A DNA stretch of 64,000 bases from Pyropia yezoensis (lineage: Eukaryota; Rhodophyta; Bangiophyceae; Bangiales; Bangiaceae): positions 19,132,020 through 19,196,019 of the forward strand of contig CM020620.1 of NCBI GenBank assembly GCA_009829735.1, read 5' to 3'. This document shows, piece after piece, positions 1 to 64,000 of the stretch (within the stretch, counting starts at the first letter, position 1; every line of letters begins with the position of its first letter). The translations under genes were made by a program, and so were the position numbers. The notes under the pieces were generated by a model that had not been told where the DNA came from, made no database searches, and saw only the letters and a program-made list of their open reading frames with translations.

Positions 1-3000
1 TGGCTCATCTCAGTCAGGCACACGTGATCGGCGAGGTGCCGCGCGGCTACGGCCACGGAGCTGGGGCTGGGCGGGTGCCGCTGGTGCGGGCGGCCGTACC
101 GCGCGCAGCGGGGGCCTCGTGGGCGGAGCTCTCTGTCCGCCCATGAGGCTCTCTGCCGCCTCAACCCCCGTCGCCAACGCGCCCGTGTGGTGGCTGCAGC
201 GGCGCCTGCTGCCGCAGCTGGGGACGGGGGGGACGCGCGCGGCGCAGGTGCGGCACAGGGGGCTGCTGCGGCGGGGGAAGGGCACATGCTGTTTGCGGCC
301 GACCCCCCCGCCTGGGTGGCGGCGCGGGCCGACTTCCTGCGCCGCGCGGCGCCGACAGCGGCCGATTGGTCGCCTCTCGTGGCGTCTGGCGCCCGCACGG
401 TGGCGCACGTGCCGGCGGCACTGCTGGGCGCCTGGAGGGTGCTTGCGGCGGACGCCCTGGACTGGGTCCGCCGCGAGCCGGAGCAGCAGCACGCCTGGCT
501 GTGGCTGCTGCTGCTGCCCTCCCTCCTCCTCCACGTCCCTGCTGTGGCGCCTGCAACCGCGCCCGACGCGCCACTGCCGCCGCTCACCCACCACGTGCGT
601 GCCGAGGCGGTGCTGAACGGCGAGTTCAGCACCGCCCTGGCCGACCGCAATGCGGGGTGTGGCGGCCGTCGTGGCGGCGGCGCTTGGACGGCCCGGCGGA
701 GGGTGGTGCGCGGGGGGGACCAGGCGGCGACTGGGCTGGCGCCATCCCAGCGGCGGGCGCTGCGCCTGGTGCGGGCCGGCCGGCTGAGTGCCGCCGCCCG
801 AGCCCTGGTGGCCGACGAGCCGGCGCCGCACAGCGCCGCCGTGTGGCGGAAGGCGCTCCTCCTCTTCCCTCCGCCGCGTCTGCATCTACCTCCGCCGCGT
901 CGGTGGAGGCCGAGTTTGGCGACCTTCTCGCCGACGCGGCGGATTTTGGCGACGCGCCACGGTGCCGCGGGGGGTGACGCGGGAGGCGATGACGGATGCC
1001 ATCCGCCGAGCCCCCCGGGGCGCGGCGCCGGGCCCGTCTGGCCTGCGGGTCGAGCACCTGTGGGCGCTGGAGGGGGGGGGGCAGGACGCGCTGGTGGGGT
1101 GTTGGAACTGCTGGTGTCGGAGGCGGCGGTCACACGCGTGCCCGCCGCGGCGGCGCACGCCCTCGCTGGCGCGGACCTCCTGCTCCTGGCCAAGCCGGGG
1201 GGGGTCGGACCGGACGGGCTGCCCGGGCTTCGGCCATCGGCATGCCCGAGACCCTCCGCAAGCTGGCGGCGTCGGCACTGGCGGCGACGGTGCGCGGGGC
1301 CGCGGCAGAGCTGCTGGCGCCGGCGCAAGCTGGGGGTGGGGGTGCCGAGCGCGTGTGAGCGGCTCGTGCACGAGCTGGAGGCACACCTCGCCCACCACCC
1401 CCAGCATGCGGTAGTCCAGCTGGACTACCGCAACGCCTTCAACCTGGTGTCGCGGGCGGCCGCCGCAGCCGTACTGCGCCGCGCCCTCCCCCCCCTCGCC
1501 CCATACCTGGAATGGGTGTATGGGGGGGAGGAGGCGCCGACGGTGTACGGCTGGGCGGCCCCGGCGGAGGGGGCGGGCGAGAGCGGTGGGGCTGACGACG
1601 GCGGCGACGATGGCGGCGGCGACGGCGGCGACGATGGCGGCGGCAACGGCGGGGATGCTGGCGGCGGCGACGGCGGGGACAATGGCGACGGCGACGGCGG
1701 CGACGGTGCGGCCCCGGTGGCGGACGGTCCCCCCCCTCTGCCTGTACCGCTCCCCCCACCACCGCCCACCCGTTTGGCGCTGCGGGCCGAGCGGGGCGCG
1801 CAGCAGGGCGACCCGCTCGGCCCGCTGCTGCACGCGGCCGCCCTGTGGCTGGTCCTGCGGCGTCTGCGGGACGGCCACCCCGGCGTGCTCGTCCGCGCTT
1901 TCCACGATGACGTGGTCGCGGCGGGCACGCCGGAGGACCTGGCGGCCGTCATGGCTGACGCGGCCACGGTGGGGGCCAGCGTGGACGCGGAGCTGGCCCC
2001 CGCCAAGTGCACCGGCTAGTCGCCGGCTGGTGCGGCGGCACCGCCGGGGTGGGGGGGGAAGTGGGCCGCCGAGGGGGTGGTGCAGTTCTCCGTTCCCCTC
2101 GGCGGCGCCGCCTTTGTGTCGGCAGGGGTTGACGGCCTCGTGGCCGACCAGCGCCGCCTGGTGGCGGCCATCGCGGCCCTGCCAGCGGAGGAGCTGCAGT
2201 CGCAGCTCCTCCTGCTGCGCCTGTGCGCGGGGCCGCGCGCCAACTACTGGCTGCGCTGCCTCCCGCTGGAGGCCGGCGCGCGGCTGGCTGCGGCGGTCGA
2301 CGCCGACGCCAAGACCGCCCTGGGGGGGATGCTGTGCGACGCACGCGACAGCACCGCCACCCGTGAGGCGGTGCTGGAGCGTGCGGCACTCCCCCCCGCC
2401 ATGGGCGGTCTGGGCGTCGGCGGCCGCACGCGAGTGGTGCCCGCCGCCCTGCTGGCGTCGTGGGTGGACGCGCTGCGGGCGGGGGTGGCGTACTCCCCCA
2501 CGCTGCGCGCCACGGCGGACGGCCTCCTGGCGGTGCCGCGTGTTGCGGCCGACGGTGGGCCGCTGCCGCCCGCCGCCGCTGCTGCGACGGCCAGGAGTGG
2601 GCCGGCGGCCGGGGGGCCGACGGGGGCAGGCGGTTGGGGGCCCGCGGGTGACTCGCCGGCGGGTGCGCGGCCACCACCGCTCCCCGACCCCGACCCCAGC
2701 GCGCCTGCTGCCGGCGCTCTCCGGCAGGCCCTCCTGGGCCTGCTGGCGGCCCACGAGGCGCACTGCGCGGCCCCTGCCAGCGGCCTGCTGTGGTCGCTGG
2801 CGAGGGGGGGGCCCAACGCGGCGGCCGATGAGGCCGCCGACTTTCTGGCCCCTCCCCTGCCGCCCCCCCCCCACTACCCCGAGTACAGCGCCGGTGCGAC
2901 CGACAGCACCTCGGCCGACAGGCCACACAGCCCGGCGCTGTACTCGCCACCCACGTGGCAGTCTCTCCTGGGGGGGGAGGCACCGGCAGCGCAGCGGGAC

Positions 3001-3882
3001 TTGTCCCGCCCCGCCCATGCCGCCGCCCGCGCGCGCATCTACGCCGAGCTATCGCTCTGGCGGCGCGCGGGCATGGCGGCATGCCAGGGGGGTGGGGCGG
3101 CTCGCTGGCTGTCGGCGCTGCCGACGCTGGGGACCACCGGGACCACAATGCACGGCGTCGGCATGCGGGCGGCGGCTCGGCTGTGGCTGGGCGCGCCGCC
3201 GCGGTCCGTACCGCCGGCGCCCCGCTGTCGCTGCGGCCGCGACGCGGACGCGGACGGGCGGCACTTCCTGTCGGCGTGCCCGGAGCAGTCCTCCGGGCAC
3301 GCGCGCCTCCACCACCACCTGGTGCACCTGGTGGCCGAGGCGCTGCGCCGCACGCCCTCGTGGGGGGGGGTGGAGGTGGAGGCTGTGGTGGACCGCGGTC
3401 GGGGCGCGCTTCGCCCCGACCTGCGCGCCACGCACGCCTCGTCGGGGGCGGTGGTGTGGGCGGACGCGTCGGTGACGGCGCCATTTGGCCCCCGCACCAC
3501 CGCCCCGACTGCCGCCAGCCCCCTGCGGGCTGTTGCGGCCGAGACGCGGGAGAGGGACAAGGTGGCAAAGTATGCCACCTCCCTCCCCGGGCCGGCCGCC
3601 TCCCACACCTTCACACCGTTGGTGTGGGAGGCGTTTGGGCGCATCGGCCCCGCCACCGCCAAGTGGCTGCGGGGGGCCATGCGGGGACCGGCCCTTGCGG
3701 GGGTGCGGTCCACCCTGCTGACCCGGGTGTCTGTTGCTTTGTGGCGGTCCTACTCCCGCGCTGTGTCTCTTGGGTACAGCCGGTGCTTTGGGACTGGGGG
3801 GGAGGTCCCGGCGGGGGACGTGGGGGGGCCACTTGGCCCGCGTGATCACTTTGTGAGGGTGGGTGAGAGAATTGGGGAGTAG
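1..3882 (+). pseudogene. ORF2 of copy 1: reverse transcriptase / RLE polyprotein, broken
   Basis: The product would be the ORF2 protein of an R2/NeSL-like element, which nicks its target with a C-terminal restriction-like endonuclease and reverse transcribes its own RNA there. Visible parts are RT motif A (QLDYRNAFN, near 1420-1440), motif B (GAQQGDPLGPLL, near 1797-1830), the FHDD active site (near 1900-1912), the CCHC knuckle CRCGRDADADGRHFLSAC (near 3228-3280) and the RLE start RPDL (near 3415). Compared with copy 2 there are single-base losses near 655 and 950, further indels between about 890 and 1340, and an in-frame TAG at 2017-2019 where copy 2 has TGG. The 2077-3882 part is open and matches copy 2 closely. 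It cannot encode a full protein as read; some indels in G runs could be sequencing errors. Confidence 0.8.
1591..1707 (+). repeat. GGCGAC-type microsatellite inside RT domain (copy 1)
   Basis: Imperfect GGC/GAC triplet repeats encode a Gly-Asp stretch between RT motifs A and B. The same tract is at 8934-9050 in copy 2 and, diverged, at about 16275-16410 in copy 3, so it is an inherited part of the element. Confidence 0.85.
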
Positions 3883-3927
3883 TGATTGGGTGTCAGGGGG
3901 AGTTGATCCCTGGACCGCCAATTAAAC

Positions 3928-3978
3928 TAGTATAGTGGTCAGTATGCCCGCCTGTCACGCGGGAGACCCGGGTTCAAT
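3928..3978 (+). pseudogene. tRNA-Asp(GTC) gene fragment, bases about 8-60, between element copies
   Basis: The 51 nt run from the D arm (TAGTATAGTGG, a box A match) through a perfect 5-bp anticodon stem CCCGC/GCGGG around loop CTGTCAC (anticodon GTC, Asp) to the middle of the T loop (CCGGGTTCAAT). Both halves of the acceptor stem and the 3' side of the T stem are missing: the 5' neighbour is the 3' end of copy 1, and the 3' neighbour is the start of copy 2. The same 51 nt recur without change at 11271-11321. It cannot fold as a complete tRNA, so it is either a long target-site duplication from insertion into tRNA-Asp genes or a tRNA-derived part of the element. Confidence 0.85.
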
Positions 3979-4019
3979 CGGTTCCTCTGGCGATCCCGGT
4001 GGGAGAGTGCTCGTTTTTT
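3928..4019 (+). promoter_or_regulatory. Possible RNA polymerase III unit: tRNA boxes A/B followed by T6
   Basis: The tRNA-Asp piece keeps box A (TAGTATAGTGG) and most of box B (GGTTCAAT, with a poor 3' half). A run of six T, the usual Pol III stop signal, lies at 4014-4019, about 35 nt after the tRNA piece. The second junction has the same arrangement (11271-11321, T6 at 11357-11362). Transcription is inferred only; the damaged second half of box B weakens it. Confidence 0.3.
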
Positions 4020-4087
4020 CGCGGTAGGACGGTGGGGGGGGGTGCGGGTCACCCCCCCATCGCTTTTCTGGGCCGCGGGAGGGCGGT

Positions 4088-6976
4088 ATGGAGGGGGATC
4101 GGCGCGTTGTTGACCTGGTGGTCCGCGGCGTCGACGCTGTCGTCGACGTCGCGGTCGGCCCGGCGTCGGAATTTAATTTCCGGCGTCGCGGCCAGATGCT
4201 TACGGCGGTATTAACCCGCTTGATGGCCAACCACGAGTCGGCGATTGGCGCCATCGCGGTGTCAGGAGGAGTTCTGGCGGGAGTTGCACACGCTTCTGCC
4301 CCGTTGTCGGGAGGTGGTGCTTCCGTCCCGCCGGTCACGGCGCCGGCGGACTTTGGCGGCCTCTCGGGGTGCCCCCCGGGGAGCTCATCCCCTGCGGTTT
4401 GCGGCGCTGGCTCGGCGCCAGCGCCCTGTTTGTCTGGGTGTGCGGCGCGGCCGGCAGCGGCGGCGGGGCGTGGCGGTGGTGCGGCGGAGGTCGCTGGTGC
4501 GGGACCCCCCTCTGCCCTCCTTTCTGCCCTCGCGGCGGCTGCGGCGGCTTCTCGGGTGCCTGGCGCCGCGGCAGCGGCTGGGGGTGCTGCTGCTGGGCTG
4601 GGCCGGGCGGTGGGTGGCCACGGAGCCACGAGCGCTGTGGGTGCGGAGGCTGGGCGGACTGCCGCAGCGTCGGCCGCCGTCGGCCGCACGGGCGCGGGTG
4701 ACGGTGTCTTCCCTCGTGTCGGCGGTGGTGTGTCGGGCGGTGGGGACGGCGCTGGACAGTTGGGTGGTACGGGAGGAGGTGCGGCGCGTGGAGGTGCGGG
4801 TCTCGGTGGCGGTGGACAAGGTGGACGTGCTGGAGCTGGTCAAGGTCTACCGGTACTTCCTCAAGGTCTACCGGCACAACCTCGACAAGGACAACAGGGC
4901 GGTCAAGGCGGCCAAGGTCGTGGTGGGGGGGGTGGATTGTGTCTGCCTGGGTGTGGGGGGGGGTGTGTGGCGGGTCGTGGCGTGGTGGGTGGCCGCGCTG
5001 CTGCCGCCCCGCTTGCCGCCCCGCGTGACCCCTCGCTGGTAGCTCCGCCCGCTGGCGGGGCTGCCGCCACCGGGGGGGCACCGGGCGGCTGGTTGGCGGC
5101 GGTGCAGCGCGGTCTGAGCCACCACGCCCGCGCGCCCATGTCACCCACCCTCACAGGCGGCCAAGGCGGGCTGACAAAAACAGGCGGGCGGGACGCCCGC
5201 GCCTCTGGTGGTGGTGGGTGTGCAGCTGGTGTGGGTCCTGCGGCTGCGGCCGGTCATGCCGCCTCGGCGGGCGGGGACTGTGGCGCTCCAGGTGGCCGTG
5301 CTGGTGGAGCTGCTGGGGGGGGTGCTGGGCAGTCTGCTGGCGGTGGGGCTGCGGGCGCCGGACGGGGTTGGGGGCGGGCTGCTGCCGACGCCGACGCCGA
5401 CGCCCGCGCCGCCACAGCCGCGGCGGAGCTGTGCCGCGTCCGCCGCCGCACCGTCGACGCCCCCACCTTCGAGACAGTGTATGTCACGGGGGTGTCTCGT
5501 GACGTCCGTCAGCACCGCATGCGCGCGTTGCTGGCGGACGTCACGGGGGTCGACGCCCACAATTTTGTGGACGTCGACCGGTTCGGCACGACCACCGCCG
5601 TGACGGTGGTGGCTGCGGCGGCGGACGCTTTTCGGCTGGCGGTGGGGCGTGGGCGGGCGGCCACCGTACTGCGCCTCCTCCCCGGCGCCGACCCGTGGGC
5701 ACCGGCCCTCCTGCGCGCCGCGCGTCGGCGCGGCCTGGGTGGTGCGGCCGCGGCCGAGGCGGCGGCCGATTTTTGTCGCCGCCGCCTTGAGGCCAAGCTG
5801 GCCCAGCTCCCCGCCCGTGCGGCCATGCACCCCCACCTGCGTGCGGCGCTGCGTGCCCACATTGCGGGCATGCTGGCGTCGCACGCGGGTGGAGGCACAG
5901 CCCCGGCGTCACCTGGGGGCCCCACCCCGAGCTGCCAACCGCCACAACACGGTGATTTGGCGGCCGGCCGGCAGCCGCAGCAGCCGGCCCGCGGCGCTGT
6001 CGCCGAGAACGGCATGGCGCCGCCACTCGCAACGACAGCCCAGCCGGCTGCCGCCCCAGAATCTGCCGCGAAAGGAGCCGCCCGGCTGGCCGCGGCGGGG
6101 ACGGCGGGGGGCGAAGCTGGCGTGGCTGCGGCGGGCGGCGACGCAATGGACACCTCGCCGGCCGCCTCCTCCGACACGTGCTCACCCCCGCCGCCTGACC
6201 CGGCCACTACGGCTGGCCCCCGCCTGCCCCCGCCCGCTGGCCGCTTCGCGGCCGCTCCCGCCGACCTGGAGTTGCCGGTGGTCGGCGGTGACATGGCCGG
6301 CGTGACGGGGGCGGCCGTGGACGGCCATTTCGCGGTGGGCCAGGGGGCCGTGTGGCCGAGCCGCAGCCCAGGCGCTGCCCAGGTGGCACCCCCCCTCGCG
6401 CCTGCCTTGCCGCCCTCCGCTGGCCCTCCCATCCGCCGGAGCTGGGTCCGGCGAGCCCCCCCCGTGGCACAGCCGCCGGGCACAGGTACGCTGGCCTGCG
6501 GGGAGCTCCCGCCGCTCCCTCCGCCGCCGGCCTCGCCCCCCCTGGGCGCGGTTCGGGCAACCGCTTTTGCGGCCTCGGTGGCGCTGCCGCTCGAGGTAGC
6601 CGCCCGCAAGCGGGCCGCGACCGAGCGCAGCCGCTCGCCTGCGCCCCGCCCACGGGCGGGACGTGGGCAGGCGCGTCAGGCGCTGGCAGTTTCGCGCCTC
6701 GGCGGCGCGCCCGCGTCGCCTGGCCGCACGGCCGGCTGCTGCACACGGGCTGCGCGGTCGGCCGCGCGCGCCGCTGTCGCACAGCAGGCCGGTCGCCCCT
6801 CTGCCCTCAAACGCGCCCGCCGCGCCGCGGCGGCGGCCTTCCCACCGCCACAGACGGGACCTGGGGCCGCCACCGTCGCGTCGACGTCGGCAAGTGTGCC
6901 CTCCTCCCCCGCCACCCCTGGGCCATACCGGCCGGGGGCTGCGGCCCGCGTCAGCGACGAGGGACACAATGAGTGA
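4088..6976 (+). CDS. ORF1 protein of non-LTR retrotransposon (copy 2)
   Basis: This 962-codon ORF begins at the first good ATG after the 5' UTR (MEGDRRVVDL). Its first 450 residues or so are Gly/Ala-rich and may be partly non-coding in this frame, because another frame over 4245-5042 looks more protein-like. A compact segment near 5475-5700 (VYVTGVSRDVRQHRMRALL ... VDVDRFGTTTAVTVV) has the alternating beta-alpha pattern expected of an RRM-like nucleic-acid-binding fold, which ORF1 proteins of several non-LTR groups have; this assignment is inference. The same segment is conserved in copy 3 (about 12980-13210). The C-terminal third is Pro/Ala/Arg-rich and basic, fitting RNA binding. It ends ...DEGHNE, and its stop overlaps the ORF2 start. 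No CCHC knuckle was seen. Confidence 0.7.
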   Translation: MEGDRRVVDLVVRGVDAVVDVAVGPASEFNFRRRGQMLTAVLTRLMANHESAIGAIAVSGGVLAGVAHASAPLSGGGASVPPVTAPADFGGLSGCPPGSSSPAVCGAGSAPAPCLSGCAARPAAAAGRGGGAAEVAGAGPPSALLSALAAAAAASRVPGAAAAAGGAAAGLGRAVGGHGATSAVGAEAGRTAAASAAVGRTGAGDGVFPRVGGGVSGGGDGAGQLGGTGGGAARGGAGLGGGGQGGRAGAGQGLPVLPQGLPAQPRQGQQGGQGGQGRGGGGGLCLPGCGGGCVAGRGVVGGRAAAAPLAAPRDPSLVAPPAGGAAATGGAPGGWLAAVQRGLSHHARAPMSPTLTGGQGGLTKTGGRDARASGGGGCAAGVGPAAAAGHAASAGGDCGAPGGRAGGAAGGGAGQSAGGGAAGAGRGWGRAAADADADARAATAAAELCRVRRRTVDAPTFETVYVTGVSRDVRQHRMRALLADVTGVDAHNFVDVDRFGTTTAVTVVAAAADAFRLAVGRGRAATVLRLLPGADPWAPALLRAARRRGLGGAAAAEAAADFCRRRLEAKLAQLPARAAMHPHLRAALRAHIAGMLASHAGGGTAPASPGGPTPSCQPPQHGDLAAGRQPQQPARGAVAENGMAPPLATTAQPAAAPESAAKGAARLAAAGTAGGEAGVAAAGGDAMDTSPAASSDTCSPPPPDPATTAGPRLPPPAGRFAAAPADLELPVVGGDMAGVTGAAVDGHFAVGQGAVWPSRSPGAAQVAPPLAPALPPSAGPPIRRSWVRRAPPVAQPPGTGTLACGELPPLPPPPASPPLGAVRATAFAASVALPLEVAARKRAATERSRSPAPRPRAGRGQARQALAVSRLGGAPASPGRTAGCCTRAARSAARAAVAQQAGRPSALKRARRAAAAAFPPPQTGPGAATVASTSASVPSSPATPGPYRPGAAARVSDEGHNE

Positions 6977-9900
6977 CCCTCTGGGCGCGGGCGGGGGCCC
7001 GGGTGCCGACACGGTGCCATCACGCACCGTGCCGGCTCCCGGAAGGGGGGGGGGCGGCGGCCGACGCGGCGACGTCGGCGAGCGGGGGGGGGGGGCGGGC
7101 GCTGGTGCGGCCGTGGCCGCCGACCCCCGGGGCGGCGCCACGGCGGCGGCGGAGGCGACGGCCGGGACGACGGTGGCAACGGCGGCGGCGACGGCGGCGG
7201 GGGAGGCGACGGCGGGGACGGCGGCGGCGGCACCGGCAGCGGCGGTGGCGAAGGCGGATGGCGGTGCAGCGCCTCCCTGCGTCTGCCCGGTGGTGGGCTG
7301 CCGCGTGGTTCCCCGCGGGGCCGTCGCAGATCGCGCGGGCCTGGCTCATCTCAGTCAGGCCCACGTGATCGGCGAGGTGCCCGCGGCAACGGCCACGGAG
7401 CTGGGGCTGGGCGGGTGCCGCTGGTGCGGGCGGCCGTACCGCGCGCAGCGGGGGCCTCGTGGGCGGAGCTCTCTGTCCGCCCATGAGGCTCTCTGCCGCC
7501 TCAACCCCCGTCGCCAAGGCGCCCGTGTGGTGGCTGCAGCGGCGCCTGCTGCCGCAGCTGGGGACGGGGGGGACGCGCGCGGCGCAGGTGCGGCACAGGG
7601 GGCTGCTGCGGCGGGGGAATGGCACACGCTGTTTGCGGCCGACCCCCCCGCCTGGGTGGCGGCGCGGGCCGACTTCCTGCGCCGCGCGGCGCCGACAGCG
7701 GCCGATTGGTCGCCTCTCGTGGCGTCTGGCGCCCGCACGGTGGCGCACGTGCCGGCGGCACTGCTGGGCGCCTGGAGGGTGGTTGCGGCGGACGCCCTGG
7801 ACTGGGTCCGCCGCGAGCCGGAGCAGCAGCACGCCTGGCTGTGGCTGCTGCTGCTGCCCTCCCTCCTCCTCCACGTGCCTGCTGTGGCGCCTGCAACCGC
7901 GCCCGACGCGCCACTGCCGCCGCTCACCCACCACGTGCGTGCCGAGGCGGTGCTGAACGGCGAGTTCAGCACCGCCCTGGCCGACCGCAATGCGGGGGTG
8001 TGGCGGCCGTCGTGGCGGCGGCGCTTGGACGGCCGGCGGAGGGTGGTGCGCGGGGGGGACCAGGCGGCGACTGGGCTGGCGCCATCCCAGCGGCGGGCGC
8101 TGCGCCTGGTGCGGGCCGGCCGGCTGAGTGCCGCCGCCCGAGCCCTGGTGGCCGACGAGCCGGCGCCGCACAGCGCCGCCGTGTGGCGGAAGGCGCTCCT
8201 CCTCTTCCCTCCCGCCGCGTCTGCATCTACCTCCGCCGCGTCGGTGGAGGCCGAGTTTGGCGACCTTCTCGCCGACGCGGCGGATTTTGGCGACGCCGCC
8301 ACGGTGCCGCGGGGGGTGACGCGGGAGGCGGTGACGGATGCCATCCGCCGAGCCTCCCAGGGCGCGGCGCCGGGCCCGTCTGGCCTGCGGGTCGAGCACC
8401 CGTGGGCGCTGGAGGGGGGGGGGCAGGACGCGCTGGTGGGGGTGTTGGAGCTGCTGGTGTCGGACGCGGCGGTCACACGCGTGCCCGCCGCGGCGGCGCA
8501 CGCCCTCGCTGGCGCGGACCTCCTGCTCCTGGCCAAGCCGGGGGGGGTCGGACCGGACGGGCTGCCCGGGCTTCGGCCCATCGGCATGCCCGAGACCCTC
8601 CGCAAGCTGGCGGCGTCGGCACTGGCGGCGACGGTGCGCGGGGCCGCGGCAGAGCTGCTGTCGCCGGCGCAGCTGGGGGTGGGGGTGCCGAGCGCGTGTG
8701 AGCGGCTCGTGCACGAGCTGGAGGCACACCTCGCCCACCACCCCCAGCATGCGGTAGTCCAGCTGGACTACCGCAACGCCTTCAACCTGGTGTCGCGGGC
8801 GGCCGCCGCAGCCGTACTGCGCCGCGCCCTCCCCCCCCTCGCCCCATACCTGGAATGGGTGTATGGGGGGGAGGAGGCGCCGACGGTGTACGGCTGGGCG
8901 GCCGCGGCGGAGGGGGCGGGCGAGAGCGGTGGGGCTGACGACGGCGGCGACGATGGCGGCGGCGACGGCGGCGACGATGGCGGCGGCAACGGCGGGGATG
9001 CTGGCGGCGGCGACGGCGGGGACAATGGCGACGGCGACGGCGGCGACGGTGCGGCCCCGGTGGCAGACGGTCCCCCCCCTCTGCCTGTACCGCTCCCCCC
9101 ACCACCGCCCACCCGTTTGGCGCTGCGGGCCGAGCGGGGCGCGCAGCAGGGCGACCCGCTCGGCCCGCTGCTGCACGCGGCCGCCCTGTGGCTGGTCCTG
9201 CGGCGTCTGCGGGACGGCCACCCCGGCGTGCTCGTCCGCGCTTTCCACGATGACGTGGTCGCGGCGGGCACGCCGGAGGACCTGGCGGCCGTCATGGCTG
9301 ACGCGGCCACGGTGGGGGCCAGCGTGGACGCGGAGCTGGCCCCCGCCAAGTGCACCGGCTGGTCGACGGCTGGTGCGGCGGCACCGCCGGGGTGGGGGGG
9401 GAAGTGGGCCGCCGAGGGGGTGGTGCAGTTCTCCGTTCCCCTCGGCGGCGCCGCCTTTGTGTCGGCAGGCGTTGACGGCCTCGTGGCCGACCAGCGCCGC
9501 CTGGTGGCGGCCATCGCGGCCCTGCCAGCGGAGGAGCTGCAGTCGCAGCTCCTCCTGCTGCGCCTGTGCGCGGGGCCGCGCGCCAACTACTGGCTGCGCT
9601 GCCTCCCGCTGGAGGCCGGCGCGCGGCTGGCTGCGGCGGTCGACGCCGACGCCAAGACCGCCCTGGGGGGGATGCTGTGCGACGCACGCGCTAGCACCGC
9701 CACCCGTGAGGCGGTGCTGGAGCGTGCGGCACTCCCCCCCGCCATGGGCGGTCTGGGCGTCGGCGGCCGCACGCGTGTAGTACCCGCCGCCCTGCTGGCG
9801 TCGTGGGTGGACGCGCTGCGGGCGGGGGCGGCGTACTCCCCCACGCTGCGCGCCACGGCGGACGGCCTCCTGGCGGTTCCGCGTGTTGCGGCCGACGGTG

Positions 9901-11225
9901 GGCCGCTGCCGCCCGCCGTCGCTGCTGCGACGGCCAGGAGTGGGCCGGCGGCCGGGGGGCCGACGGGGGCAGGCGGTGGGGGGCCCGCGGGTGACTCGCC
10001 GGCGGGTGCGCGGCCACCACCGCTCCCCGACCCCGACCCCAGCGCGCCTGCTGCCGGCGCTCTCCGGCAGGCCCTCCTGGGCCTGCTGGCGGCCCACGAG
10101 GCGCACTGCGCGGCCCCTGCCAGCGGCCTGCTGTGGTCGCTGGCGAGGGGGGGGCCCAACGCGGCGGCCGATGAGGCCGCCGACCCTCTGGCCCCTCCCC
10201 TGCCGCCCCCCCCCCACTACCCCGAGTACAGCGCCGGTGCGACCGACAGCACCTCGGCCGACAGGCCACACAGCCCGGCGCTGTACTCGCCACCCACGTG
10301 GCAGTCTCTCCTGGGGGGGGAGGCACCGGCAGCGCAGCGGGACTTGTCCCGCCCCGCCCATGCCGCCGCCCGCGCGCGCATCTACGCCGAGCTATCGCTC
10401 TGGCGGCGCGCGGGCATGGCGGCATGCCAGGGGGGTGGGGCGGCTCGCTGGCTGTCGGCGCTGCCGACGCTGGGGACCACCGGGACCACAATGCACGGCG
10501 CCGGCATGCGGGCGGCAGCTCGGCTGTGGCTGGGAGCGCCGCCGCGGTCCGTACCGCCGGCGCCCCGCTGTCGCTGCGGCCGCCACGCGGACGCGGACGG
10601 GCTGCACTTCCTGTCGGCGTGCCCGGAGCAGTCCTCCGGGCACGCGCGCCTCCACCACCACCTGGTGCACCTGGTGGCCGAGGCGCTGCGCCGTACGCCC
10701 TCGTGGGGGGGGGTGGAGGTGGAGGCTGTGGTGGACCGCGGTCGGGGCGCGCTTCGCCCCGACCTGCGCGCCACGCACGCCTCGTCGGGGGCGGTGGTGT
10801 GGGCGGACGCGTCGGTGACGGCGCCATTTGGCCCCCGCACCACCGCCCCGACTGCCGCCAGCCCCCTGCGGGCTGTTGCGGCCGAGACGCGGGAGAGGGA
10901 CAAGGTGGCAAAGTATGCCACCTCCCTCCCCGGGCCGGCCGCCTCCCACACCTTCACACCGTTGGTGTGGGAGGCGTTTGGGCGCATCGGCCCCGCCACC
11001 GCCAAGTGGCTGCGGGGGGCCATGCGGGGACCGGCCCTTGCGGGGGTGCGGTCCACCCTGCTGACCCGGGTGTCTGTTGCTTTGTGGCGGTCCCACTCCC
11101 GCGCTGTGTCTCTAGGGTACAGCCGGTGCTTTGGGACTGGGGGGGAGGTCCCGGAGGGGGACGTGGGGGGGCCACTTGGCCCGCGTGATCACTTTGTGAG
11201 GGTGGGTGAGAGAATTGGGGAGTAG
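6969..11225 (+). CDS. ORF2 protein: zinc fingers, reverse transcriptase, restriction-like endonuclease (copy 2)
   Basis: This is an intact 1418-aa replicase. The ATG sits inside the end of ORF1 (ATGAGTGA), so translation is probably coupled to ORF1 termination. Order: low-complexity N-terminus; a C2H2 finger (CPVVGC...HLSQAH, about residues 103-135); a CCHC-type finger (CRWC...HEALC, about 146-175); RT with LRPIGMPETLRKL (about 535-548), motif A QLDYRNAFN (Asp near 600), a Gly-Asp repeat insertion (656-694), motif B GAQQGDPLGPLL (about 725-736) and motif C FHDD (about 759-762); a CCHC knuckle CRCGRHADADGLHFLSAC (about 1200-1217); and the RLE with RPDL (about 1263), an Asp some 14 residues on, and ERDKVAKY (about 1305). 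These are the standard RLE signatures of R2-like elements. Nicking would act at the tRNA-Asp target if the flanks report the target truly. Confidence 0.9.
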   Translation: MSDPLGAGGGPGADTVPSRTVPAPGRGGGGGRRGDVGERGGGAGAGAAVAADPRGGATAAAEATAGTTVATAAATAAGEATAGTAAAAPAAAVAKADGGAAPPCVCPVVGCRVVPRGAVADRAGLAHLSQAHVIGEVPAATATELGLGGCRWCGRPYRAQRGPRGRSSLSAHEALCRLNPRRQGARVVAAAAPAAAAGDGGDARGAGAAQGAAAAGEWHTLFAADPPAWVAARADFLRRAAPTAADWSPLVASGARTVAHVPAALLGAWRVVAADALDWVRREPEQQHAWLWLLLLPSLLLHVPAVAPATAPDAPLPPLTHHVRAEAVLNGEFSTALADRNAGVWRPSWRRRLDGRRRVVRGGDQAATGLAPSQRRALRLVRAGRLSAAARALVADEPAPHSAAVWRKALLLFPPAASASTSAASVEAEFGDLLADAADFGDAATVPRGVTREAVTDAIRRASQGAAPGPSGLRVEHPWALEGGGQDALVGVLELLVSDAAVTRVPAAAAHALAGADLLLLAKPGGVGPDGLPGLRPIGMPETLRKLAASALAATVRGAAAELLSPAQLGVGVPSACERLVHELEAHLAHHPQHAVVQLDYRNAFNLVSRAAAAAVLRRALPPLAPYLEWVYGGEEAPTVYGWAAAAEGAGESGGADDGGDDGGGDGGDDGGGNGGDAGGGDGGDNGDGDGGDGAAPVADGPPPLPVPLPPPPPTRLALRAERGAQQGDPLGPLLHAAALWLVLRRLRDGHPGVLVRAFHDDVVAAGTPEDLAAVMADAATVGASVDAELAPAKCTGWSTAGAAAPPGWGGKWAAEGVVQFSVPLGGAAFVSAGVDGLVADQRRLVAAIAALPAEELQSQLLLLRLCAGPRANYWLRCLPLEAGARLAAAVDADAKTALGGMLCDARASTATREAVLERAALPPAMGGLGVGGRTRVVPAALLASWVDALRAGAAYSPTLRATADGLLAVPRVAADGGPLPPAVAAATARSGPAAGGPTGAGGGGPAGDSPAGARPPPLPDPDPSAPAAGALRQALLGLLAAHEAHCAAPASGLLWSLARGGPNAAADEAADPLAPPLPPPPHYPEYSAGATDSTSADRPHSPALYSPPTWQSLLGGEAPAAQRDLSRPAHAAARARIYAELSLWRRAGMAACQGGGAARWLSALPTLGTTGTTMHGAGMRAAARLWLGAPPRSVPPAPRCRCGRHADADGLHFLSACPEQSSGHARLHHHLVHLVAEALRRTPSWGGVEVEAVVDRGRGALRPDLRATHASSGAVVWADASVTAPFGPRTTAPTAASPLRAVAAETRERDKVAKYATSLPGPAASHTFTPLVWEAFGRIGPATAKWLRGAMRGPALAGVRSTLLTRVSVALWRSHSRAVSLGYSRCFGTGGEVPEGDVGGPLGPRDHFVRVGERIGE
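8934..9050 (+). repeat. GGCGAC-type microsatellite encoding Gly-Asp insert in RT (copy 2)
   Basis: About 39 codons of GGC/GAC/GGG encode a Gly/Asp-rich acidic linker between RT motifs A and B. It stays in frame in copies 1 and 2 and is present but diverged in copy 3, so it is tolerated in the folded polymerase, probably as a surface loop. Confidence 0.85.
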
Positions 11226-11270
11226 TCATTGGGTGTCAGGGGGAGGTGATCCTCGGACCGCCAATTAACC

Positions 11271-11321
11271 TAGTATAGTGGTCAGTATGCCCGCCTGTCA
11301 CGCGGGAGACCCGGGTTCAAT
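11271..11321 (+). pseudogene. tRNA-Asp(GTC) gene fragment at second copy junction
   Basis: It has the same 51 nt as 3928-3978, including both anticodon-stem strands and the truncated T arm. The flanking bases differ slightly from the first junction (for example AAAC versus AACC just before, and CGGTTCCT versus TGATTCAT just after), so the tRNA part is better conserved than its edges. A T6 run follows at 11357-11362. Confidence 0.85.
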
Positions 11322-11430
11322 TGATTCATCTGGCGATCCCGGTGGGAGAGTGCTCGTTTTTTCGCGGTGGGACGGTGGGGAGGGGTGCGGGTCACCCCCC
11401 CATCGCTTTTCTGGGCCGCGGGAGGGCGGT

Positions 11431-14327
11431 ATGGAGGGAGGTCGGGCGCGCTTTGTGTGTTTGGTGAGGGCGGTTGTGGGGGTGGTCGACGCGTTGGGCG
11501 GGACGACGACGACGGGGGAGCGGTTGCGAGTGCTTACAGCTGTCGCCGCCGCGATTCGGGCCAATGAGGGCCCGATTGCGCCGGGCGTACGGGCCGGTGA
11601 GGGCGCGATTTCGGCGGGCGTACGGGCCAATGAGGGCGCGATTTCGGCGGCCGACCTGGCCAATGAGGGGATGGGGGATGAGCCCATCGTGGAGTCAGCC
11701 GCACTGGCAACGCGGGCTTCTGCGCCTCCCCCGTGTGACAGCGGGATTGCACCGCCTGGGGGCGGGGCGGCGGACTTTGTCGGCTTCCTTGGGTCGCCCC
11801 CGGGGAGCCCTACCCCTGGGGGCGGCTGGGCTGGCTCCGCCCTGTCTCCCTCTTTGCGGGGGTGTGCCGCGCGGCCTGGCCGGGCGGCGTCGGGTGGCGG
11901 GGGGGGGGCGGCTTTGGCTGGCGGGGGGGGTGCCTCTGCTCCTCTTCCGGGTCGTGGCGTGGTGGGTGCGGCTTCCCGGGCGGCGGGCGCCCCGGCGTCG
12001 GGCGGTCTCCCTGCTGGCGTGCCCTCTGGTCGTGTGTGCGGCGCTGGCGCGTGTGGCGGGGGGGCGGGGGCGGCTGGGCGCGGCGCGGCGGCGTCGGCCG
12101 GGGTCGGCCGCGTGGGTGTCGCCCGCGGCGCTGCTGCCGCCGGTGCTTGTGGTCCTGCGTGAGCGCGGGGTGCTGCCGGGTTGTGTGGTGGTGCGGGTCG
12201 TGCTGTTGGCGGGGGAGGGACCTCGCTCGGCGGTGGGTGCGGCAGCGGCCTGGGTTGCGCGGCGCCGGCCGGTGATTGTGCTGTGTGTGGGGCGGCTGGG
12301 GGGGAGGCGGCAGCGGGTCTCGGTGGCGGTCGGCAAGGTGGACCGGGCGGAGCGGGTCAAGGTCTACCTGGTCTACCTGCTCAACCGGTACTACCTCAAG
12401 GTCTACACGCCCTACCTCGAGGACAAGGACACGGGGGGGGGGGGAACGAGTGTGCGAGGGTGAGGGGGCGCGTGTGGGGGCGCGTGGGCGAGGTGCGGCC
12501 GGTGGTCGCGCTGTTGCCGCCCCTCTTGCCGCCCCGCGTGACCCCTCGCTGGCGGCTCCGCCTGCAGGCGGGGCTGCCGCCGCCGGGGGGGCAACATGCG
12601 GCTGGTTGGCGGCGGTGCAGCGCGGTCTTGGCAACCACGCCCACCCTCCCGTGTCACCCACCCTTGCGGACGGCCCCGGCCGGGCAACGACGACAGACGG
12701 GCAGGCCGCCCGCGCCGCTGGCGGTGGCGGTGCTGCTGCGGGTGCGCGTCGTGCGGCGGCGGCTTGGGGTGCCCTTGCGGTAGCCGGGGAGTGTGGTGCC
12801 GCTGGTGGCCGTGCGGGGGGGGCTGCCGGGGGGGGTGCCGGGTGTGCTGGCGCGGGTGGTGCTGTGGGAGCTGGCTGGGGTGCGGGAGGCGCTGCCGTCG
12901 GCGCCGACGCCCGTGCCGCCGCAGCTGCGGCGAAGCTTGGCCGTGTCCGCCGCCGCTCCGCCAACGTTCCCACCCTCGAGACAGTGTATGTCTCGGGGGT
13001 GTCTCGTGACGTTCGCCAGCACCGCATGCGCGCGTTGCTGGCGGACGTCACAGGGGTTGACGCCCACATTTTTGTGGACGTCGACCGGTTCGGCGCCACC
13101 ACCGCCGTGACGGTGGTGGCTGCAGCGGCGGACACCTTTCGGCTGGCGGTGGGGAAGGGGCGTGCGGCCACTGTGCTGCGCCTCCTCCCCGGCGCCGACC
13201 CGTGGTCCCCGGCCCTCCTGGGTGCCGCGCGTCGGCGCTGCCTGGGTGCTGCGGCCGCGGCCGAGGCGGCGGCCGATTTTTGTCGCCGCCGCCTCGAGGC
13301 CAAGCTGGCCCAGCTCCCCGCCCGTGTGGCCATGCCCCCCCACCTGCGAGCGGCGTTGCATGCCCACAGTGAGGGCATGCTTTCGTCGCATGCAGAAAGG
13401 GGAGCTGACGCCGTCGCGTCTATCGGCGGAGAGGGGGACCGCCGGCGGCCCCCAAAGACTGGGGTGGCGGCTGGGGAGCCACCTGCCGTGGCCCCCGCGG
13501 GATCGGCTCATGCGGCGGCTGGGGGGCGACCTGCCGAGGCCCCCCCGTGCTCGGGTGTGGCGGGGCCAGCGTCGTTGGGGCTGCGGGGTGTCGCCGAGGC
13601 GGCGGGCATGGAGATCGTGGCTGAGCCCGCCGCCTCGGCTGACGGCCTTGCGACCCCCGCCCCTGACCTTGCCGCCACGACGGCCGTTCCCCCCACCTCG
13701 CCACCTGCGCCGGCGCCGGGCCCCCCCGCCAAGGGGGTGCCGGCAGACCTGGGCGACGGCATGGATGGCGTCACGCCGGCGGGCGGCGCCGCCCCGCCTG
13801 CGGCCACGCCGACCCAAAAATCCGTGGCTGCCTCGGCGGCCCCTCGGCCCCGACTCCACCCCGAAGGCGGGCCAAAACGCGCCGCAATCCCGAGGGCTGC
13901 GGCTCGGCTCCCTCCGCTTCCCCCGCCACCCACCAGGCCGCCCCCTGGCGCCGCACGCTCTGCCGCGTTTGCTGCGTCTGTGGCCCTTCCCCTCGGCGTG
14001 GCCGCCCGCAGGCGCGCTGCCACCGACCGCCGGCGGTCGCCTGCACGCCGTGCGCCTGGGCCGGCGCGGCGACAGCGTCCTGCGCTCGCTGTGTTGCGAC
14101 TGGGCGACGCACTTGCGTCGCCCATCCGCAAGACGTGCCGCCGCACGCGCGCGGCGAGCGCTGTGGAGCTCGCCGCCCGTAAGAAGGCCGTCCCGGCACC
14201 CCCCCCGCTAGCGGGGGGGGGTCGGGCTGCGACGACGGCGATTCTTCCGCCCTCCCTCCCCGCCACCCCTGGGCCATACCGGCCAGGGGCTGCGGCCCGC
14301 GTCAGCGACGAGGGTCACAATGAGTGA
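11431..14327 (+). pseudogene. ORF1 of copy 3, frameshifted
   Basis: The start (MEGGRARF) matches the position of ORF1 in copy 2. The first frame stays open to about 12162; the conserved RRM-like segment (VYVSGVSRDVRQHRMRALL, about 12985-13045) and the end (DEGHNE, stop at 14325-14327) are in another frame open from about 12276, so at least one frameshift lies between. N-terminal 11-residue repeats (RANEGAISAGV type) are found here but not in copy 2. The end again overlaps the ORF2 ATG at 14320. Confidence 0.7.
11557..11668 (+). repeat. 33-bp tandem repeats in ORF1 of copy 3
   Basis: Three full units and a partial fourth, of the form CGGGCCAATGAGGGC..., repeat at 33-bp spacing and code for 11-residue repeats RA(N/G)EG(P/A)I(A/S). 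No such repeat is in the matching part of copy 2. Confidence 0.8.
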
Positions 14328-16987
14328 CCCTCTGGGCGCGGGCGAGGGCCCGGGGGCCGACACGGTGCCATCACGCACTGTGCCGGCTCCCGGCAGGGGG
14401 GGGGGCGGCGGTCGACGCGGCGACGTCGGCGAGCGGGGGGGGGGGGCGGGCGCTGGTGTGGCCGTGGCCGCCGGCCCCCTGGGCGGCTCCTTGGCGGCGG
14501 AGGCCGCAACGGCCGAGGCGGCGGCTGCAAGGGCTGCGACGATGGCCACGGCGGAGGAGACGACGGGAGCGGCGGCGGGGGCACCGATGGCGGCAGCGAA
14601 GATGGCGGCTGGCGGCACGGTGCCCCCCGGTGTCTGCCTAGTGGTGAGCTGCCGCGTGGTGCTCCGCGGGGCCTTCGCCGACCGCGCGGGCCTGGCTCAC
14701 CTCATCCAGGCCCACGTGATCGGCGAGGTGCCCGTGGTTGCGGCCTCGGCGCTTGGGCTGGGGGGGTGCCGCTGGTGTTGGCGGCCTTACCGCGCGCATC
14801 GGGGGCCTCGTGGGCGGAGCTCTCTCTCCGCCCACGAGGCCCTCTGCCGGCTCAACCCCCGACGCCAACGCACCCGCACCGCCGCATCGGCGGGACCCGC
14901 CACTGGCGGAGGGGGCGGGGGCGCGGCGACCGCGCCTGTTGCGGCGTCAGGGGCTGCACCGCGGGGATGGGGGGACGAGCTGTTTTCGGCCACCCCCCTG
15001 CCTGGGCGGCGGCGCGCGCCGACTTTTTGCGCCGTGCGGCGCCAGCGGCGACTGACTGGGCGCCGCAGGTTGCGTCGGGTGGGCGCACGGTGGGGCACGT
15101 GCCTGCGGCGCTGCTTGGCGCCGGGAGGGCGCTCGCGGCGGACGCCCTGGACTGGGTCCGCCGCGAGCCGGAGCAGCAGCAGGCCTGGCTGTGGCTGCTG
15201 CTGGTTCCCTCCCTGTTGCTCCACGTCCCGGCCAGAGCGCCTTCCACCGCGCCGGATGCGCGCCGGCCGCCGCTCCTCCACTTCGCGCATGCCGAGGCGC
15301 TGCTGAACGGCGAGTTCCTCACCGGCTTGGCCGACCGCACTGCGGGAGTGTGGCGGCCGTCGTGGCGCCCTCGCCTGGACGGGCAGCAGGGGCGAGCGCG
15401 GCAGGGAGGCGCGGTGAGTCGGCTCACGCCGTCTCAGCGGCGGGCGCTGCGGCTGGTGCGGGCCGGGCGACTCAGCGCCGCCGCCCGCGCCCTCGTCGCC
15501 GACGAGCCGGCGCCCCACACGTTTGCCGTCTGGGTAAAGGCGCTCCTCCTCTTCCCCCTTGCCGCGTCGGCGTTCGCGTCGGACCCGACGGTGGAGGCGG
15601 GGTTTGCCGACCTCCTCGCCGACGCGGCGGATTTTGGCGAGGCTGCCACGGTACCGCGTGGGGTGACGCAGGAGGCGGTGGTGGATGCCATCCGCCGAGC
15701 TCAACGCGGCGCGGCGCCGGGCCCGTCCGGCCTGCGGGCCGAGCACCTGTGGGCGCTGGAGGGGGGGGGGCAGGACGCGCTGGTGGGGGTGTTGGAGCTG
15801 CTTTTTTCGGGCGCGGCGGTCACACGCGTGCCCGCCGCGGCGGCCCACGCCCTTGCAGGCGCGGACCTCCTCCTTCTAGCCAAGCCGGGGGGTGTCGGAC
15901 CGGACGGGCTGCCAGGGCTTCGGCCCATTGGCATGCCCGAGACCCTTCGCAAGCTGGCGGCGTCGGCACTGGCGGCGACGGTGCGCGGGGCCGCGGCAGA
16001 GCTGCTGTCGCCGGCGCAGCTGGGGGTGGGGGTGCCAAGCGCGTGTGAGCGGCTCGTGCACGAGCTGGAGGCACACCTCGCCCACCACCCCCAGCATGCG
16101 GTAGTCCAGCTGGACTACCGCAACGCCTTCAACCTGGTGTCGCGCGTCGCCGCAGCCGCCGTACTGCGCCGCGCCCTCCCCCCCCTGGTCCCATATCTGG
16201 ACTGGGTGTATGGGGGGGAGGAGGCGCCGACGGTGTACGGCTGGGCGGCCGAGGCGGACGGGGGGGGCGAGAACGGTGACGCTGGCGACGGTGGCGACGC
16301 TGGAGGCGGTAGCGAAGGCGACGATGGCGGCGGCAACGGCGGGGATGCTGGCGGCGGCGACGGCGGGGATGATGGCGACGGCGAAGGCGGCGGCGGAGAC
16401 ACGGGCGGCGGCATCGCTGGGGCCTCGCCAACGGACGGTCCCCCCCCTCTGCCTCTATCGCTCCTCCCACCACCGCCCACCCGTTTGACGCTACGGGCCG
16501 AGCAGGGCGCGCAGCAGGGCGATCCGCTCGGCCCGCTGCTGCACGCGGCCGCCCTGTGGCTGGTCCTGCGGCGTCTGCGGGACAGCCACCCCGGCGTGCT
16601 CGTCCGCGCCTTCCACGATGACGTGGTCGCGGCGGGCGCGACGGAGGACCTGGCGGCCGTCATGGCTGACGCGGCGACGGTGGGGACCAGCGTTGACGCG
16701 GAGCTGGCCCCCGCCACGTGCACCGGCTGGTCGCCAACTGGTGCAGCGGCACCGCCGGGGTGGGGGGGGAAGTGGGCCGCCGAGGGGGTGGTGCAGCTCT
16801 ATGTTCCCTTCGGCGGCCCCGCATTTGTGTCGGCAGGGGTCGACGGCCTCGTGGTCGACCAGGGCCCTCTGGTGGCCGCCATCGCGGCCCTGCCGGCGGA
16901 GGAGTTGCAGTCGCAGCTACTTCTTCTGCGGCTGTGCGCGGGGCCGCGCGCCAACTACTGGCTCCGCTGCCTCCCGCTGGAGGCCGG
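14320..16987 (+). pseudogene. ORF2 of copy 3, frameshifted and 3'-truncated
   Basis: It starts ATGAGTGACCCTCTGG like copy 2 and shows both N-terminal fingers. A frame change near 14880 moves the reading frame, after which the RT is open to the LTR junction. RT motif A (about 16110-16135), a diverged Gly-Asp insert, GAQQGDPLGPLL and FHDD (about 16610-16622) are present. Homology ends at LPLEAG just before 16988; the CCHC knuckle and endonuclease are lost. Confidence 0.8.
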
Positions 16988-17456
16988 TGTGGCAAAAACC
17001 TCTCGCACACGCGACACCCAAGTTGGGGCGGTGTACAGGGGCTGCCTACCGTGTCGGGGGAGCCGGAAGATGTGCAAGTCGCACACACTCTATCCCTGTT
17101 GTGGGGCAATCCCCCCACTGACAAACAAGAAGATGGTGTGTGGTCCAACAGTTTCTTGGTCGGGACGGGGAAGCAAGGCCAAGCCCTGATGTCCCTCCCC
17201 TTATCCCCCGAGGGTCCCCTCAGAATCTCGCCACTCAGAATCTCCCACCCCAGCACCTGCCCACCGGGCCACACGAAAATTCAAGACGATAAATGCAGAA
17301 AACCCTCAAATCCAAGTTGGATTTACTACTAAGCTAACTATCCCAAACTTAGGGAATATGGCCCCAAATGCAGGGGGAGGAACGGGTCAGGCTAGTGGCC
17401 TGCCGCCCCTTGCATGGCACGTGTTGCCCCCCTACCTGGGGGCCAATACTGCCACA
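16988..17456 (-). repeat. 3' LTR of element A
   Basis: 469 bp with TG...CA ends, the same length as 35554-36022 and differing at about a dozen positions. It is the 3' LTR because the primer binding site lies next to the other copy. Confidence 0.92.
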
Positions 17457-17471
17457 CTTCCCTCTCCTCAG
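17457..17471 (-). other. Polypurine tract of element A
   Basis: On the minus strand CTGAGGAGAGGGAAG directly precedes the 3' LTR, the position and composition of a plus-strand primer. Confidence 0.7.
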
Positions 17472-17795
17472 ATCCGACCGACCCGGTCGGCCCTGTGAGG
17501 GGGTGCGTAAACGCACGTCTCGGCGGTGGGGGCGCGACTTGCTGTCCCCTCCTCGAGTACGTAGCGCGGATGTGGAGGCGGTCACGTTGACCGCCCCTCT
17601 CCTCAAGCTTGCCCTCTAGGCAGCTTGCTTTCCCCGGTTCTCACTTCACCACCACCACAACATCCCCTTCACCTTCCCCTGGGCCGCCCCACGCTGGGGA
17701 GGCCACCCATCTACCCACGATCCGAGCCCCCCTCAACTTGAGGCGGGTCTCGTGCCGCTGTAGCCAGGGCGTCCCTCCCCAACTTGGGGAGGGCC

Positions 17796-19739
17796 ATGGC
17801 GACCCCGGGGGTGGAGACGGACTCCCTTGACGAACGTATGGAGGACACCTCCTACAGTGCAGCGCCCGCCGCGACTTCCGGCGGGGGCTCCGCGGATACT
17901 GCGGGGGATGGGACTCCCGCGTCACCCGGCTTTGGGTTGACGGCGGGATCTCCCCCGGAGGCGGGACAAGTTGTCCCGCGTGAGGCCTTGGGGCGGTGGT
18001 TTTACCCCGCTTGGCCTCTGTATGAGGAGGGGTTGACTGTTTTTCGCTCTGGCCGACTTGGCACAGCGATGGGTCGGGTGTGGGACCGCCTACGGGAGAG
18101 GTATCCCCGTAGGGTCGGGTTCTTTGCCGGCTTCAGGACGGACCAGTTTGCCTTCCTGGACGATGAGGAGGTCGAGGACGTACAGCAGGCCAAGGCCATG
18201 GTGGACCGCGGGGGAACTATCCCTGGTCCCGGCGACTTGCCGACCCTTACTTGGGACGCGGTGGCAACTCGCCCCCCGTACCTTCTCGAGGCCGATCCGC
18301 ACACTCATCACTTAGATGTGCGGATGGAGAAGGACTTCCGGCGAGGTCCCTACTTGGTGACCTCGGCTCAACTTGAGTTTCCGCAGCAGTCCGCTGCCAG
18401 TAAGGAGCAGAACTACCCGAAGACGCCCGAGTGGTGGCCTCCAGTTCAGGTCCCCTACGGGTTCCCTGCGTTGCTGCCACATTTGCTCGACCACTTCGGC
18501 TCCGTCATGCTGACGGCTAGCCCAGATCACCTGGTGTGGGCCATGTTGGCCACCCAGTGGCTCCTCGAGGTCATGTCGACCTGGGTGTCCTGTGTCCAGC
18601 GGCGGGGGATGCTCTGGCATCTTCCCCTCCGGCTCATCCAAGGTTTGGAACAGCTCACGCCTCAGCTAGTTGCTGAGGGGTGCTCATCAAGACAACTCAC
18701 TCTACTTGAGAAGATGCTCCGCCTCCACAAGTTTACTGAGTGGGAGAGCATTGAGCACAAGTTGCGCCGCCCCACTCGTGGGCCCAAGGACGATGGCACA
18801 CTTCGCCAGTTCGTATAGGTCGCTCGTGAACTTCACGACGGCCGTGTGGTACTACGAGAGGGGCTGGGCATCGGGGACTACCCGTATGCCCCGGGGGTGG
18901 ATCGCCACACTGCGCCACCCCCGGACAAGGCCAGAGTGATTTCCGTGCCTTCTCATGATGACCACATGACCCAACCCACTGCGGGGGCCCCGAGTAGGGG
19001 TCGCAGTTACACTCGGGCACCGCCACCTCGGCGTGCCCCTTCGCTTCCTCCTGTCCCCTAACAGCCGCACGTGGACATCCCGATAAGCGTGGCCGTTGAG
19101 TCGTCTACCCCGGGGTCCCCCAACTTGGGGGCCACCCTTCTGACGGTTTACCCCAAGTTGGTGTTACCGGCCACGCCTCTGACCTCAGAGATGATAATCA
19201 CCACGTTGGTGCGCACCATTTCTTGGTTGGCCGCGTCAACCGCAACCCTTCAAGTTTCCGAGACTCCTCACCTTGAGGAGCGCGTTCGTACTGCGGTGGC
19301 GACCGCGAGTTTCGAGTCGGTGGCGGAGTTTATGACGGCCAAGTTGGCTCGCATCAGATCTATTGTGCCCCAGCCAGCCCCACTTGGGCGTGGCAAACGT
19401 CGTGCGAGTCGGGCATACTCGCCTCCTCGCCGTCGTCGCCGACGCTCACGGCGTTCTCCCTCCGTGTCGGACAACGAGTTGTCTTACTCCGTCTCGGAGT
19501 CCTCTACTCCATCAAAGTCGGAGTCGGTCCGGCGTCTGCGTCGCCAACTTGCGCGCAATACCAAGCAGAAGGGCAGCCGCGGTTGTCGCCACTCGCGCGA
19601 CCGTGAGGGGCGCGACGGTTCCGACTTGGAGCCGCCGGCCCCGCCGACTGGTGGGGAGCGTTATCGACGTGGGTCTCGCCGCTCGCCTCCACGTGAGGGC
19701 GAGGGCCGTGGGGTTGGACGGTCTAGCATGCATGCCTAG
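17796..19739 (+). pseudogene. Antisense accessory ORF of element A (about 647 codons, two in-frame stops)
   Basis: The ORF opens at GCCATGGCG and runs in one frame to 19739, broken only by TAG at 18816-18818 and TAA at 19059-19061. It lies on the strand opposite to gag-pol, between pol and the 3' LTR, and its end overlaps the pol end by 17 nt. Residues about 205-310 contain YPKTPEWWPPVQVPYGFP, then DHFGSV, then QRRGMLWHLP and a helical stretch ending HKFTEW; each has a counterpart in the antisense ORFs of elements B and C. The C-terminus is Arg/Ser-rich (RRRRRRSRR), fitting nucleic-acid binding or nuclear import. No known domain is recognised. Antisense ORFs in the same place are known in some plant Ty3 (Tat/Ogre) lineages, but I cannot show homology to those. 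Confidence 0.75.
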
Positions 19740-22700
19740 TTGGCAGCTGCCTTTGTTGTGAGAGTGTATGGGTTAGGGCTGTAGTTAAAAGCCTCTCTGC
19801 GTACCACTTCGGCTTTAAGCACTCTCTTGGCACTGTTACTCGGCCTTCCCTCACGTTGAGGGGGGGGCTGTTAGGGTCTATCTCATTCCGGGCACAGTAT
19901 GCCCGGACCTTCTCAGCGGCAAGGTCCTCCACGTACTCCCACGTATCATCCTTGGCCTTATCGCCGAACCAACGCACGCTCAACATGAGGCGGTTGCTGT
20001 CCTCATCCCAGCCGTGGTCGATGAACTTATCGACCACGTACTCCTGCGGGCCCTGTTTGGCCGCAGGCAGCGAGGGGAGGTGCCACGCTTCCAACGCACG
20101 CGCCCAAGCTGGGTCGCCTGTACGCGGTGGTGCAACTTTGACGACGTCCAGTCCGTTTACTGTGCGGACCCCATCGTCACTTTCAATGGTGAAGCGCCGC
20201 CCATCAGTACGAAGGACCTGGTACGGCCCCTTCGTCTTGAATACCAACTTACCCCCAGTTGGGGTGTGTGAGTGAACCAGTACCCAGTCACCCTGCTCGG
20301 GGACATGCTTAGCATTGCGCACCTTTTTGTCAAAAGTACGCTTGTAGCGCTTTTGTGCTCTGTCCATCTCAGCCCTGACTTTAGGGATGAGTTTTTAAAG
20401 CCTAGCAGCGAACTCCGCCTTACTCTCAGTAGGAGTAGGCGTACTGCCACCATCCTCCCTAGTTGGGAGCGGCCGCCGCACGGCAATAGACCGCACGCGA
20501 CGGGGGGTCACAAAAGCGAGGGGTACTTCCCCGGTAGATGAGTGAACCTGCAAATTGTAGGCAGTGGTAAGAATAGAAATGTATTGGTCCCACGTTTTCA
20601 CGTGCTCACTCACATAGTGGCGCAGCTGCCGAACAATAGTTTTGTTGAAGCGCTCCACCTGCCCATTAGTTTGTGGGTGGTAGAGGGTGGCATAGTTTGC
20701 CTTAACCCCCAACATATCCAGCACTCCCTGAAACAGTACAGACGCAAATTGCGGTCCATTGTCCGATAGTGTACTATCCGGAATACCATACGCGGCAACC
20801 CAGTGATCTAGGAAGGCTGGCACGACCGACATGTCCGTGATCTCTGCAAGTGGGATCGCTCGCGTAAGTTTCGTGAAGCGATCGCAGATGACCAGGGGGT
20901 ACTGGTTGCCCTCCTCGGTCACTGGCAGTGGCCCAAGGATGTCCATTGCCAACGTGGCAAAGAGCTCATTGGCCGGGAACAGTAGCATAGCCGTACGAGG
21001 CCGCCGTTCCATCAGACGGTTCTGCGCACAACTTGTGCAGGCAGCCACCCAACTATAGATGTCCACCATAATGGACGGCCAATAGTACCTGGTCCTCAGG
21101 GTCTGTTAGAGTTTACCAGACCCCAGGTGTCCACCTGTGGGAGCGTTATGCTCCCTCTCAAGAATACTGTCCTTGAGGGATGCGGGGACGACAAGTTGTT
21201 CGGTCCCCTGGATTACCCCACTCCTCAAGAGGAGGCCATCGTCTCCGACAAAGGACCGCGTCTCCGCCACTGTATCCAGCGTATCCCTCTGCGACTTGCA
21301 GAAGGGGTCCTTGGCCTGGGCCTTCACCACCTCGTCCAGGGACATGGGCAAGTACTTCTTGTTCCCTGGCGCCTCGGGGTCCAACGCCTGACCCGAGCGC
21401 GTGACTACCCCCACGATGGGGATGTCCTCATCGACTGGGTTAGTGTCCAGCCCCTCGGTAGGTACCCGAGAAAGGCCGTCGGCAAGGGCATGTTGCCTGC
21501 CAGGTCGGTACTCAATATCAAAGTTGAAGGGTGCTAGTCGCACCCACCACCTGTTGAGACGGGTGTTCATGCAATCCGTCTTGAAGGTGAATTGCAACGC
21601 TCGCTGGTCACAGCGGACGAGGAACTTCTCACCCTTCAGGTAGTGACGAAGTGACGTCACCGCCCACACCATTGCGAGTCCTTCCAACTGGGTGACTCCG
21701 TAGTTCTTCTCAGCCGAGTTCAGCCCCTTGCTGAAGTATCCCACCGGCAAGCACTCCTTGTCCGGCTGCTGCTGAAGCAACACACAACCAAGTTGGTCGT
21801 AGCTAGCGTCCACGTCCAGGATGTAGTGGCCTCCCAACCTGGGAACAGCCAAGATAGGGGGCTTCAGCAGAACGTCCCGAAGAGTCTCAAAGGACTCCTG
21901 CTCCACCCGACTTGGGGGAGGCAGGTTCTTCGGTAGCGTTGAGCTAACTAGCTCGTTCAATGGCTTCGCCACCTTGGCGAAGCCCTTAGTGAAACGTCGG
22001 TACACGTTACACATCCCGAGGAAGCTTCTCATCTGGGTCTGGGTCCGGGTGTACTGAGCCTTACGTGGGGCCCTCAAGTTTTTCTCGTTGACACTGAGAC
22101 GCCCCGGACGGACAACATGTCCCAAGTATTCCACCTCTTGAGTGAAGAGGTGGCACTTACTCGCCTTCAGTGACACACCGGCGTCAGCAAGTAGCTTGAA
22201 CACCTGGCCAAGATGGCCAATGTGTTCCTCCGGACTTCGGGACATCACAGTGATATCGTCTAGGTACACGAGACAGATCTGCCACCGTACTCCGGCCAGA
22301 ATCATGTCCATAGCGCGCTGGAAAGTTGCCGGCGCGTTGCACAGTCCAAACGGTAGTCGCTCGCACTGGTAGGTACCACAGTGACAGGTAAAGGTAGTTC
22401 TGTGCCTGTCATCCGGGGCAATGGGAATTTGCCAGTACCCCGCGTTACAGTCCAGGGTAGAGAACACGATTGCCTCCCCCAGAGAGTCCAGACAGTCGTC
22501 CATCCTAGGTAGGGGATAACTGTCCTTCACCGTACTCTCGTTGAGCTTACGGTAGTCGATACGGAACCGAGGAGTCCCATCAACTTTGGGGACGATAACC
22601 ACCGGACTCGCCCACTCGGCGTTGCTGGCCTCGATCACATCGAGGGCCTCCATGCGAGCGACTTGCTCCTTAACGAGGGCCCTTGAACGGGGCCTCCCCT

Positions 22701-23843
22701 GTACGGTTGTTGGCGTATAGAAGTTGCACCGGGTTTCAACTCGATCCGGTGTTGGGTGGCTCTCATGAGTACCAATTGACCATCCCACAACTTGTGATAT
22801 TGGTCCAAGAGGCGTTCAACTTGAACCCTCAACTTGGGTGGAGCACCCTCCATGTTCACATGGGGCCGAGGAGAGGCGGCCGCCTTGGCTTAGTGCTTCT
22901 CCTTTCCAGACTTCGAGTCGCTACTTGCGCCCGCAATGAGGGTGTCCGCTACTACCGGTCCCTTATGTTGGTCGATATTGCCGAACTTGGCTCCCGACTT
23001 GAAGTACTTGGGCGACGAGCTCAGGTTCATAACCTGGATCCTCCACGGGACTCCGGCTTTGGAGTCCATCGTGCCAAGGGCAACATGCACTTGGTGCTTG
23101 CGAGCAAGACGGGGGTGAGGGTGCACCAACCCGTTCCCCGTATAATCAGCTACAATGTGAACGTGCGCCACCGAGTTGGGGGGCAACGTGACTTTACGGG
23201 CTAAACGCAGGGTAGCAGTAAACCCTTCTCTCACAGAGCAAACAAGCTTCGACTGTGAGACTGTCACAGGAGCCACAGACTTTCCCTTACCAAGGATGGG
23301 GATGGTCTCCCCATTTATCAACTTGACCCAATACTCAGGGCCACAAATCAAAGGCACTTGTGTTACAACATAAGGGGTACCCAGAAGCAGGGGTACCGAT
23401 ATATTCTCGACTACTCCATAGGTCACGTCGACCTCATGGGTTCCCAACCTAGTCGGTAGGGTCACGGCACCAACGATGGGAAGTACCCCACCATTGATGT
23501 CGATCAGATGGTCAGCTTCAGACCTCCAGCGTAGGAGCTTCATCTCCTTTGGTAATCGCGACTTGCGTATCAAAGAGGCTCCTGACCCGGTATCAAGTAC
23601 GATACGGGCACAGCAGGCACGGCCGGGGGCAAGTTGCACCCGTCCAGCCACCTGGAAGTTGGCACCCGTCAGCACCGCGATGACCCGACGTGGGTTTACG
23701 TTCTTGGGGAGTCCTACCCGAGGTGGGCGGACTCCCTTAGGTCGCCGCAGTATCCGGCACGGTTGGTTCGTCCTCTTGACCCACTTGGCCGAGGCTGCCG
23801 TTGTGAGCTTAGAACGGCCAGCTCCAACGGTCATTCGTTTCCC
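19723..23843 (-). pseudogene. pol of element A: protease, RT, RNase H, integrase, chromodomain; degenerate
   Basis: Reading from the -1 slip site near 23840: protease (LDTGSGASLI, near 23600), RT with YLDD (near 22260), RNase H (DVDASYDQLGC, near 21800; NYGVTQLEGLAMVW), integrase zinc region and core (MDILGPLP near 20935, SDNGPQF near 20755, NGQVERFNKT near 20650), and a chromodomain (YVVDKFIDHGWDEDSNR...WFGDKAKDDTWE, near 20030-19900). Breaks are an in-frame stop at 22890-22892, a frameshift near 22700, and stops at 21106-21108 and 20395-20397. All catalytic motifs are still readable, so decay is recent. The chromodomain suggests chromatin-guided integration as known for chromoviruses. Confidence 0.88.
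23798..23843 (-). promoter_or_regulatory. -1 frameshift signal of element A: GGGAAAC plus hairpin
   Basis: The heptamer G GGA AAC (23837-23843) sits in the gag frame two codons before the gag stop (AAC GAA TGA). After a 6-nt spacer, CCGTTG pairs with CAACGG and, inside, GAGCT pairs with AGCTC. The pol frame is the -1 frame of gag, as required. Confidence 0.8.
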
Positions 23844-24474
23844 GCCGACTTCTCGTCGGAATCCGAGGGCGAAGGGGAAGACGACGAGTCCGAGGACGAC
23901 GTGTCCGCCCCCTCCGCCGAAGGTGTGGCGACCGCCACTACCGGTCGATGTCCACCCTCGCGGCGTGACCGTACTTCGTTCGTAGCCGACTTTCTATTCG
24001 CATTCTTAACAAGTTGTTGAACGCGTTTACTCAACTTGGGGCAATCATATGCCCAGTGTCCATCGGAGTTGCAGTTCCAACACCGATTGTCAGTTCCCGG
24101 AGGGGTCTTCCCGACTAGGGAAGACGAAGAGGTACCCTCGGAAGTTCCCACGGCAGCCACTACCCTCTCCTTGCGGATTCGGCGTGCCTCTCTCAGCTCT
24201 CTGGCCTGGCGTGCCTCCTCGCGTTCCTTGGCCAACTCGGCCTGACGCTCCTGGCGCTGTTCCTCCCGCAACTTGCGGTAGGCCTCACCTCTGCGGTAGA
24301 CGAACATAGCCAACTCGGCAAGGGTCGCCCGGGCAGTGTTATGCTCCCGGGTCTCCATCCGGACTGACCAATGGAGTCCCTCCACGAACCGACTCTTCAC
24401 CACAGCTTGTGATTGAAGAAACCCACAAAGATTGTTGAGCTTACAAACCCGCTCCGCAAAATACAACTCGTCCT
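23831..24474 (-). pseudogene. gag of element A, C-terminal part
   Basis: This part carries the CCHC knuckle CWNCNSDGHWAYDC (near 24020-24060), a charged Arg/Glu-rich helix upstream (REEARQARELREARRIRKE) and an acidic Ser-rich tail ending SAGNE. It was split from its N-terminal part (34127-35434) by element B. Ignoring B and one copy of the 5-bp duplication, the frame runs through the junction without interruption, so gag was open when B arrived. Confidence 0.88.
24470..24474. other. Target-site duplication of element B, left copy
   Basis: GTCCT directly precedes the left LTR of B and is repeated at 34127-34131 after the right LTR. Five bp is usual for Ty3/gypsy integrases. Confidence 0.93.
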
Positions 24475-25045
24475 TGTAGCATCCCTGGCCCCGACTTGGC
24501 GCCGACCCGGGACTGCAACCAGAGGGCACCAGGTGCCAGAACACGCCCGCCGTGTGGTGATGGTTGGCGGCCGTGGCCCGTGCCCGGCACTGGGATGCGG
24601 TGGACTACGCTATCCACACGTGAGAGAGGGATTTCCGATGGGTTTTTGCATACATGTGAGAGACTTGATTTGAGAGAATTTGAATGTGAGATTAGTGAGT
24701 GGGAATAGAATTAGTAGTGATAGTGGCCCCCGACCTGACGAGGTTAGACTCGGGTCGGGGCCACTCGAGGTTATGGGGGGGCTACCTGGCCAACGTGCCG
24801 AGGCTCCCCCAGATGCACCTTAAGAGGGACAGTGAGGCGCCCTTGGCCCGCGCCCTCGGGAAAAAGACAACTGCGCGTTTGCTTTCCTCTTCCCCGTGTG
24901 CACTACCGTGCGTATCTGTTTGCTCTGCGAGCAGGCACGTGAGGCAACAGGCATACCATTCTCGTGGTTCCCCTTTCTGTGATACCTGTCCCTTTCCCCC
25001 GAGGGATACTGACACGTGTCTGAGAGGATCGAGTTTTATACCACA
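24475..25045 (+). repeat. 5' LTR of element B
   Basis: 571 bp, nearly identical to 33556-34126. The primer binding site follows four bases later, which makes this the 5' LTR. It carries an inverted pair around 24727-24765 (GGCCCCCGACCTGACG ... CGGGTCGGGGCC) that could form a strong hairpin in the transcript. Confidence 0.94.
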
Positions 25046-25049
25046 TATT

Positions 25050-25067
25050 TGGTGGAGCAGCAGGGGA
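25050..25067 (+). other. Primer binding site of element B
   Basis: TGGTGGAGCAGCAGGGGA would pair with a tRNA 3' end reading ...CTGCTCC-A-CCA. The same 18 nt occur in elements A and C and, with two changes, in E. The tRNA is not identified; it is not the usual animal or plant initiator-Met sequence. Confidence 0.82.
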
Positions 25068-25254
25068 TAGGAGTGTTTGAGAGGAGACATTTGGGAGCAG
25101 CGGTTGGGTTGTTCCTGTTCTGTCTTTTTCTGTGGTTTGGGAAGTATTTGCACCCGTTCACGGGAATCCCATTCCTGGCTCCCCAACCCCTCTCTTGTGG
25201 TCTTGCGATCTTTGGACACGCAGGCAACTGGACTGTGGCTGTCAAGAGACCAAC

Positions 25255-27015
25255 ATGGCTACCCTCCCTGGCACGACGGTGCCCGAAGAGGTAGACCCCG
25301 CGTCCCTTGACGCATCCCTGGTCACCGCGGGGGACGGTGCCCAACCCGGCGCTCTCCCTACGGGTGAAGCAGACCTCGCTGTGACATCCGGTAGCGGACT
25401 GGAGTCTACAGGCGGCCAAGTACCTCCTGCTCCCGTTCCTCCGGCTGTTCCTCCTGTGGGAGCCACCCCGGGGTCAACGGCGTTTGAGTCCGCTCGCAGC
25501 AGACGTCTCCCTCCTGTCGGTTCTACTCCTCAACCTCCAGGGATAGCCCCTGGTGTGTTTACTTCTGGACCCACACACGGCAGCTGGGTATACACACCTC
25601 TTCCTGTGGGCACTAGCAGTGCCAGAGGCACCGCTGTAACTGGTTCTACGGGTCACCCTGAGACATCGACTCCTGGGACCGGCCAAGCTTTTCCTCCCCT
25701 TGCCTCCTATGGGGCGGGGAGCTCCAAGACCGGTAACCGGAGCAGCCGGAGGCGTCGGCGTCGTCGCCGTCGCTCTAGCACCAGCGAGACCAGTTCCTCC
25801 AGCTCTGAGGAGGGATATGACTGGGACGCATCTCCTGGTCCCACCCGGCGCAGGCTAGTCGAGTTTGACTTCCCTGCCCACCAAGTGGGAGATGCCACCC
25901 TGAACAAGGTCACGTACTGGGGAAACTACCGGCTGGAGAACCAAGACCAAGGTTACACCCGGAAGATGGCCAAGAAGATGGCATCCCTGAACCGGCGAAT
26001 GCAGCCGAGCTTCGGGGGACATCCTAAGTTTTCCGGGAAGAGACCGGCGCTTATCTTTGCCTTCCTGCGCCGGTTCGTCAAGGCATGCAACGACAACGAT
26101 GTGTCCGAGGGCAAGGCTCTCTACCTCCTGGTTAACTTCATGACCGGAGAAGCGGAACAACGGTTTGCACAGGTTCTACCAGACTCTGCCGGACACATTG
26201 TCGGGCGTACCGTGGGGAGCTATCCGGAGGCGGTCAACTGGCTCCTGTCCAACTACGCTGACGCGGACTCCCTGCGCAAAGCAGTCGGCAGGTTGAACCG
26301 GGCAACCATGGAGCGACAAGAGACTCCAGAGGCCTTCGCCCGTCGTGTCCGGGAGATGAGCGAGGCTTGTGGCAACGTCTACCCTGAGGACAGGCTCAAG
26401 ATGATCTTCTCGGAAGGGCTTCCTGAATATCTTCAAGTGGACTCGGAGAACTACAACCAGGAACATCAAGAACATACCTTCCAGCAGTTGATGGCCTACA
26501 CCCAGGGCAAGTACCGGCAAGCCAAGGCCCTCCAAGCTCCCATGGTATCAACTCCCAAGCCGATGTCGCGAGTTCGTCCCGGACCCGACAAGTATAAGGG
26601 AGGTGATAGCCCTGTACCAGTACTCGCAGTTGGTGAGGCCTCACCCATGGGATCAGGGGACAAGTGGGGCGGCTTCGTTTCTAAGGAGCAACCTTCCCTG
26701 GTCGCCCCCAAGCAGGTCAGGAACCAGCGGTTCCGGTCTTGTTGGCTGTGCCAGAAGGAGGATCACATGTCCTACCAGTGCCCGACAATTCCCAAGGACC
26801 TCCAGGAGAAACTCAAGCGTCAAGGACTGGTGTTTGCAAAGGCGGTCAACTGGGCTGACCGGCGAGCACCCATCAAGATGGACAGGGCACAGGTTCACGC
26901 AATCCGGGTGGCAACCTTGCAGAGCATCACGGAGGCTCTGGCAAGGGAAGCTCCTACGGATTTTGACCTGGAGACCGAGACCTCTAAGGACTCCTCGGAC
27001 CCGGGAAACGAGTAG
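25255..27015 (+). CDS. gag polyprotein of element B
   Basis: 586 aa. The first ATG after the leader is at 25255 (MATLPGTTVPEE). The N-terminal 200 residues are Pro/Ser/Thr-rich with an Arg run (RRRRRRRRSS), followed by a retrotransposon gag core (HPKFSGKRPALIFAFLRR ... NDNDVSEGKALYLLVNF, about 26020-26140) and a CCHC nucleic-acid-binding knuckle CWLCQKEDHMSYQC (about 26741-26782). The gag core resembles those of A and E in the K-A-C-[ND]-D-N segment. It assembles the particle that packages the element RNA. It ends DPGNE; the last codons form the frameshift site that gives Gag-Pol. No stop or indel interrupts it. Confidence 0.92.
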   Translation: MATLPGTTVPEEVDPASLDASLVTAGDGAQPGALPTGEADLAVTSGSGLESTGGQVPPAPVPPAVPPVGATPGSTAFESARSRRLPPVGSTPQPPGIAPGVFTSGPTHGSWVYTPLPVGTSSARGTAVTGSTGHPETSTPGTGQAFPPLASYGAGSSKTGNRSSRRRRRRRRRSSTSETSSSSSEEGYDWDASPGPTRRRLVEFDFPAHQVGDATLNKVTYWGNYRLENQDQGYTRKMAKKMASLNRRMQPSFGGHPKFSGKRPALIFAFLRRFVKACNDNDVSEGKALYLLVNFMTGEAEQRFAQVLPDSAGHIVGRTVGSYPEAVNWLLSNYADADSLRKAVGRLNRATMERQETPEAFARRVREMSEACGNVYPEDRLKMIFSEGLPEYLQVDSENYNQEHQEHTFQQLMAYTQGKYRQAKALQAPMVSTPKPMSRVRPGPDKYKGGDSPVPVLAVGEASPMGSGDKWGGFVSKEQPSLVAPKQVRNQRFRSCWLCQKEDHMSYQCPTIPKDLQEKLKRQGLVFAKAVNWADRRAPIKMDRAQVHAIRVATLQSITEALAREAPTDFDLETETSKDSSDPGNE

Positions 27016-27028
27016 AGCAGGCGCTCTC
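27003..27028 (+). promoter_or_regulatory. -1 frameshift signal of element B: GGGAAAC plus hairpin
   Basis: In the gag frame CCG GGA AAC GAG TAG contains the classical X XXY YYZ heptamer GGGAAAC (27003-27009). After 4 nt an AGAGC/GCTCT hairpin with loop AGGC follows. The -1 frame (GGG AAA CGA GTA GAG) is open from here into pol. Elements A and C have the same heptamer at the same distance from the gag stop. Confidence 0.85.
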
Positions 27029-30000
27029 CCCAAGTGTCATCCCTGATCTCCGACGGCAGGGTACTTCTACCCGTTCTCCCCTTGCGTGCCGGGAGAAAGG
27101 ACGGCAGTTACCTGCTCAACTGGTAGCCGCCTGGACACCCTGTTTGTTCAAGGGGACCTTGCTTGTCCTGCGTAAGGACAACCTCGAGATTAATGCTCGT
27201 ATGCGTGTGGGGGATAGCCTCCCCCAAGCTGTTACGCCGGTGGTTGACACGGGAGCCGGACCAAGCGTCATCACTGAGAACCTGTTACCTCCGGATTGGC
27301 GCCGACATGCCTGGAGAGCGCCTACCCGGACCCATATCGTCGACGCTTCGGGTCAAACCCTACGACCGCTTGGCCGTCTTCCCGTCGCCATCTATGTCAA
27401 CAATGAACCAATGCTTTTTCCCTTTCTAGTAGTCAAGACTCTATCAGTCCCCCTCATCCTAGGCTGGGACTTCCAGAAGCAGCATGTCAAGAGTATCCGG
27501 CCCGGAGAAGGAAAGGTGCAGTTTAACCATGGGTTTGTGTCACCAGTGCTGGAGCACCTGGACGCCAAGGATCGTGTGGTCAAGAACGAGAAGGAACGCA
27601 TCCCACCCTCTACCTTGACTCTCTTCAAACCGGTGCTCCTACCTCCTCGCTCGGAGACCAAGGTTCAAGTAACGACCCGAACTGCAGGTCAATGCCTGAT
27701 CTACGGACGTAAGGAATTTCTGGCAAAACACCAGTTATACTTGGCCCACGGACATCACAAGAAGGTGGAGAGGCACACCCCGTTCTCGGTGCTGATCGTC
27801 AACGTGAGCTGGAAGCCAATAACCCTCGCCAAGGGCACCCGAGTTGGTACAGCAGAGCCTTACCGGGGGTCCGCCCGAGCTATGAGCAAGGAAGACCTCT
27901 TGAATCTGCAACAAGAACTGGCATCCAACCTGTCGGCCCTGGACGTACCTCCGAAACAAGAGCAGGTTGGCAGCGACCCTCCGAAGCCCGAACAAGCACC
28001 ACCCGGGATGCCGACGGTCAAGCAAGAAAATGTTCCTCCCGACTTGAAGGAGGCACTGGAGAAGCTTCTCCAGGAATATCGGCACCTGTGGTCTGGAGAG
28101 CTGGGCAAGATGGACGCTACTCTACACCGGATTCAACTCAAGCCGGGTGCCAAGCCAGTACACCTGCAACCATACCGGGCTGGACCTCATCGCCGGGATG
28201 AGATTGAGAAGCAGGTTAACAAGATGCTCAAGATGGATGTTATCGAGCCGTCTGATGGCGAGTGGGCCTTCCCGGTGGTAGTCGTCCCAAAACCTGGCGG
28301 TCACTTCCGTTTCTGCGTTGACTACAGACGCCTGAACGAGATGACAGTCAAGGATGTATACCCGATACCCCGGATGGATGATTGCATCGACTTTCTTGGT
28401 GATGCCACCCTCTTCTCGACGCTGGATTGTAATGCCGGTTACTGGCAGATCCCTCTGGCCGACGAGGACAAGGACAAGACTACCTTCACGCGCCACCTGG
28501 GACTATTCCGGTGCAAGCGTCTTCCTTTTGGCCTCACCAATGCTCCGGCAACCTTCCAGAGAGCCATCGACATCATCCTGTCAGGGCCAAGGTGGAGAAC
28601 ATGTTTGGTCTACCTGGACGATAATATCGTTTTCTCCAAGACCCCGGCGGAACACCTGGAGCACCTCCGAGAGGTCCTGGATCTCCTGTCCAAGGCTGGA
28701 GTTACCCTGAAGGCCGAGAAGTGCCACCTGTTTGAGACTGAGGTGGAGTACCTGGGGCACGTGCTGAGTCCGGGGGAGCTCCGAGTCAATGAGAAGAACA
28801 TCAAGGCCCTCCGGCATGCACGGCAATCTAAGACCCAGACGGAACTCAAGAGCATCCTGGGTATGTGCAACGTTTACCGCCGGTTCGTAAGGGACTACGC
28901 CCTGGTTGCTCGGCCATTGACCAAGCTCACCAGCAAGAAGCTCCCCGCACAACTCCCGGTGTTCGACGAGAAGCAGACCGCGGCTTTCGAAGAGCTCAAG
29001 AAGCGCCTGACCACAACTCCAGTACTGGCGTTACCCAAGCGGGAGGGCCAGTTTGTCTTGGAGACTGATGCCTGTGGCGTCCAGGTGGGGTGCTCTCTAC
29101 TCCAGCAGCAACCTGATGGGCACTTCCTCCCGATAGGCTACTACAGCCGCGTCCTGACTCCAGCTGAGAAGAATTATTCCACGACGGAACGCGAGTGCTT
29201 GGCGGTCGTCTGGGCTTGCTTCCTGTTACGCCCATATCTCGAGGGACAAGAGTTCCTCATCCGGACGGATCACGCCAGCCTAAGGTGGCTGCTCTGTATG
29301 GACAGCAGCCAAGGAAGGGTCGCCCGGTGGCGCCTACGCCTTTCAGAATTCAAGTACAAGGTGTGCACCAGAGCAGGGAGGGAGCACCACTGCGCCGACA
29401 CCATGTCCCGGCTGGAGACTCCTGCAGCCGACACCGGTCCTATCCCGGAGGAAATACCTTGTTTCATCCTCCCGAATGTCGGACGTGGCTGGCATGCTCC
29501 CCTGTATGAGACACCTGAAGCTCATCAACCGGTGACAATTCACCGGATGCTGGAGGCACAACTGACGGATCCTCAATGCTTGGAGCTTCGTCACCAGATG
29601 GACCTGAACCGGAACAGTTGCTTCTCCGAGTCTACAGACGGACTCCTGGTACGGGTGTCACCCTTCGATGGGGCAACTCAAGTCTACGTACCCCGGAGTC
29701 TACGGGCTGACATCCTCCGCCTGGAGCACTCGTCTCCCCAGGCCGGACACCCTGGCATCAACCGGATGTATGCATCAATGCGACGACATTATTACTGGGA
29801 AACCATGGCCAGTGACGTTCATAAGCACTTGGAGGCTTGTGTCTCTTGTGCGAGGAACCGGTTGTCCCAGAGGAAGAAGACTTCTAAGCTACGCCTATTT
29901 CCAGCGGCGGAGCCCTTTGCAAGTTTAAGCATGGACATCCTGGGGCCCTTACCTGAAACATCCAGTGGCAACATATACCTGCTCATCATCTGTGACCGGT

Positions 30001-31103
30001 TTTCCAAGTTTACTCGAGCAATCCCGCTGAGGACCATTACGGCCCTGGATGTTACGTCAGCCTTTTGCGAGTACTGGATAGCTGCCTACGGCCCTCCAGA
30101 CTCCGTCTTGACGGACAATGGCCCCCAGTTTGCATCCCTGTTCTTCCAAGGAGTCTGTGACCAGATGGGTATCAAGAACTTGTTCACCACGACGTATCAC
30201 CCACAAATGAACGGCCAGGTGGAACGATTCAATCGGACTCTGGTGAACATGCTACGGCACTACGTGGAGGAGCATCAAGAAGACTGGGACGAACTTCTGG
30301 CTGTCCTCACGCTAGCCTACAACTCCCGAGTTCACCAGACAACGGGGGTCGCTCCACTCGACTTTGTCACCCCAAGGCGGCTGACCAACTTCTCCCTGGA
30401 AAGAATACCAGACGGTCTCCAGCCTGCACTGAAGTCATGTCCCAAGGCAAAGGATGGGTTCCTGGAACAACTGAATCTCCTGCTCCCAAGAGTCAAGGAG
30501 TCAATATCAAAGACCCAGGAGCGATACAAGCGGGAGTACAACAAAGGAGGCCCTGAAAAGAACAAGGAACTGGGTGGTGGCGACTGGGTTTTTGTAGACA
30601 ACCATAGCAAGACCCGGGGGAAGCTGGACTCTAAGACGGATGGACCTTATGAGATCCTGAATACGGATGGCTGGACCTTTCTCCTAGACGTGGGTGGCTC
30701 CGCGTACCGGGTGAGCAGCGACCACGTCACCCGAGCTCCACCGCCAAGCAAACGGGACTTGACCCGGCGCAAGCGGGCCGCAGTACCCTGGCTATCCCAA
30801 GAAGAAGGCCGGGAATATGTCCACGTCAAGTTTGTCGACCATGCCTGGAGGAGCGGGCGCTTGTACCTGCGAGTACGCTGGTTCGGTTTTAACCCGGCAG
30901 ATGATACCTGGGAGCCCTCAAGCCGGTTACCCATCGCGGACGTCTGCGCCTACACGCGACGGAACGGGATTGAGGGCACTCCGGTGGCCAGAGCCGGCAA
31001 GATCCTGGAATCGGACTCGGAGGAGGACCAGGAGGAAGGGGCTGATCAAGACCCACGGGACGAGCCGAGCTCACCCGCAATGGACGCGGAACAAGAGGAG
31101 TGA
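27003..31103 (+). CDS. pol polyprotein of element B: protease, RT, RNase H, integrase, chromodomain
   Basis: The frame is open from the slip site to 31103, so it is probably made as a Gag-Pol fusion; an in-frame ATG-type start is not required. Order: aspartic protease (VVDTGAGPSVI, near 27240); RT (STLDCNAGYWQIPL near 28420, LPFGLTNAPATFQRA, YLDD near 28611); RNase H (ETDACGVQVGC near 29060, TTERECLAVVWA near 29180, RTDHASLRWLL); integrase zinc region (H...H...CVSCARNR, near 29730-29860) and D-D-E core (MDILGPLP near 29931, LTDNGPQF near 30110, GQVERFN near 30215); and a C-terminal chromodomain (YVHVKFVDHAWRSGRLYLR...DDTWEP, near 30817-30915). All expected catalytic residues are there and nothing is broken, so the element could be mobile. 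Confidence 0.95.
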   Translation, partial: GKRVEQALSPSVIPDLRRQGTSTRSPLACREKGRQLPAQLVAAWTPCLFKGTLLVLRKDNLEINARMRVGDSLPQAVTPVVDTGAGPSVITENLLPPDWRRHAWRAPTRTHIVDASGQTLRPLGRLPVAIYVNNEPMLFPFLVVKTLSVPLILGWDFQKQHVKSIRPGEGKVQFNHGFVSPVLEHLDAKDRVVKNEKERIPPSTLTLFKPVLLPPRSETKVQVTTRTAGQCLIYGRKEFLAKHQLYLAHGHHKKVERHTPFSVLIVNVSWKPITLAKGTRVGTAEPYRGSARAMSKEDLLNLQQELASNLSALDVPPKQEQVGSDPPKPEQAPPGMPTVKQENVPPDLKEALEKLLQEYRHLWSGELGKMDATLHRIQLKPGAKPVHLQPYRAGPHRRDEIEKQVNKMLKMDVIEPSDGEWAFPVVVVPKPGGHFRFCVDYRRLNEMTVKDVYPIPRMDDCIDFLGDATLFSTLDCNAGYWQIPLADEDKDKTTFTRHLGLFRCKRLPFGLTNAPATFQRAIDIILSGPRWRTCLVYLDDNIVFSKTPAEHLEHLREVLDLLSKAGVTLKAEKCHLFETEVEYLGHVLSPGELRVNEKNIKALRHARQSKTQTELKSILGMCNVYRRFVRDYALVARPLTKLTSKKLPAQLPVFDEKQTAAFEELKKRLTTTPVLALPKREGQFVLETDACGVQVGCSLLQQQPDGHFLPIGYYSRVLTPAEKNYSTTERECLAVVWACFLLRPYLEGQEFLIRTDHASLRWLLCMDSSQGRVARWRLRLSEFKYKVCTRAGREHHCADTMSRLETPAADTGPIPEEIPCFILPNVGRGWHAPLYETPEAHQPVTIHRMLEAQLTDPQCLELRHQMDLNRNSCFSESTDGLLVRVSPFDGATQVYVPRSLRADILRLEHSSPQAGHPGINRMYASMRRHYYWETMASDVHKHLEACVSCARNRLSQRKKTSKLRLFPAAEPFASLSMDILGPLPETSSGNIYLLIICDRFSKFTRAIPLRTITALDVTSAFCEYWIAAYGPPDSVLTDNGPQFASLFFQGVCDQMGIKNLFTTTYHPQMNGQVERFNRTLVNMLRHYVEEHQEDWDELLAVLTLAYNSRVHQTTGVAPLDFVTPRRLTNFSLERIPDGLQPALKSCPKAKDGFLEQLNLLLPRVKESISKTQERYKREYNKGGPEKNKELGGGDWVFVDNHSKTRGKLDSKTDGPYEILNTDGWTFLLDVGGSAYRVSSDHVTRAPPPSKRDLTRRKRAAVPWLSQEEGREYVHVKFVDHAWRSGRLYLRVRWFGFNPADDTWEPSSRLPIADVCAYTRRNGIEGTPVARAGKILESDSEEDQEEGADQDPRDEPSSPAMDAEQEE

Positions 31104-31248
31104 GAAGAAGGGAACGGGTGTATCAAGGAAAACACGCAATGCAAGCATGGAACTACCAAGAAAAACAAGCACCCGCTCGAGCAACCCTTCTCTCCGCCTC
31201 TTCCCTCCTCGCTTCTCCCAAGACTCTCACCCTCCTTGCCTCCAAGTA

Positions 31249-33366
31249 CTACTCCCGGCGCGGACGCTGCGCCGCGGGAGCGTCCTCCAGCGCTGCCTCC
31301 GCGGCACGAAGGGAACCGGAGGAAGGCGAAATGACGTAGTGCGGTGGACGCGGTGCATCCCGGTATGACGCCATCGGAGTAGTACCGGTAGTTGCCGGGC
31401 GCTCCCGCCCATCCAGATATGCCTGCCGGCGGCTCTGGAAGCCAGTGAAGGTCTCTGACCACTGCTGGGCCAAGCCATGCCGCGTCAAAGTCGCCAGAAG
31501 TTCGCCAACCACCGGGCTGTCCGACATCTGGCCGCTGTCCGCGCAAGCAAACACCCGGTCAACCACGTTGTTCAAGACGCTGGCGTCAGTACCCAGCACC
31601 AGGGAAGACCCGACGCCTTCAACATGCACCGGAAGACGGCCCAGCTGGTCTTCAATCATACCGACGTCGTACTGGTCGCATGTCGGGCCACCTTGGTTCA
31701 GGTACCAGTCAGGCACCCGGAAGCGGGTAAGGCGCAGAGTCGGCGCCGGGATCTCGATCCGCCCCGAGGATGCCACTACCGGACGGTCCACAACAGCCCC
31801 AGAAACCGGAGTCCCCAACTCAAGAAGAGGTACAGGACCACCGACAGTTGAAGAAGGTACCCGAGGAAGAACGGCCGGAGTGGTCGGCGACCGGACGGCC
31901 ACGCCAAGACTCGCTGCGGACAATCGCGGTGCCGGAGGAGCTTGAAGCACCGGCACGGACGGAGCAAAACGCAAACGCGCCGGCGACGGTTCAGGCGAAG
32001 CCACCGAGGCGACAGGGGCAACAGGAGGAAGCGGAGCCGCCGCAGACGCCCGACCAACCGCTGCGGCCCAACCCGACTCTTGTACCGGCGGCCCAGTTGG
32101 CAGGAGATCAAGGGCGACCGGAGCAGGAAAGCCGCCTAGCTGCGGCCACTCCGGAAGCGGCGTCGCCAGCTGCACCTTGGCCGGAGAAGACTGGTAGACC
32201 ACCTGCACCCAACCGGAGCCATCCCGACGCGGGCTATTCTGGTCGGCGATCGCGTTCAGGAAGCTCCGGTCCTGCACCGGCAAACGACGCCGGAAGTCGA
32301 TCATCGCCTGCAAGAGCTCCTTGTACTCCTCGTCCTGGCTGCACAAGAAGTCAACGGTCAGCTTGTCAACAATCCAGACCATCAGGAGGTCGGGGAGAAA
32401 CCAAAGCCGGTTGGACACTAAGACCTCGTGGAGCCAGTGGTTGGCCGCCAAGACCGTCAACTCAGAGGTGTACATCATGTACGGGATCGAGTGGAAGAAG
32501 CCCTTGATCGACGCCTGGGTCAAGGCGTCCAAGAAGTACCAGGTGAAGGGGATGCTGGATGGGGCAAACCCGACTGGAATCTCGACTTCCTGCTGCTGCG
32601 GGATGACCTTGGGGTAGTACGCCGCCCGGTTGGCCTTGTCCAGCTTCCAGAACTCCTGATGGTTGCAGCTCACGATGAAGTCACGCTGGCGGCCGCGTCG
32701 CTCACCTTGCTCCCGCGCCGGCGACAGCTTGGAGTACTTCCGGGTCAGGAAAGGCGGCTCCAGAGCGACCATGCTCGGACGGGGATCGCAGTTCAGGCTC
32801 CCCGACCCCTTGAGCGCCTCGTCCCAGACCTTGAGCGCCCGGTGGACGTACCCTTCCTCCTCTGGCCACCGGAGAACGGACGCGGACACGCGACGCTCGG
32901 TCAAGGGTAGATCCAGCACCAGCGCGAAGGAGAGATCCTCCAGACGAGCAACCCAAGAGGAACCTGAAAAGCTCTGGGAGCGGTCTTGTGCCAGGCGCAT
33001 CTGGTCCGCCGTATGAAGGCGAGTCTTGTCCATCTCGGCCAAGACCCCGCGCTGGAGTTCCTTGCGCCAGATGTCCGAGCAATCCTGTTGGCACTGGGCC
33101 GCGCTGGCGTTGCCGACCACCGTGGAGTAGCGCCGGCCCGCCAGAGGATCCTGCCCAAGAAGCATCTCCGGGAGACCCACCGGGGGGGTCTCGACCGGGT
33201 GCAACGCGGAAGCCGGGGGAACCCGATCCGTCCACGCCGTGGCGACCGGCGCCGGCATCGACACCCGAGGAACCGCAGGCAGGAGAAGGGCGCGACCACC
33301 CCAGTTCTCCTCCCAAACACTCGCCGCCGGAACCACGGGCCCAGCTTGGATCTCGGACCTGGACAT
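31249..33366 (-). CDS. Antisense accessory ORF of element B (705 aa, intact)
   Basis: It lies on the strand opposite to gag-pol, tail-to-tail with pol (146 nt apart) and about 190 nt inside the 3' LTR. I take the ATG at 33364-33366 (MSRSEIQAGP) as the start. The centre reads AYYPKVIPQQQEVEIPVGF, then LTVLAANHWLHEVLVSNRLWFLP, followed by a long amphipathic helical region; the YPK...V-P-x-GF block, the WLxEV block and the L-[FW]-[HF]-LP block line up with the ORF in element A. A Pro/Ala-rich linker is followed by a second helical block (DRVFACADSG...LLATLTRHGL) that resembles the C-terminal parts in A and C. No signal peptide, obvious membrane span or known domain is recognised. Its being open for 705 codons in an intact element supports function. 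Confidence 0.8.
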   Translation of the reverse strand: MSRSEIQAGPVVPAASVWEENWGGRALLLPAVPRVSMPAPVATAWTDRVPPASALHPVETPPVGLPEMLLGQDPLAGRRYSTVVGNASAAQCQQDCSDIWRKELQRGVLAEMDKTRLHTADQMRLAQDRSQSFSGSSWVARLEDLSFALVLDLPLTERRVSASVLRWPEEEGYVHRALKVWDEALKGSGSLNCDPRPSMVALEPPFLTRKYSKLSPAREQGERRGRQRDFIVSCNHQEFWKLDKANRAAYYPKVIPQQQEVEIPVGFAPSSIPFTWYFLDALTQASIKGFFHSIPYMMYTSELTVLAANHWLHEVLVSNRLWFLPDLLMVWIVDKLTVDFLCSQDEEYKELLQAMIDFRRRLPVQDRSFLNAIADQNSPRRDGSGWVQVVYQSSPAKVQLATPLPEWPQLGGFPAPVALDLLPTGPPVQESGWAAAVGRASAAAPLPPVAPVASVASPEPSPARLRFAPSVPVLQAPPAPRLSAASLGVAVRSPTTPAVLPRVPSSTVGGPVPLLELGTPVSGAVVDRPVVASSGRIEIPAPTLRLTRFRVPDWYLNQGGPTCDQYDVGMIEDQLGRLPVHVEGVGSSLVLGTDASVLNNVVDRVFACADSGQMSDSPVVGELLATLTRHGLAQQWSETFTGFQSRRQAYLDGRERPATTGTTPMASYRDAPRPPHYVISPSSGSLRAAEAALEDAPAAQRPRRE

Positions 33367-33540
33367 GACGTCCAGAATCCGGGGGGGGGGCAAGAGGGCC
33401 AAGGTGAAGGAGAAAGGGGGGGGGAACGGAATCGGAGCAGGTGATCGTACCCGGGGTGAAGACGCTCGACCTCGGCACCGGTGTGGACATGCTCGAGGCT
33501 GTGCACGGTGGCACCTGGTTCGGCCCGAGGACGTGCCGGA

Positions 33541-33555
33541 CTAGGGAGGGAGCTA
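33541..33555 (+). other. Polypurine tract of element B
   Basis: CTAGGGAGGGAGCTA directly before the 3' LTR is purine-rich and in the expected place for plus-strand priming. Confidence 0.65.
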
Positions 33556-34126
33556 TGTAGCATCCCTGGCCCCGACTTGGCGCCGACCCGGGACTGCAAC
33601 CAGAGGGCACCAGGTGCCAGAACACGCCCGCCGTGTGGTGATGGTTGGCGGCCGTGGCCCGTGCCCGGCACTGGGATGCGGTGGACTACGCTATCCACAC
33701 GTGAGAGAGGGATTTCCGATGGGATTTTGCATACTGGTGAGAGACTTGATTTGAGAGAATTTGAGTGTGAGATTAGTGAGTGGGAATAGAATTAGTAGTG
33801 ATAGTGGCCCCCGACCTGACGAGGTTAGACTCGGGTCGGGGCCACTCGGGGTTATGGGGGGGCTACCTGGCCAACGTGCCGAGGCTCCCCCAGATGCACC
33901 TTAAGAGGGACAGCGAGGCGCCCTTGGCCCGCGCCCTCGGGAAAAAGACAACTGCGCGTTTGCTTTCCTCTTCCCCGTGTGCACTACCGTGCGTATCTGT
34001 TTGCTCTGCGAGCAGGCACGTGAGGCAACAGGCATACCATTCTCGTAGTTCCCCTTTCTGTGTTACCTGTCCCTTTCCCCCGAGGGATATTGACACGTGT
34101 CTGAGAGGATCGAGTTTTATACCACA
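33556..34126 (+). repeat. 3' LTR of element B
   Basis: 571 bp, equal in length to the 5' LTR, with differences for example at GGGATTTTGCATACTGG versus GGGTTTTTGCATACATG. It is followed by the GTCCT duplication. The antisense ORF starts about 190 nt inside it, so an antisense promoter here could drive that ORF (inference). Confidence 0.94.
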
Positions 34127-34131
34127 GTCCT
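34127..34131. other. Target-site duplication of element B, right copy
   Basis: GTCCT, matching 24470-24474, at the start of the resumed gag of element A. Confidence 0.93.
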
Positions 34132-35434
34132 CAGCCTCTTCTTGGTGCGCTTGGGTAAACTCCTCAACTTGAGAAGCCAACGCTGCTTCATCCAGCATGG
34201 CTCTCAACAACCAGTTGACGAGCTCCAAATAGGACGTTACCTCACCAGCGCCTCCACTCGAGAAACTGGGCATGACGGACATAAGATCTGTCCGGAGGTC
34301 GCGCTTCGTAAACTCCTGTAGCATGTAGAACGCCATGCGTTCACCTATGGCATTGTCGTCACAGGCTTTTGTGAAACGACGTAGAAACTCAAAGACACGG
34401 AGGGGGGGAGTTCCATCCCACTCCGCTTTGTGCCCAAAAGAGTGAAGTGCATTCTTCTTGGCACGGCCCATGGCTCGGGCCTGGACAGGACCGTACGCCA
34501 CCGACTTGTTGTGGAGGGCGTAGGTCTCACAATCAAAGATCCTCTGGTAGACCGGGTTGGCTACCTGGATCTTGGGCGGCACGTCACGTTGAGGGAACAG
34601 CCGCTGTGGCACTGGGGTAATTTGACCCTCAGTGCCTGTAGTCTGGCGCGGCGAGCTTGGTGTAGCCGCCGGCGTTTCCGAAGGGAACTCCCCCGTGAGG
34701 GGCGTACATCCCACCGAGAATGGTGCGGCTCCCTCGTTGGGAGTCACAGGGGTCGCCCCCTGTTCGGGGCGACCCGAGATAGGCGTGAGGAGGGATTCCC
34801 CCTGCGCCTGCGGGCTCGAAAGCCCCAATCTGGTCTGGACATTAAGACCATCTGGCAAACTCGCCACAATCTCATTCAGAATAGTAATCGTCATCGTGAC
34901 CACCAGGTCCGGCAAAGTCTGCCGCAACACATTGGTGGCCTCCCGACGGACAGTTTCCGCGAGGAGTGGATGGTCGACTCCAGTTGAGTCTCGGTCCGCC
35001 TCCGGGAGTCCACCTGAGGGGTAACCACGTTCCTCAGGGGTCTCAACCGGGGGCATGGGCGCGAGCCCATCGCCGACCAACGGAGGTCCGCCGTCCTCCG
35101 AAAGCCTATTTGGCGACGGCTCCGAGCCAAAGTTGGTTCCAACCCGAGTGGAACCCGCCGGGACAGTCCTCTCGCCTTGGGACATTCCCGTTGATTGTAC
35201 CACACGGTGGCCAGACTTCGACCCACCCACATCAGAAGTGTCACCCGAATGAACTCCCGACTGAGTCGGGGTGGCATGTTGCCCGCCCGCACTTCCAGTC
35301 CTGCTGGCTTGAGGGACCCCTAGTCCCTCTGCGACCCCAGGTAAACCCACCTGTGTCTCACCAGTATTCAAAGGCACTGAAGTACGTGCGTCACCCGTGT
35401 ACTCCCCAAACGACGGGGGGTCCGAACCGGCCAT
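34127..35434 (-). pseudogene. gag of element A, N-terminal part
   Basis: It starts at ATG 35434 (MAGSDPPSFGEY), about 100 nt after the primer binding site. The gag core is IFDCETYALHNKSVAYG, then AEWDGTPPLRVFEFLRRF, then KACDDN, near 34560-34340. It stays open up to the insertion of B (...EEAED), and its C-terminal part is at 23831-24474. The core is closely related to the gag of element E (63480-63750) and more distantly to that of B. Confidence 0.88.
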
Positions 35435-35533
35435 GTTGGCTAACGATCCGTATGACACGGTCCAAGTACACCGTTCCTCTGAGACAGAGGGCCCCCTACA
35501 CCCGGGTGCACCCGGAGGTAAAGGTTACCTCTG

Positions 35534-35551
35534 TCCCCTGCTGCTCCACCA
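35534..35551 (-). other. Primer binding site of element A
   Basis: On the minus strand TGGTGGAGCAGCAGGGGA starts two bases after the 5' LTR. It is identical to the sites of B and C. Confidence 0.82.
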
Positions 35552-35553
35552 AA

Positions 35554-36022
35554 TGTGGCAAAAACCTCTCGCACACGCGACACCCAAGTTGGGGCGGTGT
35601 ACAAGGGCTGCCTACCGTGTCGGGGGAGCCGGAAGAAGTGCAAGTCGCACACACTCTATCCCTGTTGTGGGGCAATCCCCCCACTGACAAACAAGAAGAT
35701 GGTGTGTGGTCCAACAGTTTCTTGGTCGGGACGGGGAAGCAAGGCCAAGCCCTGATGTCCCTCCCCTTATCCCCCGAGGGTCCCCTCGGAATCTCGCCGC
35801 TCAGAATCTCCCACCCGAGCACCTGCCCACCGGGCCACACGAAAATTCAAGACGATAAATGCAGAAAACCCTCAAATCCACGTTGGGTTTACTACTAAGC
35901 TAACTATCCCAAACTTAGGGAATATGGCCCCAAATGCAGGGGGAGGAACGGGTCAGGCTAGTAGCCTGCCGCCCCTTGCGTGGCACGTGTTGCCCCCCTG
36001 CCTTGGGGTCAATACTGCCACA
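35554..36022 (-). repeat. 5' LTR of element A
   Basis: 469 bp, TG...CA ends, paired with 16988-17456; the primer binding site is next to it. The sequence after 36022 (GACAGCTTCT) is not the continuation of the retrotransposon interrupted at 16987. Confidence 0.92.
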
Positions 36023-36644
36023 GACAGCTTCTCATCACCCGCCCCCCAATCCAACCGTCTGGAGCGCATGCATAGGAGAAGGTTGAGCATCAACTGATGC
36101 ACGGCACGGACACGAGCGAAGAACGCACGGTTGTCAGCGCGCCAGGGTAGGGCATGGCCGCCCGAGAAACAGTCCCGGAACGCGGTGCGCTGCCGTCCAC
36201 AGCCGCGGTGACTGCAGCTTGGTATCTGTCGAGACGAACACTTGGGTGGGAAAGGGAACGCTTTCGGTGGAGTCCGTCGCATCATTGTCGCAGGACAGCC
36301 AGGGTCGCGGCCCGGGCGCGTGGCTCTTTGCAGCGACTTGGCCGCGGACGCGCTCTCGCGCCCCACGTGGTGAGCTTTCCGCTTACTGGCCCGGCACGAG
36401 CACCGACGCAGGGGGCACGGCCTAAACAGCGCGCCAATCGAGCGCGGCTCACGATGCGCGATCGACGTGAGCGCTGAAATCCAGCCGACAAATGCCCGGA
36501 GGCACAGCTTGACAAAAGCCTGTACGAAGCAGCGATTGATGCGGCGAGGTAGTTGCTTGCCACCAGTTGTGTGCTTACAACGATTTTTGCGAACTTCGAC
36601 CCAGACAACCGACAATCATTTTTGAATTCGGTGACGGGAGTCGA
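36023..36644. other. Unassigned sequence right of element A
   Basis: Open frames exist on the minus strand (to about 36615), but nothing in them matches a family I know, and no intron or promoter signal stands out. I see no supported gene. Confidence 0.4.
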
Positions 36645-36690
36645 TATCGTGCTTTTCTATAAAATGCCCGGACACCGTGCTGCGGCGTTT
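36645..36690 (+). repeat. Inverted repeat, left arm (46 nt)
   Basis: Its reverse complement recurs at 40123-40168 with a few mismatches; the shared core is TGCTTTTCTATAAAATGCCC. The arms lie about 3.4 kb apart and could be terminal inverted repeats of a non-autonomous DNA element, but no flanking duplication was found. Confidence 0.65.
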
Positions 36691-38940
36691 TTCATGTCGG
36701 AGGTGGACCACCAAGTCGCGAGGGCGTAGGCAGCCAATGGCAGCTGGGGCAGCCCAAGCCCGTCCACGTGCCTGGGCCTGCTTCCTGTACTCTGGTGAGT
36801 GCCGCTGACCAAGGCCAGACCTCACGGGAGAAGTCTATCTGTGAGGCGAGTTGGCTGCTTGCCTGGTGGCCCCGTCTCTGCGATCGATCGAGGCCAGTTC
36901 CCAACAGTCCCAGCGTGAATGGGATGTGCAAACTGTTTAAGCTTACCCTGTACATTTCCTGGCACATCGCGATAATTCTTGAGATCGACCGACGACGGCT
37001 CGACAGCAGCCACACATTGACAGGACTCGAGTTGGCAGGCCACTTCTTGAAATATGTGGAATGCTTCTCGTGGCGGATTGTCCATCACCGTCGTCGCCGC
37101 CACCGCCGTCGTCGCCGCGATCTGGCCCGCCGGCGATCGGCGGCGGCGGCGACGGCGGCGGCGGACGCGATGGTGGCGGCGACGTCACGGATGGTGGTAA
37201 CGATGATGCTGTGCTGTCGTACTGCTCGCTGTCCATATTTTTTGCGGCGGTGGGTGTCCGTTGCGACGGTGGCGGCGGCCCCGTCCGTGGTGATGACGGT
37301 GGATAACGGTCGTCACGTCGGTGGGCTTCAGCGTCGGCGGTGGCGGTTGATGGCGACCTCGACGGCGACGGCAAGTGTGCTCGTCTGTGGTGGTGAAGGG
37401 CAGGGGGGGAGGGGGCGGCGGCGGAGGGGGAGAGAAGGCGGTGGAGTGGGGGGACGGGGGCGGTGGAGCCGGGGGGGGGGAGCGGTGGAGGGGGGGGGGG
37501 GGGGGGGGCTGCGGTGGATGTGGGTGGTGAGCGACGGTGGAGGCGGGGATAGTTGCTGTGGCGGTAGTGGTGAGCGACGGAGGGGGGGGGGATGGTTGCG
37601 GTGGTGTTGGATGGGCTGTCGGCGGGGGAGGAGGGTCGGCGCGGCGGCGGCGGGCTCGTTTGCTGAGGCGGCGGGCTCGTCTGCGGCGGCGGCAAGGGCG
37701 GTTGCGTTCATCCACGGCGGCAAGAGGTGTCCACGTCTGGCGATTGAGGTGGGGGGAGGTGCACGACGGCGGCAGTGGTGTAATGAGGGGCCGGAGGGGG
37801 GGGGCTGCTGCGGTTGTGATGGTGGGGGTGGGAAGGAGGGGACGGCGCAGAGAGTGGCGGGTGGGGGGGGACGGTGGTGTGGAAAGCTATATGGAGGGTG
37901 GGGGGGAACTTTTGGTAGTGCGCTTGTGGTTGTGCGGGTGGTGGATGCGTGAAGAGGCGATGGATGGTAGGAGGGGGGTTCATGGTGAGGGGGTGGGGGG
38001 GGGAGGTGGGTGCTAGAGCTGGTGGGGTGCTTGGGGGGAGGAGGCGCTCGGGGGCCGGAGGGGTCGTTGGGGGCGACCCCGCCGCCTCTGTTCTTTTATC
38101 AGTAGTTTTTCCTTACTTTCTTCTCCCCTATCGTTGAGGTGATGGGCGAGTTTTTTGGCCGGTTGTTGTGACTGCTTTTCAGGTGAAGGGAACTGTAGCG
38201 GTGGCGGCCGTGGGCTTTTCGGCGGTCGTGGAGAGGGACGGCTGCGGCGATGTCGTCGCTGTGGCGGTTTTCCGCCGCGGTGGTGCACGTTGCCGCCTCC
38301 GGTGGTGACGACAACCAGATGGAGGTGGCGGTGGCGGCGATCGTGCTTTGGGGGAGCAGTCGAGCGGCGACTGCGATTGTGGCTGCGGGGGGGGAGTGGC
38401 GGTCGCTACTGCGCGCTGAGGTGACAGGGTTGAAGGAGCGGCGTTCGCTCAGGTGCCACCGCTGAGGACGTTGTTTGTCCTGGTCCGTCGTGGTGGAGGA
38501 GGGATGGGGGGAGTGGACACGACGGCTGCGTGGACGTGCAGACGGGGGCCGGAGGAGGGGACAGCTGTTGTCGTCGTGGTACGAGTGGGGGGGGGGGCTG
38601 CGATGATTGTGCCGGCTGTGTGGGGATGGCCGTAAGGGGCTCGACGTTGGGAGGGGCCAGATAATGGCCGCAGAGTGCTCGTGATGTAGGAGCTTGGTTG
38701 GGTGCTGCGCCGGGGATTTGTGCCGGGGGGGGCTTCGTGCTGGGGGGGGGGCGGGTGTAGGCAGAGGGGTGGGGGTGTTTGGGGAAGGGGCGGGGGCAGG
38801 GGTAGACTAAATAGTTGGGTCGCCACCGCAGTTCTTTTTCTCCTTGTGTTGGGGGTGACAGGCACGCTTCGTCGCAGTTTGTGACGGTGGAAAGCCGCTG
38901 TGGAGGTACCGCGGCGGTGGGCTCGTGGGGGGACGGGGCC

Positions 38941-39015
38941 GCCACCGCCACCGCCACCGCCACCGCCACCGCCACCGCCACCGCCACCGCCACCGCCACC
39001 GCCACCGCCACCGCC
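38941..39015 (+). repeat. (GCCACC)n hexanucleotide microsatellite
   Basis: About twelve perfect tandem GCCACC units, ending in CCGCCGGCGG. It is the longest uninterrupted simple repeat in the window. Confidence 0.95.
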
Positions 39016-39282
39016 GGCGGCGACCGCCGCGTCGCCGTGCCTGCCGCCACCCGGGTGTGGCCGCAACGGCACGCCGGGGTGGCGATGATGGTGGGGGGAC
39101 GACGGTGGTGGATGTGGGTGGAGGACAGGGTGGGGAACGACGGTGCGTGCACCCGGAAAGAAAAGCTTCTGGTAGCTGCCAGTGGTCAATGGGTGCTTCT
39201 GGGCCTCACGCTGGAGATCACCGTAAAAACTTGGTGCCAAATTATCTTGTACATCGTGTTCCGTGGCGAATTTTGCGATAGA

Positions 39283-39368
39283 ACGCTCGGCTTGAGCGCC
39301 GGAGGGAGACCCATCCGCTTTGAGGACGCTCGGCTGGAGCGCCGGAGGGAGACCCATCCGCTCCGAGG
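39283..39368 (+). repeat. 43-bp tandem duplication
   Basis: Two adjacent 43-bp units beginning ACGCTCGGCT, differing at three positions (T/G in unit base 11, TT/CC near the end). Confidence 0.9.
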
Positions 39369-40122
39369 CCCCACGAAGTCACCAAGTCGATACAGGCGCG
39401 CCACGAGGACGCAGAGGCTAGCCCAGCCTCCTTTTCGAAGTGGCCGGTGCGTGTGCCATGGTGAGAAGGCGATCAGTTGGACATGGGTTCTCTGCAGAGT
39501 GACCTCACGTCATTGCCGAAAAGCAGGAAGACGACTCTGTTTCTGACACGAACAATCAACGTCCCCGCGGTTCCCACAACACGAGAAAATGGGAGATCCT
39601 CTGTGGATCAACTGCTCTTTGCTCGTCCAATGGCAAGCCGCCATGAAATTCCAACTTGTGTGGGGCAGCGTCGAAAGCTCCCTGACGCGGTCTGGAGGCT
39701 GCGGCGTTCCGAGCCCATTTCAGGCCTGGCTGGTGTCTGCGGCTGCGACGTTCCAGCCAATTGGGGGCAGGGGCGCCCCCAGTGCCTCAGTTAGCAGATG
39801 GATCGGCCGGACGCCGACCTGGGGAATCGTATCGTGCGGCGTTTGCACCCCATTCTGGAGGGCCACCCGGCGCGGTGCGGAGGTTTTTTCAGCGAATAAG
39901 TGGGTCACAGAGTGGCCCAACAGGAGCAACGGAGAGGCCTTCTTTTCGGGCCAGCGGGTGACACGTCCGGCGGGGAGATACAAATCGCGAGCTTTTCCAC
40001 GTGAGGCAAACGAGATGATTGGAATTCCCGGGCCTGGTGGCTGGAACGTTTTGCCTCAGTCCGACGTAGTGTCCGGACCACCCCCGCCCAGGCCAATGGA
40101 ACAGTGTCTGAACAGACAGCGC

Positions 40123-40168
40123 AAACGCCGCACGTTCTTGTCCGGGCATTTTATAGAAAAGCACGATA
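40123..40168 (-). repeat. Inverted repeat, right arm (46 nt)
   Basis: Reverse complement of 36645-36690 with a few mismatches and one indel near AACGTGC/CCGTGCT. Confidence 0.65.
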
Positions 40169-41153
40169 GGAGCTCGATGGGCCCGCACGAAATGACGACC
40201 AGGCCCATGGCGAAGCGTGGGAGGTCGCTGTACGCCCACTGTAGTCGCGTGACGGCAGGCGATCAAAGCTTTGAAGGTCCCGTCTTCCGCGCATCGGCGA
40301 CGTTCTCGAGACTGGCGGCCGAAGCACACTCAGATGAGCGCCAAACGTTGCAGGGCGGCCCGCAGGCACACCTCCTGGTGCCCAACCACGGGGAATGAGT
40401 CATTCCACTCAGAGCACCAACTGCTGTCGCTGTTCTCTACTTGCATGTCGTCGATCGGTAAGTCTTCGTGGGTGCTGGAGACTACATGCGAGTGGTTTTG
40501 CGCGAGGGGAGACCCTTGCTCTCCCGGCCTCTTGAAGCGGGCTGACGAGCAAGGGGCCCCGCGAGGAGGGGGTTACCCGTTTTGGAATCGCCCTGCAACG
40601 TGGGGCCAAAGGGTCACCAGTTTGGGTTGGATTGTGTGAAGTGTCTTGAGAGGGGGCGCCGTGCGCAGGACAGAGCCGTCGCTGCCGAGGTACTGTTAGG
40701 TGCTTCGATAATAAAGATTGCGGCTGGCCTGACGCCATTTCCTTCACATATTCCTCCTTTTCTCTGCTCTGCTCGACAACTTGCACTTTTGATTCACATG
40801 GGCAGGCCCTCGGCAACTGCTGCTTGCAGCGCTATTCCTTGCGGGGCAGGCGGCCGAAGTTGCGCATCGCATGCTGAGTCACCCGGTCGTCACCGCAGTC
40901 GGCTTTGCCCTGCCCGCTTCCCTCACGGCTGGCGTCCGTCGCGAGGCGCCACAGTCCTGGACTGGCGGCGGGGGCACTTCTGATTTCTTTTCCTCCGCCG
41001 TGGCTGGCGTTCCTGTCAACGTCACCCGCACCTTAACGCTCCCCCTGTCAGGACTATCTAAGCAGCTGGTACACGGCGGACAGTGTCTCCTCCTCGGCGG
41101 CCGTTCTTCTCACGCAGGCACCGCCGCCTTGGTGGGCGTGCTTCGCTGCTTCA
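40169..41153. other. Unassigned sequence upstream of the transposase gene
   Basis: No recognisable coding region. The end of this stretch should hold the promoter of the transposase gene; no clear TATA box is seen in the 100 nt before 41154. Confidence 0.4.
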
Positions 41154-44100
41154 ATGTATGATGTGCCAATTTCTCGTGCAGAGCTGCAGTGCCTGATCTG
41201 CGGTCGACGACCATTTTCCCGTCTTACTTTGCGGAGGCATCAGCTGACAACTCATCGCGGCGACACTGGACCCGCAACTTCTCCATCTAGGCTTGTCCAA
41301 CATCGTGGACGTCTACACGCCTCGCCCTCCAATTGTGGCCAACGTAATCCTGATATTGAACCTGGTTGTGGTGGCGCGGCGCAGCGCGGCAGTGACGCCG
41401 AGATTGCTGCGCTGTTGCATGCTAATGAGCAGACTGTTCCGGCACCTCCCCAGGGTCGAAAGCGCCCGCGCCCACCGGGAAGTACCGATAGGGAGAGGAC
41501 ATTCCCATCCATTTGCACGCGAGTACTCCGTGTGTACGAGAGCTACGGTGACACGGGGCGTAGCTTTTGCCTTGCTCGGCGGCGCGCGCACAGCAAGGCG
41601 GGGCAGTTCAACTCGCGGCGGCTGCGCTCGCTCGAGTCTTTCATTTTTAACGACTGGCGGGTGCGGTATGTCTGCCGCCGGGGCCAACGACCTGTGGAGC
41701 ATTTTCGCCGAGTGGGAGTCCGATCGGCCCTCTCAGCCCGGCCGGCCGAAGAAGCTGAGAGAGTACTTCCCCACCCCTCACTCCATGCGGCGAGTGCTCG
41801 CTGACGACATTGACGAGGCAGTGGACAGTGACGGCTGGTACTCATGCAAGCTGACGGAGATCAACGAGTCTCACGAGGCGTACTACCGCGACGCATTGCC
41901 AGAGATACGCGCCGCATTGTCGAGGGTCCCGAAGGTGCGCTATTGGGCGAAAAGGGACGATGGACACGGTCCATCAGGCTTTCGGGAGACACCGTTCGAT
42001 GGCGACGCTTTCCGCCTCTGCGAGGAGCAAGTCCTTCGTGAGCACGGGCCTGACGCTTTCGTTGTCGTTCTCTACCTGTACAGTGACAGTTGCGTCATGT
42101 CTGCGTCTGGTGCTAAGTGACCTGCTGCTTTACACGTTGTCTTTTTCTGACCGCGCGCTTCTTTTCTTATTGCGTTTGCGTGACTGTGTTCTCCGATGCG
42201 GTTCCTGACGAGTACTTTCCTGTGCCCTCTCCACACTGCCCACTACCTGTCTGTGACGGACTGCAACGATGGTAGCTTACAAGCTGTACCCCATCAGGAT
42301 GAGAGTCATCAACGCTCTCACCAAAGTGGAAGAGTGGATCACCCTCGCAGACGTACCCCAGTTGAGCACAGAGAAGGGGTCGGCTGGCGCGGAGCGGTCG
42401 CGGCTGAGGCGGATGGCAATACTGCAGCGCGTCCTCTACCTCGCGCTTCGGTCGACCATACACGCGAGACACAACGGAGTTTCCGTTTCTGGGGGAGTGC
42501 GTGGGCAGCTGTTGGCGTTTCCCCGCGTTATCCTCTACATATGCGATCAGCCCGAGGAGAGGCAGGCGCTGTGCTTCAGGCCTGGGATATGTCAGCGTCC
42601 GTGCACAATGTGCGAGGTGTCCGTGTCGGACTTAGGCCTCGAAGCAGCGCTGCTTGCGAGGAAACGCTGCGCTGTTTCTGTCGTGGAGCGGCAACTGGAG
42701 GCTCACGGACATCTCACTCATGGGCGGGAAAAGCGGAGGCGACTCCAGATTGAGAAGGAGTGGAGCGTTAACAGTCAACCGCCGGCTTTAGCTGCCATGG
42801 CGGGGCTGTGCACGCCGCCCTTTCTGCTTTGTAACATCGTCGCCATCGATGTCCTGCATGTGCGCTCACTGCATCGCTGCTTGAGGTGTCTCTCTTGCTG
42901 TGCATATGGGGTTGCGGGAGTGTCCTTCAAGGTACTGACATTGAGAGCACCGGATTCCTGCTTTCGTGCCGTGCTGCTCGGTGCGATGCGACTGCCTGAA
43001 CTGGCAGGTGTTGGACTTGGGCATTACCCGCGACCTGGTGAAGCGACTGGTCCGTATCTTCCCGTCTATGTGCGACGGTTACGAGCCGCTTTGTGGGTCC
43101 TTCTCGGCTACGTACGCGGAAGCGTACAGGCGCCTTCTTGACATGGGGCGCCGCTGCAAAGCCTCCCGAGTGAGGCCAGGGTAAGTGTTGCAGGCCTTTC
43201 TAATGAGTGTCATCTCAGTTCTCATCTCGTGTCTCTCTGGACTCAAGAATATTCACCGAGGGCACCGACGTCGTCTGCCGGACGACTGACAAACCCTGCG
43301 ATCGTGCTTTCATTCCTTCTCCGAACCGCTGTCTGCCGGTTGGCATCCTTTCTGCAGGTACTTCATCACGGATGGCGAGACGCAGGCCACATACACTGGC
43401 CGGGAGCAGCGGATGGGCATGTGGATTTTGCCGTTCTTGGTTTCTGGCTTGTTCGACCGAGGCAAGCCCAAGATGCCCGTCGCAAAGGAGGTATCTACGC
43501 CAGCTGAAGACGACGGCGGGGATGCGGAGGCCGGTAGGTTTATGCAGTCAGTTTGCAGCGAGACTGACGCTCCAGACGACGCGGACGAGGCCAAAGATGA
43601 CGAAGCGCCCTCCTCTACCGCAAAGAATGACAAGGCTAACCGCAAGCGGCCGCAGTTCGACTGGCACGCGTATCGTGTAGCGTTCCCCGAAACCCCTCTT
43701 CACGCAGCAGTTACAGCGATGTTTTCGGAGTATGCGCTACTGGTAGGTCGCATGACCCGACGGCTGGGAGTCGCTGCACGCCAGCCCATGACCCTGTCGG
43801 AGGGTGCTTCCATTGCGAATCAGTCGCAGGACTTCATCTTCGGCTACGTCAACCCCATCTTGGGGCACCTGAAGACGACCAAGATCCATCGCGTGCTGTG
43901 CCACGTGCTCGATGCCGTCAGGTACCACGGAAGCATCATGAATGCCAACACCAGCTCGAACGAGATGGGCCACAAGCATGACAAGCGGCATTACGCTCGT
44001 ACGAACAAGCGGGAGGGGTACACACGGCAGCTGGTCAAGCACGCTCATGGCACGAGGAAGGTGCTGCGCCAGAATGCAGAAGTGAGGCGTCAGGAGGACC

Positions 44101-44774
44101 GCGCCGCCAAGAAAGATAGCGGCTATGTGGCCGACAACGAGATGGTGGGCGCGCAGCTTCAGCGGGCTCGTACAGGCCATCTTAAACACGAGCACGTCAG
44201 GCAGCTGTCAACGAGGCCTGGGCTTTCAGCCTTGCCCGCAGTGCTTGGCGTCCCTGGGTCACGTCGTGTCGCGGTTCTTGCTCACATGATTTTTGAAGCG
44301 CAAGTTGCCTGTGGCAAGCGACGCCAGGTGGTACGCACGTCGCCATCATTCCATGAGAAGCAATGGTATGACCACAAGGAGTATCGGTCTGTCGGCACTG
44401 CGTCGGCTGGAGATCTGCAGTATGGTAAAGTGCGTCTGATTGTACGCACCGCTGATGATGTAGACAAGCTGGTTATGTCCGAGATGGAACGTGTTGTCGG
44501 TGCTGAGGAATGCCCACTGTCAACTCGTAGCTGCACGCAGCTACAGTGGTCCACAAGAGTGCGTGACCACGACGTTGATTCTGATCGGGAAGTGAAGCTG
44601 CGCTCCATCCCGGTCACAGATGTTGTACCTGTAGTGCACATTGTGCCGGACTGCGCGGACATGGGCCGCCGAGAGAGCATTGGAGTGGCACCGCCTACGT
44701 TCGGCTCCAGTGGCGAGCGCTTGTGGCGCATGCGCTATCTTCTTAATGCTTTCCAGCCGGATACTGAGCAATAA
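41154..44774 (+). CDS. Plavaka-like (KDZ superfamily) DNA transposase, spliced
   Basis: An N-terminal C2H2 finger (CLICGRRPF...HQLTTH, 41187-41253) opens the gene at ATG 41154. Three introns can be placed exactly by GT-AG ends and frame: 42110-42275, 42860-43007 and 43181-43357. The joined exons read ...VVLYLYSDSCVMSAS/AYKLYPIRM..., ...AIDVLH/VLDLGITRDLV... and ...VRPG/YFITDGETQ..., which follow the order of Plavaka transposases: catalytic Asp in LYSD, a C-x2-C pair (RPCTMC), second Asp in IDVLH, a TGRE motif, and the Glu in NTSSNEMGHKHDK. The last exon is 43358-44774 and ends ...NAFQPDTEQ with AATAAA over the stop. The N-terminal exon (frame of the finger) and the 41673-42109 exon are in different frames; the junction between about 41290 and 41690 is not resolved and may be another intron or a frameshift. 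Terminal inverted repeats were not found. Confidence 0.75.
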
Positions 44775-47336
44775 ATGAGTCAGTGTCCAAAGTCATGCAC
44801 GGGGAAAGCACGCATGCGTGCCGTCATCGACGCCGCTCCCGCAGCCGCGGCAGGGAAAGAAACCGCCGCCGTCGCCACCGCCTCCGGCTGGACCCCCCCG
44901 CTCCACTCCCCCTTGGAACTCTGCCTCGGCTATCACAGCTGTAACGGCCCCCGCTCCCACCGCGAGCTCCTCGCAGTGACCAGGTGTACCCCGTGCGGTT
45001 GGGTCTACCAGAGTCACCTCCTGCGCCAGCCCGTTTGCCAGTGGGCTTCCAAGGAAACCTGAGTCCACCCAGCTGCTCGGGCGGTCTGGTTACTCACGCG
45101 GCGCAGCTACTCGCTCTCTCCGCCCTCCCGCATCCATCGCTACGCGTAGGGGCTTTGGCGGGCACTAGCCGACCCCTCCCCCCCTGCCTGATATCGCCGC
45201 CCTTCCTACTTGCCTCCGTCGCGCTCGCGACCGCCACAGTGGCCACAGCCAGGCTCGCCGCCGCCGCTGCGGCCGCCGCCGCCGGCGCCGCCGACGTCTT
45301 CGACGGGTCTCCCGCCGCTTGTGCGCGTTCTGTCGGCTACGAGCACGCGACGAGGAAGCGGTGGTGGCAGGAAAGGGCAAAGCAGCCGCCGCTCCCTTCG
45401 CCACCGCAGCTGCTGCAGTCGCCAGTAGGTGGAGCCGGCCACCCCAGTCGCTGAACCTGCGGCCGCCGCTGTGCTCGTCCGCCCAGCACGGCGCGTGACG
45501 GCGTGCGGCCGCGACACTGCTGAAGCCCCGTCGAAGCAGGTGGTTCGGCGGCTCCGCGTTTGCACCGTGACGGCTACGGTTTTGCTCGGCGGTAGTCGCC
45601 GCGCAGTTGTCCGTGTCTCGCTCTTCAATGCTTCGCAGGCGTGGTCGCCCGCGTCGTGCACCTCGAGGGCCGCGGTGTGTCGGATCAAGGCTTTTCAGAG
45701 TCATAGGACTGGACCAACCGCCAATGACGTCCCGTGTTTCAGGGTGGCGCCTTTTTGACTGACCTCGTTTCTTGCAATGCCCATCGAGGCTGCATACTTA
45801 CAGTACCGGCGGACTCCATCCCTGGGATGGGTGGGATTGGCGAATCAATGCATATCGAAACTCCCCATCCCAGCGGGCTTGATACGAAACGGAGGCATTG
45901 ATAGGCCTTGATATGGGATTCGATGAGGAAACAGGCGATTGTGACGATGCATACCAACGACTTCTCTGGGGCTTGCACTAGGTTCCGCAAGCTTCAAAGA
46001 GTGAGATAGGCACCACCCAAGGTCTTTTGTGGAAGCACAAACAATTGGCTATATAAATTCATCAATATTCTGTGTCTCTAGATATTGAACAAAAAAGAAA
46101 TGAGTGCAACAGCCTCGTCTCATCACAGCAAAACCAGAGGTGTGTCTATTTCATAAGTAAAACGCCATGCATAACAAAGAATGTTATCGTCGTTCGCCGC
46201 GAAGGCAATTGTTTTGCTCTCAAAGCTGTCGACCAGACTAGGGGCCGCACAAGGCCTGCGGAGGCGGACAACTGAACTTCGCATGTGTTTCTTCTTTTGC
46301 TACTTGCAACTCGAGAACAAGAGCAGCACACATGACGCGAGCTTCGGACCTTTCACCGACGGGTGCACATATACGTTGTTGCTTGTCTTGCCAAATGTCA
46401 AGAGCTGGGCGTTGATGCTCGAAGCAATATCATTTTTTCTGTGCTACAAGTGCGCGTGTCTTGGAGATGAGGGGCAGCCTGGCACCGCTGCCGGCGGGGT
46501 CAGGGCTCGGTCAGCAAATTTTATTGGCACTCGGAGCACCTCCAGTCCGCATGTTGACTAGGTCGGGTGCTTCAATTGGTTTACCAGAGGCTGGTCAACA
46601 GTACGCACACGAAACAAAAAGTCCGTTGACCTTCTTTCGCTCGTAGGTAGCTTGGACGACGCAAACCAACCGAGAGAAGAAAATTTGTCCTCCTTGTGGT
46701 CCGCCACGGGGACCGACCGACTCCCGGGCTGATGTGCCTCCACAGGGTAGAATCGCCTCAGCTTTTCTTCACATCTGCGGGGAAACATGTGGTTCTGCTA
46801 AGATCTCCCAGAAAAGTGCTCCTGACTGTAAAAAACAACCAGCTTCCAAGAAGATATAGTGAGAAACAGTTGAGGCCCTTTCTGGCCCGGCATACGATCA
46901 CATGGTTGGGTTGTCGAGCAGCGGATAGCACTGTTCAGCCAATGCGGTGCCCGTATTTTGCAGAGACTTACTCTATGTCTCAGTCCCCGGCCACCAGGAC
47001 AAAATTCAGCGAGGAGCAATACTATAGTATTTATAGTGAGTAAATTGCCGAACATAATATGTCACAATATTATTGTCGAAATCGATCTGGTCTTTCTGGA
47101 AAAGTTACACACCCGCGTTCGACTGAAAAGTCCAGTACGGGGAACGGCACAATCCCAGGAGTCCAATCAAAAGCCCCGTGGCCTTTGGTAGGTTTTGGCA
47201 GAAGATCAGCAGTGTACATAGCGCAGTGCTGTATGCTTAGTTTTACTGCCCTGCCGGCGTCCTTTCTGTCCTGCTCTCTGCATCAGACTTCGTGCTCTTT
47301 TCTGGCTCACTCTTCACTGCCTTCATTTTTTTTACA
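44775..47336. other. Intergenic stretch without a recognised gene
   Basis: 44800-45720 is GC-rich; its open frames are Ala-, Pro- or Arg-runs and are not convincing. 45740-47330 is more AT-rich and has short palindromes such as CCATCCCTGGGATGG (45817-45831) but no supported ORF. The final part must hold the 5' region of the gene at 47337. Confidence 0.45.
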
Positions 47337-48326
47337 ATGACGCTTGTCCTTTCGTCCGCCTCCTTGGCAGCTCGTGTTGTCAGGCAAGCCTCGGCGTCGA
47401 CCATTCGTGTTCGTCTGCCGGCTATTGCACCTCCCCCCCGCTCCGCTGCTGTTGCCACGAGCCACTCGTGGCCTGCCGCCACGCTGTCCCTCCCCGTTCC
47501 TGCTGCCTATCACTCTTGGAGTGCTGCAGCCACGACGATTGTGGCGCGCGGCACAGCCACCGGGGATGGGGGGACTGTTGACACGGCCCGTCGGCCCCCC
47601 GGTGGAGTGCAGACGACATCTGCCGCCGCGCGGTGGTTTTCCGCATCTGCCGTGGGTGGTGGCGGCGGAGACGACGGTGGTGTGGGTCCGGGAGTGCCGT
47701 CGGCGACGCAGATTAACGCTGCGCTGGACGAGGTCAACGAGCGGTTCGGGGAGGCCCGCTTGCTGCTGGGTGAGGCGCGCGACGCCCTTGGCAGCGTCTA
47801 CTTTGGTAAGCTGTGACGGTCTTTTAGGGTGGGAGAGGGTTTGTGCTTGGTGGAGGCTGATGCCCCTGAGACGAGGTTCTGCTGTGGCGGCTCACCTGAG
47901 GGCTGGCGCGGCCTAGGTATCGTGCCAGCTGCTGTCCAATCCCCTGCCGTGTCTGAGTGACATGACTGAACACGCGCTGCCCGTTGGGGTTTCTTTTCTG
48001 GTAGCATGTTGGGTGCTCCTGGCCTGTACTCTTACCGCATAACGCCCGGCCACTCGAAATGCACCATCCGATTGTGGCATTCTCGCGTCAATACTGCTGG
48101 TGCTGCGTGCATACCTCCACTTGCTTTCCCATTCCCTACAGAGGAGGACTTCAAAGACGCTCAAGATGCCGTCGCTCATGCTGCCGAGGCATGGAACAAC
48201 CTCCTCGCGTCGGTCGCTTCCCAACCGGAAACCGCCGCCGAGCTCCGCCGCTCCACGGGCCAGAAAATGAAGCAGCTGGACGAAGAGCTCCGCGTAATGA
48301 CGGACGCGCTTATCCACGACGATTGA
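47337..48326 (+). CDS. Small predicted mitochondrial protein, two exons, function unknown
   Basis: Exon 1 runs 47337-47805, a 336-bp GT-AG intron (GTAAGC...CCCTACAG) 47806-48141, and exon 2 48142-48326; the product is 217 aa. The start at 47337 gives MTLVLSSASLAARVVRQAS, an Arg-rich, acid-free leader, and a later ARWFSAS looks like a processing site of a mitochondrial presequence. The rest is Gly-rich, then a charged helical domain: LDEVNERFGEARLLLGEA ... VYFEEDFKDAQDAV ... AAELRRSTGQKMKQLDEEL. I have the impression that short helical proteins of this kind occur in other eukaryotes but cannot name a family. It is a likely host gene, convergent with the BRCT gene. Confidence 0.72.
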
Positions 48327-48960
48327 AGTGTATCTGATCTCCGGGGGGGGACGGCACGTTCTGTCGGCGGACAGACCGGTCTGGGGGGGCGGGGGTCCGG
48401 GGCAGAGGGCTTCGGGTGGGGCGCGTTGACTACGCGAGCAGGCAGGTGCTGCCATCGAGGGAAACGGTCCGGTATGCGGTTGGCAAGCGGGCCCAGCTAC
48501 CTGGTGCGAAACGAGCGGCAGCTTCATCAGCAGGAGTGAGGGTGCACTCTTCTGCGACGTGCATCGGTGGAGGCGTGTGGGTTGCCTACCCCTGCGTGCT
48601 GCGGCCCGCCCCGTTACGGGCGCGGTGCTCTCAGCCGCTGACGTGTGCATCGCATCAAGCGCTTCTGCCCGTTCCCGGACGCAAACTGCGCTCTGTCGGC
48701 AACGGGTACCGCGGGCGCGTCCGCACCCTCCAGACCGCAACTAGGTCTCTTCACTCACATCTAGCGGCCAGCCCCGTGGCGTGGCTCTCCTTACCCCGCG
48801 CGCCATCCCCCCACCTTGGACCACAGCAGACGCCACAGCTCACTTGCCGCGGCCACAGGCGTCCCGTGCGTTCCCTACCGTGGCCTGCCCGCTGCGTGAA
48901 TGGCTCGTCTGCGCTCCCCGTGCTCCTCCCTCCTCCGCGTCCCCCCCTGTCGGGGACTAG
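48327..48960. other. Intergenic stretch between convergent genes
   Basis: 634 bp between the stop codons of the two host genes. It should hold both 3' UTRs. No further gene is supported. Confidence 0.45.
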
Positions 48961-49794
48961 TCACGCGCGGCGCCGGCCCGCCTCTGCCCCATCCGTTGAA
49001 TCTCTCGCATTCTTCCCCCCTTTGAGCCCTAGCATCACGCCCACATCCCCAACCTCTGATGTCCGTCCCAGCAGGTACTCCCGCACCGCCACCCGTCGCC
49101 CCGTTCGCAGGCACTCGCGGAGCCACGCAGATGTGACGACAACCCCCCCTCCTCGCCCAGGCCCGCGCCCCCCCCCCGCCCCCAGGCCCAGACGGTCCCG
49201 CTTGCCGGCCGCCATTTCATCAGCGATTGTGTGGGTCACGGCAGCCGAAGGGCCGAGGGCGACGCGGCCGCCGCCCGCCCAGACGGCACGCCCGAAGTCG
49301 TACTGGCCGCCCCCGTTGATGCCAGTAAAGTAGATGAGAAGGCCCGCAAAAAGGGAGGTGGCCGCGGGGGGGGCCTGTGCCGCCGTCTTAGCCGCCCGTG
49401 CCGCCCAGTAACCACTAGCACTGCCGCGGCTGGGGCCGTCCGTCGCCGACGGGAGGGAAGCCAGCGTGCGCTGGACGTAGCGCAGGGCGGGGGCGGGGGG
49501 GGGGACCGATGGGGGGGCACCTGCCGGTGGCGTCGGCAGCGGGGCAGGGCCGGGCAGACGCGGCGGCCGCCGCGGCGTGCGCGCAGAAGTCGACGATCTG
49601 GTGTCCTTCTGAGCCAGAGCGCCAGGAGTGGAAGCAGTGGTTGCCGCGGTGGCGAAGGTGGTGGTGGTGGCAGCTGCCACGGCGGCGGCAATGGGAGAGG
49701 GGGTGGAAACGGTGGTGGACGCCACTGCTATGGCGGCGGGGGCCCGTGAGCGGCGCCGACCCACACGACCAGCGGCTACGGCAGGAAGGGGCAT
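48961..49794 (-). CDS. BRCT-domain protein (Rev1-like BRCT)
   Basis: 277 aa as a single frame. After an Ala/Thr/Pro-rich N-terminus, residues about 148-243 form a BRCT domain: LFAGLLIYFTGINGGG, GGGRVALG, VTHTIADEMAAGKRD, and VVVTSAWLRECLRTGRRV with EYLLG. The TH-T-IA block, the W in the third helix and the final YLL agree with BRCT domains, closest in feel to that of Rev1, where it binds DNA ends or PCNA. No Y-family polymerase follows here, so it is either a small BRCT protein or one end of a spliced gene whose other exons I do not see. A Gly-rich insertion (GLGAGGGRGPGRGGG) sits in the domain. Confidence 0.65.
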   Translation of the reverse strand: MPLPAVAAGRVGRRRSRAPAAIAVASTTVSTPSPIAAAVAAATTTTFATAATTASTPGALAQKDTRSSTSARTPRRPPRLPGPAPLPTPPAGAPPSVPPPAPALRYVQRTLASLPSATDGPSRGSASGYWAARAAKTAAQAPPAATSLFAGLLIYFTGINGGGQYDFGRAVWAGGGRVALGPSAAVTHTIADEMAAGKRDRLGLGAGGGRGPGRGGGVVVTSAWLRECLRTGRRVAVREYLLGRTSEVGDVGVMLGLKGGKNARDSTDGAEAGRRRA

Positions 49795-50908
49795 TGCAGC
49801 AGCGAGTTACGGGCCAACAGATGAGGAGGTGGAACGACAGGGATGAGTAGGTCGATGGAAGGGTAATGTGACCTTCAGTGGGCAAAGACCGAACGGGGTG
49901 AGTCCAGCCATCATGACGAGGAGGATGTACAGCAAAAGAGCAGTCGGCAGTCACCTTCGATGCTCGCAACCACGCCACCGACGAAGTCGATGGCGCGCAA
50001 ACCTGGTTGCATGGAACGTCCAAAAATGTATGGAAGTACAGCGGACCACCAGAAGTATTTACAAACCCCCCCGAAATCGACCCGACCATGTCTCTACCTA
50101 CGCTTCGTATTCGGCTTTAGAGAGACTCCTCCGGGGGTTCACAGGATCGGTGTGCTCCTGTGAGAACGGCTGCTCTCACCCAGAGGTACCAGACGTTCGT
50201 CCGCCCCTTTTCGAAGCTGGAAACCTGGCCCCAGTTCTATCAGAGTCGGGTGCAAGAAATGAGGAGCATCGCCATGCGTGCATACCAGGGGTTGCCAAGC
50301 GTACTCAAAACAAGCGTATTACGCGCGTATTATTTTAGCGTACTACGCGTACGCTCTGAAAAAATCCGAATGTGCCTGGTACGCATACGCGCACTCCAGC
50401 CGGCCAATGTACGCTAAAGTTTCATGCTCGAACGTACTTTGGCCAGGTACGCTGTCGGGCGAATCATAGCGGCTATTGCGTAATTATCATCGTTTCGTTT
50501 ACAGATATCAGCTGCATTGAGATTAATTGGGGAGTTCACAATACTGAAGAAGTCCTTGTGAGACTTCGTTCTGACCATTATGCCATCAAGTACGCTCAGG
50601 TACGCTATTTGCTGCATTTTTGACAGTGCGCTTGCCAGATATCATCCGGTAGAAATACGTGAGGAAAGTACTGTGCCAGTATTGGCAGAAATCGTATCAG
50701 ACTCACGGCCTGCTACCGACCGCGGATCTGTGTAGATGGGGCAGCCGACGTCCGTGCAGGCCCCAGACACAGCAATCCAAGAGTCCTTCTTCGTCGTTCA
50801 ATGTCTCTCCCCTCGCAATCGTCCCCTCGGCGCGCTGTGCCCGCCCTCATGTAGGGCCGGCGCAGCCCCCCACGTCAGGGCACGCACACGAGCCCGCACG
50901 GGCATCCC
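49795..50908. other. Intergenic stretch with AT-rich, GTACGC-rich segment
   Basis: No supported gene. 50280-50620 is much more AT-rich than its surroundings and contains a dense set of GTACGC/GCGTAC motifs (for example near 50290, 50340, 50350, 50380, 50410, 50450, 50590). Confidence 0.5.
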
Positions 50909-50913
50909 CCCCC
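50909..50913. other. Target-site duplication of element C, left copy
   Basis: CCCCC before the left LTR, matching CCCCC at 61535-61539. The left copy lies in a longer C run, so the match is less decisive than GTCCT for B. Confidence 0.75.
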
Positions 50914-51276
50914 TGTAGCACAATAGGAATCCGTCGCACGTCCACTCTCAGGGAACACTCACCAAGGGGGATCGGCACCAACGTCACCGGGAGGCCAAGG
51001 TTGCTGTCCTTGGAGCGCAAGCCACGGGACCAAGATGGGAGCCCAAATGGGAGGGGTTTGTTGTTCTACCTTGGCCGGCGGTGGATTCGCCGCCGGCCCC
51101 TTCGTTATAAACCCTCAGAGACACTACTAACTACCCTCCACCCCAAGAGGCAAGTCCCTCTGGTCATACGTAACATATAGATACCGTGACCAGTACGGAC
51201 TCTCAAATTGAAAGTTAAGGATTAGCAGTAGCCCCCCTAATATTAGGGTCACAATACGGACAACCATATTGCTACA
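50914..51276 (-). repeat. 3' LTR of element C
   Basis: 363 bp, the same length as 61172-61534. Contains GTTATAAACCC, a plausible TATA-like site, on the plus strand. Confidence 0.93.
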
Positions 51277-51288
51277 TATCCCCCCCTT
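51277..51288 (-). other. Polypurine tract of element C
   Basis: AAGGGGGGGATA on the minus strand directly precedes the 3' LTR. Confidence 0.7.
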
Positions 51289-51868
51289 AGATTCGGCCCG
51301 TCCTCGGGTCGAGTTGCATTCGGGTTACCGAATGTAAGTGGGTCGCGTGACCGTTTACCAGTCGGGTGGGGCTTTGCGCCCCGTCGCGACAGACACCCCT
51401 TTTCGAGGTTGTCTGAGGGGGGTGCCCCCCTTTGTGTTGTACACACACGATCCGTTTTCCGGACCGTTAAATTCCCGATGCGGGTTCTGTTCACGACCCC
51501 CCTTTCCGAGGGGTGGTGCAAGCGGATCCGCCACCAGGTGCCTGGTGGTAGGGGGGCCCCTCTCGTGTGGACGAGTGAGTGGGGGCGGGAACTGCCCGCG
51601 TTGCGTGTGGGCGGTTGGGGGTGACCCCCCTTGCCTACCCCGTGTGGGGGGGCGTGGCTCCGTCCCGCCCAGGTGCCTGGGTGGAGCGCGTTCGTAGCCC
51701 CGTGGGGCGCGGGTCGTCCCGCGCTGCCGTATCGCTCGTGCTGAGCTGTGTGGCTATAAGCGCGGGTGCCCGCGCTTCCCTGGCTCGTCCTGCGCGAGCG
51801 TTCCTTGTACCGGGTCGAGCCGGCCTCGGCTTTTCTGCACGGGGCGCCCCTGCTACCCCGGTTGCACC
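51289..51868 (+). other. Leader between 3' LTR and antisense ORF of element C
   Basis: 580 bp without a supported ORF. It precedes the antisense ORF on its own strand and would be its 5' UTR or promoter region. Confidence 0.4.
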
Positions 51869-54078
51869 ATGTCGGACCCCCAGGTACTCGGGGGCGAGGG
51901 CGACCTCCTGCCTGAGGAGGGGGAAGAGGTGATGGTGGACGACGTTCCCGTCTCCGCCACCGCCGCCGAGTGCTTCCTAGCGAGCTCGTCCGAGGACGAG
52001 GACGACCGGGTGACCGTTCGTGTGGCCCCGGAAGGCGCGCCGGGCGGGTTGTCGTCCGTGTGTAGCGGCACGACGGCTCCGTCGGGTGGCGGACAACCGC
52101 GTGCAGCGGTGGCTTCTACCGCTACTCCTCCGGCGGCCCGGATGGCTTCTGTCGCCGGTGCCGGCGTGGCTCTACCTCAAGACGGTGTCGCCGGCGTGGC
52201 GGATGGTGGTGGCGGCACCCCGGCCAGTCCGGCGGGTCAAGACGGCGCGGGTGCCCGCCCGGTTGGTGTGTCCGCTGCGGCGGGTAGCGGGTCTACCCGT
52301 GCTGCCCCCGTGGTACCCACGTCGGGTCCGGGTGTCGGCGATGCTCTGCCCGCGGTGCCGCGGACGCGTGACGGTCAAGAGGTATCTACCCCGATGGCAG
52401 TGGACTCCGGGAGTTACTCCGGGCGGGCGCCCGCCCTTCTTCTTCCTCCTCGGCCGCGTGCGCCTCCGGCGCCGGCCCCTCTGCCGGTGGGGCATCCCCC
52501 GGCGCCGCCGATTCTTCCTGGTCCTGCCCGGGTTGCCCCGTTGGGTGGCGGCGTCGCCGTGGCGGCGGGTCAACCCGCCCTGTCAATGTTCGACTTGGTG
52601 GCTCGGGTTCGAGGCCTGACTGTGCAAGAGTCAATGGAGTCCGATGGGCGGATGCGGGTGGACTTCCACCCGCCGCTTCCCCGTGGAGAGTCCTCCCGGC
52701 GCGTTAAGGTGGACCCGAGTTGGGAGCGGGAGTTGGTGCGGCTGGTCAACCAGCCGACCGCGGTGCGGGTGGAACACCATTGGATCCTGAGTCAGCCGGA
52801 CGACCGGCATGCGCAGCTCTGGCGCACCCGGGTGGGACGGGGTGAGGTCTACCTCGACCCCGCCTTCGGGGTATGCGACCTGATTGCTCCCGCGTTGCCG
52901 CGGGAGGTTGACTACCCGGCTAGTGCTCGGGGGATTGCGGCGGCGGCGGAGCCGGTTGCGTTTGGGGAGACGGTGGGCAGTACCGGTCGGTATCCCGACT
53001 TTGACTATTACCCGGGGGTATCCCCGTATCTGTCGTTGACGGCTCCCTACCCGCCTACCCTGCTTTCCGGTTTGACACCGGCTCCTGTCTCCGATACTTC
53101 GGGAGTGTGTTGGCCTCCCGGCCGGTCGGCCCGTTGCAGGGTACCTTCACCCTTGAGGTTACCCTCGGGCAGGCTTCCTCCTTCTTGCTGTCCGTCCGCC
53201 GGCAGGGTCGTCTGTTTCATCTTCCGACGGGTGTCCGTCGGCACATCGCGCAGTTGGGCGTGGACCTGATAGCCGCCAAGACCGGGTTGGCCCGGGAGTT
53301 CGAGGCCATGCTGGCTGTTCACGATGCCGTGAACTGGGCTGGGGTGTTGGCCCTTCCCCCGTACCGGGACCCGCAGGCTGGGGCTTCCCCCCTGCCTCGT
53401 CATTCGTTGCGTATCCGGCGTACTCAGCCGGGTGAGCCCAGTTGCCATGGGTGGGCATCCACCGAGGCTGTTGCTGACCTGGGTATTCCCATGGTTATCC
53501 ATGACCCTCTTCAGGTCCTTGCCCTGTGGTTCGGTAAACCGATACCGGCGGCGGTTGGCCGTCGTCCCCGAGAGTGGGGCTGTGCGGGTGGGGAGCGTGA
53601 GGTGTCCCGTCGTCGGGCGGAGTCCCGCCGGGGTTACGGTGGAGCCCCTTCGGTAGGGTCCTACCGGGCCTCGTATCAGGTGCCACCGGCTCCGGTGGTA
53701 GCCGTGTCGGCTCCTGTGGCTCCTCTGGCTGCGCCAGTGTCATTTCCCGCCCCTGTCCTACATGACGGGGGTCCCCGTCTCTGGTATGAGGGCGTTGACG
53801 CCCTTGTTGCCCGTGCAATGCGGGAGGGTCTCTCTGTTAGCTGGGGGGATATCCCCCCAAGTGCTGCGCTGGTTGGGTCAGCGCGTTGCTTCGGTGGCGT
53901 GCTTGACCGCCTCCAGAAAGCTCTGGAGGACGTGGAGGCTGGCCGCAGCACCCTCGTCCAGCTATGCACCGAGGTAGCTCGGGTGATTGACCGTCGTGAG
54001 ATTGCCGACCTGTGGAGCACGGAGGTATACGCGCTTACGCGTGAGTGGCCTCCCTCGGGCAGTGGGTCTACCCACTGA
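51869..54078 (+). pseudogene. Antisense accessory ORF of element C (about 736 codons, one frameshift)
   Basis: It opens at CACCATGTCG (MSDPQVLGGEGDLLPEE) and ends at 54078. The first frame carries a Pro/Ala-rich N-terminus and then YPDFDYYPGVSPYLSL; the frame changes between about 53060 and 53100, after which YFGSV and RRQGRLFHLPTGVRRHIAQL follow. FGSV and RR-x-G-x-L-[FW]-HLP are shared with the ORF in element A in the same order and spacing, and LHDGG after the linker matches LHDGR in A. The C-terminal helical block (VLDRLQKALEDVEAGRS) parallels those in A and B. It lies opposite to gag-pol between pol and the 3' LTR, as in A and B. No known domain. Confidence 0.75.
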
Positions 54079-54389
54079 GGAGTGCTATGGTTTGTGAGGG
54101 AGAGGGCCCCGGTAACCCTTATGATGGCCGGGTAGTAGTGAGTGTAAACTCATCCCCTTTGGGGGCATTGCTTGCCTCTGTTTGCTGCCCTGGGGAGTAC
54201 CCCTTCTGGCTCAGTGGTGCCTTGCCTCCCGTCCAACTTCTTCCGGTTGGTTCATGCTTGGGGAGGTCACCCTCCCTCACTTTGTGTCTTGGCTTGGGGA
54301 GGTCATCCTCCCGTGTAAGCCCCCTAGTTACTTCGATATTATCGAAGTTAGCCTTTACCTTTAAGTTAACTTATTAAGGATCGGGTTTT

Positions 54390-54502
54390 GCTTAGTTACC
54401 TAAGCTTGACTCTGCTTAGTTACCTAAGCTTGGTTCGACTTAGAAACCTAAGTCTGGTTTGACTTAGAAACCTAAGTCTGGTTTGACTTAGAAACCTAAG
54501 TC
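54390..54502. repeat. Five tandem palindromes between convergent ORFs of element C
   Basis: Two copies of GCTTAGTTACCTAAGC (54390-54405, 54414-54429) and three of GACTTAGAAACCTAAGTC (54438-54455, 54461-54478, 54485-54502) at about 24-bp spacing. Each can fold into a hairpin with a CTTAG/CTAAG stem. They lie between the antisense ORF end and the pol end. Confidence 0.9.
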
Positions 54503-54580
54503 TGCCGTAACCATGTCACACCCTACTTAGTAGGTATGAGCCTCACCCCCCAACAGCCGAAGTCGGTGTCGGTTGGGTTG

Positions 54581-57500
54581 TTACAGCAGGCGTCGTCGCC
54601 TCATGTAAGGCATGAGGAGTTGGCGGGGTATATTCGCCGCCTGTTCCCAGGTGGGTGAGTCGTATCCGACCCACATAACCTTGACGTACCAGGGTCCTGG
54701 TAGGTCCGGGTCGGTATGTCCGACCACGCTCTCTACTTGGTATGGAATCCCATCCGGTCCCACCGGGTCATCTGACCGGTGGGTTGTAAGAGCTTCATGT
54801 AGCAACCCAGCCGGTACCGGCTGAGGCTGTTCCGGCTTCGGAGCAGGTGTGACATCATTCACACTGATGCGTTGGATCTCCGTATCGGAGTGTAAGATAA
54901 CAGAGTGGTCATCTCTGTGGAGAATCTGGTACGGTCCTTTGACCGGTTGCATGAGCTTGTTCCCCCAGAACTTCTGGTGTCTGATGTAGACCCAGTCACC
55001 TGTTGTCAGGGTAGCGTTGCGCACCCGTAGTCGGGCGTCGAAGTTCTTCTTGTATCGAAGTTGTGTTCTGTCAAGGGCACCCTTGAGCTTCGGTATCATC
55101 CACGATAGCTTGGCCAACCAAGCTAGGTGGATACGTTCGGCCGGTCGGTCTTTCGGTGTATCATACCGAGTGCACCTGCCTGGCGGCAGCGTCAGGTTAC
55201 CGACGCCTAGTGGCATGACCCACTCGAGCGGAGCGATGTTTGTGCTCCGATGTGGCCTGGCATTGTATGCCAGGGTGAGTACGGACAGAAGCCTGTCCCA
55301 AGTGTTCGTGTGCTCGGCCACGTAGCACTGTAGCATCTTGACGATGGTGCGGTTGAACCGCTCCACCTGCCCGTTGGTTTGCGGGTGGTAGTCGGATGCC
55401 CGACGTGGTTCGATCCCGAACATGCCCATGACCTTAGTGCAGAATGCGGACGTCAGGTTTGCTCCGTTGTCGGAGAGGAGTTGTTTCATGACTCCGTATG
55501 CACTGATCCAGTGGTCAACCACTGCGTTCATAATCGTGTATGCCGTATCATTCGGGATGGCTGCTGCTCGTGACAGCTTGGTGAAGCGGTCCGACATGAC
55601 CAGGATGTACCTGTTCCCTTCTTCCGTTACCGGAAGTGGCCCGAGTATGTCGATAGCGACTTGCTCGTTGGGCCCATCAGGTGGGAACAGTTCCATGGCA
55701 GACGCCTGCCTGTGTAGACTCATGCGGTTACGTGCACAGGGGTGGCATCCCCTTACGTGGTCGACCACGTCGACGGCCATTGCTGGCCATTAGAAGAACC
55801 TTTGCATTGCTGCGAACACACGTGAACCCCCCGGGTGTCCGGCTGTGGGGCTCTCGTATTCTCGTTCCATGACGGCTTGCCGTAAGGACACAGGAGCCAC
55901 GACTTGATGTCGTCCATCGGCGGGTGGCCGCCGGTATATGAGTCCGTCTTCATTCCCGGAGAAGATGCCGGCCGTGCCGGCCAGGAGGTTAGCGCGATGA
56001 CGTCTACAGTCGTCGTCATTGGCTTGTGCCTCGCGGAAGTCCGCGAGGGTCAGTGGGCATGCTCGGTGTGCCATGGTATGGTCAACCATACCCTGGGTAG
56101 CATTACCCACCATGCACACCGGTACCACAGGGATGTCTTCGTCCACCGGGCGGGTATCCCCGCTCGGGGTGTCGAGTCGAGACAATGCGTCTCCGAGATG
56201 GTGGGTTGACCCAGCCTTATACACGGTACGGTAGTCGTGCTCGGCCATCTTCAGCCTCCATCGGGCTAGCCTCCCATGGCTACCGGAATCCTTGTCACCA
56301 AGGTTGAGGAGCCATCGTAGGGGTTCGTGGTCGGACCTCACGATGAACCTGGAGCCCTCCAGGTATGGACGGAGCAGTTGCACTGCCCATATAACTCCGA
56401 GGCATTCACGCTCGGTGGCACTATAGTTACGCTCAGCCGGGTTGAGTGTCCGGCTGAAGTACCCTACCGGACGTAGGTCCGGGATAGCGTTATCGGAACC
56501 GATCAACGTCTCTCCCTGTAACAGGGTGCATCCCACTTGTGTATCGCACGCATCGACATCGATCACGAAGGTACCCCGTCTGTGCGGGAACGCAAGGACG
56601 GGTGGGGATAGTAGGGCTCGCTTCAGCGACTCGAATGCCTCCTCTTCGCTGGGCGAAGAGGGTTGGAGTACCTTGGGCAAGGTACTGCTCGTAAGAACCC
56701 TTAACGGTTTAGCTATCCGAGCGAAGTCCTTGACGAACCGTCGGTATACGTTGCACATTCCCAGGAAGCTCTTGAGCTGCGTCTGGGTGTTAGGGAACCG
56801 GGCATCCCGGAGTGCCCGGGTATTGGCTTCGAGTACCCCTAGTTTACCAGGGGTTATCTGGTGGCCCAGATACTCGACCGTCTGTTGGAAGAAGGCGCAC
56901 TTCTTCAGACGCAGGGTTACCCCGGCGTTACGCAAGAGGGTGAGTACCTCGTCAGCATGTTGCACATGGTCATCCATGTTACGCGAGAAGACGATGACGT
57001 CATCGAGGTACACTAGGCAGTTACGCCACTTCACCCCCGACAGTATAATGTCGATAGCCCGCTGGAATGTAGCGGGGGCGTTGGACAATCCGAAGGGCAT
57101 CCTTAGGAACTCGTACACTCCACTGTGACAGACGAATGCCGTCTTGGGAATATCCTAGTCCGCCACCGGGATCTGCCAGTATCCGGCATTGCAGTCGATG
57201 GTGGTAAACACCGTAGCTTCCCCCAGGGAGTCGATGCATTCATCCATCCTTGGTAAAGGGTATGAGTCTTTCTTGGTAACCAAGTTGAGGCGTCGATAAT
57301 CGATGCAAAACCGAGGGGTTTGATCCTTCTTCGGTACGATAACGACTGGGGCACCCCACTCCGACATCGAAGGTCGGATCACCTTAGCTTCACTCAACCT
57401 CTTCACTTCTCCATCAACGATCTCTCGTTGCATAGGTCCCGCTCGGTGCGGTTGTGACCGGGCGGGGCGTGCGCCTGGTACCAGGTCAATACGATGTTGG

Positions 57501-58847
57501 GTTGCCCCAATGGTACCCAAGGCCCCGCCTGTCCACATGACGTCATGCTTTCTTAGCATCCGTCGTACCCCTTCAGCTACCGAAGGGGGAAGGTGGTCGA
57601 GGTTAGCCTCGGCCAGTGCCTTCAAGGCTTCTTGGTCCTTTGGCGGCATGTCCGCCGGAGCCGCCGATGGGCTAGGCTTCCCGTCATCGGGTTGCTGTCG
57701 CTCGGTGGTCTCTGCGGCCGCCAGCACCTCAAGTGGTTCCACTTGACCTTCCTTGTCAGGGGTAAGGATATCTCCTTCGTAGAGCTCGGCAATCCCGAGG
57801 ATAGTTCCCTTCGGGAGGGTGACTGCCTTACGGCGATAGTTTGCCATCACTAGGAGGGACGACCCTCCTGCTGGGAGGTCTATGAGACCGTTGGCCATGG
57901 TCAACCCATGGCGCTTGTACGTCCGCAGGTTGGACCGGACTCTGCAGATGCCTGCGAGGTCGCAGTTAACCGGGAGGACTGTCTCCGACAACGGCTCAAA
58001 GCGAGTTCGCTTGGCCAACCGAAGTGCCTTCGGCTCGACGCTTGCGTACACCTCAGCCACGTTAACGTGGCTCCCTTGCAGCGTCAGGTCCCTGACGACG
58101 TATGTCGTGTCTATGTCCTCGCTTCGCCCCGTCTGCTTCTTGAAGCTCGACGGTCCTCCGGCCTGGCCGGATTGCATCAACGTGAACGTTGATGAAGGTG
58201 CACCCCAGTATGCAGGGCACCGATAGGGTCTCACACACCAGGAAGTCGACTTCCGTGGTGAGTTCCCCGATGGTAACCCGCAGCGACATCGCTGCGGTCG
58301 TACGAATGAGGCGACCATTCGCGCCCTTGATGGTGGGTCCCCGAGTCACTCTGACTCGCGGCAGCCACTTGTCCGGGAGGGTGTCCTTCCGGATAAGGTT
58401 GGGTCCAGCCCCTGTATCCAGTACAGGATAGTACGATCGTGTCGACTGGGGGTCAACCCCCAGTGTAGCTGATACCTTGAAGTTCTCCAAGGTGAACAGT
58501 ACGTGGCCTACACCGATATCCGGTGTAGCTCGGGCATCCTGAACAGGGCCCTTGTCTGGTTCCATGTGACGGGGCTTCCCGTCCTCTCCTCCCAACCTTG
58601 GGGGTTGGTCATCAATCCCCTGACGCCGTGTCGTCGGGGCCGGAAGGTGTACCCGGGGGTTGATGCGGCGTCGGCTCAACCGCGCTCTCCGTGGGGCTAT
58701 CCCCGCGGTACTCCGGGGTGGCTTGCTTGGGTTACCCCAGCGCCCCCCGGTCATCCTTCCTCTTACTCGTTTCCCGCCCTTGGTAGGGTGCCATCCGCCG
58801 GGACATCCGGCTGAGGAGGTGCCTCCTCGACGGCCAGTACTCCACAT
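54581..58847 (-). pseudogene. pol of element C: protease, RT, RNase H, integrase, chromodomain; broken
   Basis: Protease (LDTGAGPNLI, near 58420), RT (TTIDCNAGYWQIPVAD near 57200, YLDD near 57005), RNase H (DVDACDTQVGC near 56550; ATERECLGVIWA), integrase (IDILGPLP near 55650, LSDNGANLTS near 55460, NGQVERFNRT near 55370) and a C-terminal chromodomain (YQVESVVGHTDPDLPGPWY...SPTWEQ, near 54750-54640). A frameshift near 58140 separates protease from RT, and single stops TAG at 57155-57157 and TAA at 55790-55792 interrupt an otherwise continuous frame. Catalytic residues are kept, so only a few changes have silenced it. The second integrase motif reads DNGAN rather than the DNGPQ of A and B. Confidence 0.9.
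58734..58775 (-). promoter_or_regulatory. -1 frameshift signal of element C: GGGAAAC plus hairpin
   Basis: G GGA AAC GAG TAA on the minus strand puts GGGAAAC (58769-58775) two codons before the gag stop. Downstream, CCGGGG can pair with CCCCGG further on, enclosing a GGGTAACCC hairpin. The protease frame is the -1 frame of gag and overlaps gag by 85 nt. Confidence 0.78.
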
Positions 58848-60946
58848 GGAGCTGGCTGCCTACCCGGTGCGGGTCCGGGTGCTCTGGGGGGATAACCCCC
58901 GGTGGATGCCTTGCGTTGCGCCGCTGCCCTCCGAGACTCCTCGGGGATGAGTGGGCAGGAAGAAACCCAGTGCTGGGGATCCCCACACAACATACATCCG
59001 GACGTGCCGGTCCTCCCTTGAGTTCGCATCGGGGTGGCCCCGTAGCTGCGGTTGCCTCCCTCGGGCGCCCGAGTGCCTGCTCCCTGGTAGGCCTTGGGTC
59101 CTTGGGTCAACCGGAACATGGACTCCCCCAACCGATTGGGTCGGCCCGCAATCTGCGGAGGTGCCTCCGTGCGCACCGCCCATGTTGGCAAGGGCTGGTG
59201 AGGGTTACCCGTCACCGGGGTGTACCCCGTAGTCCGCACATACGGGACGCGCCGTCCCGCTCCTTCGTTGACCTGGAACTGGGTTCCAGCCGGGGCGATG
59301 TACGCTACCGTACCATGCTCATCAATCACCGGCGTCGCCGGTAGCAACAGGTGGCCCTGTTGGTCGACTAGAGGTTCATCCTCACCAATAGGGGGATGAT
59401 CGGTCGCCACCAGTACTGGTGCGGCCTTACGTTCCACCTTCTGTTGCCTCGGTACCGGGGTAAGACTGGGCTTGCCTCCCTCACCCTTGGGCTTCGGTGC
59501 CAAGGCACATTCCGGGTGTAGAACCCGGTAGGCGTCCCCTAGGGACTTGCACATATGCATCAGTCGACTGAAGTTGGTCCGCGCCGTATTGGCTCCCCGA
59601 GCGGATATCCGCACGTAGTTGGGTACTCCTGCGAACAGGATGGCCCGTAGCTCCCCCTCTCCGAGGAGCTTCCCCAGCTCGTAGTCGAGCTCTTGGATCC
59701 GGCGTCCAAACATCTCCTCATCCTCCCAGCTCTGGGCGGTGGCAGTGCGAAGGGCCCGATAGTGGTCTTCGCACTTGTCCTCACTGAGGTAGCTGCTCAG
59801 CAGCTCCTTGAGAATCCCACGGTAGTCCATGGGGGTGGCCGCGACCCTCATTCCCGGCATCGGGGATGCCTGGCGAAGAATGCCTCGCACCCGTTCATCA
59901 ACAAAGAACGGGAGGATCTCCAGGGCCAGCCCCTCGTTGACGAGCGCCTTGTCCGCGGCTGCCTTGAAGCTAGTCAAGAAGCCGATGACTGCCAACGGGC
60001 GTCCGTTGGGGCCCCCGAACATAGGGACTCCCTTCATAAGGGTCTGCATAGAGCGAATCGCTCGGTGCGACGTATTACGCATCGATTCCGATACGGTGGT
60101 AGATCGGTCCTCCAAACGATAACGTTCCGGAGTAAGAACCGACCGGAAGACCTCGTTAACGATCTCCGTGTCAGCGTCCTGGGTATCCAGTCGCTTAGCC
60201 AGTTGGTGAGCAAACTCATCGGACTCCATCCGCTTCAGTAGGCTCGCAGTTACCTGCGCGGTCATAGCTTCCACCACTGAAGATGGTACTTCAGGCGTCG
60301 GCACCTCGGGAACCCGAGTTGCCTGGCCTCCTTCGTCGTGGGGGTACTGTGAGAGGGTACCCCCTCCCCCAATAACCGACTCTCCACCGGCGTAAGTATC
60401 CGCCGGGTCGTGTCCGCGGAGTCCGCTTCGGGTGCTCCGAGCGTATCGCTCCGTGTGACTCCGTTCCAACTCTGCCGACGAGTCGGATCCATACCCCATT
60501 GTGTCCGGGGGTCGTCCGGGAGTTGCTGCGCCGGGGTCGACCCCGGTGGACTCCGAAAGTAGTCCGGCCGGTTCAAACCGTACCGGTGTGGGAGGAACAC
60601 GACGGGGTCCCGTCGTGTGGCGTGTTGACATCAACACTGCCATTGCGTCCTCCGTCCGCTCTTGACGAGCGTCGAGTCCGGAAAACCGGGCCTCGATGCG
60701 GGCCAATGATGCCATCAGGGAATCCCCTGGTGAAGGAGGCGGCGGAGTGAGGTCGTTCGATGACAGTTGAGGCGGGCCCCCGCCTCCTGCCGTCCGAGCC
60801 GTACCAAACGTCGATCCGGCACCGGAAAGCATTGGCGTCTCAATGTTGTCGATCGGGTTCCCGATCCCGGTTCCCGTAGTCACCTCCGGGGTCGGCGTCG
60901 ACGCCGATCCGTCATCTTGAACGTTCCCCGTCTCTTGGGTAGACAT
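58763..60946 (-). CDS. gag polyprotein of element C
   Basis: 727 aa from ATG 60946 (MSTQETGNVQDDG). The N-terminus is Ser/Thr/Pro-rich; the middle is the gag core with FGGPNGRPLAVIGFLTSF near 60020-59970; a CCHC knuckle CMLCGDPQHWVSSC lies near 58980-58940. It ends PRAGNE, sharing the GNE-stop with A and B because of the frameshift heptamer. No stop or indel interrupts it, in contrast to pol. It would form the particle and package RNA; without pol it could still act in trans. Confidence 0.9.
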   Translation of the reverse strand: MSTQETGNVQDDGSASTPTPEVTTGTGIGNPIDNIETPMLSGAGSTFGTARTAGGGGPPQLSSNDLTPPPPSPGDSLMASLARIEARFSGLDARQERTEDAMAVLMSTRHTTGPRRVPPTPVRFEPAGLLSESTGVDPGAATPGRPPDTMGYGSDSSAELERSHTERYARSTRSGLRGHDPADTYAGGESVIGGGGTLSQYPHDEGGQATRVPEVPTPEVPSSVVEAMTAQVTASLLKRMESDEFAHQLAKRLDTQDADTEIVNEVFRSVLTPERYRLEDRSTTVSESMRNTSHRAIRSMQTLMKGVPMFGGPNGRPLAVIGFLTSFKAAADKALVNEGLALEILPFFVDERVRGILRQASPMPGMRVAATPMDYRGILKELLSSYLSEDKCEDHYRALRTATAQSWEDEEMFGRRIQELDYELGKLLGEGELRAILFAGVPNYVRISARGANTARTNFSRLMHMCKSLGDAYRVLHPECALAPKPKGEGGKPSLTPVPRQQKVERKAAPVLVATDHPPIGEDEPLVDQQGHLLLPATPVIDEHGTVAYIAPAGTQFQVNEGAGRRVPYVRTTGYTPVTGNPHQPLPTWAVRTEAPPQIAGRPNRLGESMFRLTQGPKAYQGAGTRAPEGGNRSYGATPMRTQGRTGTSGCMLCGDPQHWVSSCPLIPEESRRAAAQRKASTGGYPPRAPGPAPGRQPAPCGVLAVEEAPPQPDVPADGTLPRAGNE

Positions 60947-61152
60947 AGTCACAATCAGTCAACCGACGTAACAATCACCACGAATAAGAGAGCGAGGGGG
61001 TAGATTGGGGAGAGTAACAGTAGATCACAGTCACAGGTAAAAGCTCAACACAATCGATCAGGTTGCAACACCACGAGTACAAGAAAAGGACCGGATCCCT
61101 ATCCGTGTGCCAGGGCCGAAGACGGCGTCACCACAAGGGTGACGGAAACCCG

Positions 61153-61170
61153 TCCCCTGCTGCTCCACCA
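61153..61170 (-). other. Primer binding site of element C
   Basis: TGGTGGAGCAGCAGGGGA on the minus strand, one base after the 5' LTR; identical in A and B. Confidence 0.82.
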
Positions 61171-61171
61171 A

Positions 61172-61534
61172 TGTAGCACAATAGGAATCCGTCGCACGTC
61201 CACTCTCAGGGAACACTCACCAAGGGGGATCGGCACCAACGTCACCGGGAGGCCAAGGTTGCTGTCCTTGGAGCGCAAGCCACGGGACCAAGATGGGTGC
61301 CCAAATGGGAGGGGTTTGTTGTTCTGCCTTGGCCAGCGGTGGATTCGCCGCCGGCCCCCTCGTTATAAACCCTCAGAGACACTACTAACTACCATCCACC
61401 CCAAGAGGCAAGTCCCTCTGGTCATACGTAACATATAGATACCGTGACCAGTACGGACTCTCAAATTGAAAGTTAAGGATTAGAAGTAGCCCCCCTAATG
61501 TGAGGGTCACAATACGGACAACCATATTGCTACA
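61172..61534 (-). repeat. 5' LTR of element C
   Basis: 363 bp, paired with 50914-51276; next to the primer binding site. Confidence 0.93.
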
Positions 61535-61539
61535 CCCCC
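61535..61539. other. Target-site duplication of element C, right copy
   Basis: CCCCC directly after the right LTR, matching 50909-50913. Confidence 0.75.
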
Positions 61540-62100
61540 ACAGGCATGCAGGCGCGCCCACACACGCCGGGCCAAGCCCCCCCCTCGTGCACGCACAAAA
61601 AATACAGGTGCACTCACACGAGCCAGGGGTACGCACGAGCAGCGCCTGCCACACAGGTCGCCGACAGGCCAGCAGGGCGCCGCCAGCACGCAGGCAACGC
61701 AGAGAATCTCGCCCCCGAAGGCGCCAATCAACCACCCGTGTGATACGCAATCACAGGTGTCGTGCAATCCCGCGCAATAATTGGCCAGCACCTGGCAATC
61801 CATAGCCGCGGCCGCAAGCACGCAGTAGATACGATGAAATCAGCCACACTTCCCCCTTTCCATCTCGGAGGGCTTTGAGGCCGCGGCAGCACGGATGATC
61901 TACTGCTGGATACGGTTGTTTTCTTCCCCGGTCGTCAAGATGCGCTCGAGCGCAGTGTGGGAGATTGGGCCGGAATTCGGTACCAATACTTTGGAGATTC
62001 GGGTCAAGTAGACTCGACCGGAAGTCGAAATTCACCCGACACACGATGGTGAGACTTTTGACTTCTGGACGGAAATTCGACTAGGACTTCCGACATACTA
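61540..62100. other. Unassigned sequence between elements C and E
   Basis: No supported gene. 61995-62095 has imperfect inverted copies of GGAAGTCGAAATTC-like sequence. Confidence 0.4.
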
Positions 62101-62494
62101 GAGCAGGGTAATGCTGCTGGTATTTGTTTCTTGGGATTTTTGCACGGGAGCCAGACGGATTTCTACGCTTTGAGTGCTTTGCATGTGGAGTGATATGATT
62201 GGTTTGTTTGAGGGTTCATTTTCTGAGTGTTTTGAGGGGTTGCGTGAGCGTGTGAGAAGGGTTGATAAGGAGGGACAGCAAGGCGGGGAGAGCCCACCTT
62301 GGCTGAAAAAGCAAGTAAACACCGTCTGGCTCCAACACATCTTGTTCGTGCCTTGGTGAGTTGACCCGCTCACCACACGCAAGTCGCGTGTTCGGCTGTG
62401 TGGAGGTGCTTGCTTCCGGTTTCCCAAGTTGGGATATCGACAATACTCCTCGTCCTTCCCTGACTCGGGCTTGGTGGTTGGGAGTACTGCTACA
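62101..62494 (+). repeat. 5' LTR of element E, left end not found
   Basis: The stretch ends TACTGCTACA just before a primer binding site, the same end as the LTR of C (TTGCTACA). I could not find its left boundary, so the start given is nominal. Confidence 0.45.
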
Positions 62495-62496
62495 GT

Positions 62497-62514
62497 TGGT
62501 GGATCAGCGGGGGA
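62497..62514 (+). other. Primer binding site of element E
   Basis: TGGTGGATCAGCGGGGGA matches 16 of 18 bases of the site shared by A, B and C. Confidence 0.65.
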
Positions 62515-62811
62515 GCGGATATCGACTTTGGTACCTCCCTTGACCGGAGACGGGACCAAGTTGGCCCCTCTCCCCTTTCGGCACCGAGACTTCCGGTGAC
62601 ACGATCGACTCGCCTACGTTCCGAGCGTTCGCTGGGTGACGAGGTTGGCCACCGTGAGTCTTGGTGGGAGACCCGGAGTTTCGGGAAACCTCACCGCCTT
62701 CCTTGAGGCAGGTGGAGGCGTGGAACGTGCTCTAGGAACTCCCTAGCTGACGATCCCCGACTCTGGACACCGTTTGGTCGTTTTGGTTGACTCCACGTGA
62801 TTCTTGTGGAG

Positions 62812-63757
62812 ATGGCTGGCGAGGGACACCCCCCCATTGCGCCGAGTGTACCTGGGGCGGGGGAGCGTAGTCCTCCCCCGACGGGCGGAGTACCACCCAG
62901 GCCGGGCAGTGCGGATGTGGTGGGTCCAGAGGTTGGACCCCGACGGCGGTCGGCCAGGTTCCTTCCCAGGCCGTCCCCGGAAGAGACGGGCGGAGTTCGC
63001 CCTTCTCCGGTGGGAGCGCCGAGCCAGCGTTAGGCTCCGGCAACCTCTTCGGGAAGTGACGACACTCACTTCGGCACTGGACCGCCGACCGGCAGAGGTG
63101 ACGGGACGGAGCGTTCCGTACCCCGGGTTGGAGGGTCCGCGCCACGACTGGTGCCGGAAGGACCAGGTGGGAGCTCGAGTCAAGCTCCACCTGGATCATC
63201 CGGTGTCATGGATGATTCGGTGATGACCGCCATCGCACAAGTCGTGCGAGAGGAGGTGGGGAAGGCGTTGAAGGGGAATACCCCTCCGCCTGAGCAGGCC
63301 TCGAGGCGGCAGAAGCGACGGGAGATTCGACGTACTCTCCGTCGTTTGGTGGACTCGGAGTCTGAGTCCTCCGCAAGTGGTAAGTCGGGTGAAGAAGATC
63401 TTACCCGACGGGTTCGTGTGACTCAAACGGACCGTCATGGGACCAGAGTCGTCCCAGGAAAGACAGTGGTGAATAATCCGTTGTTCAAGGATGTCTTCGA
63501 CTGTGAGACATATGGGTTGGTCAACAAGTCGTTGACCTACTCGAATAGTCAGGCCCGTACCCTGGGCCGGCGCAAGAAGCACGTTGCGCAATCCTTCGGG
63601 GTCCGTTCAGAGTGGGACGGGACTCCACCCCTGAAGGTCTTCCAGTTTTTGCGAAAGTTCGCAAAAGCCTGCGATGACAATGATGTATCTGAAGCTGAAG
63701 CGTTTTTCATGCTTCAGGACTTCACCAAGGAGCCACTCCGCTCCGAGGTGATGAACG
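62812..63757 (+). pseudogene. gag of a fourth Ty3/gypsy element (E), truncated by an LTR
   Basis: It starts MAGEGHPPIAPS (ATG 62812), has an in-frame TAG at 63031-63033, and continues with the gag core VFDCETYGLVNKSLTY, SEWDGTPPLKVFQFLRKF and KACDDNDVSEAE. These match the gag of element A almost residue by residue (IFDCETYALHNKS, AEWDGTPPLRVFEFLRRF, KACDDN). The ORF is cut at 63757 by an LTR of the B family; the rest lies beyond the window, if present. Confidence 0.82.
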
Positions 63758-64000
63758 TGTAGCATCCCTGGCCCCGACTTGGCGCCGACCCGGGACTGCA
63801 ACCAGAGGGCACCAGGTGCCAGTACACGCCCGCCGTGTGGTGATGGTTGGCGGTCGTGGCCCGTGCCCGGCACTGGGATGCGGTGGACTACGCTATCCAC
63901 GCGCGAGAGAGGGATTTCTGATGTGTTTTTGCATACTTGTGAGGGACTTGATTTGAGAGAAATTGAGTGTGAGATTAGTGAGTGGGAATAGAATTAGTAG
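63758..64000. mobile_element. LTR of a second B-family element (D), continuing past the window
   Basis: The 243 bp start TGTAGCATCCCTGG and follow the LTR of B along its length with scattered differences (for example AGTACACG versus AGAACACG, GAAATTGAG versus GAATTTGAG). Orientation of the whole element cannot be told from one LTR end. Confidence 0.88.

What the first reader, a model, noticed from the sequence alone, without database searches (positions are those of the whole stretch)
31249..33366. A conserved long antisense gene shared by three different Ty3/gypsy elements
Seen: A (17796-19739), B (31249-33366) and C (51869-54078) each carry an ORF of about 650-740 codons on the strand opposite to gag-pol, always between pol and the 3' LTR. 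The three proteins share, in order, YP[KD]...V-P-x-x-[FL], FGSV (A and C), R-x-x-x-L-[FW]-[HF]-LP, a following amphipathic stretch and a second C-terminal helical block, although LTRs and much of pol differ. In B it is fully intact. Known: antisense ORFs in this position occur in some plant Tat/Ogre elements; I know of no such family with these motifs. Inference: a lineage-specific accessory protein with its own promoter, possibly affecting packaging, silencing or integration.
Basis: partly seen in the sequence, partly recalled or inferred. Interest (0 to 1): 0.88.

Follow-up and report, generated by a model that had tools for sequence, protein, structure and literature searches.

The report
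Antisense third gene in algal retrotransposons
Three families of jumping genes in what is probably a red alga each carry, read backwards between their enzyme gene and their right end, a related long gene that evolution has kept intact, so it very probably makes a protein these elements use, although what that protein does is not yet known.

Summary
A, B and C are Ty3/gypsy elements (chromodomain clear in A and B) with unrelated LTRs, one shared primer site and reverse transcriptases 46-51% identical. Each carries a 650-740-codon gene on the opposite strand between pol and the 3' LTR. B's copy is intact; here A's has two stops and C's a frameshift, but open copies exist. A ~110-residue core is significant for A-B and A-C (0 of 1000 shuffles), weaker for B-C (3 of 1000).

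It evolves as protein: omega 0.28 (B), 0.15 (A), 0.21 (C second half; first half 0.54), against 0.23-0.28 for pol and integrase. In 20 B copies one indel falls in 2,118 bases of gene, 38 in 177 bases upstream. The start codon is fixed in 20 of 20 B and 20 of 20 A copies.

No Pfam, PDB, viral or prokaryotic relative was found, nor the Transposase_28 domain of plant Retand antisense genes. The arrangement is known (Grande, RIRE2, Retand, Boty); this protein family and its setting appear new. A nuclear regulatory role is my best guess, not shown. Aside: A and C, not B, hold excess palindromes.

The parts
31249..33366 (-). B antisense gene, intact, 705 codons from the conserved ATG
   Evidence: ORF; ATG conserved in 20 of 20 fetched copies; omega 0.281
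24475..25045 (+). B 5' LTR
   Evidence: 98.4% identical to 33556-34126; TSD GTCCT
33556..34126 (+). B 3' LTR
25132..27015 (+). B gag, zinc knuckle weak
   Evidence: zf-CCHC E 0.015, below Pfam cut-off
27144..31103 (+). B pol: PR, RT, RNase H, integrase, C-terminal chromodomain
   Evidence: Pfam; chromodomain match to an HP1-type chain, E 3.6e-6
31104..31248 (.). 145-bp spacer between the convergent stops of pol and the antisense gene in B
33367..33555 (.). B region upstream of the antisense ATG, rich in indels, with the polypurine tract at the LTR edge
   Evidence: 38 pairwise indel events over 20 copies in 33367-33543, against 1 in the gene
17796..19739 (+). A antisense gene, in-frame stops at 18816 and 19059 in this copy; R/S-rich C-terminus
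   Evidence: relatives without stops: P0002 and 74 of 76 scored genome copies
16988..17456 (-). A 3' LTR
   Evidence: 97.4% identical to 35554-36022
35554..36022 (-). A 5' LTR
19723..24474 (-). A pol region (broken): chromodomain 19723-20367, integrase 20395-21069, RT-RNase H 21106-22788
   Evidence: Pfam; chromodomain match to an HP1 chain, E 1.4e-4
34127..35458 (-). A gag, interrupted by insertion of element B
17773..17793 (.). 21-bp palindrome just before the A antisense ATG; its common form occurs 762 times in the genome
51869..54078 (+). C antisense gene, one frameshift near 53086-53139 in this copy
   Evidence: many other copies with open frames over 800 codons
50914..51276 (-). C 3' LTR
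   Evidence: 97.8% identical to 61172-61534
61172..61534 (-). C 5' LTR
54581..60952 (-). C gag-pol, in several ORFs; marginal chromodomain at the C-terminus
   Evidence: Pfam; Chromo only E 0.099

Best explanation
SHOWN: the antisense ORF behaves as a real protein-coding gene, kept by purifying selection, and as a standing third gene of three Ty3/gypsy families of this genome (chromodomain clear in two). It reads from a fixed ATG near the 3' LTR towards the end of pol. INFERRED: it is transcribed separately from the minus strand. It makes a soluble protein with low-complexity regions and a conserved, probably helical core, which acts as a regulatory accessory factor in the nucleus (transcription, silencing escape or integration of its own family), as has been proposed for the plant Grande and Retand antisense genes. 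Probabilities: selected protein-coding gene 0.95; common origin of the three genes 0.9; nuclear regulator rather than a structural, packaging or self-limiting role about 0.45.
For: Omega by codon model: B 0.281 (21 copies with the window's), A 0.153 (20), C second half 0.214 (10), C first half 0.537 (10); B pol 0.246 (16), A RT-RNase H 0.234 (14), A integrase 0.279 (16 loci, 13 distinct). Variants shared by two or more copies: pN/pS 0.19 (B), 0.10 (A), 0.18 (C second half) with no stops; singletons, mostly post-insertion, 0.53, 0.32, 0.22 with 6, 2, 0 stops. On shared variants only the antisense frame and its mirror frame on the other strand, which shares the wobble position but is full of stops, score below 1. 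One indel event in the gene over 20 B copies, 38 in 177 bp upstream. ATG fixed in 20 of 20 B and 20 of 20 A. Pol end adjacent in 20 of 20 B loci, integrase in 19 of 20 A loci. Homology of cores. For a nuclear role only soft evidence: no transmembrane segment in any, R/S-rich C-terminus in A and a basic cluster in C, none in B.
Against: No transcript, protein, localisation or binding data. AlphaFold2 models are poor (mean pLDDT 34.9 and 38.7), so the helical core is a guess. B lacks a basic cluster. No promoter motif is shared. Copies were chosen from lists ranked by similarity of the antisense protein itself, which lowers omega somewhat. C's first half is only weakly constrained (shared variants 0.53, one shared stop), and in C's second half singletons score as low as shared variants, so the internal contrast fails there. 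B-C homology is not significant by profile alone.
Confidence: 0.55

Rival explanations
1. A structural or packaging partner: the protein works with Gag in particle assembly or RNA packaging and is antisense only by history.
For: No transmembrane segment; selection about as strong as on pol.
Against: No similarity to the gag proteins by profile comparison (probability 0.1%, E 0.53); a minus-strand message cannot be part of the genomic RNA, so dosage would be uncoupled from Gag (inference).
Confidence: 0.2
2. A self-limiting factor: the protein or the convergent transcript restrains the element (copy-number control).
For: Convergent arrangement, the antisense ORF facing pol and in A overlapping its end; dsRNA models are discussed in PMC7264820 (passages seen).
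Against: The families reach high copy number (primer site shared by the three families, 2,559 matches; A palindrome, 762 matches). Selection at the protein level says that RNA alone is not the reason the ORF is kept.
Confidence: 0.15
3. A far-diverged relative of the plant Retand/Grande antisense proteins (Transposase_28 and kin), inherited from a common ancestor.
For: Same position, strand and proposed role (PMC11963269 and PMC7264820, passages seen).
Against: No Transposase_28 match in the ORFs at E<=1 or in their cores at E<=10, none in the whole genome at E<=10 (its control genomes gave no hit above the cut-off, so that search has no positive control). Retand is described as a non-chromovirus lineage; A and B carry chromodomains.
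Confidence: 0.1
4. Chance or by-product ORF in GC-rich DNA, or a shadow of a sense-strand gene.
For: DNA is about 60-68% GC, which lengthens ORFs; a 245-codon sense ORF overlaps in B.
Against: Other frames score pN/pS of 1.28 or more on shared variants, except the wobble mirror frame, which has a median of 9-24 stops; indels are nearly excluded from the gene but not from the DNA upstream.
Confidence: 0.02

Closest known systems
Retand/Grande/RIRE2 antisense ORFs of plant Ty3/gypsy elements (aORF-3R; Transposase_28 in Retand)
   Same: Long ORF antisense to gag-pol between pol and 3' LTR, present in most copies, conserved like the other proteins; Grande's is transcribed from its own promoter and nuclear (PMC7264820 and PMC11963269, passages and one section seen)
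   Different: No Transposase_28 domain; A and B carry a chromodomain, Retand is a non-chromovirus lineage; no similarity found by the searches made
Boty of Botrytis cinerea (fungal element with antisense ORF)
   Same: Antisense ORF between pol and 3' LTR outside plants (PMC7264820 section 5)
   Different: Its protein was not compared here; no sequence was at hand
Antisense genes of retroviruses such as HTLV-1 HBZ
   Same: Protein-coding message from the minus strand near the 3' LTR, nuclear regulator (HBZ recalled; an antisense promoter inside the HTLV 3' LTR is mentioned in PMC7264820)
   Different: Analogy only; not compared by sequence
Env-like third genes of plant LTR retrotransposons
   Same: Third gene between pol and 3' LTR
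   Different: Those are in sense orientation (PMC7264820); here antisense, and no transmembrane segment by hydropathy

Membership tests
Ty3/gypsy chromovirus | Pol order PR-RT-RNase H-integrase | tested here: met
   Pfam in B pol; RT, RNase H and integrase in that order from separate pieces in A and C
Ty3/gypsy chromovirus | Chromodomain at the integrase C-terminus | tested here: met
   B: E 3.6e-6 to a solved chromodomain; A: E 1.4e-4; both below Pfam's own cut-off; C only marginal, E 0.099
Ty3/gypsy chromovirus | Placement in the chromovirus clade of a reverse transcriptase tree | not tested
   No tree with reference elements was built
aORF-3R, antisense ORF between pol and 3' LTR | Position and orientation | tested here: met
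aORF-3R, antisense ORF between pol and 3' LTR | Present in most copies and conserved like the other proteins | tested here: met
   omega comparable with pol. First-look candidates, not all scored: 569 for B pol end, 544 for the junction, 513 for the antisense core. Of 51 listed B copies with a pol frame of 1,365 codons or more, 30 have the core listed at the exact place; lists stop at 150 rows, so 30 is a lower bound and 'most' rests on the candidate counts
Retand-type Transposase_28 antisense protein | PF04195 domain | tested here: not met
Retand-type Transposase_28 antisense protein | Non-chromovirus host element | tested here: not met
   chromodomains in A and B
Grande-type antisense gene | Own promoter and nuclear protein | not testable with these tools
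   no expression or localisation data
Env-like protein | Transmembrane segment | tested here: not met
   no 19-residue window above Kyte-Doolittle 1.6 in B, P0002, A, C1 or C2

The most novel reading that the evidence does not exclude
A previously undescribed protein family is the ancestral third gene of a red-algal chromodomain-element lineage, arisen independently of the plant antisense genes, and is a positive factor (anti-silencing or integration targeting) that helped these families to reach hundreds to thousands of copies. That would make antisense accessory genes a recurrent invention of Ty3/gypsy elements.
Probability: 0.25. Interest if true: 0.8.

Novelty: new variant of a known kind. 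Interest (0 to 1): 0.62.

Why it matters
Antisense genes of LTR retrotransposons are described mainly from plants (and Boty of fungi) in the papers I saw, and their function is unknown there too. A second set, in chromodomain elements of a distant lineage, with an unrelated protein, many open copies and clear selection on the protein, suggests that a minus-strand accessory gene is something Ty3/gypsy elements gain and keep more than once. The genome is compact and rich in young copies, so the question of what such genes do becomes testable with strand-specific RNA data and simple protein assays.

Tried and rejected
Chance ORF or sense-strand shadow: rejected. Env-like: rejected for lack of a transmembrane segment. 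Duplicate of gag: no profile similarity. Transposase_28: none. PDB relatives by profile: only two MazG chains at E 0.27-0.28, taken as chance. Homologues in 5.8 billion proteins: one per query, P0001 (91% to B) and P0002 (90% to A; 100% at one place of this genome), each of the query's own family; a profile search with A1 found only P0002 and missed even P0001, so its reach was poor, and C was never searched on its own. In all three, only the roughly 8,000 candidates sharing most words were scored. Viral and prokaryotic contigs: nothing confirmed. Synonymous codon usage did not single out the antisense frame. Structure: two AlphaFold2 jobs gave useless confidence, so no fold search was made. 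A TATA box as shared promoter: not conserved. A compensatory two-sided change in the palindrome before A's ATG looked promising, but genome-wide it exists only in the window copy (1 of 774; 762 in the common form, 11 mismatched), so it is no evidence for selection. The idea that the palindromes of A and C are self-targets for integration got no support from two nested insertions.

Full report
What is there. The window holds a run of LINE-like repeats (1-17 kb), then element A on the minus strand, with element B inserted in A's gag on the plus strand, and element C on the minus strand. LTR pairs are 97.4%, 98.4% and 97.8% identical, and the three LTRs do not align with one another. All three elements use the same primer-binding site, TGGTGGAGCAGCAGGGGA. 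That 18-mer occurs 2,559 times in the 107,475,971-base genome, with 0 for the reversed control. The genome is in 11 contigs, three of them of 43.6, 34.3 and 29.4 Mb. I take it for Neopyropia (Pyropia) yezoensis; this rests on recalled size and chromosome number and fits passages of PMC7423979 (48% repeats, mostly LTR elements), not on a named record. Pol proteins are 46-51% identical in the long RT-RNase H alignments. A and B have C-terminal chromodomains; C's is marginal.

The antisense ORFs. Each element has one long ORF on the strand opposite to gag-pol, between pol and the 3' LTR. B's is intact. A's frame carries two stops and C's one frameshift in this window, so both copies are broken. 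Relatives are less so: in the own-genome searches 44 of 63 scored B copies, 74 of 76 scored A copies and 120 of 121 scored C copies (second half only) have no stop (counted by eye, the window's B and C copies included). Only the best of 11,816, 3,562 and 2,236 first-look candidates were scored, which favours intact copies.

Are the three related? A core of about 110 residues (YYPK ... P.GF ... FGSV ... LWHLP ... LT) aligns A-B and A-C beyond all of 1000 shuffles, and B-C beyond 997 (A represented by P0002). Profile comparison agrees for A-B (E 9.4e-5) and A-C (2.9e-4) and not for B-C alone (0.12, though in the same register); reversed controls gave 0.46, 0.17 and 0.057. The C-terminal parts are at best weakly related in B and C and not detectably in A. 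Core identity is 24-29% to A, well below the 46-51% of RT, so the antisense gene seems to evolve faster between families, while within B the core is 96-100% identical in the 150 scored of 513 candidates.

Is it a gene? I fetched 20 of 63 B hits, 20 of 76 A hits and 10 of 121 C hits. For pol I used 16 of 20 B loci (L009, L012, L015, L027 dropped as incomplete); for A, 14 of 20 (RT-RNase H) and 16 of 20 (integrase, 13 distinct). All 14 A RT-RNase H rows carry an indel, and 13 of 14 a stop, against the window copy's frame, so that comparison is a little noisy. Codon-model omega: antisense B 0.281, A 0.153, C first half 0.537, C second half 0.214; B pol 0.246, A RT-RNase H 0.234, A integrase 0.279. 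Pooled pairwise Nei-Gojobori ratios agree (0.30, 0.11, 0.59, 0.21; B pol 0.18, A RT-RNase H 0.17, A integrase 0.15). Splitting variants gives an internal control: those shared by two or more copies, which mostly arose while the lineage was active, have pN/pS 0.19, 0.10 and 0.18 and no stops in B, A and C second half; C's first half has 0.53 with one stop. Singletons, mostly gained after insertion, have 0.53, 0.32, 0.22 and 0.64, with 6, 2, 0 and 0 stops. The contrast is clear in B and A, not in C. On shared variants other frames give 1.28-4.23, except the mirror frame that shares the wobble base (0.19-0.25), which has a median of 9-24 stops (B, A, C second half). In B, one indel event falls in the 2,118-bp gene over 20 copies, against 38 in the 177 bp between the ATG and the polypurine tract (pairwise against the window copy, so shared events count repeatedly), 0 in the 145-bp spacer and 1 in the last 204 bp of pol. 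The ATG sits exactly at that boundary, in 20 of 20 B and 20 of 20 A copies. I read this as strong evidence for translation from that ATG.

Is it part of the element? All 20 B loci carry the end of B pol at the expected place, and 19 of 20 A loci carry A integrase (L029 does not). In reverse, one search lists 51 B copies with a pol frame of 1,365 codons or more. I entered 50 of them (C3:24626959 left out by oversight; by eye it is in neither core list): 29 have the antisense core at the exact offset among the 150 listed, 30 with a second list. So 30 of 51; the other 21 may lie beyond the list limit or may lack it, which I could not tell.

What it might do. The proteins have no transmembrane segment, no Pfam match except a sub-threshold DUF641 hit in A's C-terminal half (E 0.015), and no convincing PDB relative. 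A ends in an R/S-rich basic stretch and C has a basic cluster; B has none by the same rule. AlphaFold2 gave mean pLDDT 34.9 and 38.7; both models put helices on the core, but at this confidence that is no evidence. A nuclear regulatory role is therefore an inference from analogy: in Grande the antisense gene has its own promoter and a nuclear product, and Retand antisense proteins are proposed to be regulators (PMC7264820 passages and section 5; PMC11963269 passages). Function is unknown there too.

What is known. The anatomy is known from plants and from Boty of fungi. The plant survey PMC6317226 has no occurrence of 'antisense', 'aORF' or 'additional ORF' in its main text, and reports chromoviruses but no non-chromoviruses in algae (passages). 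Six library searches showed 20 of 55, 25 of 26, 20 of 190, 15 of 609, 5 of 6 and 12 of 22 papers; none of those shown is, by title and opening abstract, on antisense genes in red-algal elements. Subscription journals are not in that library. Transposase_28 is absent from the ORFs and from the whole genome at E up to 10. So the element type and arrangement are known, and the protein family and its setting look new.

Side finding. Element C is full of perfect even-centred inverted repeats: 57 with arms of 7 or more in 50914-61534, five of them from a tandem repeat at 54437-54502; 49 have G at -3 and 49 have C at +3. In its coding pieces 44 are seen where codon shuffles that keep the protein give about 4; odd-centred ones are also in excess, 11 against about 2.6. 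A has odd-centred ones (10 against about 1.4; even 2 against 2) with a CAASTTG-like centre; B has no clear excess (even 4 against 2.3, odd 2 against 2.1). The arms have no evident common sequence. The LINE-like stretch 1-16980 also has an excess (30 against 8.5), but it holds three copies of one unit; the stretch 36023-50913 has none (3 against 2.6). In C, arms have fewer shared variants than the rest (0.077 against 0.138) but about as many singletons (0.066 against 0.077); in A the difference is small (0.053 against 0.067). I have no explanation; it does not track the antisense gene, since B has the gene and no excess.

Limits.

Noticed in passing
50914-61534 (element C) and 16988-24474 with 34127-36022 (element A): Large excess of perfect inverted repeats of arbitrary arm sequence, mostly even-centred with GNNNNC in C (44 in coding pieces against about 4 in synonymous shuffles), odd-centred with a CAASTTG-like centre in A (10 against about 1.4), no clear excess in B; also in the fetched copies of A and C. 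Cause unknown: selection, template switching in reverse transcription, or protein binding.
   Followed up: partly
17773-17793: 21-bp palindrome (common form CTCTCCCCAACTTGGGGAGAG) directly before the A antisense ATG; 762 exact copies of the common form in the genome, not each checked for position. Its CCAASTTGG core also lies in A's LTRs (17018, 17312, 35584), elsewhere in A (19120, 19153, 19339, 21788) and upstream of the D gag (62424, 62556): 10 in the window against 0.72 expected. Possibly an operator.
   Followed up: partly
G000:C1:602950-611532 and 833537-840540: Runs of primer-site matches in the same direction spaced about 1.7 kb (first run) and 2.0-2.9 kb (second run), suggesting tandem or short non-autonomous elements.
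   Followed up: no
63151-64000: Gag of an A-like element D (58% identical to A gag over 105 residues) cut by a B-family LTR at 63758, as A's gag is cut by element B.
   Followed up: no
L015:1-2810 and L009:3054-4170: A C-family element nested in B pol, and a roughly 1.1-kb insert bounded by A-type LTR sequence in B pol with TSD ATATT.
   Followed up: partly
1-17000: Three near-tandem copies of a very GC-rich (about 69-79%) LINE-like unit, start-to-start about 7.35 kb.
   Followed up: no
54437-54502: Short tandem repeat with a unit of about 24 bp between the C antisense gene and pol.
   Followed up: no
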